In this document: piece after piece, positions 1 to 64,000 of the stretch
Numbering within the stretch: the stretch's first letter is position 1
Layout of the letters: each line of letters begins with the position of its first letter
Source: Faecalibacter bovis
Lineage (GTDB): Bacteria > Bacteroidota > Bacteroidia > Flavobacteriales > Weeksellaceae
Reading direction: 5' to 3'
DNA length: 64,000 nt
NCBI RefSeq assembly: GCF_017948305.1
Contig: NZ_CP072842.1
Location: 1,094,001-1,158,000 of the forward strand
Position numbers and translations under genes: made by a program
The notes under the pieces: generated by a model
What the model was told of the DNA's origin: nothing
The model's database searches: none
Seen by the model: the letters and a program-made list of their open reading frames with translations, nothing else

Positions 1-470
1 TAAAGAATTTTAACTCCATTTTGTTCCAATTGTTGATGATATTTAGCTAAAACAGGATTTGTACTGGCGATAATTACTTGAGGTTTGTGTTGTAAAATAA
101 CTTCCAGATATAATTCATTCACATTTCCAATTTCTAAAACTTCTTTATTCTTAATTTTAGCGGCGATTTTTGGATTATAAATATACTTTGAATCAGCAAC
201 ACCTTTTATGGTAGAAACAGTTCCTAATTCGTCTAAAAAGGCGATTCCAGAAACAGTTTCAACCATTATATTGGTAATTGGTAATTCCTTTTTATTAAAT
301 GTGGTTGAATTTACTCCAGATTTTATTGTAATGCTATTTTCGTCTTCCGTATATAGAATTTCCTTTGCGTACTTAAAATCAGTTTTATAAATGTTTTGTT
401 TAGTTTCTTCTGATTTTTTACAACTGAAAGTAAGTGATATTAATGTGGCGAAAAGTATTTTTTTGAACAT
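1..470 (-). CDS. Iron/cobalamin-type ABC transporter substrate-binding lipoprotein (partial)
   Basis: The gene starts at the ATG at 470-468 and runs out of the window at base 1, so only about 156 N-terminal residues are present. The N-terminus is a short lipoprotein signal ending in LTFSC with KK after the Cys, typical of an SPII lipoprotein. The readable part includes a VSGIAFLDELG segment, a GVADSKYIYNPKI stretch and LQHKPQVIIAS. This is the order seen in the helical-backbone periplasmic binding family of siderophore, haem and vitamin B12 transporters (BtuF/FepB type). The substrate cannot be told. A lipid anchor would hold it in the cell envelope to deliver ligand to an ABC permease, which is not in view. 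Confidence 0.75.
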   Translation of the reverse strand, partial: MFKKILFATLISLTFSCKKSEETKQNIYKTDFKYAKEILYTEDENSITIKSGVNSTTFNKKELPITNIMVETVSGIAFLDELGTVSTIKGVADSKYIYNPKIAAKIKNKEVLEIGNVNELYLEVILQHKPQVIIASTNPVLAKYHQQLEQNGVKIL

Positions 471-589
471 ATGAATCCTTTGTTAATGAGGAACAAGATA
501 ATAAATTTATAAAGTTTAAATTATTTTATTTAATAATTGGTTGATATAAAGCTGATTATAAAAATGTTTGAAAATTTTTAAGCTAAAAC

Positions 590-621
590 TTGGATTATTG
601 AATAAAACAGCCTTATATTTG
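590..621 (+). promoter_or_regulatory. Bacteroidota-type promoter of the tRNA-Arg gene
   Basis: A TTG at 590-592 is followed after 21 bp by TATATTTG at 614-621. This matches the flavobacterial -33 TTG / -7 TAnnTTTG pattern and sits about 38 bp upstream of the tRNA 5' end. Confidence 0.6.
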
Positions 622-658
622 CACTCGAATTAAGGAATAAACATTCTGATTTTCAAAT

Positions 659-732
659 GGCGTTGTGGCGCAACTGAATAGCGCACTTGATTACGGCTCA
701 AGAGGTTGCAGGTTTGAATCCTGCCAACGTCA
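659..732 (+). tRNA. tRNA-Arg(ACG)
   Basis: A cloverleaf can be folded by eye. The acceptor GGCGTTG pairs with CAACGTC (one G-U), the D stem is GCGC/GCGC, and the anticodon stem CTTGA/TCAAG encloses loop TTACGGC with anticodon ACG. The T arm is GCAGG/CCTGC. The discriminator is A732 and CCA is not encoded, as is usual in this group. Confidence 0.93.
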
Positions 733-740
733 CAAACTAA

Positions 741-768
741 AACTCATCAAGCAATTGATGAGTTTTTT
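741..768 (+). terminator. Terminator of tRNA-Arg
   Basis: A 10-bp perfect stem (741-750 with 755-764) has a 4-nt loop and is followed by a run of T on the + strand. Confidence 0.8.
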
Positions 769-810
769 TTATGCAATAACTTTTCGTCAGCATATTTATA
801 GTGAAGAAAT

Positions 811-839
811 AAAAAGAGCCATTCCGAAATGGAATGGCT
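811..839 (-). terminator. Terminator of der
   Basis: A 9-bp inverted repeat AGCCATTCC/GGAATGGCT (817-825, 831-839) lies just beyond the der stop. On the minus strand it is followed by a U-rich tract. Confidence 0.75.
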
Positions 840-846
840 AATGCAA

Positions 847-2154
847 TTATTTTTGTCTGAAATAAATCTCAATTGGAACACCAGAGAAATCAAACTCACG
901 TCTTAAATGGTTTTCAATAAAACGTTTGTAAGGCTCTTTCACATATTGTGGTAAGTTCGCGAAAAATGCAAACTGAGGCGTTTTTGTTGGTAATTGTGTT
1001 ACATATTTAATCTTAATGTACTTTCCTTTAATTGCTGGAGGAGGAGTAATCTCGATAATTGGTAACATAATTTCATTTAATTTACTTGTACGAATACGAC
1101 GAGTACGGTTTTCGTAAACACGAATAAATGTTTCTACAGCCTTGTGTACACGTTGTTTTGTTAACGCAGAAATAAATAAAATTGGAACATCGTTAAAAGG
1201 AGCGATACGTCTACGAATTTGATCTTCGTATTCTTTCATTGTATTTGTTTCTTTTTCAACTAAATCCCATTTGTTGATTAAGATAACCACACCTTTTTTG
1301 TTTCTTTCAGCTAAATATAAAATATTTAAATCCTGAGCTTCAATACCGCGTGTAGCATCTACAACTAAAACACATACATCACATTCTTCGATAGAACGGA
1401 TTGAACGCATTACAGAGTAAAACTCTAAATCCTCGCTTACTTTACCTTTTTTACGCATTCCGGCAGTATCCACTAAAACGAATTCTTGCCCAAATTTGTT
1501 ATATAAAGTCTCGATCGAATCACGAGTTGTTCCGGCGATGTCTGTAACAATGTTACGTTCTTCACCTAATAAAGCATTGATGAATGTAGATTTTCCTGCA
1601 TTTGGACGTCCAACGATAGTCACACGAGGTAAACCTTCGTATGGATCTTCGTAAACGACATCTTCAAAACATTCAACTACTTCATCTAATAATTCACCTG
1701 TACCAGATCCTGTCATAGCAGAGATCGTGTGCATTTTTTCGAAACCTAAGTTGTAAAACTCATAAGTATCGTGTAAATTTTTGTTAGTATCAACCTTGTT
1801 CACAACTAAGAATGTAGGCTTCTTAGTGCGTCTTAAAAGGTTGCCAACTTCCTTATCCATGTCCGTTAAACCAGCTTGATTATCAACAACGAATAAAATA
1901 ACATTTGCTTCGTCGATTGCTAATTCTACTTGCTTACGAATCTCTTCTTCAAAGGTATCATCTGATCCAACGACATACCCTCCGGTATCGATTACGGTAA
2001 ATTCTTTACCAATCCACTCCGATTTTCCATAATGACGGTCACGTGTAACACCAGAAGTGTCATCAACGATAGCTTGTCTTTTTTGGATTAAACGGTTGAA
2101 GAAAGTTGATTTACCAACGTTTGGTCTTCCTACAATTGCAACTAAATTTGACAT
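847..2154 (-). CDS. der: Ribosome biogenesis GTPase Der (EngA)
   Basis: Der is an essential double-GTPase that binds the 50S subunit during assembly. The two tandem G domains are visible. The first has GRPNVGKST near residue 9, DTGG and NKVD. The second has GRPNAGKST near residue 182, DTAGM and NKWD. A KH-like C-terminal domain follows at about residues 350-435. The frame stays open for 61 codons upstream, but the family N-terminus [12 protein letters not shown] fixes the start at 2154, giving 435 residues, the normal length. The gene is single, with a terminator at 811-839. Confidence 0.97.
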
Positions 2155-2284
2155 GGTGCAAAGGTACAACCTTTTGATATAATCTGAATTAAGAATTTTA
2201 TATTTAGAAAAATAAATAAAATTCTTAGGTTTTATCAAGCTTTTCAGTGATTTTAAATGTAATTTTAATAAAAATTCTAACCCT

Positions 2285-3202
2285 TTGTCTAGTATTATAT
2301 TATTATTTCTCTGCTTATTTATTGGTTTAGTTATCAAAAGATTACCAAATTTCCCGAATAATACACATGTTGTTTTAAATCAATTTGTATTATTTATATC
2401 TGTGCCAGCGATGGCATTGTATCATTTACCTGAGATTGAATTGAATTGGGAATTGTTGTTTCCGACATCAGTAGCTTATATAGGATTTTTATTTGCCGCG
2501 ATTCTATTTATTCCTCTTGGAAAGTATTTTGGATGGTCAAATAAATTGATTGGATGTTTGCTTTTAACCGCGGGTTTAGGTAATACCTCTTTTGTTGGAA
2601 TACCGGTTATTCAAGCTTTATACGGTGATGAAGGGATAAAGACTTTAATAATTGTAGATATTCCAGGAACTGTAGTGGTTTTATCAAGTTTAGGAATGTT
2701 AACAGCGATGAGTTATTCTAAAGGAGAGAAAAGTATACAATCAATCTTAATCAATCTAATTAAATTTCCGCCATTTATTGCGTTTTTAGTAGGTTTAGGA
2801 ATGCTGTTATTAAATCTTCACTTTACAAGTTATACAAAAGAAGTTTTGGGAAAACTAATGGCAACTGTTAGTCCTTTAGCATTAGTTTCGGTTGGTTTTC
2901 AGTTAAAAATAGAAAGAAGAAGTAAACATTGGAAGTTTTTGGCTTTAGGATTATTTTATTGTTTAATTATTTGGCCAATGATCTGTTTCTTGATTTATTG
3001 TTTAGGGTTTAAACAAAATGATTTACCGATTAAAGTTTCGATTATGGAAGCTGCGATGCCGCCAATGATTACAGGAGCTATTGTTGCAGTGCAATATGGT
3101 TTGAAGCCAAGATTAGCAAATATGATGATTGGCGTAGGTATTCCGTTATCTTTTATTACAATGGCAATTTGGTATATGTTTTTAGAATGGTATTTAGGAT
3201 AA
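2285..3202 (+). CDS. AEC family transporter (auxin efflux carrier-like)
   Basis: This integral membrane protein of 305 residues has about ten hydrophobic segments. It shows the N-terminal [15 protein letters not shown], the [15 protein letters not shown] motif in the first half and the EAAMPPM motif in the second, all characteristic of the auxin efflux carrier/malonate permease (AEC) family. It presumably exports or imports a small organic anion; the substrate is unknown. The start is taken as TTG at 2285. No in-frame ATG lies near it, and this start gives the usual family N-terminus. It is divergent from der with 130 bp between start codons. Confidence 0.85.
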
Positions 3203-3203
3203 T

Positions 3204-3238
3204 AAAAAAAGGATTGAAATCGATTTCAATCCTTTTTT
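3204..3238. terminator. Bidirectional terminator
   Basis: A long perfect stem with AAAGGATTGAAAT in the left arm (3208-3220), a CG loop and A/T tracts on both sides lies between two convergent genes. Confidence 0.85.
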
Positions 3239-3240
3239 AT

Positions 3241-3675
3241 TTATGCTTTCTTTAAAAGTTTCATTTGTTCTTTTTCTGCGACAACTTTTCTTAATCCAGA
3301 ACTTGAAAAACGGTGGTCTCTTGAATTATAATATAACTCAATTCCTTTTTCCTCGCAGTATTCGCGTCCTGTAAAGTTTTTGTCTTTGTATTCAATACCT
3401 AGAATACGAACATCAACTTTGAAAGATTTTAAAATATCTTCCAAATCTTGTTCAGTAGCGTAGGGAACGATCTCATCAACAAATCTACAACCTTTTAACT
3501 GGATGTATCTTTCTACAACAGTTTGCGTAGGTTTGTTTTTCTCCGGTCTATCTAATGTAGGATCAGTTTGTAAACCAACGATTAAGTAATCGCAATGTTC
3601 TTTAGCGTCTTCCAGCATTTTAATGTGCCCAGCATGCAATAGGTCAAAAGCACTAAAAGTTATTCCAATTTTCAT
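3241..3675 (-). CDS. Cytidylyltransferase-like nucleotidyltransferase (TagD type)
   Basis: A 144-residue protein of the cytidylyltransferase fold. The nucleotide-binding HAGH motif is at about residues 14-17 (DLLHAGHIKML), and SSSGLRK near residue 127 stands at the place of the RTxGIS signature. The length and a conserved RYIQLKGCRFVDEIVPY segment match the TagD group (glycerol-3-phosphate cytidylyltransferase-like). It would transfer CMP or AMP to a phosphorylated sugar or polyol. It lies 41 bp downstream of a cupin gene of sugar-phosphate type on the same strand, so the pair probably makes an activated precursor for a surface polymer. The exact substrate is not visible. Confidence 0.8.
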   Translation of the reverse strand: MKIGITFSAFDLLHAGHIKMLEDAKEHCDYLIVGLQTDPTLDRPEKNKPTQTVVERYIQLKGCRFVDEIVPYATEQDLEDILKSFKVDVRILGIEYKDKNFTGREYCEEKGIELYYNSRDHRFSSSGLRKVVAEKEQMKLLKKA

Positions 3676-3716
3676 AGTTGTCTTTTTTAAGAGTTTAGTA
3701 TATTTGGTTAGGTATT

Positions 3717-4064
3717 TTAATCGTTTCCTCGATCGTAATCATCTTCAATTCGGATGATATCTTCTTCGCCAAAATATGTCCCATGCTGTACTTCAATAAA
3801 AATTAAAGTTTCATCACCTATATTTTGGATTCTATGTTTAGCTTGTAAAGGAATGATAACTACTTCACCAGGATGGTAAATAGTATCAACACCGTCTAAA
3901 GTAACTTTTGCAGTTCCTTTAACGATTGTCCAAACTTCAGCTCTGTGTTGGTGGTACTGATAAGACAAACGACCACCGATATTTACTTCGATGCGTTTAA
4001 CTTTATGCGTTTCTTCGTCTTCTAAAACGTAGTATGTACCCCAAGGTCTGTTGCCAATTTCCAT
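3717..4064 (-). CDS. Mannose-6-phosphate isomerase type II-like cupin protein
   Basis: A 115-residue single-domain cupin. The pattern RPWGTYYVLED, then GGRLSYQYHQHRAEVWTIV with the metal-binding His cluster and Glu, then a distal GEVVIIPLQAKHRI and a final His, is that of the C-terminal isomerase domain of bifunctional ManC/PMI-II. The nucleotidyltransferase half is absent, so this is a stand-alone isomerase-like domain. It is probably co-transcribed with the cytidylyltransferase-like gene downstream, giving a small sugar-phosphate activation unit. The catalytic function is inferred from the family. Confidence 0.8.
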   Translation of the reverse strand: MEIGNRPWGTYYVLEDEETHKVKRIEVNIGGRLSYQYHQHRAEVWTIVKGTAKVTLDGVDTIYHPGEVVIIPLQAKHRIQNIGDETLIFIEVQHGTYFGEEDIIRIEDDYDRGND

Positions 4065-4170
4065 ATATGAATGTATGTTTTGATTAAAACAATAAGTTTT
4101 AACTTATATGCAAGTTAAAGAATTTTTTTTCTTTAAACTTATGTTTTAAATTTTTTAATATTAAATAAAA

Positions 4171-4197
4171 AAACCTCAAACAATTTGTTTGAGGTTT
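4171..4197. terminator. Terminator of tRNA-Phe
   Basis: An 11-bp perfect inverted repeat (AAACCTCAAAC with GTTTGAGGTTT) lies directly downstream of the minus-strand tRNA. An A/T run serves the minus strand. Confidence 0.75.
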
Positions 4198-4206
4198 TAA
4201 AGAAAG

Positions 4207-4279
4207 TGGTGCCTCCAGGAATCGAACCAGGGACACAAGGATTTTCAGTCCTTTGCTCTACCAACTGAGCTAAGGCACC
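4207..4279 (-). tRNA. tRNA-Phe(GAA)
   Basis: Read on the minus strand, acceptor GGTGCCT pairs with AGGCACC, the D arm GCTC/GAGC is normal, and the anticodon loop CTGAAAA carries anticodon GAA. The T arm contains GGTTCGATTCC. The discriminator is A and CCA is not encoded. Confidence 0.95.
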
Positions 4280-4429
4280 TTCTCATTTGGGACTGCAAAT
4301 ATACGCATCGAATTTTGATTTTACCAAATGTTTTTTAAAATATTTATAAAAATTTTTATCCGTTATGTTTTACCATGTTGATTATGATATGAATAAAATT
4401 AAAATTATTTTTAAAATATTTTTCAATAA

Positions 4430-5908
4430 ATGGATATTAGCATTGAATTACTTCAAATCTGGAACTTTTTTAAACAATGGTATTGGGTTCCGTTAACATG
4501 TATTTATCTAGCAGTAATTTTTACAATTTTAATAGAAAATAGAAATCCTACCAAAACGGTTGCTTGGATTTTAGTCATAATTATGATTCCGATTGTTGGA
4601 ATTATTATTTACTATTTTTTTGGACAAGATTTTAAGAAAGATCAATATTTTAAAAAGAATGATAAAAAAACTTCTGCTGATTTTATAAAAAATTGGCGAA
4701 AGATTAATCATTTAATTGAAAAGGATTTTGAAGTTATAGAGGAAAGAATTGGCGCAAAAGTAAAAGTCTTTAAATACCTGAATCATAGTTTATCATCTCC
4801 GCCTTTTATGAATTGTGAAGTTAAATTATTGCAAAACGGAGAAGAAAAATTTCCTGAATTTATACACGCCATACGAAATGCTAAACATCACATCCATTTG
4901 GAATATTATATTTTCGAACTGGATGATATTGGAAACGAAATCATAAATATCCTGATAGAGAAAGCAAATGATGGTGTTGAAGTTAGGATAACTACGGATG
5001 ATTTTGGATCTCCAAAACTCAATAAAAATTATTTGGAACTTTTTAAAAATACGAATGTTCAATATCAAACATTTTTACCTGTAAAGTTTAATTCTTTAGC
5101 TAATTCCAATTTTAGAAATCATCGTAAAATTTTGATTATTGATGGTGAAATTGCTTTTGTAGGCGGAATCAACATTTCTGATAAATACATTAACAATGAT
5201 TCTAATAAGTTGTATTGGAGAGATACATCCTTGTTAATTAAAGGAGAAGCGGTTAATTTATTACAATTAAAATTTTGGATGGATTGGAAGATGACCGATG
5301 GATTGGATTTTAATATATTTAGTTATGATTATATAAAAATACATGATGAGGTGAAAAATGGAGCCATCGTTGGGTTTGCTTTTACTACACCTGGTGCGCC
5401 CATACAATCGGCAATGGAATCGATGATTTTGGCGATTACTTTAGCTAAAAAGAAAGTTAGAATAACAACTCCTTATTTTATACCAAGTGATGAGTTTAAA
5501 TCAGCTTTGTTAATTGCCGTAAACAGTGGAGTAGAAGTAGAATTATTGATGCCTAAGAACGGAGATTCGATAATTGTACAAGAAGCTTCGTTGTCTTTTA
5601 CTAAGAAATTGATGGAACAAAATGTAAAGGTGTATTTGTATGAGAAAGGGTTTGTACACGCGAAAACAATAGTTATTGATGATGATTTGGCCTTTATCGG
5701 AACTGTTAATTTAGACAATAGAAGTTTCTTTATTAATTTCGAGTTAACCGCTATTGTACATGATCAAGCACTCATCACTAAAATGATTGCAGATTATGAG
5801 CAAGATAAAAGAGATTCGAGTTTAATGACATTTGCTATGTGGAAAAATACTTCAATTTTTAGACGAGCCTTTGCTTCAGTATGTCGTTTATTAGCACCAA
5901 TTTTATAA
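4430..5908 (+). CDS. cls: Cardiolipin synthase (phospholipase D family)
   Basis: Cls condenses two phosphatidylglycerols (or PG and PE) to cardiolipin at the inner membrane. The 492-residue protein begins with two membrane segments (about residues 14-34 and 44-64, the PLD nuclease N-terminal region). Two HKD catalytic motifs follow: HRKILIIDG near residue 227 and HAKTIVIDD near residue 407. Each has downstream GG/GT and N residues typical of the family. The length is standard. The gene stands alone, about 150 bp past tRNA-Phe on the opposite strand. Confidence 0.93.
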   Translation: MDISIELLQIWNFFKQWYWVPLTCIYLAVIFTILIENRNPTKTVAWILVIIMIPIVGIIIYYFFGQDFKKDQYFKKNDKKTSADFIKNWRKINHLIEKDFEVIEERIGAKVKVFKYLNHSLSSPPFMNCEVKLLQNGEEKFPEFIHAIRNAKHHIHLEYYIFELDDIGNEIINILIEKANDGVEVRITTDDFGSPKLNKNYLELFKNTNVQYQTFLPVKFNSLANSNFRNHRKILIIDGEIAFVGGINISDKYINNDSNKLYWRDTSLLIKGEAVNLLQLKFWMDWKMTDGLDFNIFSYDYIKIHDEVKNGAIVGFAFTTPGAPIQSAMESMILAITLAKKKVRITTPYFIPSDEFKSALLIAVNSGVEVELLMPKNGDSIIVQEASLSFTKKLMEQNVKVYLYEKGFVHAKTIVIDDDLAFIGTVNLDNRSFFINFELTAIVHDQALITKMIADYEQDKRDSSLMTFAMWKNTSIFRRAFASVCRLLAPIL

Positions 5909-5929
5909 GATGTATTTAGAAAACTGATT

Positions 5930-6901
5930 TTATTTAATATGAGTATAATCTTTACAAAAGTCCAAGAAATAATTTCTAACTGAAAAGTCTGATTTACCAC
6001 CAATTTCAAATAAATCAAAACAAGCTAATTGTGTTTTACCAGTCGCTAAATAAGAAATCGCTATTAATTTTTTTGTTGATTTAATTAATTGTTGATTCTC
6101 ATTTTCATCTTCTATTGCTTTATTAAATTTTGGAGATAATTCTATTACTTTTTTAAAATTATTGTTTTTATAATTGTCTTCAATCTCATCTTTGATTCTT
6201 CTAATTGAAGAGTTTAAATAAAAACTTCCAAGTATGTCTAAATTGATATTCTTGCTAATTAACAAATTTTGATCTGTATTATTTTTAAAAAATTTTTCTG
6301 ATTTAGTTAGTAATTCAATTATTGTTTCATCGTATTTTGAAGATGGCTCGATCTTGATATTTTCAATTTTATTGGAAGAATTCAAAATAAAATTAATTTC
6401 AAATTCTTTATTTTTTGGACTAATACCAATTTGATTCAATTCACGAATTAAATAACTTTCTAAAGGAACATTTTGTTCAAAAGAATAATTTGCGATGGCA
6501 TTATCATAGATATAATCTTTATTTTGAGAAAGACTTGGTATCAAATCTGGGTGTTTTTTTAAAAGATCTTCTCGTTTTAAAAAGAAGTGTTTTAAATTGC
6601 TTCCTTTAATTTGAGTAATTAAATAATCATCTTTAAAGCTATAATTAATCGTTTGTAATGGATAGTCAATTTGTCCGTTCTTAAATTCTACAAATTCATT
6701 TTTAACACCATTCACCTTGAAATGATCTTTTCTTATCTCGTAAATTAAAGATTGTGAATAATCAGGATGATTGATTTCTAAAGGTTTTAAATCATCATAT
6801 AATGTTCGGACAAGTATCCAATTTCCAAAAAGTTTAGTTTCTTGTGAATATGTATTTACATGTAAAATAAAAAGAATGAAACTGAAAAGTATTTTTGGCA
6901 T
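5930..6901 (-). CDS. Exported hypothetical protein, TonB C-terminal-like segment
   Basis: I do not recognise this 323-residue protein by name. It has a signal peptide (MPKILFSFILFILHVNTYS), so it is periplasmic or outer-membrane. The first part (GNWILVRTLYDDLKPLE) resembles the opening of lipocalin-like folds of flavobacteria. The middle (about residues 150-205, EINFILNSSNKIENIKIEPSS) looks like the beta-alpha-beta C-terminal domain of TonB family proteins. The end is helical and may hold one TPR-like unit. It ends 22 bp from the convergent cls gene. All domain statements are resemblance only. Confidence 0.6.
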   Translation of the reverse strand: MPKILFSFILFILHVNTYSQETKLFGNWILVRTLYDDLKPLEINHPDYSQSLIYEIRKDHFKVNGVKNEFVEFKNGQIDYPLQTINYSFKDDYLITQIKGSNLKHFFLKREDLLKKHPDLIPSLSQNKDYIYDNAIANYSFEQNVPLESYLIRELNQIGISPKNKEFEINFILNSSNKIENIKIEPSSKYDETIIELLTKSEKFFKNNTDQNLLISKNINLDILGSFYLNSSIRRIKDEIEDNYKNNNFKKVIELSPKFNKAIEDENENQQLIKSTKKLIAISYLATGKTQLACFDLFEIGGKSDFSVRNYFLDFCKDYTHIK

Positions 6902-6963
6902 CGATTAAAATTTTAACTAAAATACTATATTTCTTAATGTTGAACTAAAATAAAATTTAAAAT

Positions 6964-6994
6964 AAAAAAGCCACTTCGAATGAAGTGGCTTAAC
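6964..6994 (-). terminator. Terminator of metG
   Basis: A 10-bp perfect stem AAGCCACTTC/GAAGTGGCTT (6968-6977, 6982-6991) with a U-rich tract on the minus strand follows the metG stop. Confidence 0.8.
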
Positions 6995-7033
6995 TTATTA
7001 TATTTAATACATTTTGCTTTTTACAAAGAAATA

Positions 7034-9070
7034 TTACCCAACTTGAACACCGTTTGGCGTTTCAGCTTCAGGATTAACGAACGTTAATTTTCCGTCAGCT
7101 TTATCAGCGAATAATAACATTCCGTGTGATTCGATTCCACGAATTTTACGAGGCGCTAAGTTTGCTAAAACCATAGCTTGTTTACCAACTACTTCTTCTA
7201 AAGTAAAGTGTTCAGCAATTCCAGAAACGATTGTACGAACATCCATTCCTGTATCCACTTTTAATTCGAATAATTTATCCGCTTTTTCTACTTTCTTCGC
7301 TTCTAAAATTGTTCCGATACGGATATCCATTTTTTGGAAATCATCAAAAGAAATTAATTCTTTTTGAGGTTCAGCATTTGGATTCGTCATATTATTTTTT
7401 GTTTTACTTTCTTGTAATTTATTGATTTGAGCTTCTACCGCTTCGTCTTCGATTTTACCGAAAATTAATTCAGATTCTTCTAATTGATGACCTTCAGCAA
7501 CGAATTCGTCCGTAGATTCTAACATATTCCAGTCGATTTTATCAACATTCATCATATTTAACATCTTTTCTGATGCAAATGGTAAGAATGGCTCAGCTAA
7601 TTGTCCTAAAGCAACAGCAATTTGAGTTGCTGCGTTCATAATTCCTTTTACTTCTTCCGGATTATCTCCTTTTTTCCAAGGCTCTTGCGCTTGTAAAAAT
7701 TGGTTTCCTAAACGCGCTAAGTTCATGTATTCTGTTAAAGCTGCACGGAATTCGTATTTCTCGATGTGTTCACCGATACGTGTTGCAAACCCTTTGATTT
7801 GAGCAACTTCTTCAAATTCCATTGTTTTAGCAGGAACAATTCCTTGGTAATATTTGTGCGATAAAACCATTACACGGTTGATGAAGTTTCCTAAAATCCC
7901 AACTAACTCCGAGTTGTTCTTCGTTTGGAAATCTTTCCATGTAAAGTTGTTATCTTTATTTTCAGGCATATTTGCGGCTAAAACATAACGTAAAGTATCT
8001 GTTTGTCCTGGGAAATCTTCTAAATATTCGTGTGCCCAAACTGCCCAGTTTCTTGAAGTTGAAATTTTATCATCTTCTAAGTTCAAGAATTCGTTTGCAG
8101 GTACATTATCAGGCATGATGTAATCACCGTGTGCCTTCATCATCGTAGGGAAAATGATACAGTGGAAAACGATGTTATCTTTACCGATGAAGTGTACTAA
8201 TTTAGTCTCTTCATTTTGCCAGTAATCTTTCCAATCTTTTCCATTTTTCTCTGCCCATTCTTGCGTGAAAGAGATATATCCAATTGGTGCATCAAACCAA
8301 ACGTACATTACTTTTCCTTCAGCTCCATCCACTGGAACTGGAATTCCCCAGTTTAAATCACGCGTCATTGCACGAGGTTTTAAACCATCGTCTAACCACG
8401 ATTTAACTTGTCCGTAAACATTCGATTTCCAATCGTTTTTATGTCCGTCAATAATCCATTCTTTTAAGAAATCTTGGTATTGATCTAATGGTAAATACCA
8501 GTTTTTAGTTTCTTTACGAATTGGCGTATTTCCAGATAAAACTGAACGAGGATTTACTAATTCTTCTGGACTTAAAGTTGATCCACATTTTTCACATTGA
8601 TCACCGTAAGCATCAGGATTCTGACATTTAGGACATTCACCACGGATGTATCTATCTGCTAAGAATTCTTTAGCTTCTTCGTCGTAATATTGTTCTGTAA
8701 CGTCTTCAGTAAATTTCCCGTTTTCGTATAAAGTTTTGAAGAAATTTTGTGCAACTTCTTTGTGTTTAGCCGAAGTTGTACGAGAATAAATATCGAAAGT
8801 AACACCAAAGTTTTCTAATGTAGATTTGATGTTCTCGTGGTAACGATCTACAATATCTTGTGGCGTAACACCTTCGTTTTTCGCACGAATTGTAATTGGA
8901 ATACCATGTTCATCAGAACCTCCAATAAATGCTACATCTTTTCCTTTTCTTCTTAAGTAACGCGCAAAGATGTCAGAAGGTACGTAAACTCCTGCCATGT
9001 GCCCGATATGTAATGGTCCGTTTGCGTAAGGTAACGCAGCCGTAATTGTATATCTATTAGTTTTACACAT
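7034..9070 (-). CDS. metG: Methionyl-tRNA synthetase
   Basis: MetG charges tRNA-Met. This is the long, 678-residue form. The HIGH signature is at residues 21-24 ([10 protein letters not shown]). A four-cysteine zinc knuckle (CPKCQ...CEKCG) lies near residues 144-162. The KMSKS loop is present as KISTS near residue 333. The last ~110 residues form the Trbp111/EMAP-II-like tRNA-binding domain ([18 protein letters not shown]). The ATG at 9070 gives the expected start ([18 protein letters not shown]). Confidence 0.97.
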
Positions 9071-9160
9071 TTTATTGATAATCTATAGGTTCGCAAAGAT
9101 ACGATTTGTTGTTGTTTGATAAATGCTATTTTCATAAATTTAAGTTCGAATAATTATTCT

Positions 9161-9442
9161 ATGATAAATACAGAAGTTAAACCAGAAGAAATAACTAAAG
9201 AGTCGATAGACAGAGAGTTAATGGAAAAAGCATTAGTGGATCAAAAAATCCTTAATGTTTTAGATCACATACAATTGTTTCTGATTATTGGTTTAGTAGC
9301 TTTAATGATTTATATAACCTTTAAGCAAATTTCGGCTTACATGAAGAAGAAAAGGAGAGAGCAGGAAGAATTATTGGATGAACAACGTAGAAATTTAATG
9401 AAAGATTATCACGCAGGTGAAAATGATAATTTAAATGAATAA
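9161..9442 (+). CDS. Small single-pass membrane protein
   Basis: A 93-residue protein with one transmembrane helix (about residues 37-58, IQLFLIIGLVALMIYITF). A charged, probably coiled, cytoplasmic tail (KKKRREQEELLDEQRRN) follows. I chose the ATG at 9161 (MINTEVKPEE) over an in-frame upstream ATG at 9116, because the latter would fall in the divergent metG promoter region. The function is unknown. It is followed at once by a terminator, so it is a single-gene unit. Confidence 0.65.
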   Translation: MINTEVKPEEITKESIDRELMEKALVDQKILNVLDHIQLFLIIGLVALMIYITFKQISAYMKKKRREQEELLDEQRRNLMKDYHAGENDNLNE

Positions 9443-9444
9443 AA

Positions 9445-9475
9445 AAAGCGACCTAAAAAATTAGGTCGCTTTTTA
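9445..9475. terminator. Bidirectional terminator
   Basis: The stem AAAGCGACCTA/TAGGTCGCTTT, with A and T tracts on either side, lies between the small membrane protein and the convergent PBP gene. Confidence 0.85.
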
Positions 9476-9490
9476 TTTATCTTGAAGTTT

Positions 9491-11812
9491 TTATTGTTCT
9501 ATAATTTCTTCGCCAGTTTCTGTAGCATTTTGATCCAATGGTTCTCCTGTACCTTCAATAATATCATTGTTATGAACTTGATTATATTGATGGAATCCCA
9601 TTAGCGATGAACAGTCCCAACGAGAGTCTATATCTGCAGGTTTATCAAATTTATCGCTTGCTAAAACTCCAAATGTGTCACCTCTAGAATAAACAGATTG
9701 CATATAATAAGCCCAAATAGGTAATGCGGTTGCAGCACCTTGTCCGTTTGCAGTACTACCAAAGTGTGCCGCACGGTCTTCGTTACCGACCCATACACCA
9801 GTTACCAAGTTTGGAGTTAATCCCATGTACCAACCATCTGAATTTTCATTTGTAGTTCCTGTTTTACCAGCAACTTCAGAAGTGATTCCATATTTTGTTC
9901 TGATCCAAGATCCGGTTCCACCATCAGATACACCTTTCATCAAATCAATCATGGTATAAGCAACGTATTCATTAACAACTTCTCGTGTTGTTGGTGTATA
10001 ATCACGAATTACTTTACCTTGTTTGTCTTCAATTCTTAAGATTAACTGTGGTTTGATGTAAATACCTCCATTTGCGAATGCACTTAAAGCTCCAACCATT
10101 TCATACAATGATAAATCTGCTGAACCTAATGCGATCGTAGGATCTTTTGTAATAGGAGATTCTACACCTAAATCACGTGCCATTTGAATAACAGCCTCTT
10201 CACCTGTTTGCATAATAAGACGAGCAGCAACTACGTTTGTTGATTGTGCTAAGGCTGTTCTTAATGATTGCGAACCACCGTAACGTCCATTTGCATTTCT
10301 TGGCGACCATTTTCCTGGAATACGATCATTAGAAATAGTATGACATGGAGTTAATCCTAATTGATTAATTGCAGTAGCAAAAACGAAAGGTTTGAAGGTA
10401 GAACCAACCTGACGACGAGCTTGTTTTACGTGATCGTATTTAAAGTAATCCCAGTTAATTCCTCCAACCCAAGCTTTAATTGTACCATCCTTAGGATCCA
10501 TCGACATTAAACCAGCTTGTAAGATATGCTTGTGATAGATAATAGAATCCATCAAAGTTTGATCCTTCATGTATTTAATCCCTTCCCAAGTAAAGAATTT
10601 TACTGAATCGCGAGGAGTATTGAAAGCAGTGCTAATTTGCTCATCAGAACTTCCGTTTTCTTTCATTAATTTATACAAATCAGTACGTTTTACAGCCTGA
10701 TCTAATAAAGTATTTCTTTTAGCTTCAGTAATGTTGTAGAACGGAGCCATTTTACGCCCACGTTGTTCTGCAAAAAATCTTTCTTGTATCGTTTTCAAAT
10801 GCTTTTTAACAGCATCTTCAGCCATTAATTGCATACGAGAATCAAGAGTTACATAAATTTTTAATCCATCTTTATCAAGATTATATGTTTTACCTGTTTC
10901 TTTCTCATATTCTACTAGCCATTCTTCAATTTCTTTGCGTAAAGCAGTTTTAAAGTATGCTGAATATGTTTCGTCTTGCGCTGTGATATACTGACGATCT
11001 GTAACTAAAGGTTTAGCTTTTAAAGCATCACCTTCAGCTGAAGATAATTTGTTGTATTTAACCATCTGATCAATCACTAAGTTTCTTTTTTCTTTAGAAA
11101 CTTCAGGATATTTGATAGGATTGAAAGCGACAGGATTTTGGAACATAGAAACCAAAGTAGCAGCTTCTACAACATCTAATTCTTTTGTTGTTTTATTGAA
11201 GTAAACTTTTGATGCTGATTCAATACCTTTTGCTCCAAAAATGAAGTCAAATTTATTGAAGTACATTGCAATAATTTCTTCTTTAGTGTACAATTTTTCT
11301 AATTGAACAGATGTTACCCATTCTTTAATCTTTTGTAAACCACGCATGATTACATTAGAAGAAGGCTCTTTCGTGTATAACTGCTTTGCTAACTGTTGCG
11401 TAATAGTAGAACCACCACCAGCTTCACCAGCAGACGTTACAGCACGCATTGCTGCCTTAGCATCAATACCAGGATGTTCGAAGAAACGAATGTCCTCTTT
11501 TGCTAATAATGCATCAACCAAATGAGGTGGAAGATCTTTGTAATCAACAGGAGTACGACGTTCGGTTTCAAATCGATCTAATAAAACTCCATCAGACGAA
11601 ATAATTTCTGATGAAACGTAAATATCTGGATTTTCCAGGTCACGAACATCAGGAATTTCACCTAACCATCCGTTAGATGCAGCCCAAAATATACCTGCAA
11701 TACCAATTATTGCAGCAAAAAATCCGATCCAAATAAGAGTAACAATTCTTCCTAAAAAGGATTTATTCTTAACTGGTTTGGTTACTTTTTTTGTATTGTT
11801 TTTGTTTTCCAT
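9491..11812 (-). CDS. mrcA: Bifunctional penicillin-binding protein 1A
   Basis: A class A PBP that polymerises glycan strands and cross-links peptides in the periplasm. The 773-residue protein has a cytoplasmic N-tail and one membrane segment (about 22-46). The GT51 glycosyltransferase domain shows EDIRFFEHPGID and GGSTITQQLAKQL. The transpeptidase domain has its catalytic SxxK in GSTFKPF, an SxN (STN) and KTGTT. It follows gldH by 8 bp on the same strand, giving a ricT-gldH-mrcA operon, an arrangement that I recall from other flavobacteria. Confidence 0.95.
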   Translation of the reverse strand: MENKNNTKKVTKPVKNKSFLGRIVTLIWIGFFAAIIGIAGIFWAASNGWLGEIPDVRDLENPDIYVSSEIISSDGVLLDRFETERRTPVDYKDLPPHLVDALLAKEDIRFFEHPGIDAKAAMRAVTSAGEAGGGSTITQQLAKQLYTKEPSSNVIMRGLQKIKEWVTSVQLEKLYTKEEIIAMYFNKFDFIFGAKGIESASKVYFNKTTKELDVVEAATLVSMFQNPVAFNPIKYPEVSKEKRNLVIDQMVKYNKLSSAEGDALKAKPLVTDRQYITAQDETYSAYFKTALRKEIEEWLVEYEKETGKTYNLDKDGLKIYVTLDSRMQLMAEDAVKKHLKTIQERFFAEQRGRKMAPFYNITEAKRNTLLDQAVKRTDLYKLMKENGSSDEQISTAFNTPRDSVKFFTWEGIKYMKDQTLMDSIIYHKHILQAGLMSMDPKDGTIKAWVGGINWDYFKYDHVKQARRQVGSTFKPFVFATAINQLGLTPCHTISNDRIPGKWSPRNANGRYGGSQSLRTALAQSTNVVAARLIMQTGEEAVIQMARDLGVESPITKDPTIALGSADLSLYEMVGALSAFANGGIYIKPQLILRIEDKQGKVIRDYTPTTREVVNEYVAYTMIDLMKGVSDGGTGSWIRTKYGITSEVAGKTGTTNENSDGWYMGLTPNLVTGVWVGNEDRAAHFGSTANGQGAATALPIWAYYMQSVYSRGDTFGVLASDKFDKPADIDSRWDCSSLMGFHQYNQVHNNDIIEGTGEPLDQNATETGEEIIEQ

Positions 11813-11820
11813 TTTTATAA

Positions 11821-12300
11821 TTAATCAGTGGTTTGGTCAACAATCAAACTGATATCTTCAATTCCTTTTAATTTATCAGTACGCATACCATGCCAAACTT
11901 TTAGTTTGTATTTTCCGGTATCTTTTACAGCTAAATTCTCACGATAAACCAATAACATTTCTTTGGTATTCATACCTTTACCAATCCAAGTTCCATCAGG
12001 ATTTGCGATGTAATATTGTAAAGTATCAACCATTACATTTCCTTTAGGGTCAGTAAATTTTGTAAACAAATAAACATTACTGTATTCGTAATCGGTATTA
12101 TTTCTAAAAACAAATCCCATATTTACTTTTGTTAGTGTTGTATCCTTCACATCAAACGTAAATTCAATAGGTTTTTTAACAGACCATTCTCCTTTTAAAT
12201 CTTTTGTTTCTTGATGATAATGTTTCGATTCACAAGCTGTGAATAAGAACATTAAAAACAATAAAAAACTACTGTTTCGAATTATCTGGTTTCGGTCCAC
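11821..12300 (-). CDS. gldH: Gliding motility lipoprotein GldH
   Basis: GldH is an outer-envelope lipoprotein of the Bacteroidota gliding/type IX secretion gene set. It also occurs in non-gliding members. From the GTG at 12300 the protein is 159 residues, with a signal ending FLFTAC, then the family motifs LKGEWSVKKPIEFTFDV and VYLFTKFTDPKG. No ATG gives a usable signal peptide: the nearest upstream in-frame ATG lies deep inside ricT, and the internal ATG leaves too short a signal. The GTG is therefore inferred, and it overlaps the 3' end of ricT by 32 bp in another frame, suggesting translational coupling. Confidence 0.85.
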   Translation of the reverse strand: MDRNQIIRNSSFLLFLMFLFTACESKHYHQETKDLKGEWSVKKPIEFTFDVKDTTLTKVNMGFVFRNNTDYEYSNVYLFTKFTDPKGNVMVDTLQYYIANPDGTWIGKGMNTKEMLLVYRENLAVKDTGKYKLKVWHGMRTDKLKGIEDISLIVDQTTD

Positions 12301-13846
12301 GATGAAATCTTTTTTTGTTTTTGCTTTTAGGTTTTGTTCCATTTGATTGATTTTCTCCACCAGCAGGATTCGTGCTTTTTTGTTCAACTTTTTGTACTTG
12401 AGGTTGCTCTGCAAGTTTGTTCTGTTGAGGTTTTCCTTGTTGATTCGGATTCCTTTTCTGTTGATTTGGATTCTTCTTAACAGGATTCTGTTTTTGTCCT
12501 TCAGAATTTTGTTGTGTATTTCCTTCAGTTTGATTTTGCTGAGGTTTTGCAACTTGATTCTGGTTCGGATTACGCTTCTTATTATTGTTATTATTGCGTT
12601 GAGAATTGTTTTGGTTTGGATTCCTTTTCTGTTGTTGATTAGGATTCTTAGCTTTTTCTTTTACTTCAACTGCATTTTGCTTCGAATTAGACGCGTTTGC
12701 AGATTCTTTGGTATTAGGCTTTCTTTTTGGCTTAATACGTTTGCGTTTTGAATTTTCTTTACGCTCAAAACGTTCTAAAGAATCTTCTTCGATTCCGTCA
12801 CCGAAAGAAGGTTTATTATCAACAACAGATTTTGCTAAATCTTCTAACGATTCAGTTTTTTCTCCGTTTGCGTTAATTTGTAAAAATTCTTGTACATCTT
12901 CTACAGAGAATTTATACCATAAAACGCTTCCTTTTTCGTAAGCAAACCACATTTCTTTCTTGAAAACATCAATTTTTACACAATGTGCAAATCCTTTTTC
13001 AGTCTCGAATTTACTTTCGATTGATGGAAAATGATTTAATGCATCCAAATAAGAATCTAACTCGAAATTCAAACAACATTTTAATTTACCACATTGACCA
13101 GCTAACTTTTGTGAGTTAATTGATAATTGTTGGTAACGAGCTGCTGCTGTACTTACTGAGCGGAAGTCTGTTAACCAAGTTGAACAACATAATTCGCGTC
13201 CACAAGATCCAATACCTCCAATTTTTGCTGCTTCTTGACGGAAACCAATTTGTTTCATCTCAATTCTTACACCAAATTTCCCAGCGTATTCTTTGATTAA
13301 TTGTCTAAAATCGACACGTCCTTCAGCAGTATAATAAAATGTTACTTTCGCACCATCTCCTTGATACTCAACATCACAAATTTTCATCTCTAAATCAAGG
13401 TTTTTAGCCATGATTCTTGAGTCAATCATTGTTTGTTTTTCTCTTTCACGAAACTCTTGCCAAGTTTCTATATCTTTTTGGTTTGCCTTACGATATACTT
13501 TTTTAATATCTTCACCTTCCCAAGAAAGATTTTTCTTTTTCATTTGGATTCTAACCAGCTCACCCGTAAGTGTAACAATTCCGATATCATGTCCCGGAGT
13601 TCCTTCAACAGCGATTATATCGCCTACGTTTAACGAAATATTATTTTCGTTTTTATAATAGAATTTTCGATCGTTTTTGAATCGAACTTCAACGAAATTA
13701 AATGGTTGTTGACCATTCGGTAATTTCATGTTCGATAACCAGTCGAAAACTGATAATTTACCACATCCATCAGTGCCACAGGCACCGTTATTGTTACATC
13801 CTTTCGGAAGGCCACTGCTAGAAGTTCCACAAGATCCACAAGCCAT
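12269..13846 (-). CDS. ricT: RicT/PSP1-domain protein with low-complexity C-terminal tail
   Basis: This is a PSP1 C-terminal domain (RicT/YaaT-like) protein. The N-terminal cysteine cluster (CGSCGTSSSG...CGTDGCG) is typical of the Bacteroidota version. The core at about residues 60-310 has GRELCCSTWL and GKLKCCLNFELD, the conserved cysteines that in the Bacillus Ric complex bind an Fe-S cluster. After residue ~340 the sequence is a basic, Asn/Gln/Pro-rich repeat tail (KRNPNQ-type units) to residue 525, probably disordered and possibly RNA-binding. It is first in the ricT-gldH-mrcA operon. The role in this phylum is not established. Confidence 0.85.
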   Translation of the reverse strand: MACGSCGTSSSGLPKGCNNNGACGTDGCGKLSVFDWLSNMKLPNGQQPFNFVEVRFKNDRKFYYKNENNISLNVGDIIAVEGTPGHDIGIVTLTGELVRIQMKKKNLSWEGEDIKKVYRKANQKDIETWQEFREREKQTMIDSRIMAKNLDLEMKICDVEYQGDGAKVTFYYTAEGRVDFRQLIKEYAGKFGVRIEMKQIGFRQEAAKIGGIGSCGRELCCSTWLTDFRSVSTAAARYQQLSINSQKLAGQCGKLKCCLNFELDSYLDALNHFPSIESKFETEKGFAHCVKIDVFKKEMWFAYEKGSVLWYKFSVEDVQEFLQINANGEKTESLEDLAKSVVDNKPSFGDGIEEDSLERFERKENSKRKRIKPKRKPNTKESANASNSKQNAVEVKEKAKNPNQQQKRNPNQNNSQRNNNNNKKRNPNQNQVAKPQQNQTEGNTQQNSEGQKQNPVKKNPNQQKRNPNQQGKPQQNKLAEQPQVQKVEQKSTNPAGGENQSNGTKPKSKNKKRFHRGPKPDNSKQ

Positions 13847-13934
13847 GCTTCTAATTTTTAAAATGACAACACAAAGGTAAAAAAAAAAAGTTCTGTATTA
13901 TGATTTATATTACGTTGTGTGTGAAAGGTAAGAT

Positions 13935-14801
13935 TTAACCAAAAACTTCACTAAATGAGTAGGTTTGATCCAATCTGATCCCTTTTTCGGTGCGTTTTAA
14001 TGTTGCTAATTCGTTGTAACAATCATGTTCGAAGTATAGGATATATTCATTTTCTACAGCTTCTTCTAGAAATTTTCCTTTTTCTTCAACTGTTATAAGT
14101 GGTCTCGTATCAAATCCAATGACATAAATTAAAGGAATTTGTCCTACTGTTGGAATTAAATCCGCTACATAAACAATCTTTTTTCCTTTGTAAGTAATCA
14201 TCGGAAGCATTTGTTTTTCGGTGTGTCCGTCAACATATAAAATATCAAAACCTAAAGGTGTATCAGTGATTCTATCTTCTCCGTTTTTTGGTAAGGATAA
14301 CATTTTTAACTGACCACTTTCGTGCATTGGAAGTATGTTTTCTTTCAGGAAAGAAGCTTTCTCGCGTGGGTTTGGATTGACTGCCCAATCCCAATGATTT
14401 TCATTTGTCCAGAATGTTGCATTTTTAAAAGCAGGTTCTAAAAAGTTTTTTTCGGAGTTATATTTTATGGCTCCACCACAGTGGTCAAAATGAAGGTGTG
14501 TTAAAAAAACATCAGTAATATCGTCGCGATGGAATCCATGTTTGGCTAATGATATATCAAGCGAAAAATCTCCAAATAAATAATAAAAACTAAAGAATTT
14601 ATCGTCTTGTTTATTTCCGATTCCTGTATCGATTAAGATTAATCTATCTCCATCTTCAATCAACAAACATCTCATCCCAAGATCAATTAAGTTTTTTTCA
14701 TCTGCAGGATTAGTTTTATTCCAAATTGATTTTGGAACAATTCCGAACATCGCACCTCCGTCTAGTTTGAAGTTTCCGGTTTCTATTGTGTATAATTTCA
14801 T
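13935..14801 (-). CDS. MBL-fold metallo-hydrolase
   Basis: A 288-residue metallo-beta-lactamase fold hydrolase. The zinc motif HxHxDH is clear (THLHFDHCGG, near residues 100-109). The later metal ligands appear as DGHTEKQM (His), VADLIP (Asp) and FEHDCY (His). The N-terminal FKLDGGAMFG stretch is that of the subgroup of quorum-quenching-lactonase-like and cytoplasmic hydrolases. No signal peptide is seen, so it is cytoplasmic. The substrate is unknown. It is divergent from gltX. Confidence 0.85.
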   Translation of the reverse strand: MKLYTIETGNFKLDGGAMFGIVPKSIWNKTNPADEKNLIDLGMRCLLIEDGDRLILIDTGIGNKQDDKFFSFYYLFGDFSLDISLAKHGFHRDDITDVFLTHLHFDHCGGAIKYNSEKNFLEPAFKNATFWTNENHWDWAVNPNPREKASFLKENILPMHESGQLKMLSLPKNGEDRITDTPLGFDILYVDGHTEKQMLPMITYKGKKIVYVADLIPTVGQIPLIYVIGFDTRPLITVEEKGKFLEEAVENEYILYFEHDCYNELATLKRTEKGIRLDQTYSFSEVFG

Positions 14802-14944
14802 TTTGTGGTTATTTATTGTGATAAAATTCGTTAAGAATAAATTATTATTCTAAAAACGAAGATAAAAAAATAGAATATTATAAAAATAATCAGCCATTAT
14901 TCTATTGAAGACCTTATTTTTGTATAAAATTTAGATACAAATCA

Positions 14945-16453
14945 ATGGCAAAAGAAGTTCGTGTAAGATTTGCGCCGAGTCCAACTGGTGCATTACACAT
15001 TGGAGGAGTACGTACGGCGTTATACAATTATCTTTTCGCAAAACATCATAACGGGAAATTCTTATTAAGAATTGAAGATACAGACCAAACACGTTTTGTG
15101 GAAGGTGCTGAACAATATATAATTGATTCTCTTAAATGGTTAGGATTAACTCCAGACGAAGGAGTAGGTTTTGGAGGAGAATTAGGACCTTATAAACAAT
15201 CTGAGCGTAAAGAAATTTACAAAGGATATGTTGAAGAATTATTAGCGAATGGAAAAGCTTATTATGCATTTGATACAGCTGAAGAGTTAGACGAAGCTCG
15301 TGCAAAAGCAGAAGAAAATAAGGAAACTTTTATCTACAACTGGTCAACTCGTGGAGCTTTAAAAAACTCTTTATCTTTAAGTGAAGAAGAAACTAAGGCT
15401 TTATTAGATAATGGTACCCCATACGTTGTTCGTTTTAAAATAGATGATACAAGAACAGTTTTATTAGACGATTTAATTCGTGGTAAAATTTCTATTGACG
15501 CATCAACTTTAGATGATAAAGTATTATTTAAATCTGACGGAATGCCAACTTATCATATGGCTAACATTGTTGATGATCATTTAATGGAAATTACACATGT
15601 TATTCGTGGAGAAGAGTGGTTACCATCAATGGCATTACACGAATTATTATATGATGCTTTTGGTTGGGAAGCGCCTCGATTTGCACACTTACCATTAATT
15701 CTAAAACCAGAAGGTAAAGGAAAATTGAGTAAGCGTGATGGAGATAAGCATGGTTTCCCTGTATTCCCTATGGAATGGGAAACGGAAGAAGGTGTTGCTA
15801 AAGGTTACAAACAGGAAGGATATTTCCCTGACGCTGTAATTAATATGTTAGCATTATTAGGATGGAGTCCAGGAACTGATCAGGAGATTTTTACTATGGA
15901 TGAATTGATCCAAGCATTTTCATTAGAAAAAGTTTCAAAATCAGGAGCTCGTTTTTCTCCAGAAAAAGCGACTTGGTTCAATAATCAATACTTACAGCAA
16001 AAATCAGCTGAAGAATTGTTACCAGCATTTGAAGAAGTTTTAGCAGCGAATGGAGTAGAAGCTAATTCAACTTTAAATACTCAAGTAATTGAATTATTGA
16101 AAGAAAGAGCTGATTTTGTAAAAGATATTTATACACAAGGAGAATTCTTTTATATAGCTCCTACATCTTACGATGAAAAAGCTGCTAAAAAAGCATATAA
16201 AGAAGATTCTACAGAAATTTTAACGAAGTTTATCGACGTTTTAAATTTAACTGAATTTACAGCTGAAGCTTTACATGATGCTATGGCTAATTTTGTTACA
16301 GCACAAGAAATTGGATTCGGAAAAATCGGAATGCCTTTACGATTAAGTTTAGTTGGTGCATTACAAGGACCAGATGTTCCTGTAATTATGGCTATGTTAG
16401 GAAAAGAGGAGACGATTGCACGTATCAATAAGATTATTGAAACTTTAGGATAA
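14945..16453 (+). CDS. gltX: Glutamyl-tRNA synthetase
   Basis: GltX charges tRNA-Glu. The 502-residue class I synthetase has the HIGH motif as LHIGG (residues 17-21 in RFAPSPTGALHIGGVRTALYN) and the KMSKS loop as KLSKRDGD. The anticodon-binding helical C-terminal domain is complete. The ATG at 14945 gives the exact family start. It has its own terminator downstream. Confidence 0.97.
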   Translation: MAKEVRVRFAPSPTGALHIGGVRTALYNYLFAKHHNGKFLLRIEDTDQTRFVEGAEQYIIDSLKWLGLTPDEGVGFGGELGPYKQSERKEIYKGYVEELLANGKAYYAFDTAEELDEARAKAEENKETFIYNWSTRGALKNSLSLSEEETKALLDNGTPYVVRFKIDDTRTVLLDDLIRGKISIDASTLDDKVLFKSDGMPTYHMANIVDDHLMEITHVIRGEEWLPSMALHELLYDAFGWEAPRFAHLPLILKPEGKGKLSKRDGDKHGFPVFPMEWETEEGVAKGYKQEGYFPDAVINMLALLGWSPGTDQEIFTMDELIQAFSLEKVSKSGARFSPEKATWFNNQYLQQKSAEELLPAFEEVLAANGVEANSTLNTQVIELLKERADFVKDIYTQGEFFYIAPTSYDEKAAKKAYKEDSTEILTKFIDVLNLTEFTAEALHDAMANFVTAQEIGFGKIGMPLRLSLVGALQGPDVPVIMAMLGKEETIARINKIIETLG

Positions 16454-16477
16454 GATCTTTTTTCTAAAAGAATACAT

Positions 16478-16507
16478 AAAAAGCCACTGATTTTGTCAGT
16501 GGCTTTT
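16478..16507. terminator. Terminator of gltX
   Basis: The inverted repeat AAAGCCACTGA/TCAGTGGCTTT has a TTTTG loop and flanking A/T tracts. It can serve both converging transcripts. Confidence 0.8.
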
Positions 16508-16539
16508 CATTTTAAAACTAAAAATAAATAATGAAAAAA

Positions 16540-16914
16540 TTATAAGTTGAATTTTACGGGTTGTAACAATTCTAATTCATCTGGAGAAAAGATTCGATAG
16601 TTTACCTTAAATGTTTTCCCTAAGGGAACTTCTAAAGAAAAACCACCAGCTCCTATTGCGTCAATCACATCTAATTCAAAATGTGCGTGTTTCCAATATT
16701 CAAATAAATCTTTATCCACCCAGAATTCACAATCTTCAATTATCCCAATACAAACATCTTTGTATCGTAAATAATATTCTCCTTTTTTAAAACATTGTGG
16801 TTGTGTACCTTCACAACATCCACCGGCTTGGTAAAACATCAATTCGCCATATTTTTCTTTTAAAGTATCAATTAACTTTTTGGCATTTTCTGTAATGTTT
16901 ACTCTTGAAACCAT
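16540..16914 (-). CDS. DUF779 family protein
   Basis: A 124-residue DUF779 protein. The family hallmarks seen are MFYQAGGCCEGTQPQC (a Cys-rich, possibly metal-binding loop) and the later IDAIGAGGFSLE. Members are habitually encoded beside NAD-dependent aldehyde dehydrogenases, as here. Their biochemical role is unknown. It is last in the ald-adh-DUF779 operon, 10 bp after the adh stop. Confidence 0.88.
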   Translation of the reverse strand: MVSRVNITENAKKLIDTLKEKYGELMFYQAGGCCEGTQPQCFKKGEYYLRYKDVCIGIIEDCEFWVDKDLFEYWKHAHFELDVIDAIGAGGFSLEVPLGKTFKVNYRIFSPDELELLQPVKFNL

Positions 16915-16924
16915 GTTTTAAATT

Positions 16925-17968
16925 TTAAGATAAATCGTTGGTAATTATAACTTTAATTGCTTTTTCTTTTGCACCATTTTTAAAGACATCCCATGCTTTA
17001 TCAATTTCTGAAAGTTTAAAATGATGCGTAATAATTTTATCTAAATTAAATTTATTTGCAGCTGTACTTTTAATTAACATAGGAGTAGTGTTTGTGTTTA
17101 CTAATCCTGTACGAACTGTAATATTTTTAATCCACAATTTCTGAATATCAAAAGTTACACTTTTACCGTGTACACCAACGTTTGCGATATATCCGCCAGG
17201 TTTAATAATCTTTTGACAAATATCCCAAGTAGATGGAATACCAACAGCTTCAATAGCAACATCAACACCTTCTTCGAATAATTCTAAAACTTTAGCAACA
17301 GCGTCGCTTGAACCAGAATTAATAATATCTGTAGCGCCAAGTTCTTTTGAAAGTTCTAATCGATTATCATCTAAATCAATCATAATAATTCGAGCAGGCG
17401 AATATAATTGTGCCGTTACTAAAACTGATAATCCAACAGGACCAGCACCGATAATAGCAACTGTATCACCAGGTTTTACATTTCCGTATTGTACACCAAT
17501 TTCGTGACCAGTTGGTAAAATATCACTGATTAAAACTGCATTATCGTCGCTAATAGTTTCTGGTATTTTATATAAACTGTTATCGGCGTGTGGAATACGA
17601 ACATATTCGGCTTGTGTACCATCAATCATGTATCCTAAAATCCAACTACCATCTTTACAATGTGAGTATAATTGTTTTTTACAATATTCGCACGACCCAC
17701 AAACAGTAACACAAGAAATGATAACCTTGTCACCAACTTTAAAATTAGTTACACTATCACCAACTTGTTCAACAATTCCTACACCTTCGTGACCAAGAAT
17801 TCTACCTTCTTCAACTTCTGGATTTTTACCTTTATAAATACCTAAATCAGTTCCACAAATTGTTGTTTTTAAAACTTTAACAATTGCGTCTGTAGGTTTA
17901 AGAATTTCAGGTTTTGGTTTTTCTTCAAAGACAATATTATGTTCTCCTTTGTATACTAATGCTTTCAT
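16925..17968 (-). CDS. Zinc-dependent alcohol dehydrogenase (medium-chain)
   Basis: A 347-residue medium-chain dehydrogenase. Catalytic zinc ligands are in TICGTD (Cys38) and GHEGVG (His), and the structural zinc lobe is CGSCEYCKKQLYSHC. The Rossmann motif GAGPVG is near residue 174, followed by an acidic residue (DLDDNR) that favours NAD(H). It sits between an aldehyde dehydrogenase and DUF779. The operon therefore looks like an alcohol-to-aldehyde-to-acid oxidation route or its detoxifying reverse. Confidence 0.9.
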   Translation of the reverse strand: MKALVYKGEHNIVFEEKPKPEILKPTDAIVKVLKTTICGTDLGIYKGKNPEVEEGRILGHEGVGIVEQVGDSVTNFKVGDKVIISCVTVCGSCEYCKKQLYSHCKDGSWILGYMIDGTQAEYVRIPHADNSLYKIPETISDDNAVLISDILPTGHEIGVQYGNVKPGDTVAIIGAGPVGLSVLVTAQLYSPARIIMIDLDDNRLELSKELGATDIINSGSSDAVAKVLELFEEGVDVAIEAVGIPSTWDICQKIIKPGGYIANVGVHGKSVTFDIQKLWIKNITVRTGLVNTNTTPMLIKSTAANKFNLDKIITHHFKLSEIDKAWDVFKNGAKEKAIKVIITNDLS

Positions 17969-17996
17969 TGTATTATTTTTTTTGGTTATGTAATGA

Positions 17997-19502
17997 TTAA
18001 AAGAATCCTAATTTTTTCTTGCTATATGAAACAAGCATATTTTTTGTTTGACGGTAATGATCTAACATCATTTTGTGATTTTCACGACCAATCCCCGATA
18101 ATTTATATCCTCCAAATGGAGCTCCGGCTGGGTAATTATGGTATTGATTAACCCAAACTCGACCTGCTTGTATTGCTCTTGGTATTTGATATAGTTGATG
18201 TGCATCTCTAGTCCATACACCTGCTCCTAAACCATAAATGGTATCATTTGCAATTTCTAGCGCTTCAGCTTCATCTTTAAAAGTTGTTACAGCTAATACT
18301 GGTCCGAAAATTTCTTCTTGGAATATTCGCATTTTGTTATGACCTTTTAGTAAAGTTGGTTTAATGTAATATCCATTTTCAATATCACCACCTAAAAGAT
18401 TTGCTTCTCCACCAGTTAAAACTTCAGCACCTTCTTCTTTTCCAAGTTTAATATAACTTAAAATTTTCTCGTACTGAATTTGTGAAGCCTGTGCACCAAT
18501 CATTGTGTTAGGATCTAAAGGATTTCCGGCTTTGATTGCATTCACACGAGCGATTACTTTTTCTATGAATTTATCATAAATTGATTCTTGGATTAATAAG
18601 CGAGAAGGACATGTACAAATTTCTCCTTGGTTTAAGGCAAATAATACAGCACCTTCAATAGCTTTATCTAAAAAATCATCATCATGATCCATCACTGACT
18701 CAAAGAAGATATTAGGAGATTTTCCACCTAACTCCAATGTTACAGGAATTATATTTTCTGTTGCATATTGCATCACAAATCGACCTGTTGTAGTTGAACC
18801 AGTAAAGGCAGCTTTAGAAACTTTAGGATTTGTAACTAATGCACGACCTAATTCAGATCCAAAACCATTCACAATATTTACAACTCCTGGAGGCAATAAA
18901 TCTCCAATAATTTCAAAAAGATATAAAATTGAAATTGGAGTAGATTCGGCCGGTTTTAGCACAACGCAATTTGCAGCAGCTAAAGCAGGTGCTAATTTCC
19001 AAACAGCCATTAAGATTGGAAAATTCCAAGGGATAATCTGTGCGACAACACCAATTGGTTCGTGCACAATGATAGAAACAGTGTCTTTGTCTAATTCGTT
19101 AATAGAACCTTCTTCCGCACGAATAACAGATGCAAAATATCTAAAATGATCAATAGCTAAAGGAATATCAGCATTTAATGTTTCACGAACAGGTTTTCCG
19201 TTGTCGTACGTTTCCACAGCAGCTATCTCTTGTAAATGCTGCTCCATACGATCGGCAATCTTGTTTAATAAAATACTTCTTTCGGTTGGCGAAGTTTGAC
19301 TCCAAGTTTTAAATGCTTCGTGTGCAGCATCAACAGCAAGGGTTAGATCTTCTTCAGAAGAATGAGCCGCTTGAGCAAAAACTTTACCTGTAATAGGAGT
19401 AATTACATCAAAATATTTCCCGTTAACTGGTGCGGTAAATTTCCCGTTAATGTAATTATCATACCTCTCTTTTAGTTTTGGAAGGTTTATTAAATTATCC
19501 AT
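17997..19502 (-). CDS. NAD-dependent aldehyde dehydrogenase (ExaC/AldB-like)
   Basis: A 501-residue aldehyde dehydrogenase of the acetaldehyde/medium-chain type. It shows QIIPWNFPI, the nucleotide-site FTGSTTTG, the general-base glutamate in LELGGKSPN and the catalytic cysteine in [11 protein letters not shown]. An extra adjacent cysteine is usual in this subgroup. It is first in the operon with adh (28 bp gap) and DUF779. Its start is 141 bp from the tmRNA gene, which is divergent. Confidence 0.93.
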
Positions 19503-19643
19503 AAATATTTGTAGTTTAATGTTTTAAAAATACTACAATTTAGAGTTTTAAATTTGTAAAATATGTTTACAAAAAGTTAATTAACATTGGTATAAAATTT
19601 GTAAATTTGTGATTCATCTATTGTATAGATGAACTTATTTAAT

Positions 19644-20037
19644 GGGGTTGACTGGTTTTGACAGCAAGTCCAATGGGTAAGTAAGCATGCAGTGAAATGT
19701 TGTGTACTCACTTTAATCAGGCACTTCGACTTTTTAACTGGCAACGAAGAGTACGCTTTAGCTGCATAATCCGAATTATAGTAGGATTCGCTTTTATCCG
19801 TATTAGATACGGAAGCTGAATATCCCTCAGAAGCCTTGACTTACGGCGTCTGATCAAGGGATACGGGAAAGTAAGAATAGAGATTCTGATGTTTCTAAGG
19901 AATCTTGAAATTTTAGAAAATAAGCGTATGACAGGGTGTTTGTTCTCAGGATTACGCCGACAATTAAAAATAAACTAAGCATGTAGAAAGCTTATTTGTT
20001 GCTTGTTTGGACGCGGGTTCGAATCCCGCCAGCTCCA
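19644..20037 (+). ncRNA. ssrA: tmRNA (ssrA)
   Basis: tmRNA rescues stalled ribosomes. The tRNA-like ends pair as GGGGTTG (19644-19650) with CAGCTCC (20030-20036), the discriminator is A20037 and CCA is not encoded. The T arm reads CGGGTTCGAATCCCG. The resume frame begins at GGC 19740, after the UAACU context, and runs to TAA 19767-19769, encoding GNEEYALAA. With the charged alanine the tag is A-GNEEYALAA, close to the GENNYALAA-like tags of the phylum. The 3' end doubles as the attachment site of the island that follows. Confidence 0.95.
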
Positions 20038-20038
20038 C
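20016..20038 (+). repeat. attL: 23-bp core repeat at the tmRNA 3' end
   Basis: These 23 bp, from GGTTCGAATCC through AGCTCCAC, lie inside the tmRNA T arm and acceptor and recur exactly at 36740-36762. Insertion here leaves ssrA whole, because the island side restores its 3' end. Confidence 0.93.
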
Positions 20039-20062
20039 TTTTTTAACAGCAATTAGCGGTTA

Positions 20063-20096
20063 AAAGCCTTATTTCAGTAGAAATAGGGCTTTTTTT
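20063..20096 (+). terminator. Terminator supplied by the island to ssrA
   Basis: The stem AAGCCTTATTT/AAATAGGGCTT, with a run of seven T, lies 26 bp after the tmRNA end and inside the island. The likely original terminator is now beyond attR at 36775-36809. Confidence 0.7.
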
Positions 20097-20140
20097 ATGT
20101 CCTTAATATACCGTTTGCGGACATATATAGACATATTTCG

Positions 20141-20187
20141 AGTGACCATTTGGTGACCATAAACAAAACATCATTTTATGGTCACCA
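20141..20187. promoter_or_regulatory. Left-end repeats, candidate integrase/excisionase arm sites
   Basis: GACCA is repeated with 11-bp spacing (20144, 20155). The second copy forms the left arm of a 13-bp perfect inverted repeat TGGTGACCATAAA/TTTATGGTCACCA (20151-20163, 20175-20187). A like-spaced GACCA pair lies near the right end (36674, 36685). The binding role is inferred. Confidence 0.45.
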
Positions 20188-20360
20188 GAATTTTGATAAT
20201 CCTTTTATACATCAGGTCTACAGACGAATTTTTTAACATTATTTTTGGGCGTGTGGATAGCCTTTTTTTTAACCTAACCACGAACATGTCCATTTATCGA
20301 ACATCTTGATTCTTAATCAATAACTAATTAATTTTTTTCTAACCATTAAAAATTGATCAA

Positions 20361-21587
20361 ATGAAACAAGATTTAAGACTAAATGTCTATTTAAGAAATG
20401 CAAGAGTCAATAAACTAGGGCTAGTTGCAATTTATTTACGAATTACCATTAATGGGCAAAGATGGGATTTCAGTACTAACAAATTCATTGATCCTAAGAC
20501 TTGGGATGCAAAAAATGCCAAAATCAAAGGAAGTTCGCAAGAAGCCAGTTCAATTAATGGTTACCTTGATGTATTAAAAATGAAGATTGTTAACCTCGAA
20601 ATCGAATACAGTTTAAGAGACGAACATCTCACATTGGAGGATATTAAAAATTTCTTAACCAATAAGAAAAAGGAAGTAGTCCGAATGCTTATTCCAATAT
20701 TCGAACACCATAACAAGCAAATTAAAAAACTCGAAAACAAAGAATTTGCTCCAGGAACTATTGTTCGGTATGATACTACATTAAAACATCTAAAAGATTT
20801 CTTATTACATAAGTATAACGTGGAAGATATCAGACTCGATAAAGTTGATCATGCATTTATTATGGATTTTGATTTTTACTTTCGTACAGAGCGCAAGTGT
20901 AATAACAATACTACAGTAAAGTATATCAAGAATTTCAAAAAGATTATTAATTATTGTTTAGCAAATGATTGGATTCAGAAAGACCCATTTATAAATTATA
21001 AAGTAAAAATTGAAAAAGTAGAGAGGGTTTTCTTATCTCAAGATGAAATCTATAAAATTTATGAAAAGGAACATCCGGCAGAAAGATTAAACCTTGTACG
21101 CGATATATTTATCTTTTCATGCTATACAGGTTTAGCCTATGTAGATGTGGATAACCTTACAAAAAATCATATTGTAAAGGGAATAGATGGTCAATTATGG
21201 ATTCATACCTACAGACAAAAAACCTCAACAGCAACTAAAATCCCATTACTAGATATTCCTTTACAAATCATTGAAAAGTATAAAGATCATTTTTTATGTA
21301 AGAAAGGTAAATTACTACCCATTTTCAGTAATCAAAAAATGAATGCTTACTTAAAAGAAATTGCAACAATTGCTGAGATAGATAAAGAACTAACTTTCCA
21401 TTGTGCCAGGCATACATTTGCTACAACGGTTACATTGTCCAATGGAGTTCCTATCGAATCAGTTTCTAAGATGTTAGGACACACAAATATTACAACTACA
21501 CAACATTATGCTCGTATTACTGAACAGAAAGTAAGTAACGATATGGATCATCTAAAATTTATAATAAATAATAAAAAGGCATTGTAA
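20361..21587 (+). CDS. int: Tyrosine recombinase (integrase) of the island
   Basis: A 408-residue site-specific recombinase. An N-terminal arm-binding domain (residues ~1-110) and a SAM-like core-binding domain (~110-215) precede the catalytic domain. The HxxR box is HCARHTFATT, and the later His is in LGHTNITTTQHYARI, whose Tyr is the nucleophile. The position of the first catalytic Arg reads SCYTGLAYVD, with Ala in place of Arg, as is typical of the IntDOT-like integrases of Bacteroidota conjugative transposons. It lies next to attL and presumably drives insertion into the tmRNA end. Confidence 0.93.
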   Translation: MKQDLRLNVYLRNARVNKLGLVAIYLRITINGQRWDFSTNKFIDPKTWDAKNAKIKGSSQEASSINGYLDVLKMKIVNLEIEYSLRDEHLTLEDIKNFLTNKKKEVVRMLIPIFEHHNKQIKKLENKEFAPGTIVRYDTTLKHLKDFLLHKYNVEDIRLDKVDHAFIMDFDFYFRTERKCNNNTTVKYIKNFKKIINYCLANDWIQKDPFINYKVKIEKVERVFLSQDEIYKIYEKEHPAERLNLVRDIFIFSCYTGLAYVDVDNLTKNHIVKGIDGQLWIHTYRQKTSTATKIPLLDIPLQIIEKYKDHFLCKKGKLLPIFSNQKMNAYLKEIATIAEIDKELTFHCARHTFATTVTLSNGVPIESVSKMLGHTNITTTQHYARITEQKVSNDMDHLKFIINNKKAL

Positions 21588-21662
21588 AAAATGTCTTTTT
21601 ATTTTGTGTAAAAAATTGATTATTAATAATTTAATTGTAATTAATACTAATCATATACTTAA

Positions 21663-22481
21663 ATGAGTTATCAATTAAAAATTATTTACAGCAAATTAGA
21701 AGCAGATTTAACTGTATTAAAAAGGAAAAATCTTAACAGTATTGATGAAGCAGAAAATGCCATTCAATTAATCGAACAATGTTTATCTGTTATTCAAGAA
21801 AAGTTGACTAATCATAATTTCTGTTCTACAATAGATGAGATAAATTATTTTAAAGAAGAATTTCCTAAGATATTTAGAATTTATTATTACTACAAAACAT
21901 TATTTAATATTGAGAGTCAAAAGTATTTTAATTGTATTTCTAAATTTCAAGAAATTGAATTTTATTCTGCTCATATACCTCAACTTAATTCAATTGATGA
22001 AGATGAAATTAACTTATTAAGAGAATCAAAGTCTACTTTTAACCATAAAAGTAAAAAATTATACTTGCGTAAATATTTCAAATGGAGGCGGCAAAATTTA
22101 ACTACTGCAATGAATGAAACTTATGTGACAAGTTCAATTTCTGTTGCAATTGGTAAAAGACATGCTAAAGCAGATGTAATACACTATCTTCAAAAAAAAA
22201 TAGATGACTTAAATAATAAGTCAACTATCCAAAAATCTCCACTTCAATGGACATCTTCTAAAGTCTTATTAGTGGAATTAATATATGCTTTATCACTTAC
22301 AGGATGTATAAATGATGGTGAAGTAGAATTAAATCAACTTATTTTACATTTCGAAATATTATTTAATGTAGAACTCGATAATCACAATAGTATCATTCAA
22401 AATATTAAAGCACGTAAGATTAATAAAACTAAGTTTATCGATATGTTACGAGAATATCTCAGTAAAAAACTATTAGATTAA
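21663..22481 (+). CDS. RteC-domain protein
   Basis: A 272-residue protein resembling RteC, the regulator that controls excision genes of Bacteroides CTnDOT-type elements. The family-like segments are EINYFKEEFPKIFRIYYYYKT near residue 58 and a basic KWRRQN patch near 140. A C-terminal helical region (WTSSKVLLVELIYALSLTGCINDGE) follows; such segments in this family are linked to DNA binding. It lies 75 bp after the integrase on the same strand. The regulatory role in this island is inferred from family and position. Confidence 0.75.
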   Translation: MSYQLKIIYSKLEADLTVLKRKNLNSIDEAENAIQLIEQCLSVIQEKLTNHNFCSTIDEINYFKEEFPKIFRIYYYYKTLFNIESQKYFNCISKFQEIEFYSAHIPQLNSIDEDEINLLRESKSTFNHKSKKLYLRKYFKWRRQNLTTAMNETYVTSSISVAIGKRHAKADVIHYLQKKIDDLNNKSTIQKSPLQWTSSKVLLVELIYALSLTGCINDGEVELNQLILHFEILFNVELDNHNSIIQNIKARKINKTKFIDMLREYLSKKLLD

Positions 22482-22796
22482 TATAAATCAATCTTACATT
22501 CTATTACATCGTTATACTTTACACAGAGTTTATTACTTCTACAAATCTCTCATCATTTCAAGAAATATTATTTAACTTTTATGTAATTATATAATTACAC
22601 TTAAAAATTCATTTACATCTTATGAGTTAACATATTTGTCTTAAATGAGTAAATAAAACATTTCTTTCAGTCCTTTTCAATCCATCATCACCAGCGGATT
22701 CTTAATTTTATTTTTATGTAGTTGATATGTAGTACATAAAAAATTCATTAAGGTTTACAGAACTTTGTAATGTCAATGAAATAAACCTAAATCAAA
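22482..22796. other. 315-bp intergenic stretch
   Basis: AT-rich sequence without a convincing reading frame. An ACTTTG at about 22764-22769, 28 bp before the next ATG, may be the core of a -7 element. Nothing else is supported. Confidence 0.4.
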
Positions 22797-23072
22797 ATGA
22801 AAAAATTTAAACGAATCCATCCAGAAGATATTCAACACATACGTGAAGTACTCTTTATCGATCTTAAAAATTATTTAGAAAATAACGTAAAATCAAAATG
22901 GTTACGATCCAAAGAAACATGTAAACAGTTAGGAATATCAGATTCTACACTTAAACAATTTAGAAACAGTAACAGAATAACATTTTCCCGCATTGGGAAA
23001 GTATATTACTACAACATAGAAGACATCAATTATTTACTCGAACAAAACAAAGTAGATAGATTGAACATATAA
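22797..23072 (+). CDS. Helix-turn-helix excisionase-like protein
   Basis: A 91-residue DNA-binding protein. The core WLRSKETCKQLGISDSTLKQFRNSNRITFSRIG..YYYNIEDI is a winged helix of the MerR/excisionase (HTH_17) type found in Bacteroidota mobile elements. The short N-terminal helix (IQHIREVLFIDLKNYLE) is also usual. It may act as a directionality factor or as a transcription regulator of the island. It is followed by a terminator, so it is a monocistronic unit. Confidence 0.85.
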   Translation: MKKFKRIHPEDIQHIREVLFIDLKNYLENNVKSKWLRSKETCKQLGISDSTLKQFRNSNRITFSRIGKVYYYNIEDINYLLEQNKVDRLNI

Positions 23073-23100
23073 TAATTTCATTTGGTTAGTTGGTTTGGTT

Positions 23101-23150
23101 AGGCAGGTTTATTTACGACAAAAAAGTAATAAGCCTGCCTTTATTTTTTC
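23101..23150 (+). terminator. Terminator after the excisionase-like gene
   Basis: The stem AGGCAGGTTTATT/ATAAGCCTGCCTT (with G-U) encloses a 15-nt loop and is followed by a T-rich tract. Confidence 0.65.
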
Positions 23151-23255
23151 CAATAATAATCATTCGTCACTTCGAGAAGTAAGACGATAAACTAATCACT
23201 AGAATACAACATCTCAAATCTAAATACATTTTACAAATCCCATAATACAACAGCA

Positions 23256-24128
23256 ATGAATTACATCAAGCAATTAAATTACTTCTACAACAAAATTCAG
23301 TACGATCATAAAATCGCACCTTGTCAAATCGCATTATACTTAGCTTTATTCCAATGCTGGAACAGACAGCGTTTTGAGAATCCAATCTTCGTTATTAGAG
23401 ATGAGGTAATGCGTTTAAGTAAAATAACTTCTAAGAGCACCTATCATCGTTCTATGAATATTCTACACGATAACGGATACATTATATACGAACCGTCTTA
23501 TAACCCATATATGGGCAGTAAAATCTATTTCCAAGATTTATCTAAACTTAATAATTCAGCGAAAAACACCATACTAAAAAACAGTAACGGTATGAAAAAG
23601 GCAGTTGCTAAACCTAGCAAACAGACCCGTACCAAAAAAGAGCAAGATATAGACAATGCTATGCAAACACCTACCGAAACACCAATAGAGCCTATATATA
23701 AACATATAAATAATAAACATATAAACAATAGAGAGAATGTGTGTAAGCAAGCACAAATTCCATCTTTAATTTTTGATAAAAAAGAACAAAATAACCTAAG
23801 TAATATTCAGACAGGTAAGATGGAAGAAATGAACCAAAAAGAAAAAAGTTCCGCTAAAAAAGAAAAAGGTACAATTCCCACATATGATGAGGTGATTGAG
23901 TTTTTCCAAGAGAAATACGAAAACAAACAGGAGGGAGAGAAGTTCTTCTACTATTTTGAATCCAATGGTTGGTTAGTAGGAGGTAAAACACAAATGAAAA
24001 ATTGGACTGCAGCTGCTAATAATTGGATGATCAATATGAATAAATACAATAATCCAAACCTAAATACATTTGGAGTTCAGAAACCTTTAGATACCTCACC
24101 AAACAAACGATACGACGAACCATTATAA
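23256..24128 (+). CDS. Replication initiator-like protein (winged helix + DnaD-like tail)
   Basis: A 290-residue protein. The N-terminal part (about 1-95: IAPCQIALYLALFQCWNRQRF, then LSKITSKSTYHRSMNILHDNGYI) is a winged helix like those of phage and mobile-element replication proteins. The middle (~110-200) is polar and low in complexity. The C-terminal part (PTYDEVIEFFQEKY...FYYFESNGWLVGGK..MKNWTAAANNW) matches the end of Bacteroidota replication/transposon proteins. It is followed 14 bp later by a DnaC-like loader, so the pair probably starts replication of the excised element. Confidence 0.7.
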   Translation: MNYIKQLNYFYNKIQYDHKIAPCQIALYLALFQCWNRQRFENPIFVIRDEVMRLSKITSKSTYHRSMNILHDNGYIIYEPSYNPYMGSKIYFQDLSKLNNSAKNTILKNSNGMKKAVAKPSKQTRTKKEQDIDNAMQTPTETPIEPIYKHINNKHINNRENVCKQAQIPSLIFDKKEQNNLSNIQTGKMEEMNQKEKSSAKKEKGTIPTYDEVIEFFQEKYENKQEGEKFFYYFESNGWLVGGKTQMKNWTAAANNWMINMNKYNNPNLNTFGVQKPLDTSPNKRYDEPL

Positions 24129-24142
24129 CCAATACACTAGCT

Positions 24143-24748
24143 ATGATTAATTATCAAAAACTTTTATTTCATTTAGAACAAAGGGGAAGAAAACGTTTCA
24201 ATCCTAAGTTCACATTACAAAAAGAAGATTATCCTTTCATCATTCGTATTGCAGCGTATTTCTTAAATGATGAAGCCAAATGCAACGAACTAGAAATGGA
24301 TTTAAACAAAGGCATTTTATTAACTGGACCAATTGGAATAGGAAAAACTACATGGTTTCAGTTGATTCAAGAAATCACTGTAGCTAATCAGAAATTTTAT
24401 TACACAACTTGCAGAAATGTAACATTCGAATTTATACAGAATGGGTACGAGGTTATTCACAAATACAGTAGGGGAGATATACATACTTTCTCACCAAAGA
24501 ATATATGTTTTGATGATCTAGGTACTGAAAATAATTTCAAATACTTTGGAAATGAATGTAATGTGATGACAGAAGTAATTCTCAGTAGATACGACTTGTA
24601 TATCTCACATGGTATTAAAACATATATCACCACAAACCTTTCGGCTCCAGAAATTGAAAAGTTCTATACTAAGCGTGTCCGTTCACGCCTTCGTGAGATG
24701 ATGAATGTATTATCTGTTCCTGCAGAAAGTAAGGATAAGAGAGAGTAA
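24143..24748 (+). CDS. DnaC/IstB-like AAA+ ATPase (helicase loader)
   Basis: A 201-residue P-loop ATPase. Walker A is GPIGIGKTT (about residues 64-72) and Walker B is ICFDDLG (~122-128). A sensor-like TTNLS (~171-175) and an arginine-rich RVRSRLREMM end follow. The length and order fit DnaC-type loaders of mobile elements. It is adjacent to the initiator-like gene; together they form the replication module of the island. Confidence 0.8.
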   Translation: MINYQKLLFHLEQRGRKRFNPKFTLQKEDYPFIIRIAAYFLNDEAKCNELEMDLNKGILLTGPIGIGKTTWFQLIQEITVANQKFYYTTCRNVTFEFIQNGYEVIHKYSRGDIHTFSPKNICFDDLGTENNFKYFGNECNVMTEVILSRYDLYISHGIKTYITTNLSAPEIEKFYTKRVRSRLREMMNVLSVPAESKDKRE

Positions 24749-24801
24749 ATGCTAATAAATTTTCATTAATTACATATATTGTATAAAATTTACTAACTAA
24801 T

Positions 24802-25254
24802 ATGATTAATCCTGAAATTAAAATTCAATTAATAAGTTTTTTTGATTCCACAAAGAAACTTAAAGAAAACCAAATCATACGAAGCTCAAATTTTTCTGGA
24901 GATATTGCAGAATACCTTTGTCAAGAAATATATGGATTAACCCTTTGTGAAAATCAAAGAGAAATAGGCTATGACGCAGTAAAAGATGGCATTAAATATC
25001 AAATAAAAATTAATAACAGTTCTCAAAAGACAAATCAAGGTATAGGTAATCCATCTGAATATAATTATCTTTTACTTTTAATCACTTCGGAGAGTAAGTT
25101 ATTTAATCCAAAGTACGATAATTACTTCATTACCATTTATAAAATTGAAAATAAAGATTTGTTAATAGGTGACAATATTGCTAAAAGTTATTTGTTTAAT
25201 CTAAAACCAGAATATTTAATTACTCAAGATTTTCAAGTTTTAAATATAAATTAA
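24802..25254 (+). CDS. PD-(D/E)XK nuclease-like protein (DUF6998-like)
   Basis: A 150-residue protein with the layout of a restriction-endonuclease-like fold. A helix with E37 (FSGDIAEYLCQEI) precedes the core GYDAV..GIKYQIKI, in which D58 and Q67-x-K69 form a D...(E/Q)xK metal site. It resembles the small nuclease-like family annotated as DUF6998. The cleavage activity and target are not known. It stands 6 bp before the cyclase-like gene and is almost certainly co-transcribed with it. Alternatives are a non-catalytic nuclease relative or an effector of a two-gene defence unit. Confidence 0.6.
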   Translation: MINPEIKIQLISFFDSTKKLKENQIIRSSNFSGDIAEYLCQEIYGLTLCENQREIGYDAVKDGIKYQIKINNSSQKTNQGIGNPSEYNYLLLLITSESKLFNPKYDNYFITIYKIENKDLLIGDNIAKSYLFNLKPEYLITQDFQVLNIN

Positions 25255-25260
25255 AAACAT

Positions 25261-26013
25261 ATGACATACGAAAAAAGACTATGTTGCTTTATTGATATCT
25301 TAGGATTTAAAGCGCATATAGATGAATCTAAAAATAATGATAGTAAGATTGATTCCATAGCTAACATATTAAAATTAAATCGTGAAATTGTTAATGAAGA
25401 CGGACTTATATCCAAAAAGATAACTCATTTTTCTGATTCAATAGTAATATCGTATAAATATGATGAAACAGATAATATATTTTTTTTCTTAGAGGATTTA
25501 AAATTTCTTTCAATAGAGTTAGCAGCTAAAGGATATTTGGTTCGTGGCGGTGTTACGGTTGATGATTTAATTCATGAAGATAATATGATTTTTGGACCTG
25601 CAATGGTTGAAGCGTATGAGTTAGAATCTAAAAAAGCGTTTTATCCAAGAATCATAATTAGTAAACTTTTTATAGAAACAGTTTCAGAAATTAAAGATCA
25701 ACATAGACAAAAGGATACTTTGAATTATTTTAATAGTGCCTTAAGAATAGACGATGATAGAAAATTCTATTTAGATTATATTGAAGTTTCGCCTGATCTT
25801 GACAATGAGCATGGAATTGTTGAATATCTTCAAAAGTTAAAATTATTTTTTAAAGATTTTGATAATCAAAGAGATGATGTGAAATTAAAATTGGTTTGGC
25901 TAAAAAATAAGATAAATATTTACATAGATAAATTACATCAAAATGTTGAGATAAACGAAGATTTAAATCAAGAAACAATCGATTTATATAAATCGATAAC
26001 TAAGATTAATTAA
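25261..26013 (+). CDS. Class III nucleotidyl cyclase-like protein
   Basis: A 250-residue soluble protein. The motifs come in the order and spacing of the class III cyclase fold. CFIDILGF (D12) is at the first metal site. FSDSIVIS (D59, 47 residues later) is at the second. RGGVTVDD (95-102) is the strand that reads IGIHTG in adenylate cyclases, and FGPAMVEAYELE (111-122) stands where GDAVNIAARLE is expected. The C-terminal 100 residues are helical and unassigned. The neighbour is a nuclease-like gene. Cyclase activity is inferred from motif resemblance; it could be a catalytically dead relative. Confidence 0.55.
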   Translation: MTYEKRLCCFIDILGFKAHIDESKNNDSKIDSIANILKLNREIVNEDGLISKKITHFSDSIVISYKYDETDNIFFFLEDLKFLSIELAAKGYLVRGGVTVDDLIHEDNMIFGPAMVEAYELESKKAFYPRIIISKLFIETVSEIKDQHRQKDTLNYFNSALRIDDDRKFYLDYIEVSPDLDNEHGIVEYLQKLKLFFKDFDNQRDDVKLKLVWLKNKINIYIDKLHQNVEINEDLNQETIDLYKSITKIN

Positions 26014-26040
26014 AAAAGCAACCCGTTTGGGTTGCTTTTT
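26013..26040. terminator. Bidirectional terminator
   Basis: AAAAAGCAACCC/GGGTTGCTTTTTT with loop GTTT separates the convergent cyclase-like and DUF6527 genes. Confidence 0.85.
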
Positions 26041-26358
26041 TTACCAGAATATAAACCAAGGTTTTTTCTTCTTTTTCTTAATATCAGGTATAAAAACGAA
26101 ACGATTATCTCTAATCCAGTAATGTGATCTACAATTGAAATTCCAATTTCCGATGGAAGGATACATAGTGATATGCTTACCATCGTAATATAAATCCCAA
26201 TCATTGGGTGATAATCGTGTAACGACTTTTTCTCCGCATCCGCAAGCACATAAATGAATACAAATACTATTCTCCATAGAGATGTAAAGTACATTTTGTT
26301 TTAAATCAGATGGGATGTACTCTACAAATGAATTTTTGAAAACAGGATTATTCATCAT
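26041..26358 (-). CDS. DUF6527-like zinc-binding protein of the multi-ubiquitin operon
   Basis: A 105-residue protein with CACGCGEKVV (about 37-46), LSPNDWDLYYDG, SIGNWNFNCRSHYWI (~79-93) and a basic tail. The Cys/His set (CxCGCG ... CRSH) is that of DUF6527, a small zinc-finger-like family repeatedly placed next to bacterial E1-like and multi-ubiquitin genes. Its role there is unknown; a RING-like partner is one idea. Its ATG overlaps the end of the E1 gene by 11 bp (26348-26358), indicating coupled translation. It is last in the operon and ends at a terminator. Confidence 0.75.
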   Translation of the reverse strand: MMNNPVFKNSFVEYIPSDLKQNVLYISMENSICIHLCACGCGEKVVTRLSPNDWDLYYDGKHITMYPSIGNWNFNCRSHYWIRDNRFVFIPDIKKKKKKPWFIFW

Positions 26359-27493
26359 TCATTATTTTGAAAGGTTCACCGCAGAATGAATTAGTTACAT
26401 AATTACCTTGTGAGTTTGTGTAAAATCCATAAAACTGTTTCCATTTGATTACTGCTAAACAAGCATTTAAAGCGTTTATTTCAGCAATTTGTATGTTAGA
26501 TTTATAGATTTCATTTAAATCATGTTCAGGATTTTCAATCGTATTATTGGGATCATTACCTTGATTTAAACTAACACGTGCCATTACGGAAAGTTGTTCC
26601 CCTTGTTGATTTATCCCAATTCCTACATCTATAAATGGGATTTGATTAGTTTTTAAATATTCTATAATATTTTGTCTAACAGGAATAGTATCAATACTTA
26701 AAAAAACAAAATCTAAATTTTTTAATTCATGTATGTTAACTGAATTAATCTTTGTAGGATGTTTTTTAATTCCTTGATGCATTCTAGAATATACACTCTC
26801 TAAATAATCAATTTTTAAGGTTTGGGAATGTAGTAATTCAACTTCAGGTGCTCCAGGCGCTCTGAAAGAATTGTGAGAACAGAAAATATCATCATCATAT
26901 AAATGAATTTCTGACACGTTAGTTTTAGCAATAAAATCTAAAATATAACTGCCGGAACCTCCCAAGCCTACTATACCTATTCTCATTTCATTGAACCTTT
27001 CATTTAATTTATAGATTCTAGCGCGTAAAGAATTAGTGTCGTAATATTTTAAATTATTTATTGCAGATGACTTCTCAAACAATTTAAATGGTTTCCCTAA
27101 ATTAGGTTTACATTTAGCGTCTATTTCTTGTGCATACTGACTAATTATTTTAGTGTAATGGATAAACTTATCGTAATAATTCGTAAAACCCTCAGGTGGT
27201 TTGTTTGAAAAAGAATAATTAGTTTTTAAATTACTTGAAAGATCGATATTCTCTCCTAAAAGTATTCCATTAATACGATTTCCTTCATTATCACACGGAA
27301 ATTCGCCCATAAAATTAATTACATGATCAGTCGGTGGATCAAGTGTATAATCATCTTTTAAATTTAGAGGAGCTACAAGAGCTCCCCATTTAATTTGTTT
27401 ATCTTGATTTACATATGGGATATGTTCTAAAACAAGATGACCGTCTATAAAATTAACACTGTAACCTTCAGTTGCTAATCTTTCTATATCCAT
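26348..27493 (-). CDS. E2-like/E1-like ThiF-family adenylyltransferase (DUF6791-ThiF)
   Basis: A fusion protein of about 381 residues. The N-terminal domain (ERLATEGYSVNF...HLVLEHIPYVN...HVINFMGEFPCD) looks like DUF6791, with a conserved Cys67 that could carry a thioester. The second half is an E1/ThiF Rossmann domain: GIVGLGGSGSYI near residue 170, then LYDDDIFCSHNSFRAPG and a D-x-x-x-VR segment (DTIPVRQN). It would adenylate the C-terminus of a ubiquitin-like protein. I chose the ATG at 27493, which lies one base after the multi-ubiquitin stop; an in-frame ATG at 27520 would overlap that gene by 26 bp. Confidence 0.82.
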   Translation of the reverse strand: MDIERLATEGYSVNFIDGHLVLEHIPYVNQDKQIKWGALVAPLNLKDDYTLDPPTDHVINFMGEFPCDNEGNRINGILLGENIDLSSNLKTNYSFSNKPPEGFTNYYDKFIHYTKIISQYAQEIDAKCKPNLGKPFKLFEKSSAINNLKYYDTNSLRARIYKLNERFNEMRIGIVGLGGSGSYILDFIAKTNVSEIHLYDDDIFCSHNSFRAPGAPEVELLHSQTLKIDYLESVYSRMHQGIKKHPTKINSVNIHELKNLDFVFLSIDTIPVRQNIIEYLKTNQIPFIDVGIGINQQGEQLSVMARVSLNQGNDPNNTIENPEHDLNEIYKSNIQIAEINALNACLAVIKWKQFYGFYTNSQGNYVTNSFCGEPFKIMNDE

Positions 27494-27494
27494 G

Positions 27495-28139
27495 TTACGA
27501 TTGATAAGTTGCTGAAGCATAAAAACGAATTTTATTTACTACTTTAACTTTCTTTCCTTTTACTAAGACACCTTCAGGTTTAGAATGATGTCCATTATCG
27601 TAACTAATAGTGTAAGCGGTATTAGGATTACCAGCTGTATCTAGCCCTGCAAGCTCAAGAACTTCATCAAATGTGATTTGATTTTTATTCCAAAATTTTA
27701 ATTCTCCATTTACTATAATTTCGAATTGATCTTTTGTATAAAATTTCTCTTTACCTGGTCTAGCTAAATCGACTAATTCATCGTTTTCTATTACAGAATC
27801 TTCCCACTCATCATCTACATCAATAAATAATATTGATTCTAGTGATAATCCAGCTTTTAACTTAATTTCTTCACCTGATATAAATTGTTTGTATGAGATG
27901 AAACTAATACCGTTTACTGAATAATCGAGTTTCTTCTTTACATAGAATTGTTCGATCCCAGGTCTAGCTAAATTGACTTTAGTGGTGTTTTCAATTAATT
28001 CGTCTTCATAAGGACGCTTAATTGCTAAAAATAATTCTGTAGTGTGTGGTACGCCAAATAGGTCTTTTAATTCTTGCCCATTGATGTATTGATTTGGTGT
28101 TTCATATTCAACACCTTCAAATGTATATTTTAATGTCAT
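27495..28139 (-). CDS. Multi-ubiquitin domain protein (three beta-grasp repeats)
   Basis: A 214-residue protein of three tandem ubiquitin-like units: about 1-69, 70-138 and 139-214. Units one and two each end in a near-identical VNLARPGIEQFY / VDLARPGKEKFY segment. Unit three carries ITFDEVLELAG, AYTISYDNG and the ending RFYASATYQS, which corresponds to the C-terminal end of multi-ubiquitin family proteins. There is no di-glycine at the C-terminus. It is the first gene of a three-gene operon with the E1-like and DUF6527 genes. It presumably is the modifier or a scaffold; conjugation has not been shown from sequence. Confidence 0.82.
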   Translation of the reverse strand: MTLKYTFEGVEYETPNQYINGQELKDLFGVPHTTELFLAIKRPYEDELIENTTKVNLARPGIEQFYVKKKLDYSVNGISFISYKQFISGEEIKLKAGLSLESILFIDVDDEWEDSVIENDELVDLARPGKEKFYTKDQFEIIVNGELKFWNKNQITFDEVLELAGLDTAGNPNTAYTISYDNGHHSKPEGVLVKGKKVKVVNKIRFYASATYQS

Positions 28140-28177
28140 GTGACTTCTTTTTAAATTTTTAAACCTAATTTACTTAA

Positions 28178-28194
28178 GCTCTAGAGCCTAGAGC
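28178..28194. promoter_or_regulatory. Palindrome upstream of the multi-ubiquitin operon
   Basis: GCTCTAG-AGC-CTAGAGC is a perfect 7-bp inverted repeat with a 3-nt spacer, 39 bp before the multi-ubiquitin ATG. It could be the operator of the divergent XRE regulator. No second copy is seen near that regulator's promoter. Confidence 0.35.
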
Positions 28195-28325
28195 AATCTT
28201 TCTAAATAATTTGATGTACATATAATAATCGTACTCGAATAATTGTTTCTGCGACTTTTAAAAGTTTTAAAATTGTTAACGTAAATATGTTTCTTATCAG
28301 AAACATTGTTAAAGTCTTAGAAAAA

Positions 28326-28357
28326 TTTGGTTTAAAAACTAAAGTAGAATACATTTG
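28326..28357 (+). promoter_or_regulatory. Candidate promoter of a small RNA
   Basis: TTTG at 28326-28329 and TACATTTG at 28350-28357 are separated by 20 bp. This is a full match to the Bacteroidota -33/-7 pattern, in an intergenic region and pointing away from the multi-ubiquitin operon. Confidence 0.45.
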
Positions 28358-28362
28358 AATTT

Positions 28363-28484
28363 CCTACGTTCAAGTATCTAACTGATTCTTATTTTTTTGC
28401 TAAACGCCTTGCAAGGGCTACTGCTATTTAGAATCATTAGTTTTGACCAAAAACCAGGCGAACCATATCGACTGGTTTTTTTTT
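28363..28484 (+). ncRNA. Candidate small RNA between the ubiquitin-like operon and the XRE gene
   Basis: Downstream of the promoter at 28326-28357 about 122 nt run without a reading frame to a convincing intrinsic terminator: AAACCAG/CTGGTTT at 28451-28478 followed by U8. Inside, CTAAA/TTTAG (28400-28404, 28427-28431) encloses a GCC/GGC hairpin. On the other strand a TATATTTG (28508-28501) could start the multi-ubiquitin transcript, whose leader would then be antisense to this RNA. I do not recognise the RNA family. Confidence 0.35.
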
Positions 28485-28694
28485 ATCTAAACTTTCGATG
28501 CAAATATAATAAAAAATTCGTTTCAAAAAATAATTATAAAACTTTCATTAATTTATATTAAAATTTTAACGTTATTAATCTTTATAATTGGTTATTTGGT
28601 TGTAAATACATATATTGTACCATATTAACAAAGGTTGTTTGTAAGTATTATAAACGTTAATTAATATTTTTTTTTTTATATTATTAAATTTATT

Positions 28695-28702
28695 TAACTT
28701 TG
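28695..28702 (+). promoter_or_regulatory. -7 element of the XRE/ImmA operon
   Basis: TAACTTTG at 28695-28702 lies 15 bp before the ATG, giving a very short leader. The upstream -33 region is a T-run rather than a clear TTG. Confidence 0.5.
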
Positions 28703-28716
28703 CAACTAGAAAAAAA

Positions 28717-29049
28717 ATGAGTTTTATGAAAGATGAAAGCCTGTTTTACAGTGAATTAGGTAATAATATCTTATCAATTAGAACTAGAAAAGGAATCAGT
28801 CAAGACGATTTGGCAAAAGAAATAGGTTTGTCTAGACCCTCAATAGCTAATATTGAAAAAGGAAAACAACGTCCTAGTATCTATATTTTATTACAATTAT
28901 CTAAAATATTAGGTGTAGATATTAAAGAATTATTACCGGAATCAATTATCTCTTATAATAAGATAGATATTGGAAACGTTATAAGCTTAGATAAAACTAA
29001 GTCTGATTTATTTAGCGAAAACTTTATAAGTTTTTTAGATGAAATTTAA
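28717..29049 (+). CDS. XRE-family HTH transcriptional regulator
   Basis: A 110-residue Cro/CI-type repressor. The HTH at about residues 15-70 is unambiguous: LGNNILSIRTRKGISQDDLAKEIGLSRPSIANIEKGKQRPS. The short C-terminal part probably contacts the protease partner encoded 11 bp downstream. It is divergent from the multi-ubiquitin operon. Repressor plus ImmA/IrrE pairs control mobile elements and defence genes by cleavage of the repressor. Confidence 0.9.
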   Translation: MSFMKDESLFYSELGNNILSIRTRKGISQDDLAKEIGLSRPSIANIEKGKQRPSIYILLQLSKILGVDIKELLPESIISYNKIDIGNVISLDKTKSDLFSENFISFLDEI

Positions 29050-29060
29050 AATATCATTTT

Positions 29061-29591
29061 ATGGCAATTAGTAAGGAAGTAAGTAATGCAACAAAACAGT
29101 TCATTATTAATAATGAACAGTTTTTTAATGAAGCTCCTGTTATTATTGATGATATCATTAGCCATTTTAATATCCAAAAGAAAGAATATGCGTTTGAAGA
29201 TGATATTTCAGGAGTGTTAATCATTGATAAATCTAAAGATAAATTTACGATTGGTATTAATAAACAAGGTACTGATCAACGTAAAAATTTTACGATTGCT
29301 CATGAATTAGGACATTTTGTTCTTCATAATAATGATATGTCTAACACTTTCGTTGATAATATTTTCTTTAGAAAAAAAGCCGATGGTTACACATCAAAAG
29401 AAGAGAAAATCGAGAAAGAAGCTAATTATTTTGCAGCTAATATACTTATGCCAGAACATTTAGTAAAAAAAGAGATTGCAAATTTAGAAAACGATTGGTT
29501 TGAAGACGATGCAGTAGCTGAATTAGCCAAAAAATTTAATGTAAGTAGTTCTGCTATGATGTATAGATTAATTAATTTAAAATTAATTTAA
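29061..29591 (+). CDS. ImmA/IrrE family metallo-endopeptidase
   Basis: A 176-residue zinc peptidase. The HExxH motif is in FTIAHELGHFVLH (about residues 76-88), and the third ligand is probably the Glu in EKEANYFAANILMP (~119-132). This is the standard signature of ImmA/IrrE proteins, which cleave XRE repressors. The gene forms an operon with the XRE regulator. Its last residues and stop are built from the first copies of an 11-bp tandem repeat (29572-29626). Confidence 0.9.
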   Translation: MAISKEVSNATKQFIINNEQFFNEAPVIIDDIISHFNIQKKEYAFEDDISGVLIIDKSKDKFTIGINKQGTDQRKNFTIAHELGHFVLHNNDMSNTFVDNIFFRKKADGYTSKEEKIEKEANYFAANILMPEHLVKKEIANLENDWFEDDAVAELAKKFNVSSSAMMYRLINLKLI

Positions 29592-29626
29592 AATTAATTT
29601 AAAATTAATTTAAAATTAATTTAAAA
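29572..29626. repeat. Five tandem copies of an 11-bp repeat
   Basis: The unit TTAATTTAAAA is repeated five times without error. It overlaps the last codons and stop of the ImmA/IrrE gene. The stop lies in the second unit, so changes in copy number downstream would not alter the protein. Confidence 0.9.
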
Positions 29627-29645
29627 TTTAAAATATAATTTTTTA

Positions 29646-29675
29646 GTAAGGCCAATTTAGGCCTTATTTTTTTGA
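29646..29675 (+). terminator. Terminator of the XRE/ImmA operon
   Basis: The stem TAAGGCC/GGCCTTA is followed by a run of seven T. Confidence 0.75.
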
Positions 29676-29748
29676 TTTTTATTTTATTTATCTAATACGC
29701 AAGTCGTTATTTTTTTTTTGATCTTAAAAAAATCCAAATTTCTAAATT

Positions 29749-29955
29749 TTACATTTTTAGTTCCTCTAAATAGCTACTCTTACACACTTCTAAATTATCT
29801 TGTAAATATTTCAATTCACGTTGTAAAGAATCGTTGACATGATTCAATTCTTCAACTTTATAGATTAAAATCGCTTGTAAATGTTCATCCTTATTCATCT
29901 TTTGTTTACAATTGATGAATAAAATTCCTAATAATAGTAAACATAGATATTTCAT
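29749..29955 (-). CDS. Small lipoprotein with coiled-coil body
   Basis: A 68-residue protein. The signal peptide MKYLCLLLLGILFINC ends in a clear lipobox with Lys after the Cys. The rest (EHLQAILIYKVEELNHVNDSLQRELKYLQDN) has heptad-like spacing and is probably a coiled coil. The size and form recall the small entry-exclusion or lysis-type lipoproteins of mobile elements, but I cannot assign it. Confidence 0.6.
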   Translation of the reverse strand: MKYLCLLLLGILFINCKQKMNKDEHLQAILIYKVEELNHVNDSLQRELKYLQDNLEVCKSSYLEELKM

Positions 29956-31368
29956 GTTTTTTTTATTATTAATTTAAAGAAAATCATATGATTAAGTTAA
30001 ATATGAATTATTTATAGTTGATTAATAATTATTTAATTGTCAACCCTCTCCAAAATCCATCCAGAACCCAACAAACAACAATTCAGTAGCGCTCAAACGT
30101 TTCGGAAGTAAAACCCATCCAACAGCGTATAACATGTATATACGCAATACCTTTTCGGGCTGAAGTAATTTTTTTGATCATAGGAAAAAAAGGTACTGCG
30201 TATATACAGCGCATGTTAGACGCTATTGGATTGAAGTTCCGGCGCTTTCCGATGGTCTGATTCCTTCCATTTTCCGAAAGTCCTTGATGATGGCTTTTTG
30301 AAGATTGTTGAAGTTTTAAATTATCGCTACAATCATTTTATTGCACCAACGATTTACTCCAATAATGTGCAACTTCAATTTCATTCAGTAACAATCATTC
30401 TAACCTATAAAAATGGCTAGGTTTTGAGTAAGAAATATAAAACCTATCCATTTTAAACTTGATTAGAAAATTACTATTCAAACCAAAAGTTGCACACCAT
30501 TGGGCAAAATCAGCCCTTGCATTCGTTGCTCTGTACTGTTTTTCACAAAGCAGAAAAACAAAAGCAACCAATGCTGATAAGGGCTTTCGTTAGGTGCAAA
30601 AAATGCTTGTTTAGCGATAAGATTTCCTCATTTCCCCGCCACCCCATCAATGGATGCAGGAGACTTACAGCAGAAGTATTAAGTGGGACATTTGGCACAG
30701 ACAAAAATGCAAGGGTAGCACACAGTTGGTGTTAAATAAGTTACCAACCGATGTGCTACTATTCCTTGCATTTTGCCAGTGCTCAAAATGGCGAGGAGTA
30801 GGCCTACACAACTGCTATTCATTTTATACAAAGCCAATGCATACTCATCACTCCAAACTCACAACAACATCGTAGCCCTACTTTATCCTCGCCACCCTTT
30901 TTGAAAGTGGTCTGCTGTAAGTCTCCTGCGCGTATTGCCCCGTTTTTAAAAGCCTGATTCCCATGAAAACAACCTTAAACCGCCAATTTTGAATAGAATC
31001 GAATAAACAATAAAATACCCTCATTCAATGAAAAGAACAAGGGTTTTTTTAATTCAAATGAAGTTACCAAATTTTATTGAATGAATATAATTGTTACACT
31101 AATTTAAAAAGTAATCAACTAAAAGTCAATAATGTAAAGCAAAAAAATCCAACAAAAAGAACCGCAAAGGTCTATCAGTTTCATTTTTAGTCAAGGTCAA
31201 GCCTTGTAGATTTACATCAAAATCTCCACCTATACAGGTTGTATTTGGATGTAAAACCTTGCCTTAAAAAATGCTCCTGCTATATCGAAGAGCTTTCTTT
31301 TTTTTCCTTTTTTCTTTTAAAGAATATCCTGCGAAGCATGGCGAGCATAAATTTTTAAATGCCAAGCT
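29956..31368. other. 1.4-kb non-coding region with three large imperfect hairpins
   Basis: No reading frame here looks genuine. Three inverted-repeat structures dominate. (a) 30103-30156 with 30187-30243, arms of about 50 nt including TATATACGCA/TGCGTATATA. (b) About 30487-30603, pairing TTGCAC.. and AGCCCTT..GCATT..GTTGC with their complements near 30568-30603. (c) A 19-bp perfect repeat 30656-30674/30911-30929, nested over a second long stem 30694-30730/30743-30782 containing AAAATGCAAGG and GTAGCACA. Base composition is richer in GC than the flanks. It may be a cis-acting transfer or replication site or structured RNA; the function is unknown. Confidence 0.6.
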
Positions 31369-31788
31369 ATGAACTTACCAGAAATTAAACATTATTCAGC
31401 CAAAGTAGAGATTCAGTCAAATGATCTATTTGCTTTATCCAAAGGTCTAAACGTGGGAAAGCCACTGGAAGAATCTTGCCCTAACTGTTTTGTCATTCGT
31501 TGTACCAATTGGAAACAAAAAGAAACGTACAAAGCAATTCTTTATGCAGCCTGGAAGACCAATTCATTCGATAATTATTTATGTGGATCAGTCATTCCGT
31601 TTATACGAATCAATGATTTTAAAAAAGTAGTTACTGAAAAGGCTCATAAAGCGTTTAGTAATTACAAAAGATTTAATAATGATTTTCAGCGTTATCTAGA
31701 ATTGGAGAAATACGAAACTTCAATCGCTAAGCAATTGCAACTCATTCGAGAATTGAAACAGGTGTATATTATGCGAAACATCAAGTAA
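31369..31788 (+). CDS. DUF6943-like hypothetical protein
   Basis: A 139-residue cytoplasmic protein. The segment FALSKGLNVGKPLEESCPNCFVIRC near residue 21 and the following WKQKETYKAILYAAWKTNSFDNYLCGSVIPFIRI are typical of a family found only in Bacteroidota mobile elements and phages, which I believe is DUF6943. No function is known. It is a single gene between the structured region and a terminator. Confidence 0.65.
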   Translation: MNLPEIKHYSAKVEIQSNDLFALSKGLNVGKPLEESCPNCFVIRCTNWKQKETYKAILYAAWKTNSFDNYLCGSVIPFIRINDFKKVVTEKAHKAFSNYKRFNNDFQRYLELEKYETSIAKQLQLIRELKQVYIMRNIK

Positions 31789-31791
31789 CAG

Positions 31792-31822
31792 AAAAGGCCC
31801 TTCCAACGAAGAGCCTTTTATT
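31792..31822. terminator. Bidirectional terminator
   Basis: The stem AAAAGGC/GCCTTTT has a 14-nt inner part and T/A tracts and lies between convergent genes. Confidence 0.6.
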
Positions 31823-31962
31823 TATTTTTCTAATTTTTTAAGAATATACGAAACTACGAAACTCACAAATGCACCTACACCAGCTAAAACCGCAGTTTGT
31901 ACTAAATCATTTATGCCTAAGTTCCCCACAATACTAAATAGTGTACCCCAAAGTGTACCCAT
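31822..31962 (-). CDS. 46-residue membrane peptide
   Basis: A short frame reading MGTLWGTLFSIVGNLGINDL, then QTAVLAGVGAFVSFVVSYIL and a KKLEK tail. It has one clear transmembrane helix and a basic C-terminus. It starts 10 bp after the stop of another small membrane protein on the same strand. Small membrane pairs of this kind accompany DUF5675 genes in Bacteroidota. A holin-like role is possible but only inferred. Confidence 0.6.
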   Translation of the reverse strand: MGTLWGTLFSIVGNLGINDLVQTAVLAGVGAFVSFVVSYILKKLEK

Positions 31963-31972
31963 TTTCAATTGA

Positions 31973-32200
31973 CTATCCTGAATCATGTGTATTGACACCA
32001 TCTACAACGGTCAATTGGCTGACAGAACTTAGTACTCCACCTGCAACAGTTAAGTATCCGCCAAGATCATTTAACCAACTTGGTAAATCTACCGGAGAGG
32101 CTAAAAGCACTCCACCAATTGCAGCTAATACCAAACCAATATTTCGGAGCAATTGAAACAACTTAGGCGTCGGGGATTGAATTCGATCAACTATTTTCAT
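31973..32200 (-). CDS. 75-residue membrane protein
   Basis: This has two hydrophobic segments: about 20-36 (LRNIGLVLAAIGGVLLA) and 46-62 (LGGYLTVAGGVLSSVS). It has no signal cleavage site, which suggests a small inner-membrane hairpin protein. It is part of the minus-strand cluster that ends in the 46-residue peptide. The function is unknown; a holin- or scaffold-like membrane component is one possibility. Confidence 0.65.
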   Translation of the reverse strand: MKIVDRIQSPTPKLFQLLRNIGLVLAAIGGVLLASPVDLPSWLNDLGGYLTVAGGVLSSVSQLTVVDGVNTHDSG

Positions 32201-32534
32201 CCGTTAAATCATCCGTTTTAATTACACAATTTTTTAAAATGGCATCTAAATCGTTCGCGTGAAGAAAATCATTTTCATGAAGGACAAGAATGAATTACCG
32301 ACCAGAGGGAGCGATTTAATTCATTCCCGAAGTGAAAAGGATTTTTAGCGTAAACGATTTAAAGCCTTGACTTTTTTGGTTCGTTTTTGTGTCAAGACAA
32401 AAATGAACATATAGAAGTGAAGTCTTGAGAGAATTAATTTCTAACAAGAAAGGAACTGAATTAGTCATTCTGAATTCATTTCAGAATCACATCAAGTGAA
32501 ATATCCTTATGTCTTAAGTCTTATATCTTAAGCC
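32201..32534. other. 334-bp non-coding stretch with a hairpin repeat
   Basis: No credible frame. CTTGAC at about 32367 and GTCAAG at about 32392 form an inverted repeat over a T-rich loop. To my recollection this sequence type recurs in many flavobacterial genomes. It may be a promoter or processing site between the two halves of the cluster. Confidence 0.4.
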
Positions 32535-32936
32535 TTACATCTCACTCCTAATCACCAATTCAACCTTTTGCCCTTTATCAATCGCTTGATATACCAAATC
32601 CTTCACTTTATTAAAAGCTTTTTTGCTTTCCCATCCTATTCCAGCTCCACCCAAGGAAGTCACCGGAGCAATACAACCTAACAATTCTTTTTTCGCATTA
32701 TTTGCAGGATGCATCAAAATATAAGTCCTGTTTTGAACATCCTTTAACCATATATGCCATCCAAATTTTTGGCTGTATCGCTTTGCTAAAACATATTTCC
32801 CTTCCGGAATACACGATTTTCTCACTTCATTGTTCAACCAAGGCAACTCAATCGTATAACAAATAATACCTTTTGCATTTTGCAAAATGCCATTTGTTCC
32901 ATTAGGGAAATATGAACGGATCAGTTCTAACTTCAT
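32535..32936 (-). CDS. DUF5675 family protein
   Basis: A 133-residue protein. The family order is visible: YTIELPWLNNEVRKSCIPEGKY (about 27-48), then NRTYILMHPANNAKKELLGCIAP (~69-91), with a conserved His and a GC(I) pair. The His...GCI arrangement recalls L,D-transpeptidase-like active sites, but this is not established. DUF5675 proteins occur in phages and mobile elements. Its ATG shares its last base with the first base of the upstream gene's stop codon, so the two are translationally coupled. Confidence 0.75.
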   Translation of the reverse strand: MKLELIRSYFPNGTNGILQNAKGIICYTIELPWLNNEVRKSCIPEGKYVLAKRYSQKFGWHIWLKDVQNRTYILMHPANNAKKELLGCIAPVTSLGGAGIGWESKKAFNKVKDLVYQAIDKGQKVELVIRSEM

Positions 32937-33691
32937 TAGACTTGATCTACCTCAATCAATTGCAACGCATTGTACGCACCATTTTTCAGTACATACTTTT
33001 CACCATTAATTTCTTGATAGAATTCCACACCCAAAACAAAAAAAATAGGTTCTGTACTATTTGCAGGTAAAGTTGTCGCCAAACTAATTGCCGAAGTTTC
33101 TACAGAATCATACGGTAAAATACCAGTATCCGCTGTAGATACATTGAAAGAACCATCAATAAAATTGACATCTGATGCTGCAGCTTCAATTTTAAAGTGT
33201 GTAGTTCCCGATGGCGCATTAATCATATTAATCGGAACGAATGCCGGAATATCCACAATCACATCACCATCTGCACGATCTAAAGTCGTCGTATAAGGTG
33301 CATAAATTGTTGTAGATAACTTACCATTGATATTGAAATCAAATCCCTTTAACAGTGATAAATCACCGTTAATTACATTTCTATCCCCACGTTCACTAAT
33401 CATATCAGTCTGAATCACCTTCACCATTTCACGTGTCAAACGTCCAACCATTCTCGAATCAGCAGAGTTTAATAAAATTCCTCGAATCGAAGTTCTCAAC
33501 ATCTTTCCAGATGCACCTGCACGTCCAAACTCAGCTCCATTTTCACGTGTACGCTGAAAGTTAGGATCATTCATTATTCGGCTTTTATCCACGCCACCTT
33601 TCTCGCGTGCTAAAAAACCTTCCTTTGCTTTGTAAAAGGTAATGTCTCCAACAGTACCTAATAGCTTAATAATGCCCTTTTGTCTTGCCAT
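32936..33691 (-). CDS. Conserved Bacteroidota hypothetical protein of mobile regions
   Basis: A 251-residue protein. Its N-terminus (MARQKGIIKLLGTVGDITFYKAKEGFLAREKGG, then PNFQRTRENGAEFGRAG and GKMLRTSIR) belongs to a family I have seen repeatedly in flavobacterial genomes beside DUF5675 genes. It has no signal peptide. The second half is beta-rich (TIYAPYTTTLDRADGDVIVDIPAFVPINM), compatible with a structural or surface-fold protein. No function is known. It heads the minus-strand cluster. Confidence 0.7.
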   Translation of the reverse strand: MARQKGIIKLLGTVGDITFYKAKEGFLAREKGGVDKSRIMNDPNFQRTRENGAEFGRAGASGKMLRTSIRGILLNSADSRMVGRLTREMVKVIQTDMISERGDRNVINGDLSLLKGFDFNINGKLSTTIYAPYTTTLDRADGDVIVDIPAFVPINMINAPSGTTHFKIEAAASDVNFIDGSFNVSTADTGILPYDSVETSAISLATTLPANSTEPIFFVLGVEFYQEINGEKYVLKNGAYNALQLIEVDQV

Positions 33692-33825
33692 TTCTTCAAC
33701 ATTTTAATCATTCAACATTCTATATTCTACCGGTATATAATACAAGTATAGAAAAAACCGTAACTTTATTAAAACCAGCAAATACCGAATGGCGTTTATA
33801 TCATTTAATGTCCATAAATGACCTA

Positions 33826-33870
33826 TAGATGAAGTATAGATACAGCATAGATGAAGTATGGATAGTGTAT
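33826..33870. repeat. Imperfect tandem repeat upstream of the small HTH-like gene
   Basis: ATAGATGAAGTATAGATAC is repeated with small changes (ATAGATGAAGTATGGATAG) about 22 bp later. It lies between two divergent genes and could be an operator. Confidence 0.5.
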
Positions 33871-33884
33871 GAAAATGTATAATT

Positions 33885-34061
33885 ATGCAAAACAAGAAGC
33901 TACAACGGATTTGCGTTTACCCAAAGGATATCCAAATCATAACAGGCAAAAGTTATAGACAATCACTTCGCATCTATAACAAAATCAAAGCACATTATAA
34001 TAAACAACCTCATCAAGTCGTAACCTGGAAGGAGCTAAAGGATTTTTTAGGGATTTCTTAA
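33885..34061 (+). CDS. 58-residue HTH-like protein
   Basis: The frame runs from ATG 33885 to TAA 34061 and encodes a basic protein beginning MQNKKLQRICVYPKDIQII, with GKSYRQSLRIYNKIKAHY and ending LKDFLGIS. The helix pattern, with ITGKSYRQSLRIYNKI as a likely recognition helix, resembles short DNA-binding proteins found next to the MARQ/DUF5675 cluster in other flavobacteria. It is divergent from that cluster, with a tandem repeat between, and may regulate it. Confidence 0.65.
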   Translation: MQNKKLQRICVYPKDIQIITGKSYRQSLRIYNKIKAHYNKQPHQVVTWKELKDFLGIS

Positions 34062-34230
34062 AATTCCTTTTAAAGTTCTTAAATACACTAATGTGCTATA
34101 TATAAATTTAATAAGTTTTATAATATCAGAATAAATTGGTAATCAAACTACAATAATATATTTAGTGACATATATTATTTTAATCTTAAATGCTATTAAT
34201 ATATATTCGTGTACTATTAACAATATAAAA

Positions 34231-35841
34231 ATGAATAAAAACACTATTAACTACATTCTAACATTTTTTTGTTTGCTATTTATAAGCAGTTGTAGTAATG
34301 ATGATGAAACATCGACATTTGAATCTTCTAAAGAGGAAAACTTAATGCTTCATAAAAATAATTCTTTTTTAGAAAAAAATGAAGATGTTAATTTTATTAT
34401 TAACGAATTGAGCAACATACAAAAATCCAATAAAAACACTCAATCATCCAATCAATATGATTTTATTATCCATAAAGAAAACATTACGTATATAAAAACT
34501 TTAGACGGAGAAAGAGAATCTTACACTTTTTTTGTAGAAAAAGAATATAAGCGAAATCTAAATTTTGTAGAAAATCTTGTTATTTCTAAAAAGAAGAACT
34601 CTGATAAATTTGAAGCTGCAATAGTTACTTATTTCTTTCCTCAAGGATACAATGTAGAAAATAAAAATTTTCAAGTTTTAAATTCAACACCTTTAGATAT
34701 TGATATTAGCCATTTTAGTAAATCTTCAATACCTCTTAGCAAATCATCTGGCGGAGGATGTTCTTATGAAGTAATAGAAACTGAACATTCATGTTATAGT
34801 AATGAACATTTTGGTGCAGGGGAATCAGGAAAATGTGATCATAAAGGCTATGGTCCCTATTCTACTTACGAGGTATATTTATCTTGTGGTAGTTCTGGTG
34901 GCGGAGGCGGTTATAATCCGAGTGGACCAGGTAGTGGTTCAGGTGGGACAGAAACAGGACCTTCTGGCTCTGGAGGTAATAACGGAAATGGAGGAGCTAA
35001 TGATGGTATAAATACAGGGATTACTTTACCTCCTTCTTGTCAAGGGATGCAGTGTGATGATGATGCTATAATTAATAAAATAAACTCGATCCTAAATAAT
35101 AATCATAGTGCTAGTGATTATTTTATAAAAAATCCGCAGGATTTAGATATTTTATTTGCCTTGGGTATAGATTTCTTTAATCAAAACCCTAATATTAGTT
35201 GGAGTTATTTAGAAAATTGGTTTTTTAAAACAAGAGAAGAAAAAGATTACACTTATGATGCAAGTTATTGGGAAAATCCAAATCTAACATTTCAGCGTCA
35301 AAACTTACCAACATGGAACAATTTTAATAGTGCTTACAGAAAATATAGTAATCCTGATGACCGTATGTTATTAGTTAATGAAATTGGAGGTCCTGTTAAA
35401 CAAGCTTTTATTGATTACCCTCAATTAGTCAGAGGTTTTTGTGCTGTTACTCTTTCATATGCTCTTAACTATTCGGGAGTAACCATTCCAAATATACCTA
35501 CAACAGGTACAGCTTTGGGAACTGTTCGGGGGGGTGACGGCAAATATTATTTTTTAAATGCGAAAGCTTTAAATGCGTGGATGAGGAAAACCTTTGGTAT
35601 AAACCCTATTAATCCTAAACATCTGTACATAAAAGGCTCAGATGGCGGTAGAAATGGAGAAAATTTCCCTAATTTAATAAGTAATAATATTAAAGGAATT
35701 TATTCTTTAGTTTCTTATAATGCAGAGTGGGCATCTGGACACGCAGATTTAATTCAAAATCGTTTATGCACATATGGTTGTCATTTTAATGATAATCCAC
35801 CAGCCCCAATAGAATATATAGATATTTGGATTTTAGATTAA
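34231..35841 (+). CDS. Lipoprotein with Tae4-like amidase domain (candidate antibacterial toxin)
   Basis: A protein of 536 residues from the ATG at 34231. A signal ending FISSC with SNDDE after the Cys marks a surface-type lipoprotein. The N-terminal half (to ~220) is unassigned and is followed by a Gly/Ser/Pro-rich linker (~225-275). The C-terminal ~170 residues show the layout of the type VI amidase effector Tae4: RGFCAVTLSYALNYSG (catalytic Cys), GGDGKYYFLNAKALNAWM, IKGIYSL and ASGHADLI (catalytic His), then YIDIWIL. Tae4 cuts between D-Glu and DAP of peptidoglycan. The frame is open 66 bp further up to a GTG at 34165. The next gene may be its immunity. Confidence 0.75.
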   Translation: MNKNTINYILTFFCLLFISSCSNDDETSTFESSKEENLMLHKNNSFLEKNEDVNFIINELSNIQKSNKNTQSSNQYDFIIHKENITYIKTLDGERESYTFFVEKEYKRNLNFVENLVISKKKNSDKFEAAIVTYFFPQGYNVENKNFQVLNSTPLDIDISHFSKSSIPLSKSSGGGCSYEVIETEHSCYSNEHFGAGESGKCDHKGYGPYSTYEVYLSCGSSGGGGGYNPSGPGSGSGGTETGPSGSGGNNGNGGANDGINTGITLPPSCQGMQCDDDAIINKINSILNNNHSASDYFIKNPQDLDILFALGIDFFNQNPNISWSYLENWFFKTREEKDYTYDASYWENPNLTFQRQNLPTWNNFNSAYRKYSNPDDRMLLVNEIGGPVKQAFIDYPQLVRGFCAVTLSYALNYSGVTIPNIPTTGTALGTVRGGDGKYYFLNAKALNAWMRKTFGINPINPKHLYIKGSDGGRNGENFPNLISNNIKGIYSLVSYNAEWASGHADLIQNRLCTYGCHFNDNPPAPIEYIDIWILD

Positions 35842-35847
35842 TTTATT

Positions 35848-36474
35848 ATGAAATATTTTTTGTTTATTTTTTTGTTTATTTCTAGTGAATATACTTTTTC
35901 TCAGCAACAAAATGTTCAAGATTCGCTATCATCTGTATTTGCAATTGCACGCTCCTTAGATGATGGATTTTATGTTATAAGTAACGATAACGAAAATTTT
36001 GGAATTGCAGATAGTTTAGGAAAAATTGTTTTGCCATTGGAATATAAATTTTATACAATAGATAGTAATTATCATAAAATTTTCGCTAAACGACTTGGTA
36101 AATCTCAGATTATTGATTATACCTCTCCAAATAGTGTAATATATTTAGATGAAAATATAAATTTTATTACTACTACTAAACACTATGCATCAAATGAGAA
36201 ATTTTTCCAAATTTTCTCATTTAAAGGAAAAATAGGACTTATTGATTCTTATAATAATCTTATGATTAGTCCTGTCTACGATGAAATCATAAGTTCTAAC
36301 CGATGGGATTATTTTATCGTTAAGTTAAATGACAAGTTTGGAATTGTAGATTATCAGAATAATTTTATTAAAAAAATAAAATACGATGAAATTGTGGTTG
36401 GAAAAGAAAGATTTATTCTGAAAAAGAAAGGAAATAAACACGAAGTTTTTCTACCCGGATTGAATAGAATTTAA
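35848..36474 (+). CDS. Exported WG-repeat protein, candidate immunity to the Tae4-like toxin
   Basis: A 208-residue protein with a signal peptide (MKYFLFIFLFISSEYTFSQ), so it acts in the periplasm. The body has WG-type repeats: NFGIADSLGKIVLPLEYKF, GKIGLIDSYNNLMISPVYDEI and DKFGIVDYQNNFIKKIKYDEI. It starts 6 bp after the lipoprotein amidase gene and is surely in the same transcript. Periplasmic location fits an immunity protein against a peptidoglycan amidase. That role is inferred from position; known Tae4 immunity proteins are of another fold. Confidence 0.7.
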   Translation: MKYFLFIFLFISSEYTFSQQQNVQDSLSSVFAIARSLDDGFYVISNDNENFGIADSLGKIVLPLEYKFYTIDSNYHKIFAKRLGKSQIIDYTSPNSVIYLDENINFITTTKHYASNEKFFQIFSFKGKIGLIDSYNNLMISPVYDEIISSNRWDYFIVKLNDKFGIVDYQNNFIKKIKYDEIVVGKERFILKKKGNKHEVFLPGLNRI

Positions 36475-36582
36475 ACTTTTAATAAATAAATAACAATATC
36501 TATTACGAAAAATTTAGGTATGCCAATTGAATAAATCGATAAAAACAGATATAACAGAGATTATGTAAAATAATATTGTAAA

Positions 36583-36610
36583 TCCTAACTAATATTTAGT
36601 TAGGTGTTTT
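36583..36610 (+). terminator. Terminator of the Tae4/WG operon
   Basis: CCTAACTA/TTAGTTAGG with an ATAT loop and a short T-tract lies 108 bp after the stop. Confidence 0.55.
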
Positions 36611-36739
36611 ATTATCAGATGGTTAGTTTGTATCTTTGCAAAAGAATACAAGAGTTCTTTAAAGAATGGTAGAGACCAAATCGAGACCATTTGATAAAAT
36701 AGATATTCAATCCCTCTGAAATAAAGGATTTCTGGCGTA

Positions 36740-36762
36740 GGTTCGAATCCCGCCAGCTCCAC
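36740..36762 (+). repeat. attR: 23-bp copy of the tmRNA 3' end
   Basis: Exact copy of 20016-20038 (GGTTCGAATCC to AGCTCCAC). The bases to its left differ from the tmRNA, so it is only a fragment of the tRNA-like end. Confidence 0.93.
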
Positions 36763-36774
36763 AACTTATAAGAT

Positions 36775-36809
36775 AATCCCTTATTTCGAAAGAGATAAGG
36801 GATTTTTAA
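36775..36809 (+). terminator. Displaced native tmRNA terminator
   Basis: AATCCCTTA/TAAGGGATT with a T-tract begins 13 bp after attR, at the distance expected for the ssrA terminator before the island came in. It now has no visible transcript to end. Confidence 0.6.
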
Positions 36810-36972
36810 ATTTAGATGAAATCTTATTTGGTCTACCATCATTCCATGATTTATTTCTTATATTTTCTTACTGTTTAAATATGACTTATTCACATCATAT
36901 TTTTTTCATTCCTCAAAACTATCTTATCTTAGTCGATGAATTAACATTACCAATACGCATAATTGATACAAA

Positions 36973-37665
36973 ATGAGTTCGTACGAATACTACAATTTTC
37001 CTATACAACTAGTGAAAGGTTTTTTAGATGACCCTAAAAAAGTTTTAATAGACATTTCGCACTACTGTATATACCGTGTTTTCTTTGATAATTTTGAGAA
37101 ATATTCTGGATCATTTACAGGTTACCAACAGGCATGTAGTGATTTTGGAATCGAGTTTAAAAATATCGCAGCAGCTTATCAGAATGGAAAGAATTTGTAT
37201 GATGCAACTATAGAAAAAAGCCCAATGGTTGGTATGAGTTCTGAGATGTACTGGGATTATTTTAATAATGAAAAGACTGAATTTGAACGTATGTTACTTT
37301 TAGGCGATTTAGCATTTAAAAGTATTTTAGGTTCTAAATCGTACATTAAACTAGATAATAAATATTGGTTTAGTCGTATCGATGGAAATGTAAAGTCGAT
37401 AGACAAAGAACTTTTGTCGGAAAAAGTTAAACGTTATTACAACGAATACCAAACAAAAAAAATTAAAAATAAATTAATTTCCGATTGGGGATTAGCATCA
37501 TATTCTCGTTACAACAGAGGTTTTTATATTAGTTATAAAATGTCGTTGGATGATTTAGCTTACCATGCAGAAAGGATTAGAAAGTCATCACAAGACAAAA
37601 AAATTAAAGCTGATGTACAAAGTGCACACGAGAAAGCAATGGCTCGTTTAGCACAAGAAAATTAA
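36973..37665 (+). CDS. Hypothetical protein
   Basis: A 230-residue soluble protein, largely helical, without signal peptide. Notable segments are FPIQLVKGFLDDPKKVLIDISHYCIYR at the N-terminus, GMSSEMYWDYFNNEKTEFERMLLLG in the middle and SDWGLASYSRYNRGFYISYKMSLDDLAYH, with a charged helical tail. I do not recognise the family. It is followed 18 bp later by a Coa1-like gene, probably in one transcript. It is the first core gene after the island. Confidence 0.6.
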   Translation: MSSYEYYNFPIQLVKGFLDDPKKVLIDISHYCIYRVFFDNFEKYSGSFTGYQQACSDFGIEFKNIAAAYQNGKNLYDATIEKSPMVGMSSEMYWDYFNNEKTEFERMLLLGDLAFKSILGSKSYIKLDNKYWFSRIDGNVKSIDKELLSEKVKRYYNEYQTKKIKNKLISDWGLASYSRYNRGFYISYKMSLDDLAYHAERIRKSSQDKKIKADVQSAHEKAMARLAQEN

Positions 37666-37683
37666 CACACAATTCCTAAACTT

Positions 37684-38118
37684 ATGACAGATTTTGATAA
37701 TGAATTAGTAAAACCAAAAAGCTGGTTTAATAGAAACTGGAAGTGGGCCGTACCTTTAGGATGTTTATCTACAATTGGTTTATTTTTCGTCTTATTATTT
37801 GGCGGGTTGTTTTTTGGTGTATCTAAGATGATGAGTAGTAATGATGGAACTACACAAGCAGTTAGTATTATTAATCAAGATCAAAATGTGAAAGAAAAAT
37901 TAGGTGAGAATATAGAAACTGACGGAATTTTTAGCGGAAATATTTCTACGTCTAATAACACCGGAGAAATGAATATTTCTGTACCAGTAAAAGGTTCCAA
38001 AGGAACAGGAACAGCAATAATAATTGCTGAAAAAGAATTCGGTAAATGGAATTATGAAAAAATTGCAGTTCAGATTGATGAAACAGGCGAAGTAATTCAG
38101 ATTCAAAAACAATATTAA
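37684..38118 (+). CDS. Cytochrome oxidase assembly factor Coa1-like protein
   Basis: A 144-residue membrane-anchored protein. A short cytoplasmic N-tail is followed by one transmembrane helix (about 24-46, AVPLGCLSTIGLFFVLLFGGLFF). Its outer domain (~65-144) has the pattern VKEKLGENIETDGIFSGNI...GEMNISVPVKGSKGTGTAIIIAEKE. This is the domain called Coa1 in bacteria, a beta-sheet domain of unknown role in this group. It is second in an operon with the hypothetical gene upstream. Confidence 0.7.
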   Translation: MTDFDNELVKPKSWFNRNWKWAVPLGCLSTIGLFFVLLFGGLFFGVSKMMSSNDGTTQAVSIINQDQNVKEKLGENIETDGIFSGNISTSNNTGEMNISVPVKGSKGTGTAIIIAEKEFGKWNYEKIAVQIDETGEVIQIQKQY

Positions 38119-38121
38119 AAC

Positions 38122-38152
38122 AAAAAAGGTTGAACTTAGTTCAACCTTTTTT
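38122..38152. terminator. Bidirectional terminator
   Basis: AAAAAGGTTGAAC/GTTCAACCTTTTT with a 3-nt loop lies between convergent genes. Confidence 0.88.
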
Positions 38153-38155
38153 GTT

Positions 38156-39100
38156 TTAATAATATGTAATCGTTCTTTTAATTACATATACTAAATTGTG
38201 ATTATTGTAAATTTCGCAGGTTGTCCAATTTCCAGTTGTATCAAATTGATACTTTATATCATAGGTTTTCAACATTGATTTTCCATTCTGAAATGTCTGA
38301 ACCTTTGCTGAGGTTACATTTTTTTGATTGTTGAAAACCAATTCTAATTTCAGGTTTTGATTGTGATCATATTTTTGAAATTTAGAAGTTTGATGATCCA
38401 AATCGTAATATGTAATTTGTTTTCGATTATCAACCACTTCTTCCAAATAAACAGGCGTATTTTGGTCGTAAATAAAATATTTTGTTAATCCTTTTCTGCC
38501 GTCAAAAGAAACAGTTTCTTCTTTGATTAATTGGCCTAATTTATTATAAGTAAATTTATTTTTACTTGAAACGTAGTTGTCAATTTTGGTTGTAATTTCG
38601 TTTAACTGATTTGTATAATCAAAATTCGTTTGATACAAAGAGGTTGAGGTTTTACTCTTCACAGTTTCGTGTAGCGAAGAAATTTTTCCATCCGTATTAT
38701 ATGTAAAATTCTTTAATGACGCTATGCGCAATGGATCTTCGCCATTGTTAATAACTGTTGTTTTTTGTTCAGTTAATCGACTTGCCGAATCGTACGAATA
38801 ATCTACATAACTATATGTTCCTATTTTTCCTTTATAATCTAATGAATTTACACGTTGTATTAGCTTTCCTTTTTCATTAAAATTTAAACTTATTTGATTG
38901 TAATATTCGTTATCAAGAAAAGGAATCGTTGTCGTATTTCCATTTGCATCATAAGATGTAGAAATTATTTTTTCAACATTTCCTTTTAAATTAAAATCGG
39001 TTGATTTTACCAAAGGTTGGTATTCATTTATTGAAATTTCTTGAGAAAATCCTATTTGTAGCCCGATTAAACTTAGTGTTATAGAGATTATTTTTTTCAT
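38156..39100 (-). CDS. Exported RHS/YD-repeat-like hypothetical protein
   Basis: A 314-residue protein from the ATG at 39100, which begins the signal peptide MKKIISITLSLIGLQIGFSQ. The frame extends 24 codons further but without signal character. The body consists of short YD-like units (VDYSYDSASRLTEQK, NFTYNTDGKISSLHE, FTYNKLGQLIKEET), as in RHS-repeat shells, but far too few for a toxin cage. It is probably periplasmic or surface exposed. The function is unknown. Its stop lies against the shared terminator. Confidence 0.65.
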   Translation of the reverse strand: MKKIISITLSLIGLQIGFSQEISINEYQPLVKSTDFNLKGNVEKIISTSYDANGNTTTIPFLDNEYYNQISLNFNEKGKLIQRVNSLDYKGKIGTYSYVDYSYDSASRLTEQKTTVINNGEDPLRIASLKNFTYNTDGKISSLHETVKSKTSTSLYQTNFDYTNQLNEITTKIDNYVSSKNKFTYNKLGQLIKEETVSFDGRKGLTKYFIYDQNTPVYLEEVVDNRKQITYYDLDHQTSKFQKYDHNQNLKLELVFNNQKNVTSAKVQTFQNGKSMLKTYDIKYQFDTTGNWTTCEIYNNHNLVYVIKRTITYY

Positions 39101-39280
39101 GTTTTTATATGCTAATTTTAAGTAGTATAACCTTTTAATCAAATTTATCATTTCTATAACATTTATAACCATACAACTTCATTTAAACTTTAAATATTTG
39201 TTAAAATGTTGATTATTAATGTTTATTGTGGTATTAAATAACTACCTTAATAATATATAACCATATAAACCCATAGATTT

Positions 39281-40357
39281 ATGAGTATAAAAGATCAATT
39301 ATTAAAACTTGCAAACGAAACAAATTCGCCTTGTATTACAATAGCATTTAACACCCATCGTACAATTCCAGATAATCAACAAGATCTGATTAAGTTAAAA
39401 AATCTTGTAAAAGAAGCAGAACAAAGATTGCTTGAAAAATATACGAAAAGAGAAATCGCTGATGTTTTAGAAAAATTGGAAGCTCTTCCAGATCAATTAG
39501 AAGTTCATAAAAATATAGAAAGTTTACATATATATGTATCCAAAGACACTTTCGAATTTATTCGTACAAATATTCCAGTAACTAATGAAGGTGTTTGGGT
39601 TGACGATACTTTTCATATCAGACCTTTAATTAAAGCAATGAATCGTGTGACTGAATATTTGGTACTTTATTTAACGAAAAAAGGAGTTCATTTATATGTT
39701 GCGATTAACGATTCGATTGTTAGAGAAATTGAAAATGAAGATTTTCCATTCACAGAAAATAATTACAATTTAAGTCATTTGTTTAGCGATTCAGATGATC
39801 AAACGAACAAGATTAGAGAATTTTATAATCAAGTAGATAAAGCTGTACATCGCGCAAATCCAGAAGGAACTTTACAATGTTTAGTTGTTTCAACAGATGA
39901 TAATTATGGTTTATTTATCGCTGAAGCTGATCATCCTACGATTTACTTAGGTAATATTTCAACTGATTTTAATTCACCAACTCAAAAGCATGATTTTATG
40001 GAAGCTGCAGGTGAATTTATCCAAAAATATCAGCACGATAATAGAACGAAATCTATTAACGAAATGAACGAAGCAGTAGGAAAAGGTTTAGTATTAACAG
40101 ATTTAGAAGAGATTTATCAAGCAGCTATTGATGGTCGTGGCGATTTACTAATTGTTTATCAAGATTATCAACAGCCAGTTCTTATGAAAGACGATCGTAC
40201 TTTTGAAATTGTAGATGATGCTACGGCGCCAGGAGTTTTAGATGATATTATAAGTACAATTGCTTGGGAAGTAATTTCTAAGAAAGGAAAAGCAATTTTT
40301 ACGGGCCAAGATGAAATTAAAGATTTAGGAAATGTGGTTCTAAAAACACGTTATTAA
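39281..40357 (+). CDS. baeRF-like protein (archaeo-eukaryotic release factor fold)
   Basis: A 358-residue cytoplasmic protein. The N-terminal ITIAFNTHRT and the central FHIRPLIKAMNRVTEYLVLYLTKKGVHLY are reminiscent of the bacterial archaeo-eukaryotic-release-factor superfamily, as is the later PTQKHDFMEAAGEFIQKY with GRGDLLIVYQDYQ. These proteins are thought to act on ribosomes or tRNA in stress. No GGQ motif is visible. The exact subfamily is uncertain. It is a single gene with its own terminator. Confidence 0.55.
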   Translation: MSIKDQLLKLANETNSPCITIAFNTHRTIPDNQQDLIKLKNLVKEAEQRLLEKYTKREIADVLEKLEALPDQLEVHKNIESLHIYVSKDTFEFIRTNIPVTNEGVWVDDTFHIRPLIKAMNRVTEYLVLYLTKKGVHLYVAINDSIVREIENEDFPFTENNYNLSHLFSDSDDQTNKIREFYNQVDKAVHRANPEGTLQCLVVSTDDNYGLFIAEADHPTIYLGNISTDFNSPTQKHDFMEAAGEFIQKYQHDNRTKSINEMNEAVGKGLVLTDLEEIYQAAIDGRGDLLIVYQDYQQPVLMKDDRTFEIVDDATAPGVLDDIISTIAWEVISKKGKAIFTGQDEIKDLGNVVLKTRY

Positions 40358-40382
40358 ACAGATATATAACAAAATAAATAGT

Positions 40383-40420
40383 AAAAAAGGATTCAAGTTA
40401 AAAGCTTGAATCCTTTTTTA
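40383..40420. terminator. Bidirectional terminator
   Basis: AAAAGGATTCAAG/CTTGAATCCTTTT with a 7-nt loop separates the baeRF-like gene and the GNAT gene. Confidence 0.85.
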
Positions 40421-40940
40421 AATCATACCAAAAGCATTTTGTATCAGAACCTTCAAGTATAAATTCATCTGAAATTACAAATCCAACTTTTTGTAATACA
40501 TTTTTAGAAGCTTCATTCATTTGATGCGTCATAGCGTGTAGATTAAAATGTTTTAAAGTTTCATAATAATAATTCATACATGCTTTTGCAGCCTCAGTCG
40601 CATAACCTTTGTCCCACGCTTCTTTTTTTAAACGATAGCCAAAATCTAAATATTTTGAGTGATTGTTGTAAGATTCTTCAATAAATTTAAATCCTGTCCA
40701 ACCGATAAAGCGGAATGTACTTTTCTCAATAACAGCAACACGTCCTATTCCATGTTTACGATATTGTAGCCGAATTGAATTTAATAAATTCAGCGCCTCA
40801 TCAATGGTTTTTAAAGGTTTATCTCTTAAGTAGGTATGTACTTCTGGTTGAGAATCCATCTCGAAAAATTCCATTGTATCTTCCAAAGTGATTGGTCTGA
40901 TGATCAATCTTTCAGTTTCTAAAAAAGGCAAATATTTCAT
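40398..40940 (-). CDS. GNAT family N-acetyltransferase (RimJ/RimL type)
   Basis: About 180 residues from the ATG at 40940 (MKYLPFLETERLIIRPITLED). An in-frame ATG at 40964 would add 8 residues. The fold is that of the GNAT_3 ribosomal-protein acetyltransferase group: ETERLIIRPIT at the start, FIGWTGFKF, LDFGYRLKKEAWDKGYATEAAKACMNYYYE (acetyl-CoA site) and NEASKNVLQKVGF. The substrate is not predictable. Confidence 0.88.
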   Translation of the reverse strand: MKYLPFLETERLIIRPITLEDTMEFFEMDSQPEVHTYLRDKPLKTIDEALNLLNSIRLQYRKHGIGRVAVIEKSTFRFIGWTGFKFIEESYNNHSKYLDFGYRLKKEAWDKGYATEAAKACMNYYYETLKHFNLHAMTHQMNEASKNVLQKVGFVISDEFILEGSDTKCFWYDLKKDSSF

Positions 40941-41136
40941 AGTGATGTGGTTTAAATATTTCATTTCAAAAATTAGCCCAAAAAAATGAATTAAACGTTA
41001 ATTGTTGTATTAAATATAATTAAAATCAATAAGTTACATTTGGTGTTTAGATTAAGATTATCGAATTAATTTCAACGTATTTATTCATATCTTCAATTAA
41101 TTTTTATGGCTGATATAATCAAATAATCATAAAAAA

Positions 41137-41171
41137 TAAAGCCCCAAAATCTGAATGATTTTGGGGCTTTT
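41137..41171 (-). terminator. Terminator of leuS
   Basis: AAAGCCCCAAAATC/GATTTTGGGGCTTT with a 5-nt loop lies 33 bp after the leuS stop. Confidence 0.85.
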
Positions 41172-41203
41172 ATCTTATCAATACTAAAAATAGTATCTAA
41201 TTT

Positions 41204-44197
41204 TTATCCTACGATATTAATAATTTTACCAGGAACAATAATGATGTTTTTCGGTGTACGATCTCCTAATTGTTTGATTGTACGCTCGTCATTCATCACA
41301 ATTTCCTGAATTTCATCTTTTGATAATGATAAAGGTAATTCTAATAAGAATTTCATTTTACCATTGAAAGAAACCGGATATTCTTTTGAATCTGCTACTA
41401 ACCATTTCTCTTCGAAAACAGGGAATTCAGCTTCAGCAATAGAAGTTTCGTGACCTAATTTCGACCATAATTCTTCAGCGATGTGAGGCGCATAAGGAGA
41501 TAAAACAATCGCTAAAGGTTCTAAAATAGCACGTTTATTCGATTTTAATTTTCCTAATTCGTTCACTGCAATCATAAATGTAGAAACTGAAGTATTGAAT
41601 GAGAAGTTGTTTACATCTTCATCTACTTTCTTGATTGTTTGGTGTAACGCTTTCATTTCCTCTTTCGTTGGTTCGTCATCCGATACGAAGAAAGTTTCTT
41701 CTGGTCCTGAATGATATAAACGCCAGAATTTCTTTAAGAATGAGTAAACTCCAGATAATCCTTGTGTATTCCAAGGTTTTGTTTGTTCTAATGGTCCTAA
41801 GAACATTTCGTATAAACGTAAAGAATCTGCACCATATTCGTCACAAATAGTATCAGGAGAAATAACGTTAAATTTAGATTTAGACATCTTTTCTACCTCA
41901 CGACCTGTGATAAATTTTCCGTCTTCTAAAATGAATTCAGCATTAGAAAAATCCTCACGCCACGCTTTGAATTGATCTGTATCTAATTCATCACCTCCAT
42001 CTTTTAACATGTTCACGTCAATGTGGATAGGAGAAACAGAATCCATATGATAGATTAAATTAATATCATTTGAATAATTATATTTTACTTTGATATAATC
42101 TAAAATAACTTGAATACCTTCATCCGTTAAAACTAGTTTATTATCAATAAATTTTTTAGAAACGAATAAAATTTCAGATTTTTCATTTTCAATATTCATA
42201 TCGTTAATGAAATATTCGAAATTTACTCTATAAGCAAACGCACTCATTCCTAAAATCATTCCTTGGTTGATTAATTTTTTCGCGTATTCATCCGTTGGAA
42301 CTAATCCTTTGTCGAATAAGAATTTTTGCCAGAAACGAGAATATAATAAGTGACCTGTTGCGTGCTCTGATCCACCTAAGTATAAATCTACATTTTGCCA
42401 ATAGTTAACTGCTGCTTGAGAAACAAATTCTTCTTCGTTTTTCGCATCCATATAACGTAACCAATACCAAGAAGAACCTGCCCATCCTGGCATTGTGTTC
42501 AACTCGATAGGGAAAATTGTTTCGTTGTCGATTAAGCTATTATCTACTACTTGATTTGTCGTTGTATCAAAAGCCCATTGTGTAGCGCGTCCTAATGGTG
42601 GCTCACCGTCTGAAGTTGGCAAATACTCATCGACTTCAGGTAAGATAATTGGTAACGCTTCCGTTGGAATTGTATAAGGCATTCCGTCTTTAAAATAAAC
42701 CGGAACTGGTTCTCCCCAGTAACGTTGACGAGAGAATACCGCTTCGCGTAAACGGAAGTTTGTTTTACCTTTTCCGTATCCTTTTTCTTCTAAAGCTGCA
42801 ATAATTTTTTCAACGGCTTCTTTGTAATCTAATCCGTTTAAGAAATCAGAATCTTGTAATTCGAACCCACCTTTTTCAGTAAACGCAGCTTCTGAAATAT
42901 CTTGACCTTTGAAGATGTTGATAATTGGTAAATTGAAGTGGTTTGCAAAAGCAAAATCACGCTCATCACCAGCTGGAACAGCCATAACAGCTCCAGTTCC
43001 GTAAGATGCTAATACGTAATCACCAATCCAAATCGGAACTTGTTTTCCTGTAAATGGGTGAATTGCATAAGCTCCTGTGAACTCTCCTGTAATATTTTTT
43101 GCATCCGCTAAACGATCACGTTCCGAACGTTTTGATGTGTAATCTACGTAAGCGTCAACTTTTGCTTTGTATTTTTCTGTTGTAATCTCAGCAACTAATG
43201 GGTGTTCTGGTGCTAATGTAACGTAAGAAACACCAAAAACAGTATCAGGGCGAGTCGTGAAAACTTCAATTTTTTGTTCGTTTCCAACTACATCAAAGAA
43301 AATAGACGCACCTTGAGATTTTCCAATCCAGTTACGTTGTGCTTCTTTAATCGCGTCTGACCAATCTAAACCGTCTAATCCAGTTAATAAACGATCTGCA
43401 TAAGCGGTGATACGCATCATCCATTGTGTCATTTTTTTACGCACAACTGGGAATCCACCACGCTCAGATAATCCGTTGATTACTTCGTCATTCGCTAAAA
43501 CAGTTCCTAAATCTGCACACCAATTTACTTCTGCTTCTGCTAAGAACGTTAAACGGTATTTTAATAAAATTGCTTGTTGTTCTTTTTCAGTATAAGCATT
43601 CCACTCATCAGCCGTAAAAATTGTTACATCTTCATCTGCAACAGCATTTACATTAGCATTTCCTTCTGCTTTGAAAGTTTCAACTAATTTGCTGATTGCT
43701 TCTGCTTTATCTGTTGAATTATCGTAGTAAGAATCGAACAATTGATTGAAAATCCATTGTGTCCATTTGTAATATTCAGGGTTAGATGTACGAATCTCAC
43801 GATCCCAATCGTAACCCATCCCAATTTTCTTTAATTGGTTTTCGTAACCAGCGATTACATTACCTTGTTTATCAACTCCACCTTCAATATTCACTTTAGT
43901 AGTCACTGCTGGATGCTGTCCTGTTTGGATTGCATATTGCTCTGCAGGTAAACCAAATGAATCGTATCCTATTGGGTGTAAAACATTAAAACCTTTCAAT
44001 TTTTTGTAACGTGCAAATATATCAGACGCGATGTACCCTAATGGGTGACCAACGTGCAATCCCGCTCCAGATGGATAAGGGAACATATCTAACACATAAA
44101 ATTTAGGTTTGTCTGAATTGTTATCAGCTTTAAATGTTTTGTTATCGATCCAAAATTTTTGCCACTTTGATTCGATTTCACTTGGATTATATTGCAT
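41204..44197 (-). CDS. leuS: Leucyl-tRNA synthetase
   Basis: LeuS charges tRNA-Leu. The 997-residue class I enzyme has the HIGH motif in GAGLHVGHPLGY (about residues 47-58). The CP1 editing domain contains TTRPDT and the GTGAVMAVPAGDERD segment. KMSKS is in EVEKMSKSKFN. It is longer than the E. coli enzyme: an insertion of about 100 residues (FAYRVNFEYFINDM to DELDTDQFKAWRED) precedes the KMSKS loop, as in other flavobacterial LeuS. The anticodon-binding and C-terminal domains are complete. Confidence 0.97.
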   Translation of the reverse strand: MQYNPSEIESKWQKFWIDNKTFKADNNSDKPKFYVLDMFPYPSGAGLHVGHPLGYIASDIFARYKKLKGFNVLHPIGYDSFGLPAEQYAIQTGQHPAVTTKVNIEGGVDKQGNVIAGYENQLKKIGMGYDWDREIRTSNPEYYKWTQWIFNQLFDSYYDNSTDKAEAISKLVETFKAEGNANVNAVADEDVTIFTADEWNAYTEKEQQAILLKYRLTFLAEAEVNWCADLGTVLANDEVINGLSERGGFPVVRKKMTQWMMRITAYADRLLTGLDGLDWSDAIKEAQRNWIGKSQGASIFFDVVGNEQKIEVFTTRPDTVFGVSYVTLAPEHPLVAEITTEKYKAKVDAYVDYTSKRSERDRLADAKNITGEFTGAYAIHPFTGKQVPIWIGDYVLASYGTGAVMAVPAGDERDFAFANHFNLPIINIFKGQDISEAAFTEKGGFELQDSDFLNGLDYKEAVEKIIAALEEKGYGKGKTNFRLREAVFSRQRYWGEPVPVYFKDGMPYTIPTEALPIILPEVDEYLPTSDGEPPLGRATQWAFDTTTNQVVDNSLIDNETIFPIELNTMPGWAGSSWYWLRYMDAKNEEEFVSQAAVNYWQNVDLYLGGSEHATGHLLYSRFWQKFLFDKGLVPTDEYAKKLINQGMILGMSAFAYRVNFEYFINDMNIENEKSEILFVSKKFIDNKLVLTDEGIQVILDYIKVKYNYSNDINLIYHMDSVSPIHIDVNMLKDGGDELDTDQFKAWREDFSNAEFILEDGKFITGREVEKMSKSKFNVISPDTICDEYGADSLRLYEMFLGPLEQTKPWNTQGLSGVYSFLKKFWRLYHSGPEETFFVSDDEPTKEEMKALHQTIKKVDEDVNNFSFNTSVSTFMIAVNELGKLKSNKRAILEPLAIVLSPYAPHIAEELWSKLGHETSIAEAEFPVFEEKWLVADSKEYPVSFNGKMKFLLELPLSLSKDEIQEIVMNDERTIKQLGDRTPKNIIIVPGKIINIVG

Positions 44198-44317
44198 TAC
44201 TGAAGATTATATTATAATTAAAAATTATAGCAAATTTACATTTTTTACTTATCTTTTAAGGAAGATTGACGATATTTGTAGTCATAAGAATTTGATTCTT
44301 TGAATTTACCCAACCCT

Positions 44318-44722
44318 ATGAAAAAAGATCTTTTGTTTTACTATGCTATTGTTGCATTATTTTTTGTTGTCATACTATTCTCGGTGCGCTATATCGTAAA
44401 TACAACTCGTGTGTTTGTAGGTTACGAAGAAAGTGTGAATCCGGTTGAGATTAAATGGCAGGTTGACGAGTCAGATTCTGTATTGCGTATCCAAGAGCCT
44501 CTTTATTTGGCTAATAATTATTACATCTGTAAAAGTCAAACTATCGAAACTTTTACAAAAAAAGATTCTGTTATCGTAAAGGAACTTTTTTCTGATTCTA
44601 CGGTAAATAAGGGTTCAGTTTTAAATTTAAAACCACCTTATGTTGTATGGAAAAATCCAAAAAATGATACGTTAAAAGTTTTTAAAAACGAAAAGACTTT
44701 GAGGTTTGTTAAGGCTGATTAA
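44318..44722 (+). CDS. Membrane-anchored hypothetical protein
   Basis: About 134 residues from the ATG at 44318 (MKKDLLFYYAIVALFFVVILF); an in-frame ATG at 44300 lies 6 codons up. It has one N-terminal membrane helix, then an extracytoplasmic beta-rich domain. I do not recognise the family. Its stop codon ends one base from the stop of the convergent histidine kinase gene, with no room for a terminator between them. Confidence 0.6.
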   Translation: MKKDLLFYYAIVALFFVVILFSVRYIVNTTRVFVGYEESVNPVEIKWQVDESDSVLRIQEPLYLANNYYICKSQTIETFTKKDSVIVKELFSDSTVNKGSVLNLKPPYVVWKNPKNDTLKVFKNEKTLRFVKAD

Positions 44723-45754
44723 TCAGACTTTGCGCAAATGGAAAAAGAAGTTTGAACCTTTGCCTAATTTACTTTGAACAGCGATTCGTTGATTATGGGC
44801 TTCCAAGATGTGTTTTACGATTGCTAAACCTAATCCAGAACCACCTTGGTTACGATTTCTTGATTTATCAACACGATAAAAACGTTCGAAAATTCGATCG
44901 ATATCCTCTTGTTTTATTCCGACACCTTGATCTTTTACCATTATTTTAATACGTTCTTCAGTTTCCTGAAATTCGATTTTAATTTCAGTATTTGGATCAG
45001 AATAATTAATAGCGTTTACAACAAGATTGATTAAAACTTGCTGAATTTTTTCGATATCACCCATCACTTTTAACTGATAATTAGTTGGGTGATTTAATGT
45101 AAGTTGAATGTCGTTTTTTTCTGCCTTAATTTCCAATAAATCAATAACTTCTTGTGCTAAAGCAACGATATTGAAAGGAGAATTTTGAATATTAATTCGA
45201 CCTTTTTCTAATTCAGAAATCATATCTAAATCTTTAACAAGGTAAATTAAACGGTCTACAGATTTGTTGATTCGGTTTAAGTATTTATCACGAATATTTT
45301 CATCGTCTATTCCACCTTCAATTAAAGTTAAAAGATAACCTTGCACTGAAAATAAAGGAGTTTTAAGTTCGTGAGAGATATTTCCTAAAAATTCACGACG
45401 ATAATTTTCGCGTTCTTTTAAGTAATCAATTTCTTTTGATTGAACTTCGGTAATATTAGAAATTTGTTGAGATAAACCTTCAAAATCAACTTCTTCAGTT
45501 CTTGGAATAATGGGTAAATTCTTAGAAATTTCAGTAAAGTCTTTACGTCTTTGATTTTTTACGATCAAAAAGAAAAAGATATTCAACCCGATTAATATTA
45601 GCAGAAGTATGGTACTAAAATATGGGATATTTGCAATGATAAAGTTGATATTTCCGAACCATAAAAATGTAAAGCCGACAAATCCACAACCAATTGCAAG
45701 TGCTGTAAAAAGGGCGTAAAGGAAGAGATTATAAATTTTAAAATTTGAAGCCAT
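44723..45754 (-). CDS. PhoR-like sensor histidine kinase
   Basis: A 343-residue membrane kinase. Two hydrophobic helices (about 8-30 and 41-62) with only a short loop between them leave no real sensor domain outside. The phospho-acceptor is in FLGNISHELKTPLF (His near 130), the N box is NLVVNAINYS, and G boxes are DQGVGI and GGSGLGLAIVKHIL. It is encoded 8 bp after the response regulator and belongs with it. Its build matches PhoR-type kinases that sense phosphate through the transporter complex. Confidence 0.88.
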   Translation of the reverse strand: MASNFKIYNLFLYALFTALAIGCGFVGFTFLWFGNINFIIANIPYFSTILLLILIGLNIFFFLIVKNQRRKDFTEISKNLPIIPRTEEVDFEGLSQQISNITEVQSKEIDYLKERENYRREFLGNISHELKTPLFSVQGYLLTLIEGGIDDENIRDKYLNRINKSVDRLIYLVKDLDMISELEKGRINIQNSPFNIVALAQEVIDLLEIKAEKNDIQLTLNHPTNYQLKVMGDIEKIQQVLINLVVNAINYSDPNTEIKIEFQETEERIKIMVKDQGVGIKQEDIDRIFERFYRVDKSRNRNQGGSGLGLAIVKHILEAHNQRIAVQSKLGKGSNFFFHLRKV

Positions 45755-45762
45755 TCCTTCGT

Positions 45763-46443
45763 TTAGTCATTTATTTTATATCCGATACCTTTTATTGTCG
45801 AAAAACGTTCGTTACCAAATTTTTCGCGTAATTTTCGCATATGTACATCAATTGTGCGTCCACCAACAACTACTTCATTACCCCAAACTTTTTCTAGAAT
45901 TTCTTCACGTTTAAAAACTCTTTCTGGGTTAGATGCTAATAATGCGATTAATTCGAATTCCTTACGAGGTAAAAGAAACTCTTCGTTTAAGTAAGTTACT
46001 TTATAAGTTTCTCGGTTAATTTCGAAATTATTTAATTTGATTAATTCGTCCTGAGCAGGTTCGTTGTTGTTTTTAAGTTTTAATAAAGCATTTAATTTAC
46101 TAATTAATACTTTAGGTTTGATTGGTTTTAAAATATAATCATTCGCACCAGCTTCATAACCAGCTAACTGAGAAAAATCTTCAGCTCTTGCTGATAAGAA
46201 AACAACCAATGTATCTTTAAAAGAATCTAGTTTTCTTAATTCGCTACACATTTCCATACCATCCATTTGTGGCATCATAACATCTAGTAAAATTAAATCA
46301 GGACGAAAAACTTTAGCTTGCTTAAGACCTTCAATACCATTGTTTGCGGTCTCTACTTCAAACCCTTCTTTTTTTAGATTATATCCTATAAATTCTAAGA
46401 TATCTGGCTCATCGTCTACTAAAAGTATTTTAATATTTTTCAT
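45763..46443 (-). CDS. PhoB-like response regulator (OmpR family)
   Basis: A 226-residue response regulator. The receiver domain (about 1-120) has the acidic pair VDDEPD, the phospho-acceptor Asp in LILLDVMMPQMDG and the Lys in YILKPI. A winged helix follows (EEILEKVWGNEVVVGGRTIDVHMRKLREK). It is divergent from a TonB-dependent receptor gene, with an array of TTAACA-like direct repeats at 11-bp spacing between. This supports a phosphate-type regulon. Confidence 0.9.
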   Translation of the reverse strand: MKNIKILLVDDEPDILEFIGYNLKKEGFEVETANNGIEGLKQAKVFRPDLILLDVMMPQMDGMEMCSELRKLDSFKDTLVVFLSARAEDFSQLAGYEAGANDYILKPIKPKVLISKLNALLKLKNNNEPAQDELIKLNNFEINRETYKVTYLNEEFLLPRKEFELIALLASNPERVFKREEILEKVWGNEVVVGGRTIDVHMRKLREKFGNERFSTIKGIGYKIND

Positions 46444-46490
46444 GTTTGTTTTTGTTGATTAACGTTGATTTAATCCACACGTAAAATTAA

Positions 46491-46573
46491 GTTAATATTT
46501 GTTTAATACTACATTTAAACAGGTTCTTAACATTGATTTAAAATTACAAAAATTTGTTAACATTTCCGTAACA
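46491..46573. promoter_or_regulatory. Array of PHO-box-like hexamers with 11-bp spacing
   Basis: TTAATA occurs at 46492 and 46503, TTAAAC at 46515, TTAACA at 46527, TTAAAA at 46538, TTAACA at 46557 and GTAACA at 46568. Steps are 11, 12, 12, 11, 19 and 11 bp. OmpR-family regulators bind direct repeats one helical turn apart, and TTAACA is the known Bacillus PhoP box. It lies between the PhoB-like gene and the TonB receptor and can serve both. Confidence 0.55.
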
Positions 46574-46641
46574 AATCCTTTACATTAAGAAAAACACTTT
46601 TTTGTTTAGACTCAAGAAATTTGCGTCAAACAAACACGGAA

Positions 46642-49386
46642 ATGAAAAAGAATTTAACGTTATTATTCGCCTTAGTAAGTGCAGGTGTATTTGCACAGAC
46701 TAATGTAGAAATTAAAGGAGTACTTTACGATCAACTATCAAAAACTGTATTAGCTGATACAAAATTTAAAATCGATGATTTAGGATTAGAAGCTACAACA
46801 GACAACCAAGGAAATTACAAAATAGAAGTTCCGGAAGATGCTTACGAAGTTGAATTAACAGTTGATGGTTACGAAAAAGTGAAACAACCTTTAGGTGAAC
46901 AAACAATTTTAAATTTTTTCCTAAAACCAGATGATATAAAATCTGAAGATATAGATTTAGCAACGGCAACAATTACCGTACAAAGAAATAAAGCCGCAGA
47001 GGCAAATCTTCTTAACATGCAAAAGAAATCTACTCAAATCGTCGAAAATATTGGACAGGTTGAGATGGATAGAAAAGGGATTAGCGATGCAGCAGGAGCT
47101 GTAGCGAAAATGTCTGGTGTTACAAAACAAGAAGGGACAGGAAATGTTTTTGTAAGAGGGTTAGGAGATCGTTACAATTCGACATCGTTAAACGGTCTTC
47201 CTATTCCTTCGGAGAATCCTGGAAATAAAAATATTAAGTTAGATTTATTCTCAACTGATATTATCGAATATATATCGATGTACAAAACTTATAGCAGCAA
47301 AATTAATGCTGATTTTGGTGGAGCAAACGTTGATATTACTTCTAAAAGATACGACGGAAAAGGATTTTTTCAGGTTGGTTTAGGAACTACCATCAATTCA
47401 AATGCGTTAGACAATAAAGCATACAAATTACAAGATGGACCTAATTATTTTGGTTTTAAAACAACTAAAATTCCAAACAATGTATTAGGTGGTTATAATT
47501 TCGAGAATAGTTTAAATCCAGTTTCAAAACCATCATTAGGAGGTTCTTTTAACTTAAAAGGTGGAAAGAGTTTTAGATTGAATAACGGATCAAAATTCGG
47601 ATTTTTTGCAGCAGCTTCATTCGATAGTAATGGGGAGCGATTACAAAACGGAGTTGCAAGAACTGTAGATGCACATGGAAATGGAATTAAAGATTTTCAC
47701 ACTTTTACAAGCAACAAATACAATACAAATACAACAGGATTAATTAATTTATTTTATGATATTAATCCAAATCATAAATTAAGAGCAAATAGCATTTTAA
47801 TTAATAATTCTTCTCAATCATTAAACGAGTATAATGGGTATGTTCGTGATATTAATGAGAATGAAAATGGTTTAGTTCGTCGTGGAACTTATGAAAGAAA
47901 TACGTTATTAATCAACCAATTATTAGGAGAGCACAACTTCAGTGAAAGATCTGAATTTAATTGGGGAATTTCTTTCAACACGATTAAAAACGAAATGCCA
48001 GACCGTATCCAAAATACATTAAGATATGACGAAAATGATGGTCAATATTATTTAGCAAATCAAGATGCATCTTTATCACACCGCTATTTTCAAGAATTAA
48101 AGGAAGATGAAATGGCAGCGAATTTAGCTTATAGTTTAAAGTTTGGTGTTGATAATTCTACATACAAAGCCAAATTAACTGTTGGTTACCAAGGTCGTTT
48201 CAAGGAAAGAAATTTAGAAGCAAATCAATTCAATTTAAAAGTTAATAAAGGAGATGTTGCTGTTGATCCTAATAATTTAGATGGATTTTTTAATCAAGCG
48301 AATTATGGATCTCACTTCTTAATTTCAACATTCGACAGCTATAACGGAACTTACCGTCCACAAGAATATTCTGGTGAGCAAACAATTAATGCTGGTTTTG
48401 CAGAATTAGAATATCACTTCTCAGATCGTTTTATGGCAATTGTAGGTTTACGTGGAGAACATATCAATCAATTAGTTGATTGGCGTACAGCTTTATCGCA
48501 AGGGAAAAATGAATTTGATCAATTCGAAATTTTACCAAGTTTAGCCATGCGATACAAAGTAAATGATAAAAATAATTTACGTTTCGCAGCTTCTAAAACA
48601 TACACTTTACCGCAATTTAAGGAACGTGCCATGTTCGTTTACGAAGATGTAACTGAAATTGAAAGAGGGAATCCAATGTTATATGCTTCGACTAATTATA
48701 ATGCTGATCTTAAGTGGGAATGGTTCCCAAAACAAGGGGAAATTTTATCGGTTGCAGCATTTGGTAAGTATATCATCGATCCAATTAATAAAGTAACGAT
48801 CGCATCTTCTGCAAACGATCAATCTTATGCAAACACAGGTGATTGGGGTTATGCAATCGGAGTTGAGGTTGAAGCGCGTAAAGCAATTATTGATAACAAA
48901 GGTTTAAATTCTGAACAGGTTACAATTGGTTTAAATGCCGCTTACATGCAGACGAAACAAGAGTTAAATGATGATAAAGTTTTTGAAGAAACATACTTTA
49001 ATGGTGGTCGAATTAATACAAATTTCACTTTCGAGGAAGATAGTTTCACAGGAGCATCAGATTTAGTTTTAAATGCAGATATATCTTACTCTAAAAAATG
49101 GGAAAAAGGAGGAAGCGTTTTAGCTACTGTTGCTTACAATTACTTCTCAGACCGTTTATATTCTTTAGGTACTGAAACAAGAGGAAATCAGGTTGATAAA
49201 GGTTTCGGAACGTTAGATTTTATTTTACGATCTAAGTTAGATAAAAACATCGGGATCAACTTCGCAGCTAAAAATTTATTAAATCCAGATATCCGCCGAG
49301 TTCAAGATAACTTAAACGGAGCGGTAGACATTTTAAGCTACAAAAGAGGTATGAATTTTAGCTTAGGAATCAACTACCAATTTTAA
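46642..49386 (+). CDS. TonB-dependent outer-membrane receptor
   Basis: About 914 residues from the ATG at 46642, whose product begins with the signal MKKNLTLLFALVSAGVFAQ. The frame is open 7 codons further up. Next is a carboxypeptidase-regulatory-like domain (VEIKGVLYDQLSKTVLADTKF). The plug domain has QVEMDRKGISDAAGAVAKMSGV and VFVRGLGDRYNSTSLNGLPIPS. A large beta-barrel ends in an aromatic residue (GINYQF). With the downstream lipoprotein and the upstream PhoB/PhoR-like pair it may take up a phosphate-containing compound. The ligand is inferred only from the regulator and the promoter repeats. Confidence 0.88.
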   Translation: MKKNLTLLFALVSAGVFAQTNVEIKGVLYDQLSKTVLADTKFKIDDLGLEATTDNQGNYKIEVPEDAYEVELTVDGYEKVKQPLGEQTILNFFLKPDDIKSEDIDLATATITVQRNKAAEANLLNMQKKSTQIVENIGQVEMDRKGISDAAGAVAKMSGVTKQEGTGNVFVRGLGDRYNSTSLNGLPIPSENPGNKNIKLDLFSTDIIEYISMYKTYSSKINADFGGANVDITSKRYDGKGFFQVGLGTTINSNALDNKAYKLQDGPNYFGFKTTKIPNNVLGGYNFENSLNPVSKPSLGGSFNLKGGKSFRLNNGSKFGFFAAASFDSNGERLQNGVARTVDAHGNGIKDFHTFTSNKYNTNTTGLINLFYDINPNHKLRANSILINNSSQSLNEYNGYVRDINENENGLVRRGTYERNTLLINQLLGEHNFSERSEFNWGISFNTIKNEMPDRIQNTLRYDENDGQYYLANQDASLSHRYFQELKEDEMAANLAYSLKFGVDNSTYKAKLTVGYQGRFKERNLEANQFNLKVNKGDVAVDPNNLDGFFNQANYGSHFLISTFDSYNGTYRPQEYSGEQTINAGFAELEYHFSDRFMAIVGLRGEHINQLVDWRTALSQGKNEFDQFEILPSLAMRYKVNDKNNLRFAASKTYTLPQFKERAMFVYEDVTEIERGNPMLYASTNYNADLKWEWFPKQGEILSVAAFGKYIIDPINKVTIASSANDQSYANTGDWGYAIGVEVEARKAIIDNKGLNSEQVTIGLNAAYMQTKQELNDDKVFEETYFNGGRINTNFTFEEDSFTGASDLVLNADISYSKKWEKGGSVLATVAYNYFSDRLYSLGTETRGNQVDKGFGTLDFILRSKLDKNIGINFAAKNLLNPDIRRVQDNLNGAVDILSYKRGMNFSLGINYQF

Positions 49387-49422
49387 AATCAATATAAAAC
49401 ACAAACATAAACATAAAAAACA

Positions 49423-50586
49423 ATGAAAAAATCAGTATTAAAATTATTAGCTTTATTTGCTGTATCATCAGTAGCATTAGTAGGATGTTCAAGCGATGAC
49501 GATTCTAACGATGGAGGAGAAAACCCTTCAGGTTTCGTTGCAAATCCAGCAGATTTCAAAGGTGAAATTAAAGCAGGAGATAATGTAACATTAGATCCAT
49601 CTAAAACATATTATTTAACAGGAAAATTACAAATCAACGAAGGTGGAAAATTAACTATTCCAGCAGGAACTAGAATTGTTGCTAATGGCGGAACTTCATC
49701 TTTCGTTGCAGTTGCACAAGGTGGACAAATCTTCGCTGAAGGTACAGCTACAAATCCAGTAGTTTTTACATCTGAAAACAGAACTCCAGGTGCATGGGGA
49801 GGTGTTGTAGTTTGTGGTAAAGCGCCGATCAACAAAGCAACTACTGCTTCTGCTGAGGTTTCTGAATTAACTTACGGTGGTACTCAAGCAAACGATAATT
49901 CAGGTGTTATTAAATACGTTCGTATCGAATATGCAGGAGCAGCTTACAATTCTGAAAAAGAATTCAACGGATTATCTTTATTCGGTGTTGGTAATGCAAC
50001 TACTGTAGAATATGTTCAATTACACGAAGGTGCTGATGATGGGATAGAATTCTTTGGTGGAACTGTAAATACTAAATATATTATTGCTAACGGAAATGAA
50101 GATGATCAATTTGACTGGACTGAAGGTTGGAATGGATCAAATGAATTTTGGTATTCTAAAGCAAGTTTAGGTCGTGGTAACCGCGGTATCGAAGCTGATA
50201 ATAATTCAAATAACCACACTTTAGGACCAGTTTCAAACCCAACAATCAAGAATATGACTTTAGTAGGTTTAGGAGCTTCTTACAATGGATCAGAAAATCA
50301 AGCGATGAAGTTGCGTGTAGGAACTAAAGGTAAATTAGAAAATGTAGTTTTAGCAGAGTGGGCAAAAGGTATCGATATTGAGCATGATGCAACTTTAGCT
50401 GGTATTCCAAATGATTTATTTATAAGAAATGTACAATTCGTAAATGTTGCAACTGAAGCTACAGGTAAAAAATCAGACGGAACTTCTACATCAGTTTCAG
50501 CAGCATACAACGTACAAAATAATCAAGGAGCTGGTAATGGAGCAAATACTCCATCATGGGCACAAGGTTGGACAGTAGGATTATAA
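49423..50586 (+). CDS. Lipoprotein with right-handed beta-helix domain
   Basis: A 387-residue lipoprotein; the signal ends VALVGC and SSDDDSNDGG follows. The body is a repetitive beta-helix (LTIPAGTRIVANGG, GQIFAEGTATNPVVFTS, WGGVVVCGKAPIN, IKYVRIEYAGA, DDGIEFFGGTVNTKYI). This is typical of flavobacterial surface proteins encoded directly behind a TonB-dependent receptor. It lies 36 bp downstream of that receptor, so one operon is likely. It probably binds or processes the ligand at the cell surface. No catalytic residues are evident. Confidence 0.8.
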   Translation: MKKSVLKLLALFAVSSVALVGCSSDDDSNDGGENPSGFVANPADFKGEIKAGDNVTLDPSKTYYLTGKLQINEGGKLTIPAGTRIVANGGTSSFVAVAQGGQIFAEGTATNPVVFTSENRTPGAWGGVVVCGKAPINKATTASAEVSELTYGGTQANDNSGVIKYVRIEYAGAAYNSEKEFNGLSLFGVGNATTVEYVQLHEGADDGIEFFGGTVNTKYIIANGNEDDQFDWTEGWNGSNEFWYSKASLGRGNRGIEADNNSNNHTLGPVSNPTIKNMTLVGLGASYNGSENQAMKLRVGTKGKLENVVLAEWAKGIDIEHDATLAGIPNDLFIRNVQFVNVATEATGKKSDGTSTSVSAAYNVQNNQGAGNGANTPSWAQGWTVGL

Positions 50587-50632
50587 TTTAATTTATAATA
50601 AAGTACTAAAAATATAGTACTTCGTGTTTGTG

Positions 50633-50676
50633 GTCGTCTTTTCAGATATCAAATTTCTGAAAAGGCGACTTTTTTA
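50633..50676 (+). terminator. Terminator of the TonB receptor operon
   Basis: GTCGTCTTTTCAGA/TCTGAAAAGGCGAC with a loop of about 9 nt and a T-run lies 46 bp after the lipoprotein stop. Confidence 0.8.
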
Positions 50677-50788
50677 TCAATTATAAGTTAAATCAAATGA
50701 CTGAATTAAAATAAGTTATTTAGAAAAAGTCCAAATTGGACAAAGTGTTGTACATTTGCAACTGCAAATAGAAATTCATTAATCAAAA

Positions 50789-51115
50789 ATGGCATTAACA
50801 GAAAATCAAATCGATGCTATTGGAGAACAATTGGTAGGTAAATTTAAACAAATTTTCGATCCAGAGATTCCAGTAGATATTTACGAATTAGGATTAATCT
50901 ACGACGCACATATTAACGAGGAAGGTGAAGTTAAAGTCTTAATGACACTTACATCGCCTAACTGCCCAGTTGCTGAGTCATTACCATTAGAGGTTGAACA
51001 AAAGGTTGAAGAGATTGAAGGCGTTACAAAAGCATACGTAGAAATTACTTTCGAACCAACTTGGGACAGAGATATGATGAGCGAAGAAGCAAAATTTGAG
51101 TTAGGAATGTTATAA
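50789..51115 (+). CDS. DUF59/MIP18 family Fe-S assembly factor (SufT-like)
   Basis: A 108-residue protein of the DUF59 family, which helps in iron-sulphur cluster maturation. The signature DPEIPVDIYELGLIYD (about 24-39) and the conserved cysteine in LTSPNCPVAESLP (~66-78) are clear. The ending FEPTWDRDMMSEEAKFELGML is also typical of SufT/PaaD-like proteins of this phylum. No other suf genes are in view. It is followed 50 bp later by an SPFH-domain gene. Confidence 0.9.
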   Translation: MALTENQIDAIGEQLVGKFKQIFDPEIPVDIYELGLIYDAHINEEGEVKVLMTLTSPNCPVAESLPLEVEQKVEEIEGVTKAYVEITFEPTWDRDMMSEEAKFELGML

Positions 51116-51165
51116 TAACATTCCTAATTTTTTTTGTATCTTATGGCAAATCTAAATTATTTTCT

Positions 51166-52071
51166 ATGACTACATTATATGTTATTTTATTTATCGTAGC
51201 TGCACTTATTTTCTTAGGTATTTTCACTGTTAAGCAACAAACAGCTGTTATTGTGGAACGTTTTGGGAAGTTCCATAGTACAAGATCATCCGGTTTACAA
51301 ATCAAAATTCCTCTTGTGGATAAAATAGCAGGTAAAGTATCTTTAAAAATACAACAATTAGATGTTTTGGTTGAAACTAAAACAAAAGATGATGTGTTTA
51401 TTAAAATTAAAGTTTCAGTTCAATATCAAGTCATCAAAGATCAAGTGTACGATGCATTTTACAAGTTAGATAATCCATACACACAGATTACATCTTACGT
51501 TTTTGATGTGGTTCGTGCAGAGGTTCCTAAACTTCGATTAGATGATGTTTTCGAGAAAAAAGACGATATCGCAATTGCAGTAAGAAATGAAGTGCAAGAA
51601 GCAATGAATACTTACGGATATGATATTATTAAAACATTGGTTACAGATATTGATCCAGATGAACAAGTAAAACATGCCATGAATCGCATTAATGCATCAG
51701 AGCGTGAAAAAATTGCAGCTCAATACGAAGGTGATGCTCAGCGTATTTTGATTGTAGAAAAAGCGAAAGCAGAAGCTGAATCTAAACGTTTACAAGGTCA
51801 AGGTATCGCCGATCAAAGACGTGAAATTGCCAAAGGTTTATTAGAATCTGTTGATGTTTTAAACGGGGTAGGAATTTCTTCACAAGAAGCTTCCGCTCTT
51901 ATAGTAGTTACACAACATTATGATACGTTACAGGCTATTGGGGAAAAATCAGGAAGTAAATTAGTTCTTCTTCCAAATTCACCAACTGCCGCTTCAGAAA
52001 TGTTAAATACCATGGTAACTTCTTTTACAGCAGCAAACGAATTAAATAATGATAATAAAAAAGGCTCTTAA
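51166..52071 (+). CDS. SPFH-domain/Band 7 membrane protein (QmcA-like)
   Basis: A 301-residue protein with one N-terminal membrane helix (about 3-20). An SPFH/Band 7 domain follows (VKQQTAVIVERFGKFHSTRSSGL ... VSLKIQQLDVLVETKTKDDV). It ends in a long alpha-helical section rich in Ala/Glu/Arg (KAKAEAESKRLQGQGIADQRREIAKG) and a SQEASALIVVTQHYD motif. Such proteins form oligomeric scaffolds in the membrane and influence proteolysis and lipid organisation. It is complete, with its own terminator. Confidence 0.9.
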   Translation: MTTLYVILFIVAALIFLGIFTVKQQTAVIVERFGKFHSTRSSGLQIKIPLVDKIAGKVSLKIQQLDVLVETKTKDDVFIKIKVSVQYQVIKDQVYDAFYKLDNPYTQITSYVFDVVRAEVPKLRLDDVFEKKDDIAIAVRNEVQEAMNTYGYDIIKTLVTDIDPDEQVKHAMNRINASEREKIAAQYEGDAQRILIVEKAKAEAESKRLQGQGIADQRREIAKGLLESVDVLNGVGISSQEASALIVVTQHYDTLQAIGEKSGSKLVLLPNSPTAASEMLNTMVTSFTAANELNNDNKKGS

Positions 52072-52086
52072 TAGAGCCTTTTTTTG
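52055..52086 (+). terminator. Terminator of the SPFH gene
   Basis: AAAAAGGCTC/GAGCCTTTTT with a small loop overlaps the last codons of the gene and is followed by T. Confidence 0.75.
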
Positions 52087-52105
52087 TTATTATAAATATG
52101 GTATT

Positions 52106-52687
52106 TTAATTATAAAGTGCTTGGTAATCCACTCTATGTTCTTGTTTTCTAATTTGATTGTAGATATAAAATATCAAAAATCCTGCAATTAAAAAGGCTG
52201 TTCCATCAATAAAATACATAAAGTTTTTAATCATATGAGGCAACCACAATAAACTTGATCCTAACAAAATTAAAATAAATGATAAGCCTATTATTATATA
52301 TGCAGATGTACTATTACTTTCAAAAATTTCAATTCCAAAATTAATTGAGAAAATAGCTCTCAGAAAAAAGTATATTCCAGTATAGAATGATACAATATCA
52401 GTTGTTGTTGATGGTTCAGAAATCAAAAGAATCCCAATAATGTAAGTTAACAGACCAAAAGAAAAACTCCATTTCCAGTTCGAAAATATATTTTTATTAC
52501 GAACAGAAAAAAGAATTTCCAAAACTCCAGAAACCATAAATATTACACTAAAAATAGTGTTGATAGAATCGATTTCTTTTGCAAGATTGAAATAAGTTAT
52601 GATACCAATGATTAAAAAAATTAATCCAATAATAAATGGAGGAAAATTTAGGGAATACGGGCTTGCTGAAACTTTAGTTAATTTCAT
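52106..52687 (-). CDS. HdeD/DUF308-like membrane protein
   Basis: A 193-residue integral membrane protein with six predicted helices in tandem pairs (FIIGLIFLIIGIITYF, IFSVIFMVSGVLEILFS, FSFGLLTYIIGILLI and so on). The pattern of repeated hydrophobic hairpins is that of the DUF308/HdeD family. In enterobacteria HdeD is linked to acid resistance; the role here is unknown. It is a single gene on the minus strand. Confidence 0.65.
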   Translation of the reverse strand: MKLTKVSASPYSLNFPPFIIGLIFLIIGIITYFNLAKEIDSINTIFSVIFMVSGVLEILFSVRNKNIFSNWKWSFSFGLLTYIIGILLISEPSTTTDIVSFYTGIYFFLRAIFSINFGIEIFESNSTSAYIIIGLSFILILLGSSLLWLPHMIKNFMYFIDGTAFLIAGFLIFYIYNQIRKQEHRVDYQALYN

Positions 52688-52843
52688 TGGTTAAGGTTTT
52701 AGTTATATTTTAGTTAAGTAATTAACAATATAATAATAATTAATTATTTATTGATATAATTATTGAAATATTATTAATAATAACGGGTAAAATTCAGTAT
52801 TTACAGTGAATACCTTTAAATTTGAATCTTAAAATAATTCATA

Positions 52844-54169
52844 ATGAAAGTAGGTATAGAAGCCGTTACAATATATATTCCAACAAATTACTTGCCAATT
52901 AAAGATTTAGCAGAAAAAAGAAGTATAGATCCAGATAAATTAGAACTTGGATTGGGTTTAAAAAAAATGGCAATTCTTGATGCTGATGAGGATACAGCAA
53001 CTATTGCAGCTGAAGCGTTATTAAAGATTTTTAAAGATTATTCCGTAGATCCAAAGTCTATAGGACGTATTTATTTAGGTACAGAAAGTGCTTTAGATGG
53101 AGCAAAGCCAACCGCTACTTATGCTGTGCAAATGGTAGAAAAGGTTCTTGCAGAAAATCATGGAGAACGAGTTTTTAAGCATACTGATGTTGTTGATATG
53201 ACATTTGCTTGTATTGGTGGTGTTGATGCAATGCATAATTCGATTGATTATGTGCGTGTTAATCCGGATAAAAAAGCTATCGTTATCGCTGCAGATTATG
53301 CAAAATATGGATTAGAATCAACTGGCGAGTATACACAAGGTGCTGGTGCAGTAGCAGTTTTAATTTCGAATGAACCAAATTTAATCGAAATTGAAAATAA
53401 ATGGGGTGTGGGAATGGAATCTGTTTTTGACTTTTTCAAACCTCGCCAAATTACTTCAAATCAATCTATTTTAGAAACATTAGAAACGACAAAAACAGAA
53501 GTCGAAATTTTCTCGGACGAGCCTGTTTTTGATGGTCAATACTCAAACGAATGTTACAAAAATCGTGTTCGCGAGGCGTATTTTAACTTTAAGGAAAAAT
53601 ACAATATAACAGGTAAATTGTATGAAGATTGGCGCTATATTGCGTTTCACTTGCCATATGCATTTCAAGGAAAACGAATGTTTAACGATGTTTTTGCGTT
53701 AGAAAATGGCGAAGAAAATTCTCCTGAAAATTTAAAATTAATTGCTAAGTCAGAAGCTTATAAACAATTAGTGAAAGAAAAATTAGAAGCAACGCAACGC
53801 GCATCTTCAGAAATTGGAAACATGTATACAGCTTCAATTTTTACAGCTTTATTATCAGCATTGCAAGTAAGTTTAGATAATCAAGAAGAATTAGAAGGTC
53901 AAAAAATTGGTTTCATTGGATATGGTTCAGGTTCAAAAGCAAAAGTTTTTGAAGGTGTCGTTTCTGAGAATTGGAAACATGTGATGACTAGAGTAAATTT
54001 ATTCGAAATGTTATCAAATCGTAAGAATATTACATATCAGCAATACGAAGATCTGCATAATAAAGTGTTAAAAACACCAATTAACGATAGAAAAGGTTTT
54101 GCTTTATCTGAAATTGAAAAAGAAATTCCTAATTTAGAAGGCGCAAGATATTACACATTCAAATCATAA
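52844..54169 (+). CDS. Hydroxymethylglutaryl-CoA synthase
   Basis: A 441-residue HMG-CoA synthase. It joins acetyl-CoA and acetoacetyl-CoA to HMG-CoA, the committed step of the mevalonate route to isoprenoids used by many flavobacteria. The catalytic cysteine is in VDMTFACIGGVDA (about residue 124). The N-terminal VGIEAVTIYIPTNY, GLGLKKMAI and the later HLPYAFQGKRMF match the family. The next gene, a prolyl oligopeptidase, starts 7 bp later, but a functional link is not apparent. Confidence 0.92.
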   Translation: MKVGIEAVTIYIPTNYLPIKDLAEKRSIDPDKLELGLGLKKMAILDADEDTATIAAEALLKIFKDYSVDPKSIGRIYLGTESALDGAKPTATYAVQMVEKVLAENHGERVFKHTDVVDMTFACIGGVDAMHNSIDYVRVNPDKKAIVIAADYAKYGLESTGEYTQGAGAVAVLISNEPNLIEIENKWGVGMESVFDFFKPRQITSNQSILETLETTKTEVEIFSDEPVFDGQYSNECYKNRVREAYFNFKEKYNITGKLYEDWRYIAFHLPYAFQGKRMFNDVFALENGEENSPENLKLIAKSEAYKQLVKEKLEATQRASSEIGNMYTASIFTALLSALQVSLDNQEELEGQKIGFIGYGSGSKAKVFEGVVSENWKHVMTRVNLFEMLSNRKNITYQQYEDLHNKVLKTPINDRKGFALSEIEKEIPNLEGARYYTFKS

Positions 54170-54176
54170 TTAGTAA

Positions 54177-56294
54177 ATGAAGAAAAAGGCTTTAATTTTA
54201 TTTAACCTTGCATTAATGACATCTATGAATGCTCAGAGTTATAAAAAAAGTTACCCACAAACAAAAGAAATCAACCACGTTGATAAATATTTTGATGCTG
54301 AAGTAAAAGATCCGTATCGATGGTTAGAAGATGATTTATCTGATGACACAAAAAAATGGGTAATTGAACAAAATAAAGCAACTTATGCTTATTTAAATGA
54401 AATTCCATTACGAACACAGTTAAAAAAATCTTTAACTGAAATTTATAATTACGAAAAAATTTCAACTCCATTCAAAGAAGGAGATTTTACATACTATTAC
54501 AAAAACGACGGGTTACAACAACATTCTGTTTTATACCGTAAGTTAGGTGAAAACGGGAAAGAAGAAATCTTTTTAGATCCAAATACTTTCTCTAAAGATG
54601 GTTCTACTTCTTTAGCTGACGTTTCGTTTTCTAAAGACGGATCTTTAGTTGCTTATTCGATTTCAGAAGGAGGTTCTGATTGGAGAAAAGTAATCGTTTT
54701 AAACGCAAAAGATAAATCAGTAGTTGGTGAAACCTTAGTTGATGTTAAATTCTCAGGAATCGCATGGAAAGGAAACGAAGGTTTCTACTATTCTTCATAC
54801 GATAAACCAACAGGTTCAGAATTATCTCAAAAAACAGATCAACACAAATTATATTACCACAAATTAGGAACATCTCAAAAGAAAGACGTTTTAGTATTTG
54901 GTGGTGAAGATATGAAACGCCGTTACGTTGGTGCTTATTTAACTAATGATGAGAAATATTTAATCATTACAGCAGCAAATACAACAACAGGTAACGAATT
55001 ATATTATCAAGATTTATCTACTCCTAATTCGCCAATTAAAACAATTTTAGCTGATTTTAATTCGAATACAAATGTTGTAGATAATGATGGTGAAACGTTC
55101 TATTTAATGACAAATAGAAATGCGCCAAATAATAAATTAGTTAAAGCTAATTTATCGACAATTGATAATGAAAACACTTGGCAAACTGTAATCGCAGAAA
55201 CTAAAGATGTTTTATCAGTATCTAAAGCCGGAGGATATTTATTTGCAAAATATTTACGCGATGCAATTTCGGTTGTAGAGCAGTATAAATATGACGGAAC
55301 TAAAGTTCGTCAAATCGAATTACCAGGTGTAGGTACAGCTTCAGGTTTTGGTGGTAAAAAAGATGATAAGGAAATTTACTTTGGATTTTCTAATTACGTA
55401 ACTCCATCTACAAGCTACAAATACAATGTAGAAACTGGTTTATCGGAAGTTTACATTAAACCAAATGTGAAGTTTAATTCTGAAGATTATATTTCTGAAC
55501 AAGTTTTCTATACATCAAAAGATGGAACTAAAGTTCCGATGATTATTACCTATAAGAAAGGATTAAAGAAAAATGGTAAAAATCCTACAATCGTTTACGG
55601 TTACGGTGGATTCAATATTTCTTTAACACCTGCATTTAGCGCAGCAACTGCTGCTTGGGTTGCAAATGGCGGAATTTACGCAGTAGCAAACTTACGCGGT
55701 GGTGGTGAATATGGTAAAGAATGGCACGATGGAGGACGTCAGTTTAATAAATTAAATGTTTTTGACGATTTCATTGCAGCTGCAGAATATTTACAAAACA
55801 ACAAATATACTTCGCCAGATTATACAGCTTTATCAGGAGGTTCTAACGGAGGTTTATTAGTTGGAGCAACAATGACAATCAATCCTAAAATTGCAAAAGT
55901 TGCTATGCCAGCTGTTGGGGTTTTAGATATGTTACGTTACCACACATTTACTGCTGGTGCAGGTTGGGGATATGATTACGGTACAGCAAATGATTCGAAA
56001 GAAATGTTTGAATATCTAAAAGCATATTCGCCTGTTCATAATGTAAAAGAAGGTGTTTGTTACCCTGCGACATTAGTTACAACAGGAGATCATGACGATC
56101 GTGTAGTTCCTGCACATTCATACAAATTCGCTGCAGAATTACAGAAAAAACAAGCATGTGATAATCCTGTAATGATCCGAATCGAAACTAAAGCTGGTCA
56201 CGGTGCTGGTCGTTCTACAGAAGTAATTATTAACGAAACAGTTGATAAGTACGCTTTCACTTTGTGGAATATGGGAATTAAAAAACTGAAATAA
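54177..56294 (+). CDS. Prolyl oligopeptidase (S9A)
   Basis: A 705-residue serine peptidase that cleaves after proline in short peptides. A signal peptide (MKKKALILFNLALMTSMNA) sends it to the periplasm. The N-terminal DKYFDAEVKDPYRWLEDD is the S9A hallmark and is followed by a seven-bladed propeller. The catalytic triad is visible: Ser in SGGSNGGLL, Asp in TGDHDDRVVP and His in KAGHGAGRS. The length is normal. It starts 7 bp after the HMG-CoA synthase gene. Confidence 0.95.
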   Translation: MKKKALILFNLALMTSMNAQSYKKSYPQTKEINHVDKYFDAEVKDPYRWLEDDLSDDTKKWVIEQNKATYAYLNEIPLRTQLKKSLTEIYNYEKISTPFKEGDFTYYYKNDGLQQHSVLYRKLGENGKEEIFLDPNTFSKDGSTSLADVSFSKDGSLVAYSISEGGSDWRKVIVLNAKDKSVVGETLVDVKFSGIAWKGNEGFYYSSYDKPTGSELSQKTDQHKLYYHKLGTSQKKDVLVFGGEDMKRRYVGAYLTNDEKYLIITAANTTTGNELYYQDLSTPNSPIKTILADFNSNTNVVDNDGETFYLMTNRNAPNNKLVKANLSTIDNENTWQTVIAETKDVLSVSKAGGYLFAKYLRDAISVVEQYKYDGTKVRQIELPGVGTASGFGGKKDDKEIYFGFSNYVTPSTSYKYNVETGLSEVYIKPNVKFNSEDYISEQVFYTSKDGTKVPMIITYKKGLKKNGKNPTIVYGYGGFNISLTPAFSAATAAWVANGGIYAVANLRGGGEYGKEWHDGGRQFNKLNVFDDFIAAAEYLQNNKYTSPDYTALSGGSNGGLLVGATMTINPKIAKVAMPAVGVLDMLRYHTFTAGAGWGYDYGTANDSKEMFEYLKAYSPVHNVKEGVCYPATLVTTGDHDDRVVPAHSYKFAAELQKKQACDNPVMIRIETKAGHGAGRSTEVIINETVDKYAFTLWNMGIKKLK

Positions 56295-56311
56295 TATCAA
56301 TATTCTAAATT

Positions 56312-56348
56312 TAAATCCATCTGATAAATTCAGATGGATTTTTTATTT
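56312..56348 (+). terminator. Terminator of the prolyl oligopeptidase gene
   Basis: AAATCCATCTGA/TCAGATGGATTT with a 5-nt loop and T-run. Confidence 0.85.
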
Positions 56349-56365
56349 TTATAAAAAAGTAAAAA

Positions 56366-57415
56366 ATGAACATAAAAACATACGCAGCCTTTAACGAAAC
56401 TGATCCTTTAGGGCCATATACCATAGAAAGACGCCAAATACAAGCAAACGATGTTGCTATTGATATCGAGTATTGTGGTGTATGTCACAGCGACATTCAT
56501 ACAGCAAAAGGAGATTGGGGTAGACCAAATTATCCAGTTGTTCCAGGTCACGAAATTATTGGTCGTGTAAAAGAAGTAGGAGCAGAAGTAACTAAATTTA
56601 AAGCTGGAGATTTAGTTGGAGTTGGATGTATGGTTGAATCTTGTAAATCGTGTGATCCTTGTAATCATGGCATCGAGCAATATTGCGAAAACGGATTCAC
56701 AGGAACCTACAATTCTAAAAAATCTAAATACAGTGGAATTACTTATGGAGGATATTCAGAATATATTGTTGTAGAAGAAGACTTCGTGTTAAGTGTTCCT
56801 AATACTATCGATATTAAAGCTGCTGCGCCACTTTTATGCGCAGGTATTACAACTTGGTCTCCATTGCGCCATTGGAACGTTAAAACGGGCGATAAAGTTG
56901 GTGTAATTGGTTTAGGAGGATTAGGACACATGGGTGTGAAATTCGCAAAAGCGATGGGTGCACATGTAGTGATGATTACGACTTCGACTTCTAAAGGTGA
57001 AGATGCAAAAAAATTAGGAGCTGATGAGGTTTTGATTTCTACAGACGAAGATCAATTAAAAGCTCATAAAAATTCGTTTGATTTTCTATTGAATACAATT
57101 CCGGTAAAACACGATGTTAATCCTTATTTAAACTTATTGAAATTAGATAAAACGATGTGTTTAGTTGGTGCGATAGAACCGTTAGAAGCAGTACATGGTG
57201 GGAATTTAATTTTAAAACGTAAAAATCTTGCTGGTTCATTAATCGGAGGAATTAAAGAAACGCAAGAAATGTTAGATTTCTGTGGTGAGCATAATATTGT
57301 TTCTGATGTAGAAATTATTGATATTCAGAATATAAACGAAGCTTACGAACGTATGATGAAATCAGATGTTAAATATCGTTTTGTAATTGATATTAAATCT
57401 TTCAATAAAATATAA
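56366..57415 (+). CDS. NAD(P)-dependent zinc alcohol dehydrogenase (YahK/CAD type)
   Basis: A 349-residue medium-chain dehydrogenase of the cinnamyl-alcohol/YahK branch. The catalytic zinc site is CGVCHSD with GHEIIG, and the structural zinc site is CKSCDPCNHGIEQYC. The cofactor motif is GLGGLGHMG. The TSTSKGEDAKKLGAD stretch after the Rossmann motif lacks the acidic residue of NAD-specific enzymes, which suggests NADPH. It reduces a range of aldehydes. It is a single gene. Confidence 0.92.
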   Translation: MNIKTYAAFNETDPLGPYTIERRQIQANDVAIDIEYCGVCHSDIHTAKGDWGRPNYPVVPGHEIIGRVKEVGAEVTKFKAGDLVGVGCMVESCKSCDPCNHGIEQYCENGFTGTYNSKKSKYSGITYGGYSEYIVVEEDFVLSVPNTIDIKAAAPLLCAGITTWSPLRHWNVKTGDKVGVIGLGGLGHMGVKFAKAMGAHVVMITTSTSKGEDAKKLGADEVLISTDEDQLKAHKNSFDFLLNTIPVKHDVNPYLNLLKLDKTMCLVGAIEPLEAVHGGNLILKRKNLAGSLIGGIKETQEMLDFCGEHNIVSDVEIIDIQNINEAYERMMKSDVKYRFVIDIKSFNKI

Positions 57416-57416
57416 T

Positions 57417-57451
57417 AAAAAAGAAAGCCGCTCAATGAGCGGCTTTCTTGT
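57417..57451. terminator. Bidirectional terminator
   Basis: AAGAAAGCCGCTC/GAGCGGCTTTCTT with loop AAT and A/T tracts. Confidence 0.88.
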
Positions 57452-57464
57452 ATATAAAAGTAGA

Positions 57465-57695
57465 TTATTTTACTTCTTCTGTAGTAGCAGCTGTAGAATC
57501 AACTGTTACATTTTCTACTGAATCAGCAGCAACACCTGGAGTTTCAACTGCTGTAGAATCTAAAGATACTGAATCTGTAGCGAATACTGCAGAATCAACA
57601 ACTGTTTCAACATCTGTAGTTTCTGTTTTCTCTCCACAAGATACTGCTCCTAATGATAAAGTTGCAACTGCAACTAATGCGAAAAATCTTTTCAT
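57465..57695 (-). CDS. Small Asp/Ser/Val/Thr-rich lipoprotein
   Basis: A 76-residue lipoprotein. The signal ends LGAVSC, with GEKTE after the Cys. The mature part is low in complexity and acidic, made of DS(V/T)-type units (VVDSAVFATDSVSLDSTAVE). It is a close relative in build of the neighbour at 57720-57950, 24 bp upstream on the same strand; the two are probably a tandem duplication in one transcript. The function is unknown. Confidence 0.65.
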   Translation of the reverse strand: MKRFFALVAVATLSLGAVSCGEKTETTDVETVVDSAVFATDSVSLDSTAVETPGVAADSVENVTVDSTAATTEEVK

Positions 57696-57719
57696 TTTAA
57701 TATATATTTATTTTATAAA

Positions 57720-57950
57720 TTATTTTACTTTTTCTGTTGTGCTTGTTTCTGTAACAACTACAGAATCATTTACTTTCGTAGAATCAACTACTACACTGTC
57801 TGCTATTACTAAAGAATCTACAGTAACGATAGAATCGTTTGTAGCTTCTACATCAACTGGAGCTGGTTTTTCTTCTCCACATGATACTAATGTTAATGAT
57901 CCTCCTAATGCTAATACAGCAAATGCGTTTAATGCGAACTTTTTCATCAT
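57720..57950 (-). CDS. Small Asp/Ser/Val/Thr-rich lipoprotein (paralogue)
   Basis: A 76-residue lipoprotein with a signal ending LTLVSC and GEEKP after it. The tail is acidic and repetitive (IVTVDSLVIADSVVVDSTK). It has the same length, composition and ending (TTEKVK against TTEEVK) as the next gene. An unstructured outer-membrane anchored peptide is likely. It has no known family name that I can give. Confidence 0.65.
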   Translation of the reverse strand: MMKKFALNAFAVLALGGSLTLVSCGEEKPAPVDVEATNDSIVTVDSLVIADSVVVDSTKVNDSVVVTETSTTEKVK

Positions 57951-58225
57951 TTATATTTTTTGATTTTAAACAATAATTTGATTTGTTTGATATTCCAAAG
58001 TTAGATCACCAATTTTCCACTGTTTAGAATATTAGTTGTATTGTGATTGTAACAATTTTACATGATTTTGAAAGGTGATTTTACAAGGATTTATTGATCG
58101 ATTTTAGTTAATTTCTGTTTGATGTATCGATATTTTTGTTTTATTTGTAATAGGAAAAACATTGTTTTGTAAATCGGAAATTTTATTTACAAAACAATGT
58201 AATTCAATTAAATGAAAATAATAAA

Positions 58226-59302
58226 TTGAGCAAATTTACAGACATAGAAATTTTCGAAATTCTGAAAAAATCAATCGCTGATCGATTTTTAGAGGAAAAT
58301 TCTGCTCAATCATCAGATATTTCTAAATGGAAAGGACAAGAAATTGTCGTTTTTCAAGAAGATTTGTTCAATCGAACTAAATCTACAGTAAGCGAGAAAT
58401 GGTTTTATACTTATTTTAAATCAGATTTTAAGAAACTTCCTCGCATTGACATGCTAAATTTATTGTCGCAATATTGTGGATTTAAAAATTGGGCTCATTT
58501 TTTACATCAAAAAGAAATAGAAGTATTTGGTAAAACTGAGAAAGAGAAGGAGCCTTACATAATTTCGAGACCTGAGATTGATATTTCGAAAGATATTAAT
58601 CAAGAAATAAACGAAGTTGAACAAATTACACCAACTTTACAAACAAATAAAGAAAGTCAAACTCCAACCAAAGAAGAAAAAACCAACTCGTCAATTAAAA
58701 AAATCGCTGTTATTACTTCTATTATTAGCGCTGTTCTTTTAGCTGGTTTAGTTGTTTATTTTAGTTTTTTTCAAACAAAAAATTACGAATTCTGCTTTGT
58801 TGATTCGGATCGACAAACTTTGGTAAAAAACTCAGTTGAGGTTACCATCCTTCGTCAAGGATTTACTCCGTTGTACTTAAATTCTAAAACAGGTTGTATT
58901 CAATTCGAATCTAAAAGTGATTCGGTTCAAATGGTTGTTGCTACACCTTACCATAAATTAGATACTTTTAATGTAAATCTGCATCAATACAGACAACCTG
59001 AAAAGATATTGTTAGAGCCAGATGATTATAAAGTTATGCTTTATTATTATTCTAATTCGGCTAAAGATTTAAAGCAAAGAATTGCAAAATTAAACCAAAT
59101 GATCGATGATAATGCCTTGATTTATCAAGTGTATGATAATGATTATTTTGGGGTAGAAATTTTAACCAAACAACAATACATAAACCTAGTTTCTTTACCA
59201 ACAACTTCGTTGAAGAATTATTCTTTGATAGAGTCTGAAAGTAAGAACGGAAAAATCGTTAAACTAAAATTTAAAATTCAGCAAGATGAGGAGGATAATT
59301 AA
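58226..59302 (+). CDS. Hypothetical protein with HTH-like N-terminus and one membrane helix
   Basis: 358 residues from a TTG start (58226). An ATG 14 bp upstream is in another frame and stops at once. The N-terminal ~95 residues (FTDIEIFEILKKSIADRFLE, KSTVSEKWFYTYFK, LPRIDMLNLLSQYCGFKNWAHFL) look like a cytoplasmic DNA-binding-like module common in Bacteroidota. One membrane helix (~152-175) and an extracytoplasmic domain follow. This suggests a membrane-tethered regulator or sensor. The start overlaps nothing; the end overlaps the next gene by 17 bp. Confidence 0.6.
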   Translation: MSKFTDIEIFEILKKSIADRFLEENSAQSSDISKWKGQEIVVFQEDLFNRTKSTVSEKWFYTYFKSDFKKLPRIDMLNLLSQYCGFKNWAHFLHQKEIEVFGKTEKEKEPYIISRPEIDISKDINQEINEVEQITPTLQTNKESQTPTKEEKTNSSIKKIAVITSIISAVLLAGLVVYFSFFQTKNYEFCFVDSDRQTLVKNSVEVTILRQGFTPLYLNSKTGCIQFESKSDSVQMVVATPYHKLDTFNVNLHQYRQPEKILLEPDDYKVMLYYYSNSAKDLKQRIAKLNQMIDDNALIYQVYDNDYFGVEILTKQQYINLVSLPTTSLKNYSLIESESKNGKIVKLKFKIQQDEEDN

Positions 59303-59894
59303 ACTGATGAATTTGTGCTTTTGTGCAATTTTATCGATTTGGATCATATATTCTTGTAAAAAAGATACAACTTACGAAGGAGATTATAATCCAGAAGTAA
59401 TTAAAGGATATAAAAACGAAGCTTCAACAGTTACTACTAAAATGGATTCTATTGAGGCAATTAACTTTATTTCGAAGCAGAAACTTAGAGAGTTTTATGA
59501 GTTGTCTGCGTTGGCATCAAACAATAATGATAGTGTGGTCCAAGAAATTTTGATCACTCAATTAAGAAGTTATTTTTCTAAAGAAGATGTATCTGAAGTT
59601 GATACATTATTAAGTAAGCTAAAAAATAGAAACATTCATTTCGTTTCTGTTGCTAAGTTTAACATTATCCCAAACGATAGTTTAACGCCTGATACAATCA
59701 AAAAAGCTGATTATACTTTAAATCTATTTAATAAAGATAAAAAGTTAGTTAAAACGATTGATAGAACTTCGGTTTTCGTATTAAAACAAGAACCAATTCA
59801 GTTTAAAAGAGAGTTTAAATTCTATTTTCAGACTTTAAATTTGATGAAAGATTCAATTCAAAATGATACAATTTCGTCAGGAATTAAACAATAA
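59286..59894 (+). CDS. Hypothetical lipoprotein
   Basis: 202 residues. The signal (MRRIIKLMNLCFCAILSIWIIYSC) ends in a lipobox followed by KKDTTYEGD. The rest is mostly helical, with ISKQKLREFYELSALASNNNDSVVQEILITQLRSYF, then a beta-rich end. The family is not recognised. It overlaps the upstream membrane gene by 17 bp, so they are translated together, and its 3' end overlaps the convergent 5-FCL gene by 37 bp. Confidence 0.6.
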   Translation: MRRIIKLMNLCFCAILSIWIIYSCKKDTTYEGDYNPEVIKGYKNEASTVTTKMDSIEAINFISKQKLREFYELSALASNNNDSVVQEILITQLRSYFSKEDVSEVDTLLSKLKNRNIHFVSVAKFNIIPNDSLTPDTIKKADYTLNLFNKDKKLVKTIDRTSVFVLKQEPIQFKREFKFYFQTLNLMKDSIQNDTISSGIKQ

Positions 59895-60415
59895 TTTAAA
59901 GAAATATCGCCCTCATAAGCGTCAGTAATATTATCAATAGGTCTAAAATAAGTTAGGCCTATTTTTTTTGTTTCAGGTTTACATCTGGCTAAAAACTTAT
60001 CATAATATCCGCCACCGTAACCCACGCGATTTCCGAACTTATCTGCCACAAACATAGGTACAAATACCACGTCAATTTGTTCAGAATCTATTTCAGTATA
60101 ATTAATAGGTTCAGGAATTTGGAGTGAATTTAATTGGGTTTCAAATCCATTTTCAACCCTACAATTAATCATATCGTCACCTATGACTAACGGCAAAACT
60201 ACAGTTTTTTTATTCTCATAAAGCCATTTAATAATTGGATAAGTGTTTATTTCATTGTTCTTTTCGATGGGTAAAAAAATATGAAAGACTTGATCATTTT
60301 CAAAATCAAATTTTTTAATCTGTTCAAAAATTTGAGCACTTAATGAATTAACTTCCTCTTTTGAAAATTGTTTGCGTAACGAACGATAATGTTTTCTTGC
60401 TTCAGCTTTCTGCAT
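59858..60415 (-). CDS. 5-formyltetrahydrofolate cyclo-ligase
   Basis: A 185-residue enzyme that converts 5-formyl-THF to 5,10-methenyl-THF with ATP. The N-terminal basic stretch (AEARKHYRSLRKQFS) and the glycine-rich nucleotide motif RVGYGGGYYDKFL near residue 132 are diagnostic. The PLVIGDDMINCRV segment also fits. Its last 37 bp overlap the 3' end of the convergent lipoprotein gene. Confidence 0.93.
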   Translation of the reverse strand: MQKAEARKHYRSLRKQFSKEEVNSLSAQIFEQIKKFDFENDQVFHIFLPIEKNNEINTYPIIKWLYENKKTVVLPLVIGDDMINCRVENGFETQLNSLQIPEPINYTEIDSEQIDVVFVPMFVADKFGNRVGYGGGYYDKFLARCKPETKKIGLTYFRPIDNITDAYEGDISLNYCLIPDEIVSF

Positions 60416-60474
60416 TCAATTGGTTTTAAAAAACGAAGTTATGAAATGAATTGATTATTTGATAGAAAATAAAT

Positions 60475-60500
60475 AAGCCATCAATTGCTTGATGGCTTGT
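60475..60500 (-). terminator. Terminator of the U32-ferredoxin operon
   Basis: AAGCCATCAA/TTGATGGCTT with a 4-nt loop, 26 bp after the ferredoxin stop. Confidence 0.8.
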
Positions 60501-60525
60501 TTTTATATAGTTCGATATAATATCG

Positions 60526-60756
60526 TTATATTTCTTTTACTGTAATAATGTTTACAGGACATGCTTTTGCAGCGCGTTCGCAGCTATCAGCAATCCCATG
60601 ATCTGGATCTTTTAATGTATGGAATCCCTTTTTATCAGTAGCTTTTAATAAAACAGATTTCCCATCTTTTTTAGACATACGGAAACGTTCTGGTGCTAAC
60701 TCATAACAATAGTTACATCCGATACATTTATCGCGTTGTAAAGTAATAATTACCAT
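60526..60756 (-). CDS. Ferredoxin-like 4Fe-4S protein
   Basis: A 76-residue ferredoxin. CIGCNYC near residue 11 and C..AAKACPVN near residues 59-68 provide the four cysteines of one cubane cluster. There is an insertion between them (RMSKKDGKSVLLKATDKKGF) as in 3Fe/4Fe monocluster ferredoxins. It lies 15 bp behind a U32 peptidase-family gene and is probably its electron donor or partner. Confidence 0.9.
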   Translation of the reverse strand: MVIITLQRDKCIGCNYCYELAPERFRMSKKDGKSVLLKATDKKGFHTLKDPDHGIADSCERAAKACPVNIITVKEI

Positions 60757-60771
60757 TTTTTACTTTATTTT

Positions 60772-62064
60772 TTAGTGCGAATAAGCTCCTTCTTCCACAT
60801 TATTTTGTTGCGTTCCTGGATCTTCAACCTTTACTAATTTATATAATTTATCAGAAGGTCGAATACGGAAATCTAATGGAATTGTAATGCTATTACCTTT
60901 TGTTGCAATATCAGCTTTTACATCTTCCACCATCATTTCAGTAACTTCCATTTCTTTTGCACCAGTTGTTGGACCAGTAACTAAGATTGTATCACCAACT
61001 TTTAAATCATAAGCATCGATAACGAATTGACCGATATTAGCTTTCGGGAAGAAATGTACACCTTTACCAATGTAAACTTTCTTTTGTGTAGCCATAGATC
61101 CTGGTACAGCAGACCATTCACCTAATTTTTGACCTAAGTAATATCCAGACCAGAAACCACGATTATATACAGTTTGTAATAATCCCATCCAGTAATCAAC
61201 TTTCTCTTTTGAGTACGTTCCGTCAGCGATAGAATCAATAGCTTCACGGTAACAACGAATTACAGTTGCAACATATTCTGGAGCACGACCACGACCTTCA
61301 ATTTTTAATACTTTGATTCCAGCGTTTACGACTTGGTCTAAGAAATCAATTGTACATAAATCTTTAGGCGACATCATGTATTCGTTATCTAATTCGATTT
61401 CGAATCCAGTTTCCTGATCGATAACAGTATATTTTTTACGACAGTTTTGTTTACAAGCTCCACGGTTTGCAGAAGAATTGTGCGAGTGTAAGCTTAAGTA
61501 ACATTTTCCAGATACAGCCATACATAATGCACCGTGTCCGAAAATTTCAATTTCTACTAAGTTTCCACTTGGTCCACGAACGTCATCTTTCACGATTAAT
61601 TCACAAATCTTTTCTACTTGTTTCAAACTCAATTCACGAGATAATACCATCGTATCAGCAAACATTGCGTAGAATTTTACTGTTTCGATATTAGTAACGT
61701 TAATCTGAGTTGAAATGTGAACTTCCATTCCGATTTGTCTTGCATAGGCAATCACCGATTGATCCATTGCAATAACAGCCGTAATATTAGCTTCTTTCGC
61801 TTTATCTAATAACACTTTGATCAACGATAAATCGTGATCGTAAATGATTGTATTTAATGTAAGGTAAGAACGCACACCTTTCGCTTCACAACGCTCTACA
61901 ATTTCAGGTAAATCACCCATTGTAAAGTTAATCGAAGCACGTGCACGCATATTTAATTGATCTACACCAAAATATACAGAATCTGCACCATTGTCAAGGG
62001 CCGCTTGTAAAGATTCAAAATTACCAGCAGGAGCCATTAACTCCATTTTTCCATCTTTGGTCAT
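60772..62064 (-). CDS. U32 peptidase-family protein (TrhP/YegQ-like tRNA hydroxylation)
   Basis: A 430-residue member of the U32 family. The N-terminal MELMAPAGNFESLQAALDNGADSVYFG is characteristic, and the cysteine set (GALCMAVSGKCYLS, NRGACKQNCRKKY) binds an Fe-S cluster. The closest known role is TrhP, which makes 5-hydroxyuridine at position 34 of tRNA, rather than proteolysis. The ferredoxin downstream fits this redox role. The start at 62064 keeps MTKDGKMELMAPAG; an internal ATG at 62046 is also possible. Confidence 0.88.
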   Translation of the reverse strand: MTKDGKMELMAPAGNFESLQAALDNGADSVYFGVDQLNMRARASINFTMGDLPEIVERCEAKGVRSYLTLNTIIYDHDLSLIKVLLDKAKEANITAVIAMDQSVIAYARQIGMEVHISTQINVTNIETVKFYAMFADTMVLSRELSLKQVEKICELIVKDDVRGPSGNLVEIEIFGHGALCMAVSGKCYLSLHSHNSSANRGACKQNCRKKYTVIDQETGFEIELDNEYMMSPKDLCTIDFLDQVVNAGIKVLKIEGRGRAPEYVATVIRCYREAIDSIADGTYSKEKVDYWMGLLQTVYNRGFWSGYYLGQKLGEWSAVPGSMATQKKVYIGKGVHFFPKANIGQFVIDAYDLKVGDTILVTGPTTGAKEMEVTEMMVEDVKADIATKGNSITIPLDFRIRPSDKLYKLVKVEDPGTQQNNVEEGAYSH

Positions 62065-62261
62065 ACGAAATTTCTGATTTTAAGGTGCAAAGGTATAAAA
62101 AATTGAAAGAACTTTATAATGAATTAAAATAGAGGATGTTTATTTCGTTATAAATTATAAGAAATACAATCGTAAAAATATTTGAAATGATGAATTAGAT
62201 AAGTGGTTTATAATAAATAACTTATTGCTAAATTAGGCTAATGAATTAAAATAGATAAAAA

Positions 62262-62594
62262 ATGATAAAATTATATTTTGGATGTTTAATCGGTTTGTTA
62301 TCACTAAATGCTTGTAATACGACTCAAAATTTAGGGAAAGATGAAGTTTTAATGTATATAGCGGCAGAACAAGTAGATTGTGTAGGAGTTGTACCTATGA
62401 AATGTTTACAAGTAAAAGAATCTAAAGACGATAATTGGACTTATTTTTATTCTGCTATTGATGGATTTTCGTATGAATCAGGTTATGAATATGAATTACT
62501 TATAAAGAAAACTAAGGTTTCGGATCCAGTTCCAGCTGATGCATCTTCCATTCAATATCATTTGATTAAAGTGTTAAAAAAGACAAAGAAATAA
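62262..62594 (+). CDS. DUF4377-like lipoprotein
   Basis: A 110-residue lipoprotein. The signal MIKLYFGCLIGLLSLNAC is followed by NTTQNL. The domain has VLMYIAAEQVDCVGVVPMKCLQVKES, NWTYFYSAIDGFSYESGYEYELLIKK and QYHLIKVL, the pattern of DUF4377 (META-domain neighbours). Two extra cysteines may form a disulphide. The function is unknown. It is 40 bp upstream of a SpoU methyltransferase gene on the same strand. Confidence 0.75.
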   Translation: MIKLYFGCLIGLLSLNACNTTQNLGKDEVLMYIAAEQVDCVGVVPMKCLQVKESKDDNWTYFYSAIDGFSYESGYEYELLIKKTKVSDPVPADASSIQYHLIKVLKKTKK

Positions 62595-62634
62595 TATAGA
62601 TTGCGATTGCCTGAAATTATTTTAATTTTGCAGT

Positions 62635-63408
62635 ATGCAAATAGAAAGTCTTCAAAATCAAAAAATAAAAAACTTGCTGAAATTGCAAGATAAATCGAGA
62701 GAACGTAAAAATCAAGGATTGTTTATTGTTGAGGGAACTCAAGAAAATGAATTAGCAATTAAAGGAGGTTACGAAGCAGTTGAAATTTATATCTGTGAAG
62801 ATATTTATGATGCAAATATAAAATTCGATAATCCAAGACGATTTGAAATTACTCGAGCTATTTTTGAAAAGATTGCATATCGTAAATCTACAGGTGGTAT
62901 TATTGGAGTTTATAAAACGAAAGCATCAAAATTAGAAGATTTAAATTTACCTGAAAATCCTTTAGTTGTCGTATTAGAAGCGGTTGAAAAACCAGGGAAT
63001 TTAGGTGCTGTTTTAAGAACCGGTGATGGTGCAAAAGTAGATGCTGTAATAGTTTGTGATGAAACGGTAGATTTTTTTAATCCGAATGTAATTAGATCAT
63101 CGGTCGGAACTTTATTTACGAATCAAATTGCGTCGGCATCTAAAGAAGATGTTTTAGATTATTTAAAAAATAAAAATGTTCAGATCATTTCAACTTTCTT
63201 GCGCGACGAAACCATTAGTTTATACGAAGCTGATTTTACTTCAGGTTCTGCAATTATTTTAGGAACAGAAGCGACAGGATTATCTGATTTTTGGGCCGAT
63301 AATTCAGCAGCTTTAATTAAAATTCCGATGTTAGGATTTGTAGATTCTTTAAACGTGAGTAATGCAGCAGCAATTTGCGTGTATGAAGCCGTAAGACAAA
63401 GACAATAA
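62635..63408 (+). CDS. TrmH/SpoU-family RNA 2'-O-methyltransferase
   Basis: A 257-residue SPOUT methyltransferase. The N-terminal substrate-binding part (KIKNLLKLQDKSRERKNQGLFIVEG) is followed by the three knot motifs: NLGAVLRTGDGAKVDAVI, LGTEATGLS and IPMLGFVDSLNVSNAAAI. It would methylate a ribose in rRNA or tRNA; the exact site cannot be told. The start codon at 62635 is preceded by a TAATTTTG that could be part of a leader promoter. Confidence 0.92.
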   Translation: MQIESLQNQKIKNLLKLQDKSRERKNQGLFIVEGTQENELAIKGGYEAVEIYICEDIYDANIKFDNPRRFEITRAIFEKIAYRKSTGGIIGVYKTKASKLEDLNLPENPLVVVLEAVEKPGNLGAVLRTGDGAKVDAVIVCDETVDFFNPNVIRSSVGTLFTNQIASASKEDVLDYLKNKNVQIISTFLRDETISLYEADFTSGSAIILGTEATGLSDFWADNSAALIKIPMLGFVDSLNVSNAAAICVYEAVRQRQ

Positions 63409-63423
63409 TTCTTTTAAAATAAC

Positions 63424-63455
63424 AAAAAGCCACTCAATTTGAGTGGCTTTTTTAT
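63424..63455. terminator. Bidirectional terminator
   Basis: AAAAAGCCACTC/GAGTGGCTTTTT with a 5-nt loop lies between the methyltransferase and the convergent kinase gene. Confidence 0.88.
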
Positions 63456-63463
63456 GTTTACTG

Positions 63464-64000
63464 TTATTTGAATTTTCTTAAAATTTTCTTGTACCATGGT
63501 AATTTCCCATTGTATTGGTAACCGTAGCCATACCCGTAGCCATATCCGTAACCATAGCGGTATCCATAACCTCTATTCATGTCAACATCATTAATAATCA
63601 TATTCATGTTTTTTAAGATGTTTTCTTGGTACATATGCTTTGGAATATCCATTACATTTTTATCTGTATAATTTGCTCTAGAAATATACAGAGTTAGATC
63701 AGCATTTTCAGCAATTAAAACCGTATCTGTAACTAAATTTACAGGTGCAGTATCTACAATAATATAATCGTAGTGTTCTTTTGCGTAATTAATGATTTCA
63801 GCAAATCGGCCATTCATTAATAATTCTGCTGGATTAGGTGGAATTACACCTGCATTTACAAAATCAAAGTTAAAACCACCAGGTTTATTTATAATTATAT
63901 CACTAGGTAAAATGTCAGAATCTGCTAAGAAATTAGTTAATCCTGCCGTTTTTCTCGAAAATCCATCCAAATCCAAATAATCTAAAATTTTAGGATTACG
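63464..64000 (-). CDS. Wzc-type tyrosine kinase of capsule/exopolysaccharide synthesis (partial)
   Basis: Only the C-terminal ~178 residues are in the window; the frame continues past base 64000 (RNPKILDY precedes the first Met-like codon). It shows the end of the BY-kinase domain: DLRNPKI-type Walker A', YDYIIVDTAPVNLVTD (Walker B) and DLTLYISRANYTDKN. The tail is a Tyr/Gly repeat (RGYGYRYGYGYGYGYGYGY) followed by a basic end. Such tyrosine clusters are the autophosphorylation sites that control polymer length. The surface-polysaccharide locus presumably continues to the right. Confidence 0.9.
   Translation of the reverse strand, partial: RNPKILDYLDLDGFSRKTAGLTNFLADSDILPSDIIINKPGGFNFDFVNAGVIPPNPAELLMNGRFAEIINYAKEHYDYIIVDTAPVNLVTDTVLIAENADLTLYISRANYTDKNVMDIPKHMYQENILKNMNMIINDVDMNRGYGYRYGYGYGYGYGYGYQYNGKLPWYKKILRKFK

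Follow-up and report, generated by a model that had tools for sequence, protein, structure and literature searches.

How might a ubiquitin-like operon work whose modifier ends without Gly-Gly and which encodes no deubiquitinase? The question arises from three minus-strand genes in a 64,000-nucleotide stretch of the Faecalibacter bovis genome (the whole stretch analysed, hereafter the window). Open reading frames confirm the genes and overlapping frames proposed by a first-pass annotation (Table 1): a multi-ubiquitin (Ubl) gene shares 26 nt with the gene for a DUF6791-ThiF fusion, which in turn shares 11 nt (26348-26358) with a DUF6527 gene. The three tandem beta-grasp units described for the Ubl are borne out at the sequence level by three PF14452 stretches and by a match to a solved multi-ubiquitin chain, and its tail, FYASATYQS followed by a stop codon, does lack GG. 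The second protein joins PF20590 and ThiF PF00899 in one chain, the E2 fold of the former being a prediction, and its E1 part has an ATP site. The third protein is a DUF6527 member by its PF20137 match. Neither JAB nor another deubiquitinase family was found among the neighbours scanned, and the mobile island and adjoining XRE/ImmA pair are both real. Terminator-like sites number five in 25900-30000, versus a mean of 0.8 in shuffles. The operon is genuine and of a known, widespread but uncharacterised type, its fusion being filed by NCBIfam under the uncharacterised family PRK06153; that its composition is peculiar to this genome was an overstatement, since the type is old and widespread.

Table 1 Features of the operon and its island in the window.
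Feature	Coordinates	Strand	Evidence
Integrative island carrying the operon, in the tmRNA gene 3' end; att copies 20016-20038 and 36740-36762	20016..36762	.	Identical 23-bp copies
Tyrosine integrase of the island	20361..21587	+	PF00589 E 3.3e-16; phrog_1 E 2.6e-37
Terminator-like hairpin at operon end, adjoining the end of the convergent gene 25261-26013	26012..26041	-	13 pairs, T run
DUF6527, putative zinc-binding protein, 105 aa	26041..26358	-	PF20137 E 4.1e-24
DUF6791-ThiF fusion (predicted E2-like + E1), 390 aa	26348..27520	-	PF20590 E 2.8e-41; PF00899 E 4.3e-12; NCBIfam PRK06153.1-4 E 3.1e-125
E1-like adenylation domain, residues 170-390	26351..27013	-	
Predicted E2-like domain, ~residues 1-135; Cys76 codon 27293-27295, Ser105 codon 27206-27208	27116..27520	-	
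Overlap, 26 nt, coding Ubl tail (...ATYQS-stop) and E1 start (MLQQLINR)	27495..27520	-	26 nt in 110/111 loci
Multi-Ubl protein, three beta-grasp units, 214 aa, ends ...FYASATYQS	27495..28139	-	PF14452 E 8.6e-27, three stretches; PDB 9cd2 E 6.9e-14
Divergent intergenic region, 577 bp, presumed operator/promoter	28140..28716	.	Between two divergent genes; GCTCTAGAGC at 28178
CapH-like XRE repressor	28717..29049	+	HTH_3 E 6.2e-16; PADLOC capH E 4.8e-11
CapP-like M78 (ImmA) metalloprotease	29061..29591	+	PF06114 E 2.1e-22; PADLOC capP E 2.7e-35

We lean towards reading the locus as a streamlined ubiquitin-like conjugation operon related to Bub and to type 6e of Iyer, Burroughs and Aravind, with E2 and E1 acting in cis, a Ser-ended modifier and no deconjugase. 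The genes themselves specify a Ubl of one to three units with a fixed Ser end, a DUF6791 domain before the E1, a conserved ATP site and a zinc-type partner; conjugation, the nucleophile and a role in defence are what we infer. DNA damage or phage attack would activate CapP, CapH would be removed and the operon would be transcribed. The E1 would then adenylate the C-terminal serine of the last Ubl unit, and the Ubl would pass to the E2-like domain in cis (to Cys76, alternatively to Ser105) and from there to a target protein, with DUF6527 as a possible target or adaptor factor. A JAB would not be needed because the Ubl tail is unprocessed, and the mark would persist for long, since the operon has no deconjugase. 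Most likely the system defends the host or the island, perhaps by putting a phage or host target out of action.

To characterize the modifier's end, the overlap of the Ubl and E1 genes was read in 111 loci, window included (104 unique by flanking sequence, 100 unique overlaps; the same operon was sometimes fetched twice). The window's own copies (L001-L003, L008, L041) and a locus with no upstream sequence (L135) had been dropped before counting; for two loci whose fusion is split over two frames (L036, L040) the N-terminal pieces were counted and the C-terminal pieces left out, and the upstream frame of L088, L110 and L115 was assigned from the codon at +23. The overlap measures 26 nt in 110 of the 111 loci and 23 nt in the exception, L117. 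The last Ubl residue is Ser in every one of those 110 loci and in L117 as well, and the tail usually takes the form F-[ND]-[VA]-[TS]-x-T-[DN]-[KRQ]-S. Decay as the origin of the missing GG is ruled out by this conservation of Ser across the family. The terminal codon is always TCN, with G (42), A (36), T (25) or C (1) as third base in the 104 unique loci, and in the E1 frame this base yields Arg, His, Leu or Pro. Because the third base varies and changes the E1 residue, selection acts on the terminal Ser of the Ubl. At overlap positions 3-22, differences silent in the Ubl only make up 41.1% of pairwise differences versus 28.0% of possible changes, and those silent in E1 only 22.5% versus 21.3%, descriptive values drawn from non-independent pairs and carrying no test. 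The spacing between the E1 stop and the cysteine motif of DUF6527, by contrast, varies: 103 loci gave 18 different values, the commonest, 76 nt, in 41 of them.

The fixed overlap may reflect two gene ends locked together and no more, or also translational coupling. A ribosomal frameshift joining Ubl and E1 is held unlikely, as TCN is followed by a TAG or TAA stop (TGA in one locus); to our knowledge, TCN plus stop is not a known +1 frameshift site. Judged by length only, the Ubls of 82 loci fit 38 one-unit, 20 two-unit and 24 three-unit proteins. The solved chain nearest to the window Ubl by sequence, PDB 9cd2 ('ZDHYS365 multi-ubiquitin domain protein'), ends in ...FYVTQTD and two further residues. 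The Ubls of DUF6791 operons have this tail too, so the chain, known here as a PDB sequence, is very likely a Ubl of the same operon type. The Ser tail may already have been published, Gong et al. 2025 and Ye et al. 2026 being the likeliest places. Tentatively, the operons could form a distinct conjugation class spanning many phyla, with an unprocessed Ser-activated modifier whose tail lies in the near-invariant 26-nt overlap, a one-chain E2-E1, and a mark that is kept as glycine tail and JAB were lost together.

For the fusion, the assignment of DUF6791 as E2-like comes from the predicted fold, at modest Z, of a structure model of the domain taken alone. Comparing the profiles of DUF6791 and BubB gave no match (probability 0.2%), and searches of PDB sequences with the DUF6791 and DUF6527 profiles gave nothing credible. 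A JAB-like hydrolase is ruled out for DUF6791, since hhalign with BubC gave a probability of 0.5% and the model is E2-like; no HxH...SxxD motif was seen in the DUF6791 alignment A4. In alignment A2, the ATP-site residues of the E1 are conserved. The FPCD cysteine highlighted in the first-pass annotation (as Cys67, numbered from 27493) becomes Cys76 when counted from the family-conserved start at 27520; its conservation held up in that the FPC cysteine occurs in 78 of 81 A2 sequences, and fell short in that the other three have F, S or Y, whereas Ser105 is invariant (81/81). Cys76 not being strictly invariant while Ser105 is, either may be the nucleophile. Besides the window, alignments A2, A4 and A5 contain, respectively, 80 of 82 listed loci, 74 of 83 and 71 of 79. 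In L036 and L040, DUF6791 and ThiF lie in separate frames; E2 and E1 may be separate proteins there, or the frame may be broken.

The invariance of Ser105 raises an alternative that is compatible with our main reading, namely that the Ubl is bound as an oxyester to Ser105 rather than to Cys76, with Ser105 as the counterpart of the serine in the BubB WSRH motif. Eight aligned Prok-E2_E sequences share an invariant W-S-R-H and no invariant cysteine, and in DUF6791 an F-S-x-K precedes the long last helix. Ye et al. reportedly describe an oxyester route for Bub. The correspondence with WSRH is one of order along the chain only, and a separate reason would be needed for why Cys76, close to the position of the HPN motif in E2s, is conserved; we rate the serine route as possible rather than probable.

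The third gene is a constant companion of the fusion: a DUF6527 profile matches 110 of the 111 DUF6791 loci, the remaining locus being cut by a contig end. Since DUF6527 occurs with both E2/JAB operons and DUF6791 operons, it is part of a shared core, and the window protein and the one on Synechocystis pSYSX both fall into Pfam family PF20137. Twelve DUF6527 residues are invariant in 72 sequences (P16, H35, C37, G40, C41, P67, S68, G70, C76, S78, H79 and Y80), and the Cys/His set among them is consistent with a zinc site. The C-x3-C ... H-x2-C signature is present in part, its second half reading C-x2-H in the window protein. That DUF6527 might help to recognise targets is speculation dating from the 2006 paper (PMC1779556).

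The operon sits on an island of ~16.7 kb flanked by two exact copies of 23 bp of the tmRNA 3' end. In L147, the relative whose tmRNA shares the highest identity, the site is empty, sequence matching the window up to 20038 being followed directly by that from 36740 onward. Because two other relatives hold a second partial copy of the tmRNA end 12-17 kb away, this 3' end may be an insertion hot spot. An Rfam search of 18000-38000 found the tmRNA and nothing else. Island cargo includes the integrase, RteC, a DnaC-like loader, a restriction-like ORF and a Tae4-domain protein. The gene at 24802-25254 (+; DUF6998 E 3e-6, PADLOC mREase_II best at 6.9e-8) is a possible restriction-type defence gene. 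Its neighbour at 25261-26013 (+), convergent with the Ubl operon, belongs to phage family phrog_23933 (E 2e-35) and has no Pfam match. Further along, 34165-35841 (+) encodes 558 aa with a C-terminal Tae4 amidase-like domain (E 3.3e-12) and is followed by the gene for a WG-repeat protein; the two may form an effector/partner pair.

Beyond the island, a genome-contig search with the single protein confirmed 0 of 15 candidates, and an alignment query found relatives of the fusion in at least 554 stretches of GTDB genomes (tblastn E up to 1e-3). The best 80 of these, matching over most of the fusion, were retained and read, and these 80 full-length loci reject the idea of a rare composition. They come from Bacteroidota, Acidobacteria, Verrucomicrobia, Bacillota, Actinobacteria, Cyanobacteria, Proteobacteria, Nitrospira and others, and include three MAGs with archaeal names, which binning may explain. 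The fusion matches 128 plasmid records, 109 of them over at least 80% of its length, and most of the 40 plasmid matches listed are annotated as ThiF plus multiubiquitin. On one Cytobacillus plasmid (L044) the operon has a DarT/macro-domain pair (8329-9995) downstream. IMG/VR gave five matches, four over most of the protein; GenBank phage records gave no match to the genes. Within the phylum, DUF6791 occurs in 14 and Prok-E2_E in 8 of 395 genomes. Among 99 genomes of the genus, family and order, 28 matched, with a full-length protein in the window's own genome only and the best other matches at 26 bits or below, mainly in the ThiF part. The operon is thus patchy and mobile.

Next to the operon, the XRE repressor and M78 protease genes run divergently from it in the CapH/CapP layout. 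CapP is the best PADLOC match of the protease, and capH ranks third for the repressor, behind two generic HTH/control-protein models. In single-sequence searches of 87 loci, window included, M78 homologues were found upstream on the opposite strand in 24 and WYL in 3, and none of the seed regulators upstream in 48. Among 120 upstream ORFs scanned of 165 found, 27 had M78, 26 HTH_3, 3 WYL, 3 a STAS-like domain and 2 a GHKL ATPase domain, counts that come without a background rate. A UvrD-helicase gene lies upstream in the same direction in 7 of the 87 loci (L045, L046, L053, L107, L121, L123 and L128), which adds another type of neighbourhood to CapHP and CapW. By its gene content, the operon adjoins a likely DNA-damage switch, CapP being activated by ssDNA according to the accessible part of PMC13373217.

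Such a switch implies a DNA-damage signal, and with the same biochemistry the operon could serve a general DNA-damage or stress response instead of phage defence. The same part of PMC13373217 leaves both roles open for Bub operons, the nearest relatives, and demonstrates no phage protection by them, so that the phage-defence link of relatives had been put too strongly in the first-pass annotation. We nevertheless find a general stress role rather unlikely given the patchy presence and the island and plasmid locations described above, which are typical of defence or selfish cargo, unlike a housekeeping response.

Two further schemes dispense with protein conjugation. Working like MccB, the E1 could adenylate a non-glycine end to give a lasting Ubl-nucleotide or a cyclised tail; we consider this improbable, as the E2-like domain would be superfluous, yet it is fused in all loci read but L036 and L040 (separate frame), and a fold search with the whole fusion, which returned E1-type chains only, ranked BubCD and ThiF above MccB. 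A sulfur-carrier pathway of the ThiS/MoaD type, with the Ubl as a thiocarboxylate, could appeal to ThiF/MoeB homology and is very improbable given the lack of Gly-Gly, the absence of a Pfam rhodanese domain from the fusion, the E2-like domain and Ubls whose length, in 44 of 82 loci, suggests two or three units.

The conjugation reading itself has evidence against it: the absent profile link between DUF6791 and BubB, the three exceptions to Cys76, a T-x-x-S tail, which is unusual for a ThiF-type active site, the 48 of 87 loci that have no seed regulator upstream, and the genes on four viral contigs. If the Ser tail is truly the activated end, the system differs from most E1-driven modifiers, which end in glycine; it would also show a ubiquitin-like system running without a deconjugase and offer a compact E2-E1 enzyme to study. 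DUF6791 gains a predicted E2-like fold, and a widespread uncharacterised operon now has directly testable parts: the terminal Ser, Cys76, Ser105 and the ATP site.

Among known systems, the non-JAB subset of type 6e, as described in the available portion of Iyer, Burroughs and Aravind 2006 (PMC1779556), likewise has 1-3 Ubl repeats, an E1 with a non-JAB N-terminal domain, a small zinc-type protein and a sporadic, mobile distribution. The window operon shares the repeats, with three PF14452 stretches in one protein, and the non-JAB N-terminal domain (PF20590 before PF00899). That domain was left unassigned in the 2006 account, which speculated on a JAB-like role, whereas it is predicted to be E2-like here; a Ser tail and a fixed gene overlap go unmentioned in the portion available. 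Type II CBASS Cap2 is also an E2-E1 fusion, and the presumed substrate in the window is a dedicated Ubl instead; the neighbours scanned include neither a CD-NTase nor a CBASS effector family. BilABCD likewise pairs a Ubl with E1 and E2, and the window Ubl weakly matches BilA (8u38, E 2.8e-4); its E2, DUB and E1 are separate genes in the section of PMC11354881 used, whereas the window has E2-like domain and E1 in one chain and no DUB gene.

Bub operons (n=544 in the accessible part of PMC13373217; BubA, BubB and BubCD, PDB 9ea4, 9eae and 9eav) are closer, the window fusion having an E1 domain of the BubCD kind. We compared them through 16 Prok-E2_E operons (L052, L139-L145, L159-L166) and home-made Prok-E2_E, JAB and DUF6527 profiles built from 8, 7 and 72 sequences. 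Around the DUF6791 operons, with flanks of varying length, the Prok-E2_E profile matches in 0 of 111 loci and the JAB profile in one, 5 kb away on the other strand. JAB was looked for in 15 of the 16 Prok-E2_E operons, all but L142, and is present in 14: seven belong to the BubC alignment, where HxH and SxxD are invariant, and seven match by profile; L166 has no JAB profile match. All 16 have Gly at or near the Ubl end (TTEG, NNGE, TEGQ, TPG and the like), the cut site being inferred in fused Ubls and the Ubl of L165 and L166 taken by eye as the ORF before the E2. One of them, on Synechocystis pSYSX (L139, from the source organism of the 2006 example sll6052), encodes Ubl, Prok-E2_E, JAB-ThiF and DUF6527 with a divergent HTH/ImmA pair. 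In a Rhizobium operon (L140) a ClpP-like protease gene follows at 4753-5361, a possible modification-proteolysis link. Both operon kinds occur on one Acinetobacter plasmid (L045 and L052), where the second consists of a Ubl-E2 fusion, a JAB-E1 (389 bits to BubCD) and DUF6527, with BubA and BubB matches. In the Bub examples read, BubB is stand-alone or Ubl-fused, JAB is fused to the E1 (BubC) and the Ubl tail has Gly, as found in the 16 operons rather than by published definition; in the window operon the predicted E2-like domain is fused to the E1 in the place of JAB, and the Ubl ends in Ser.
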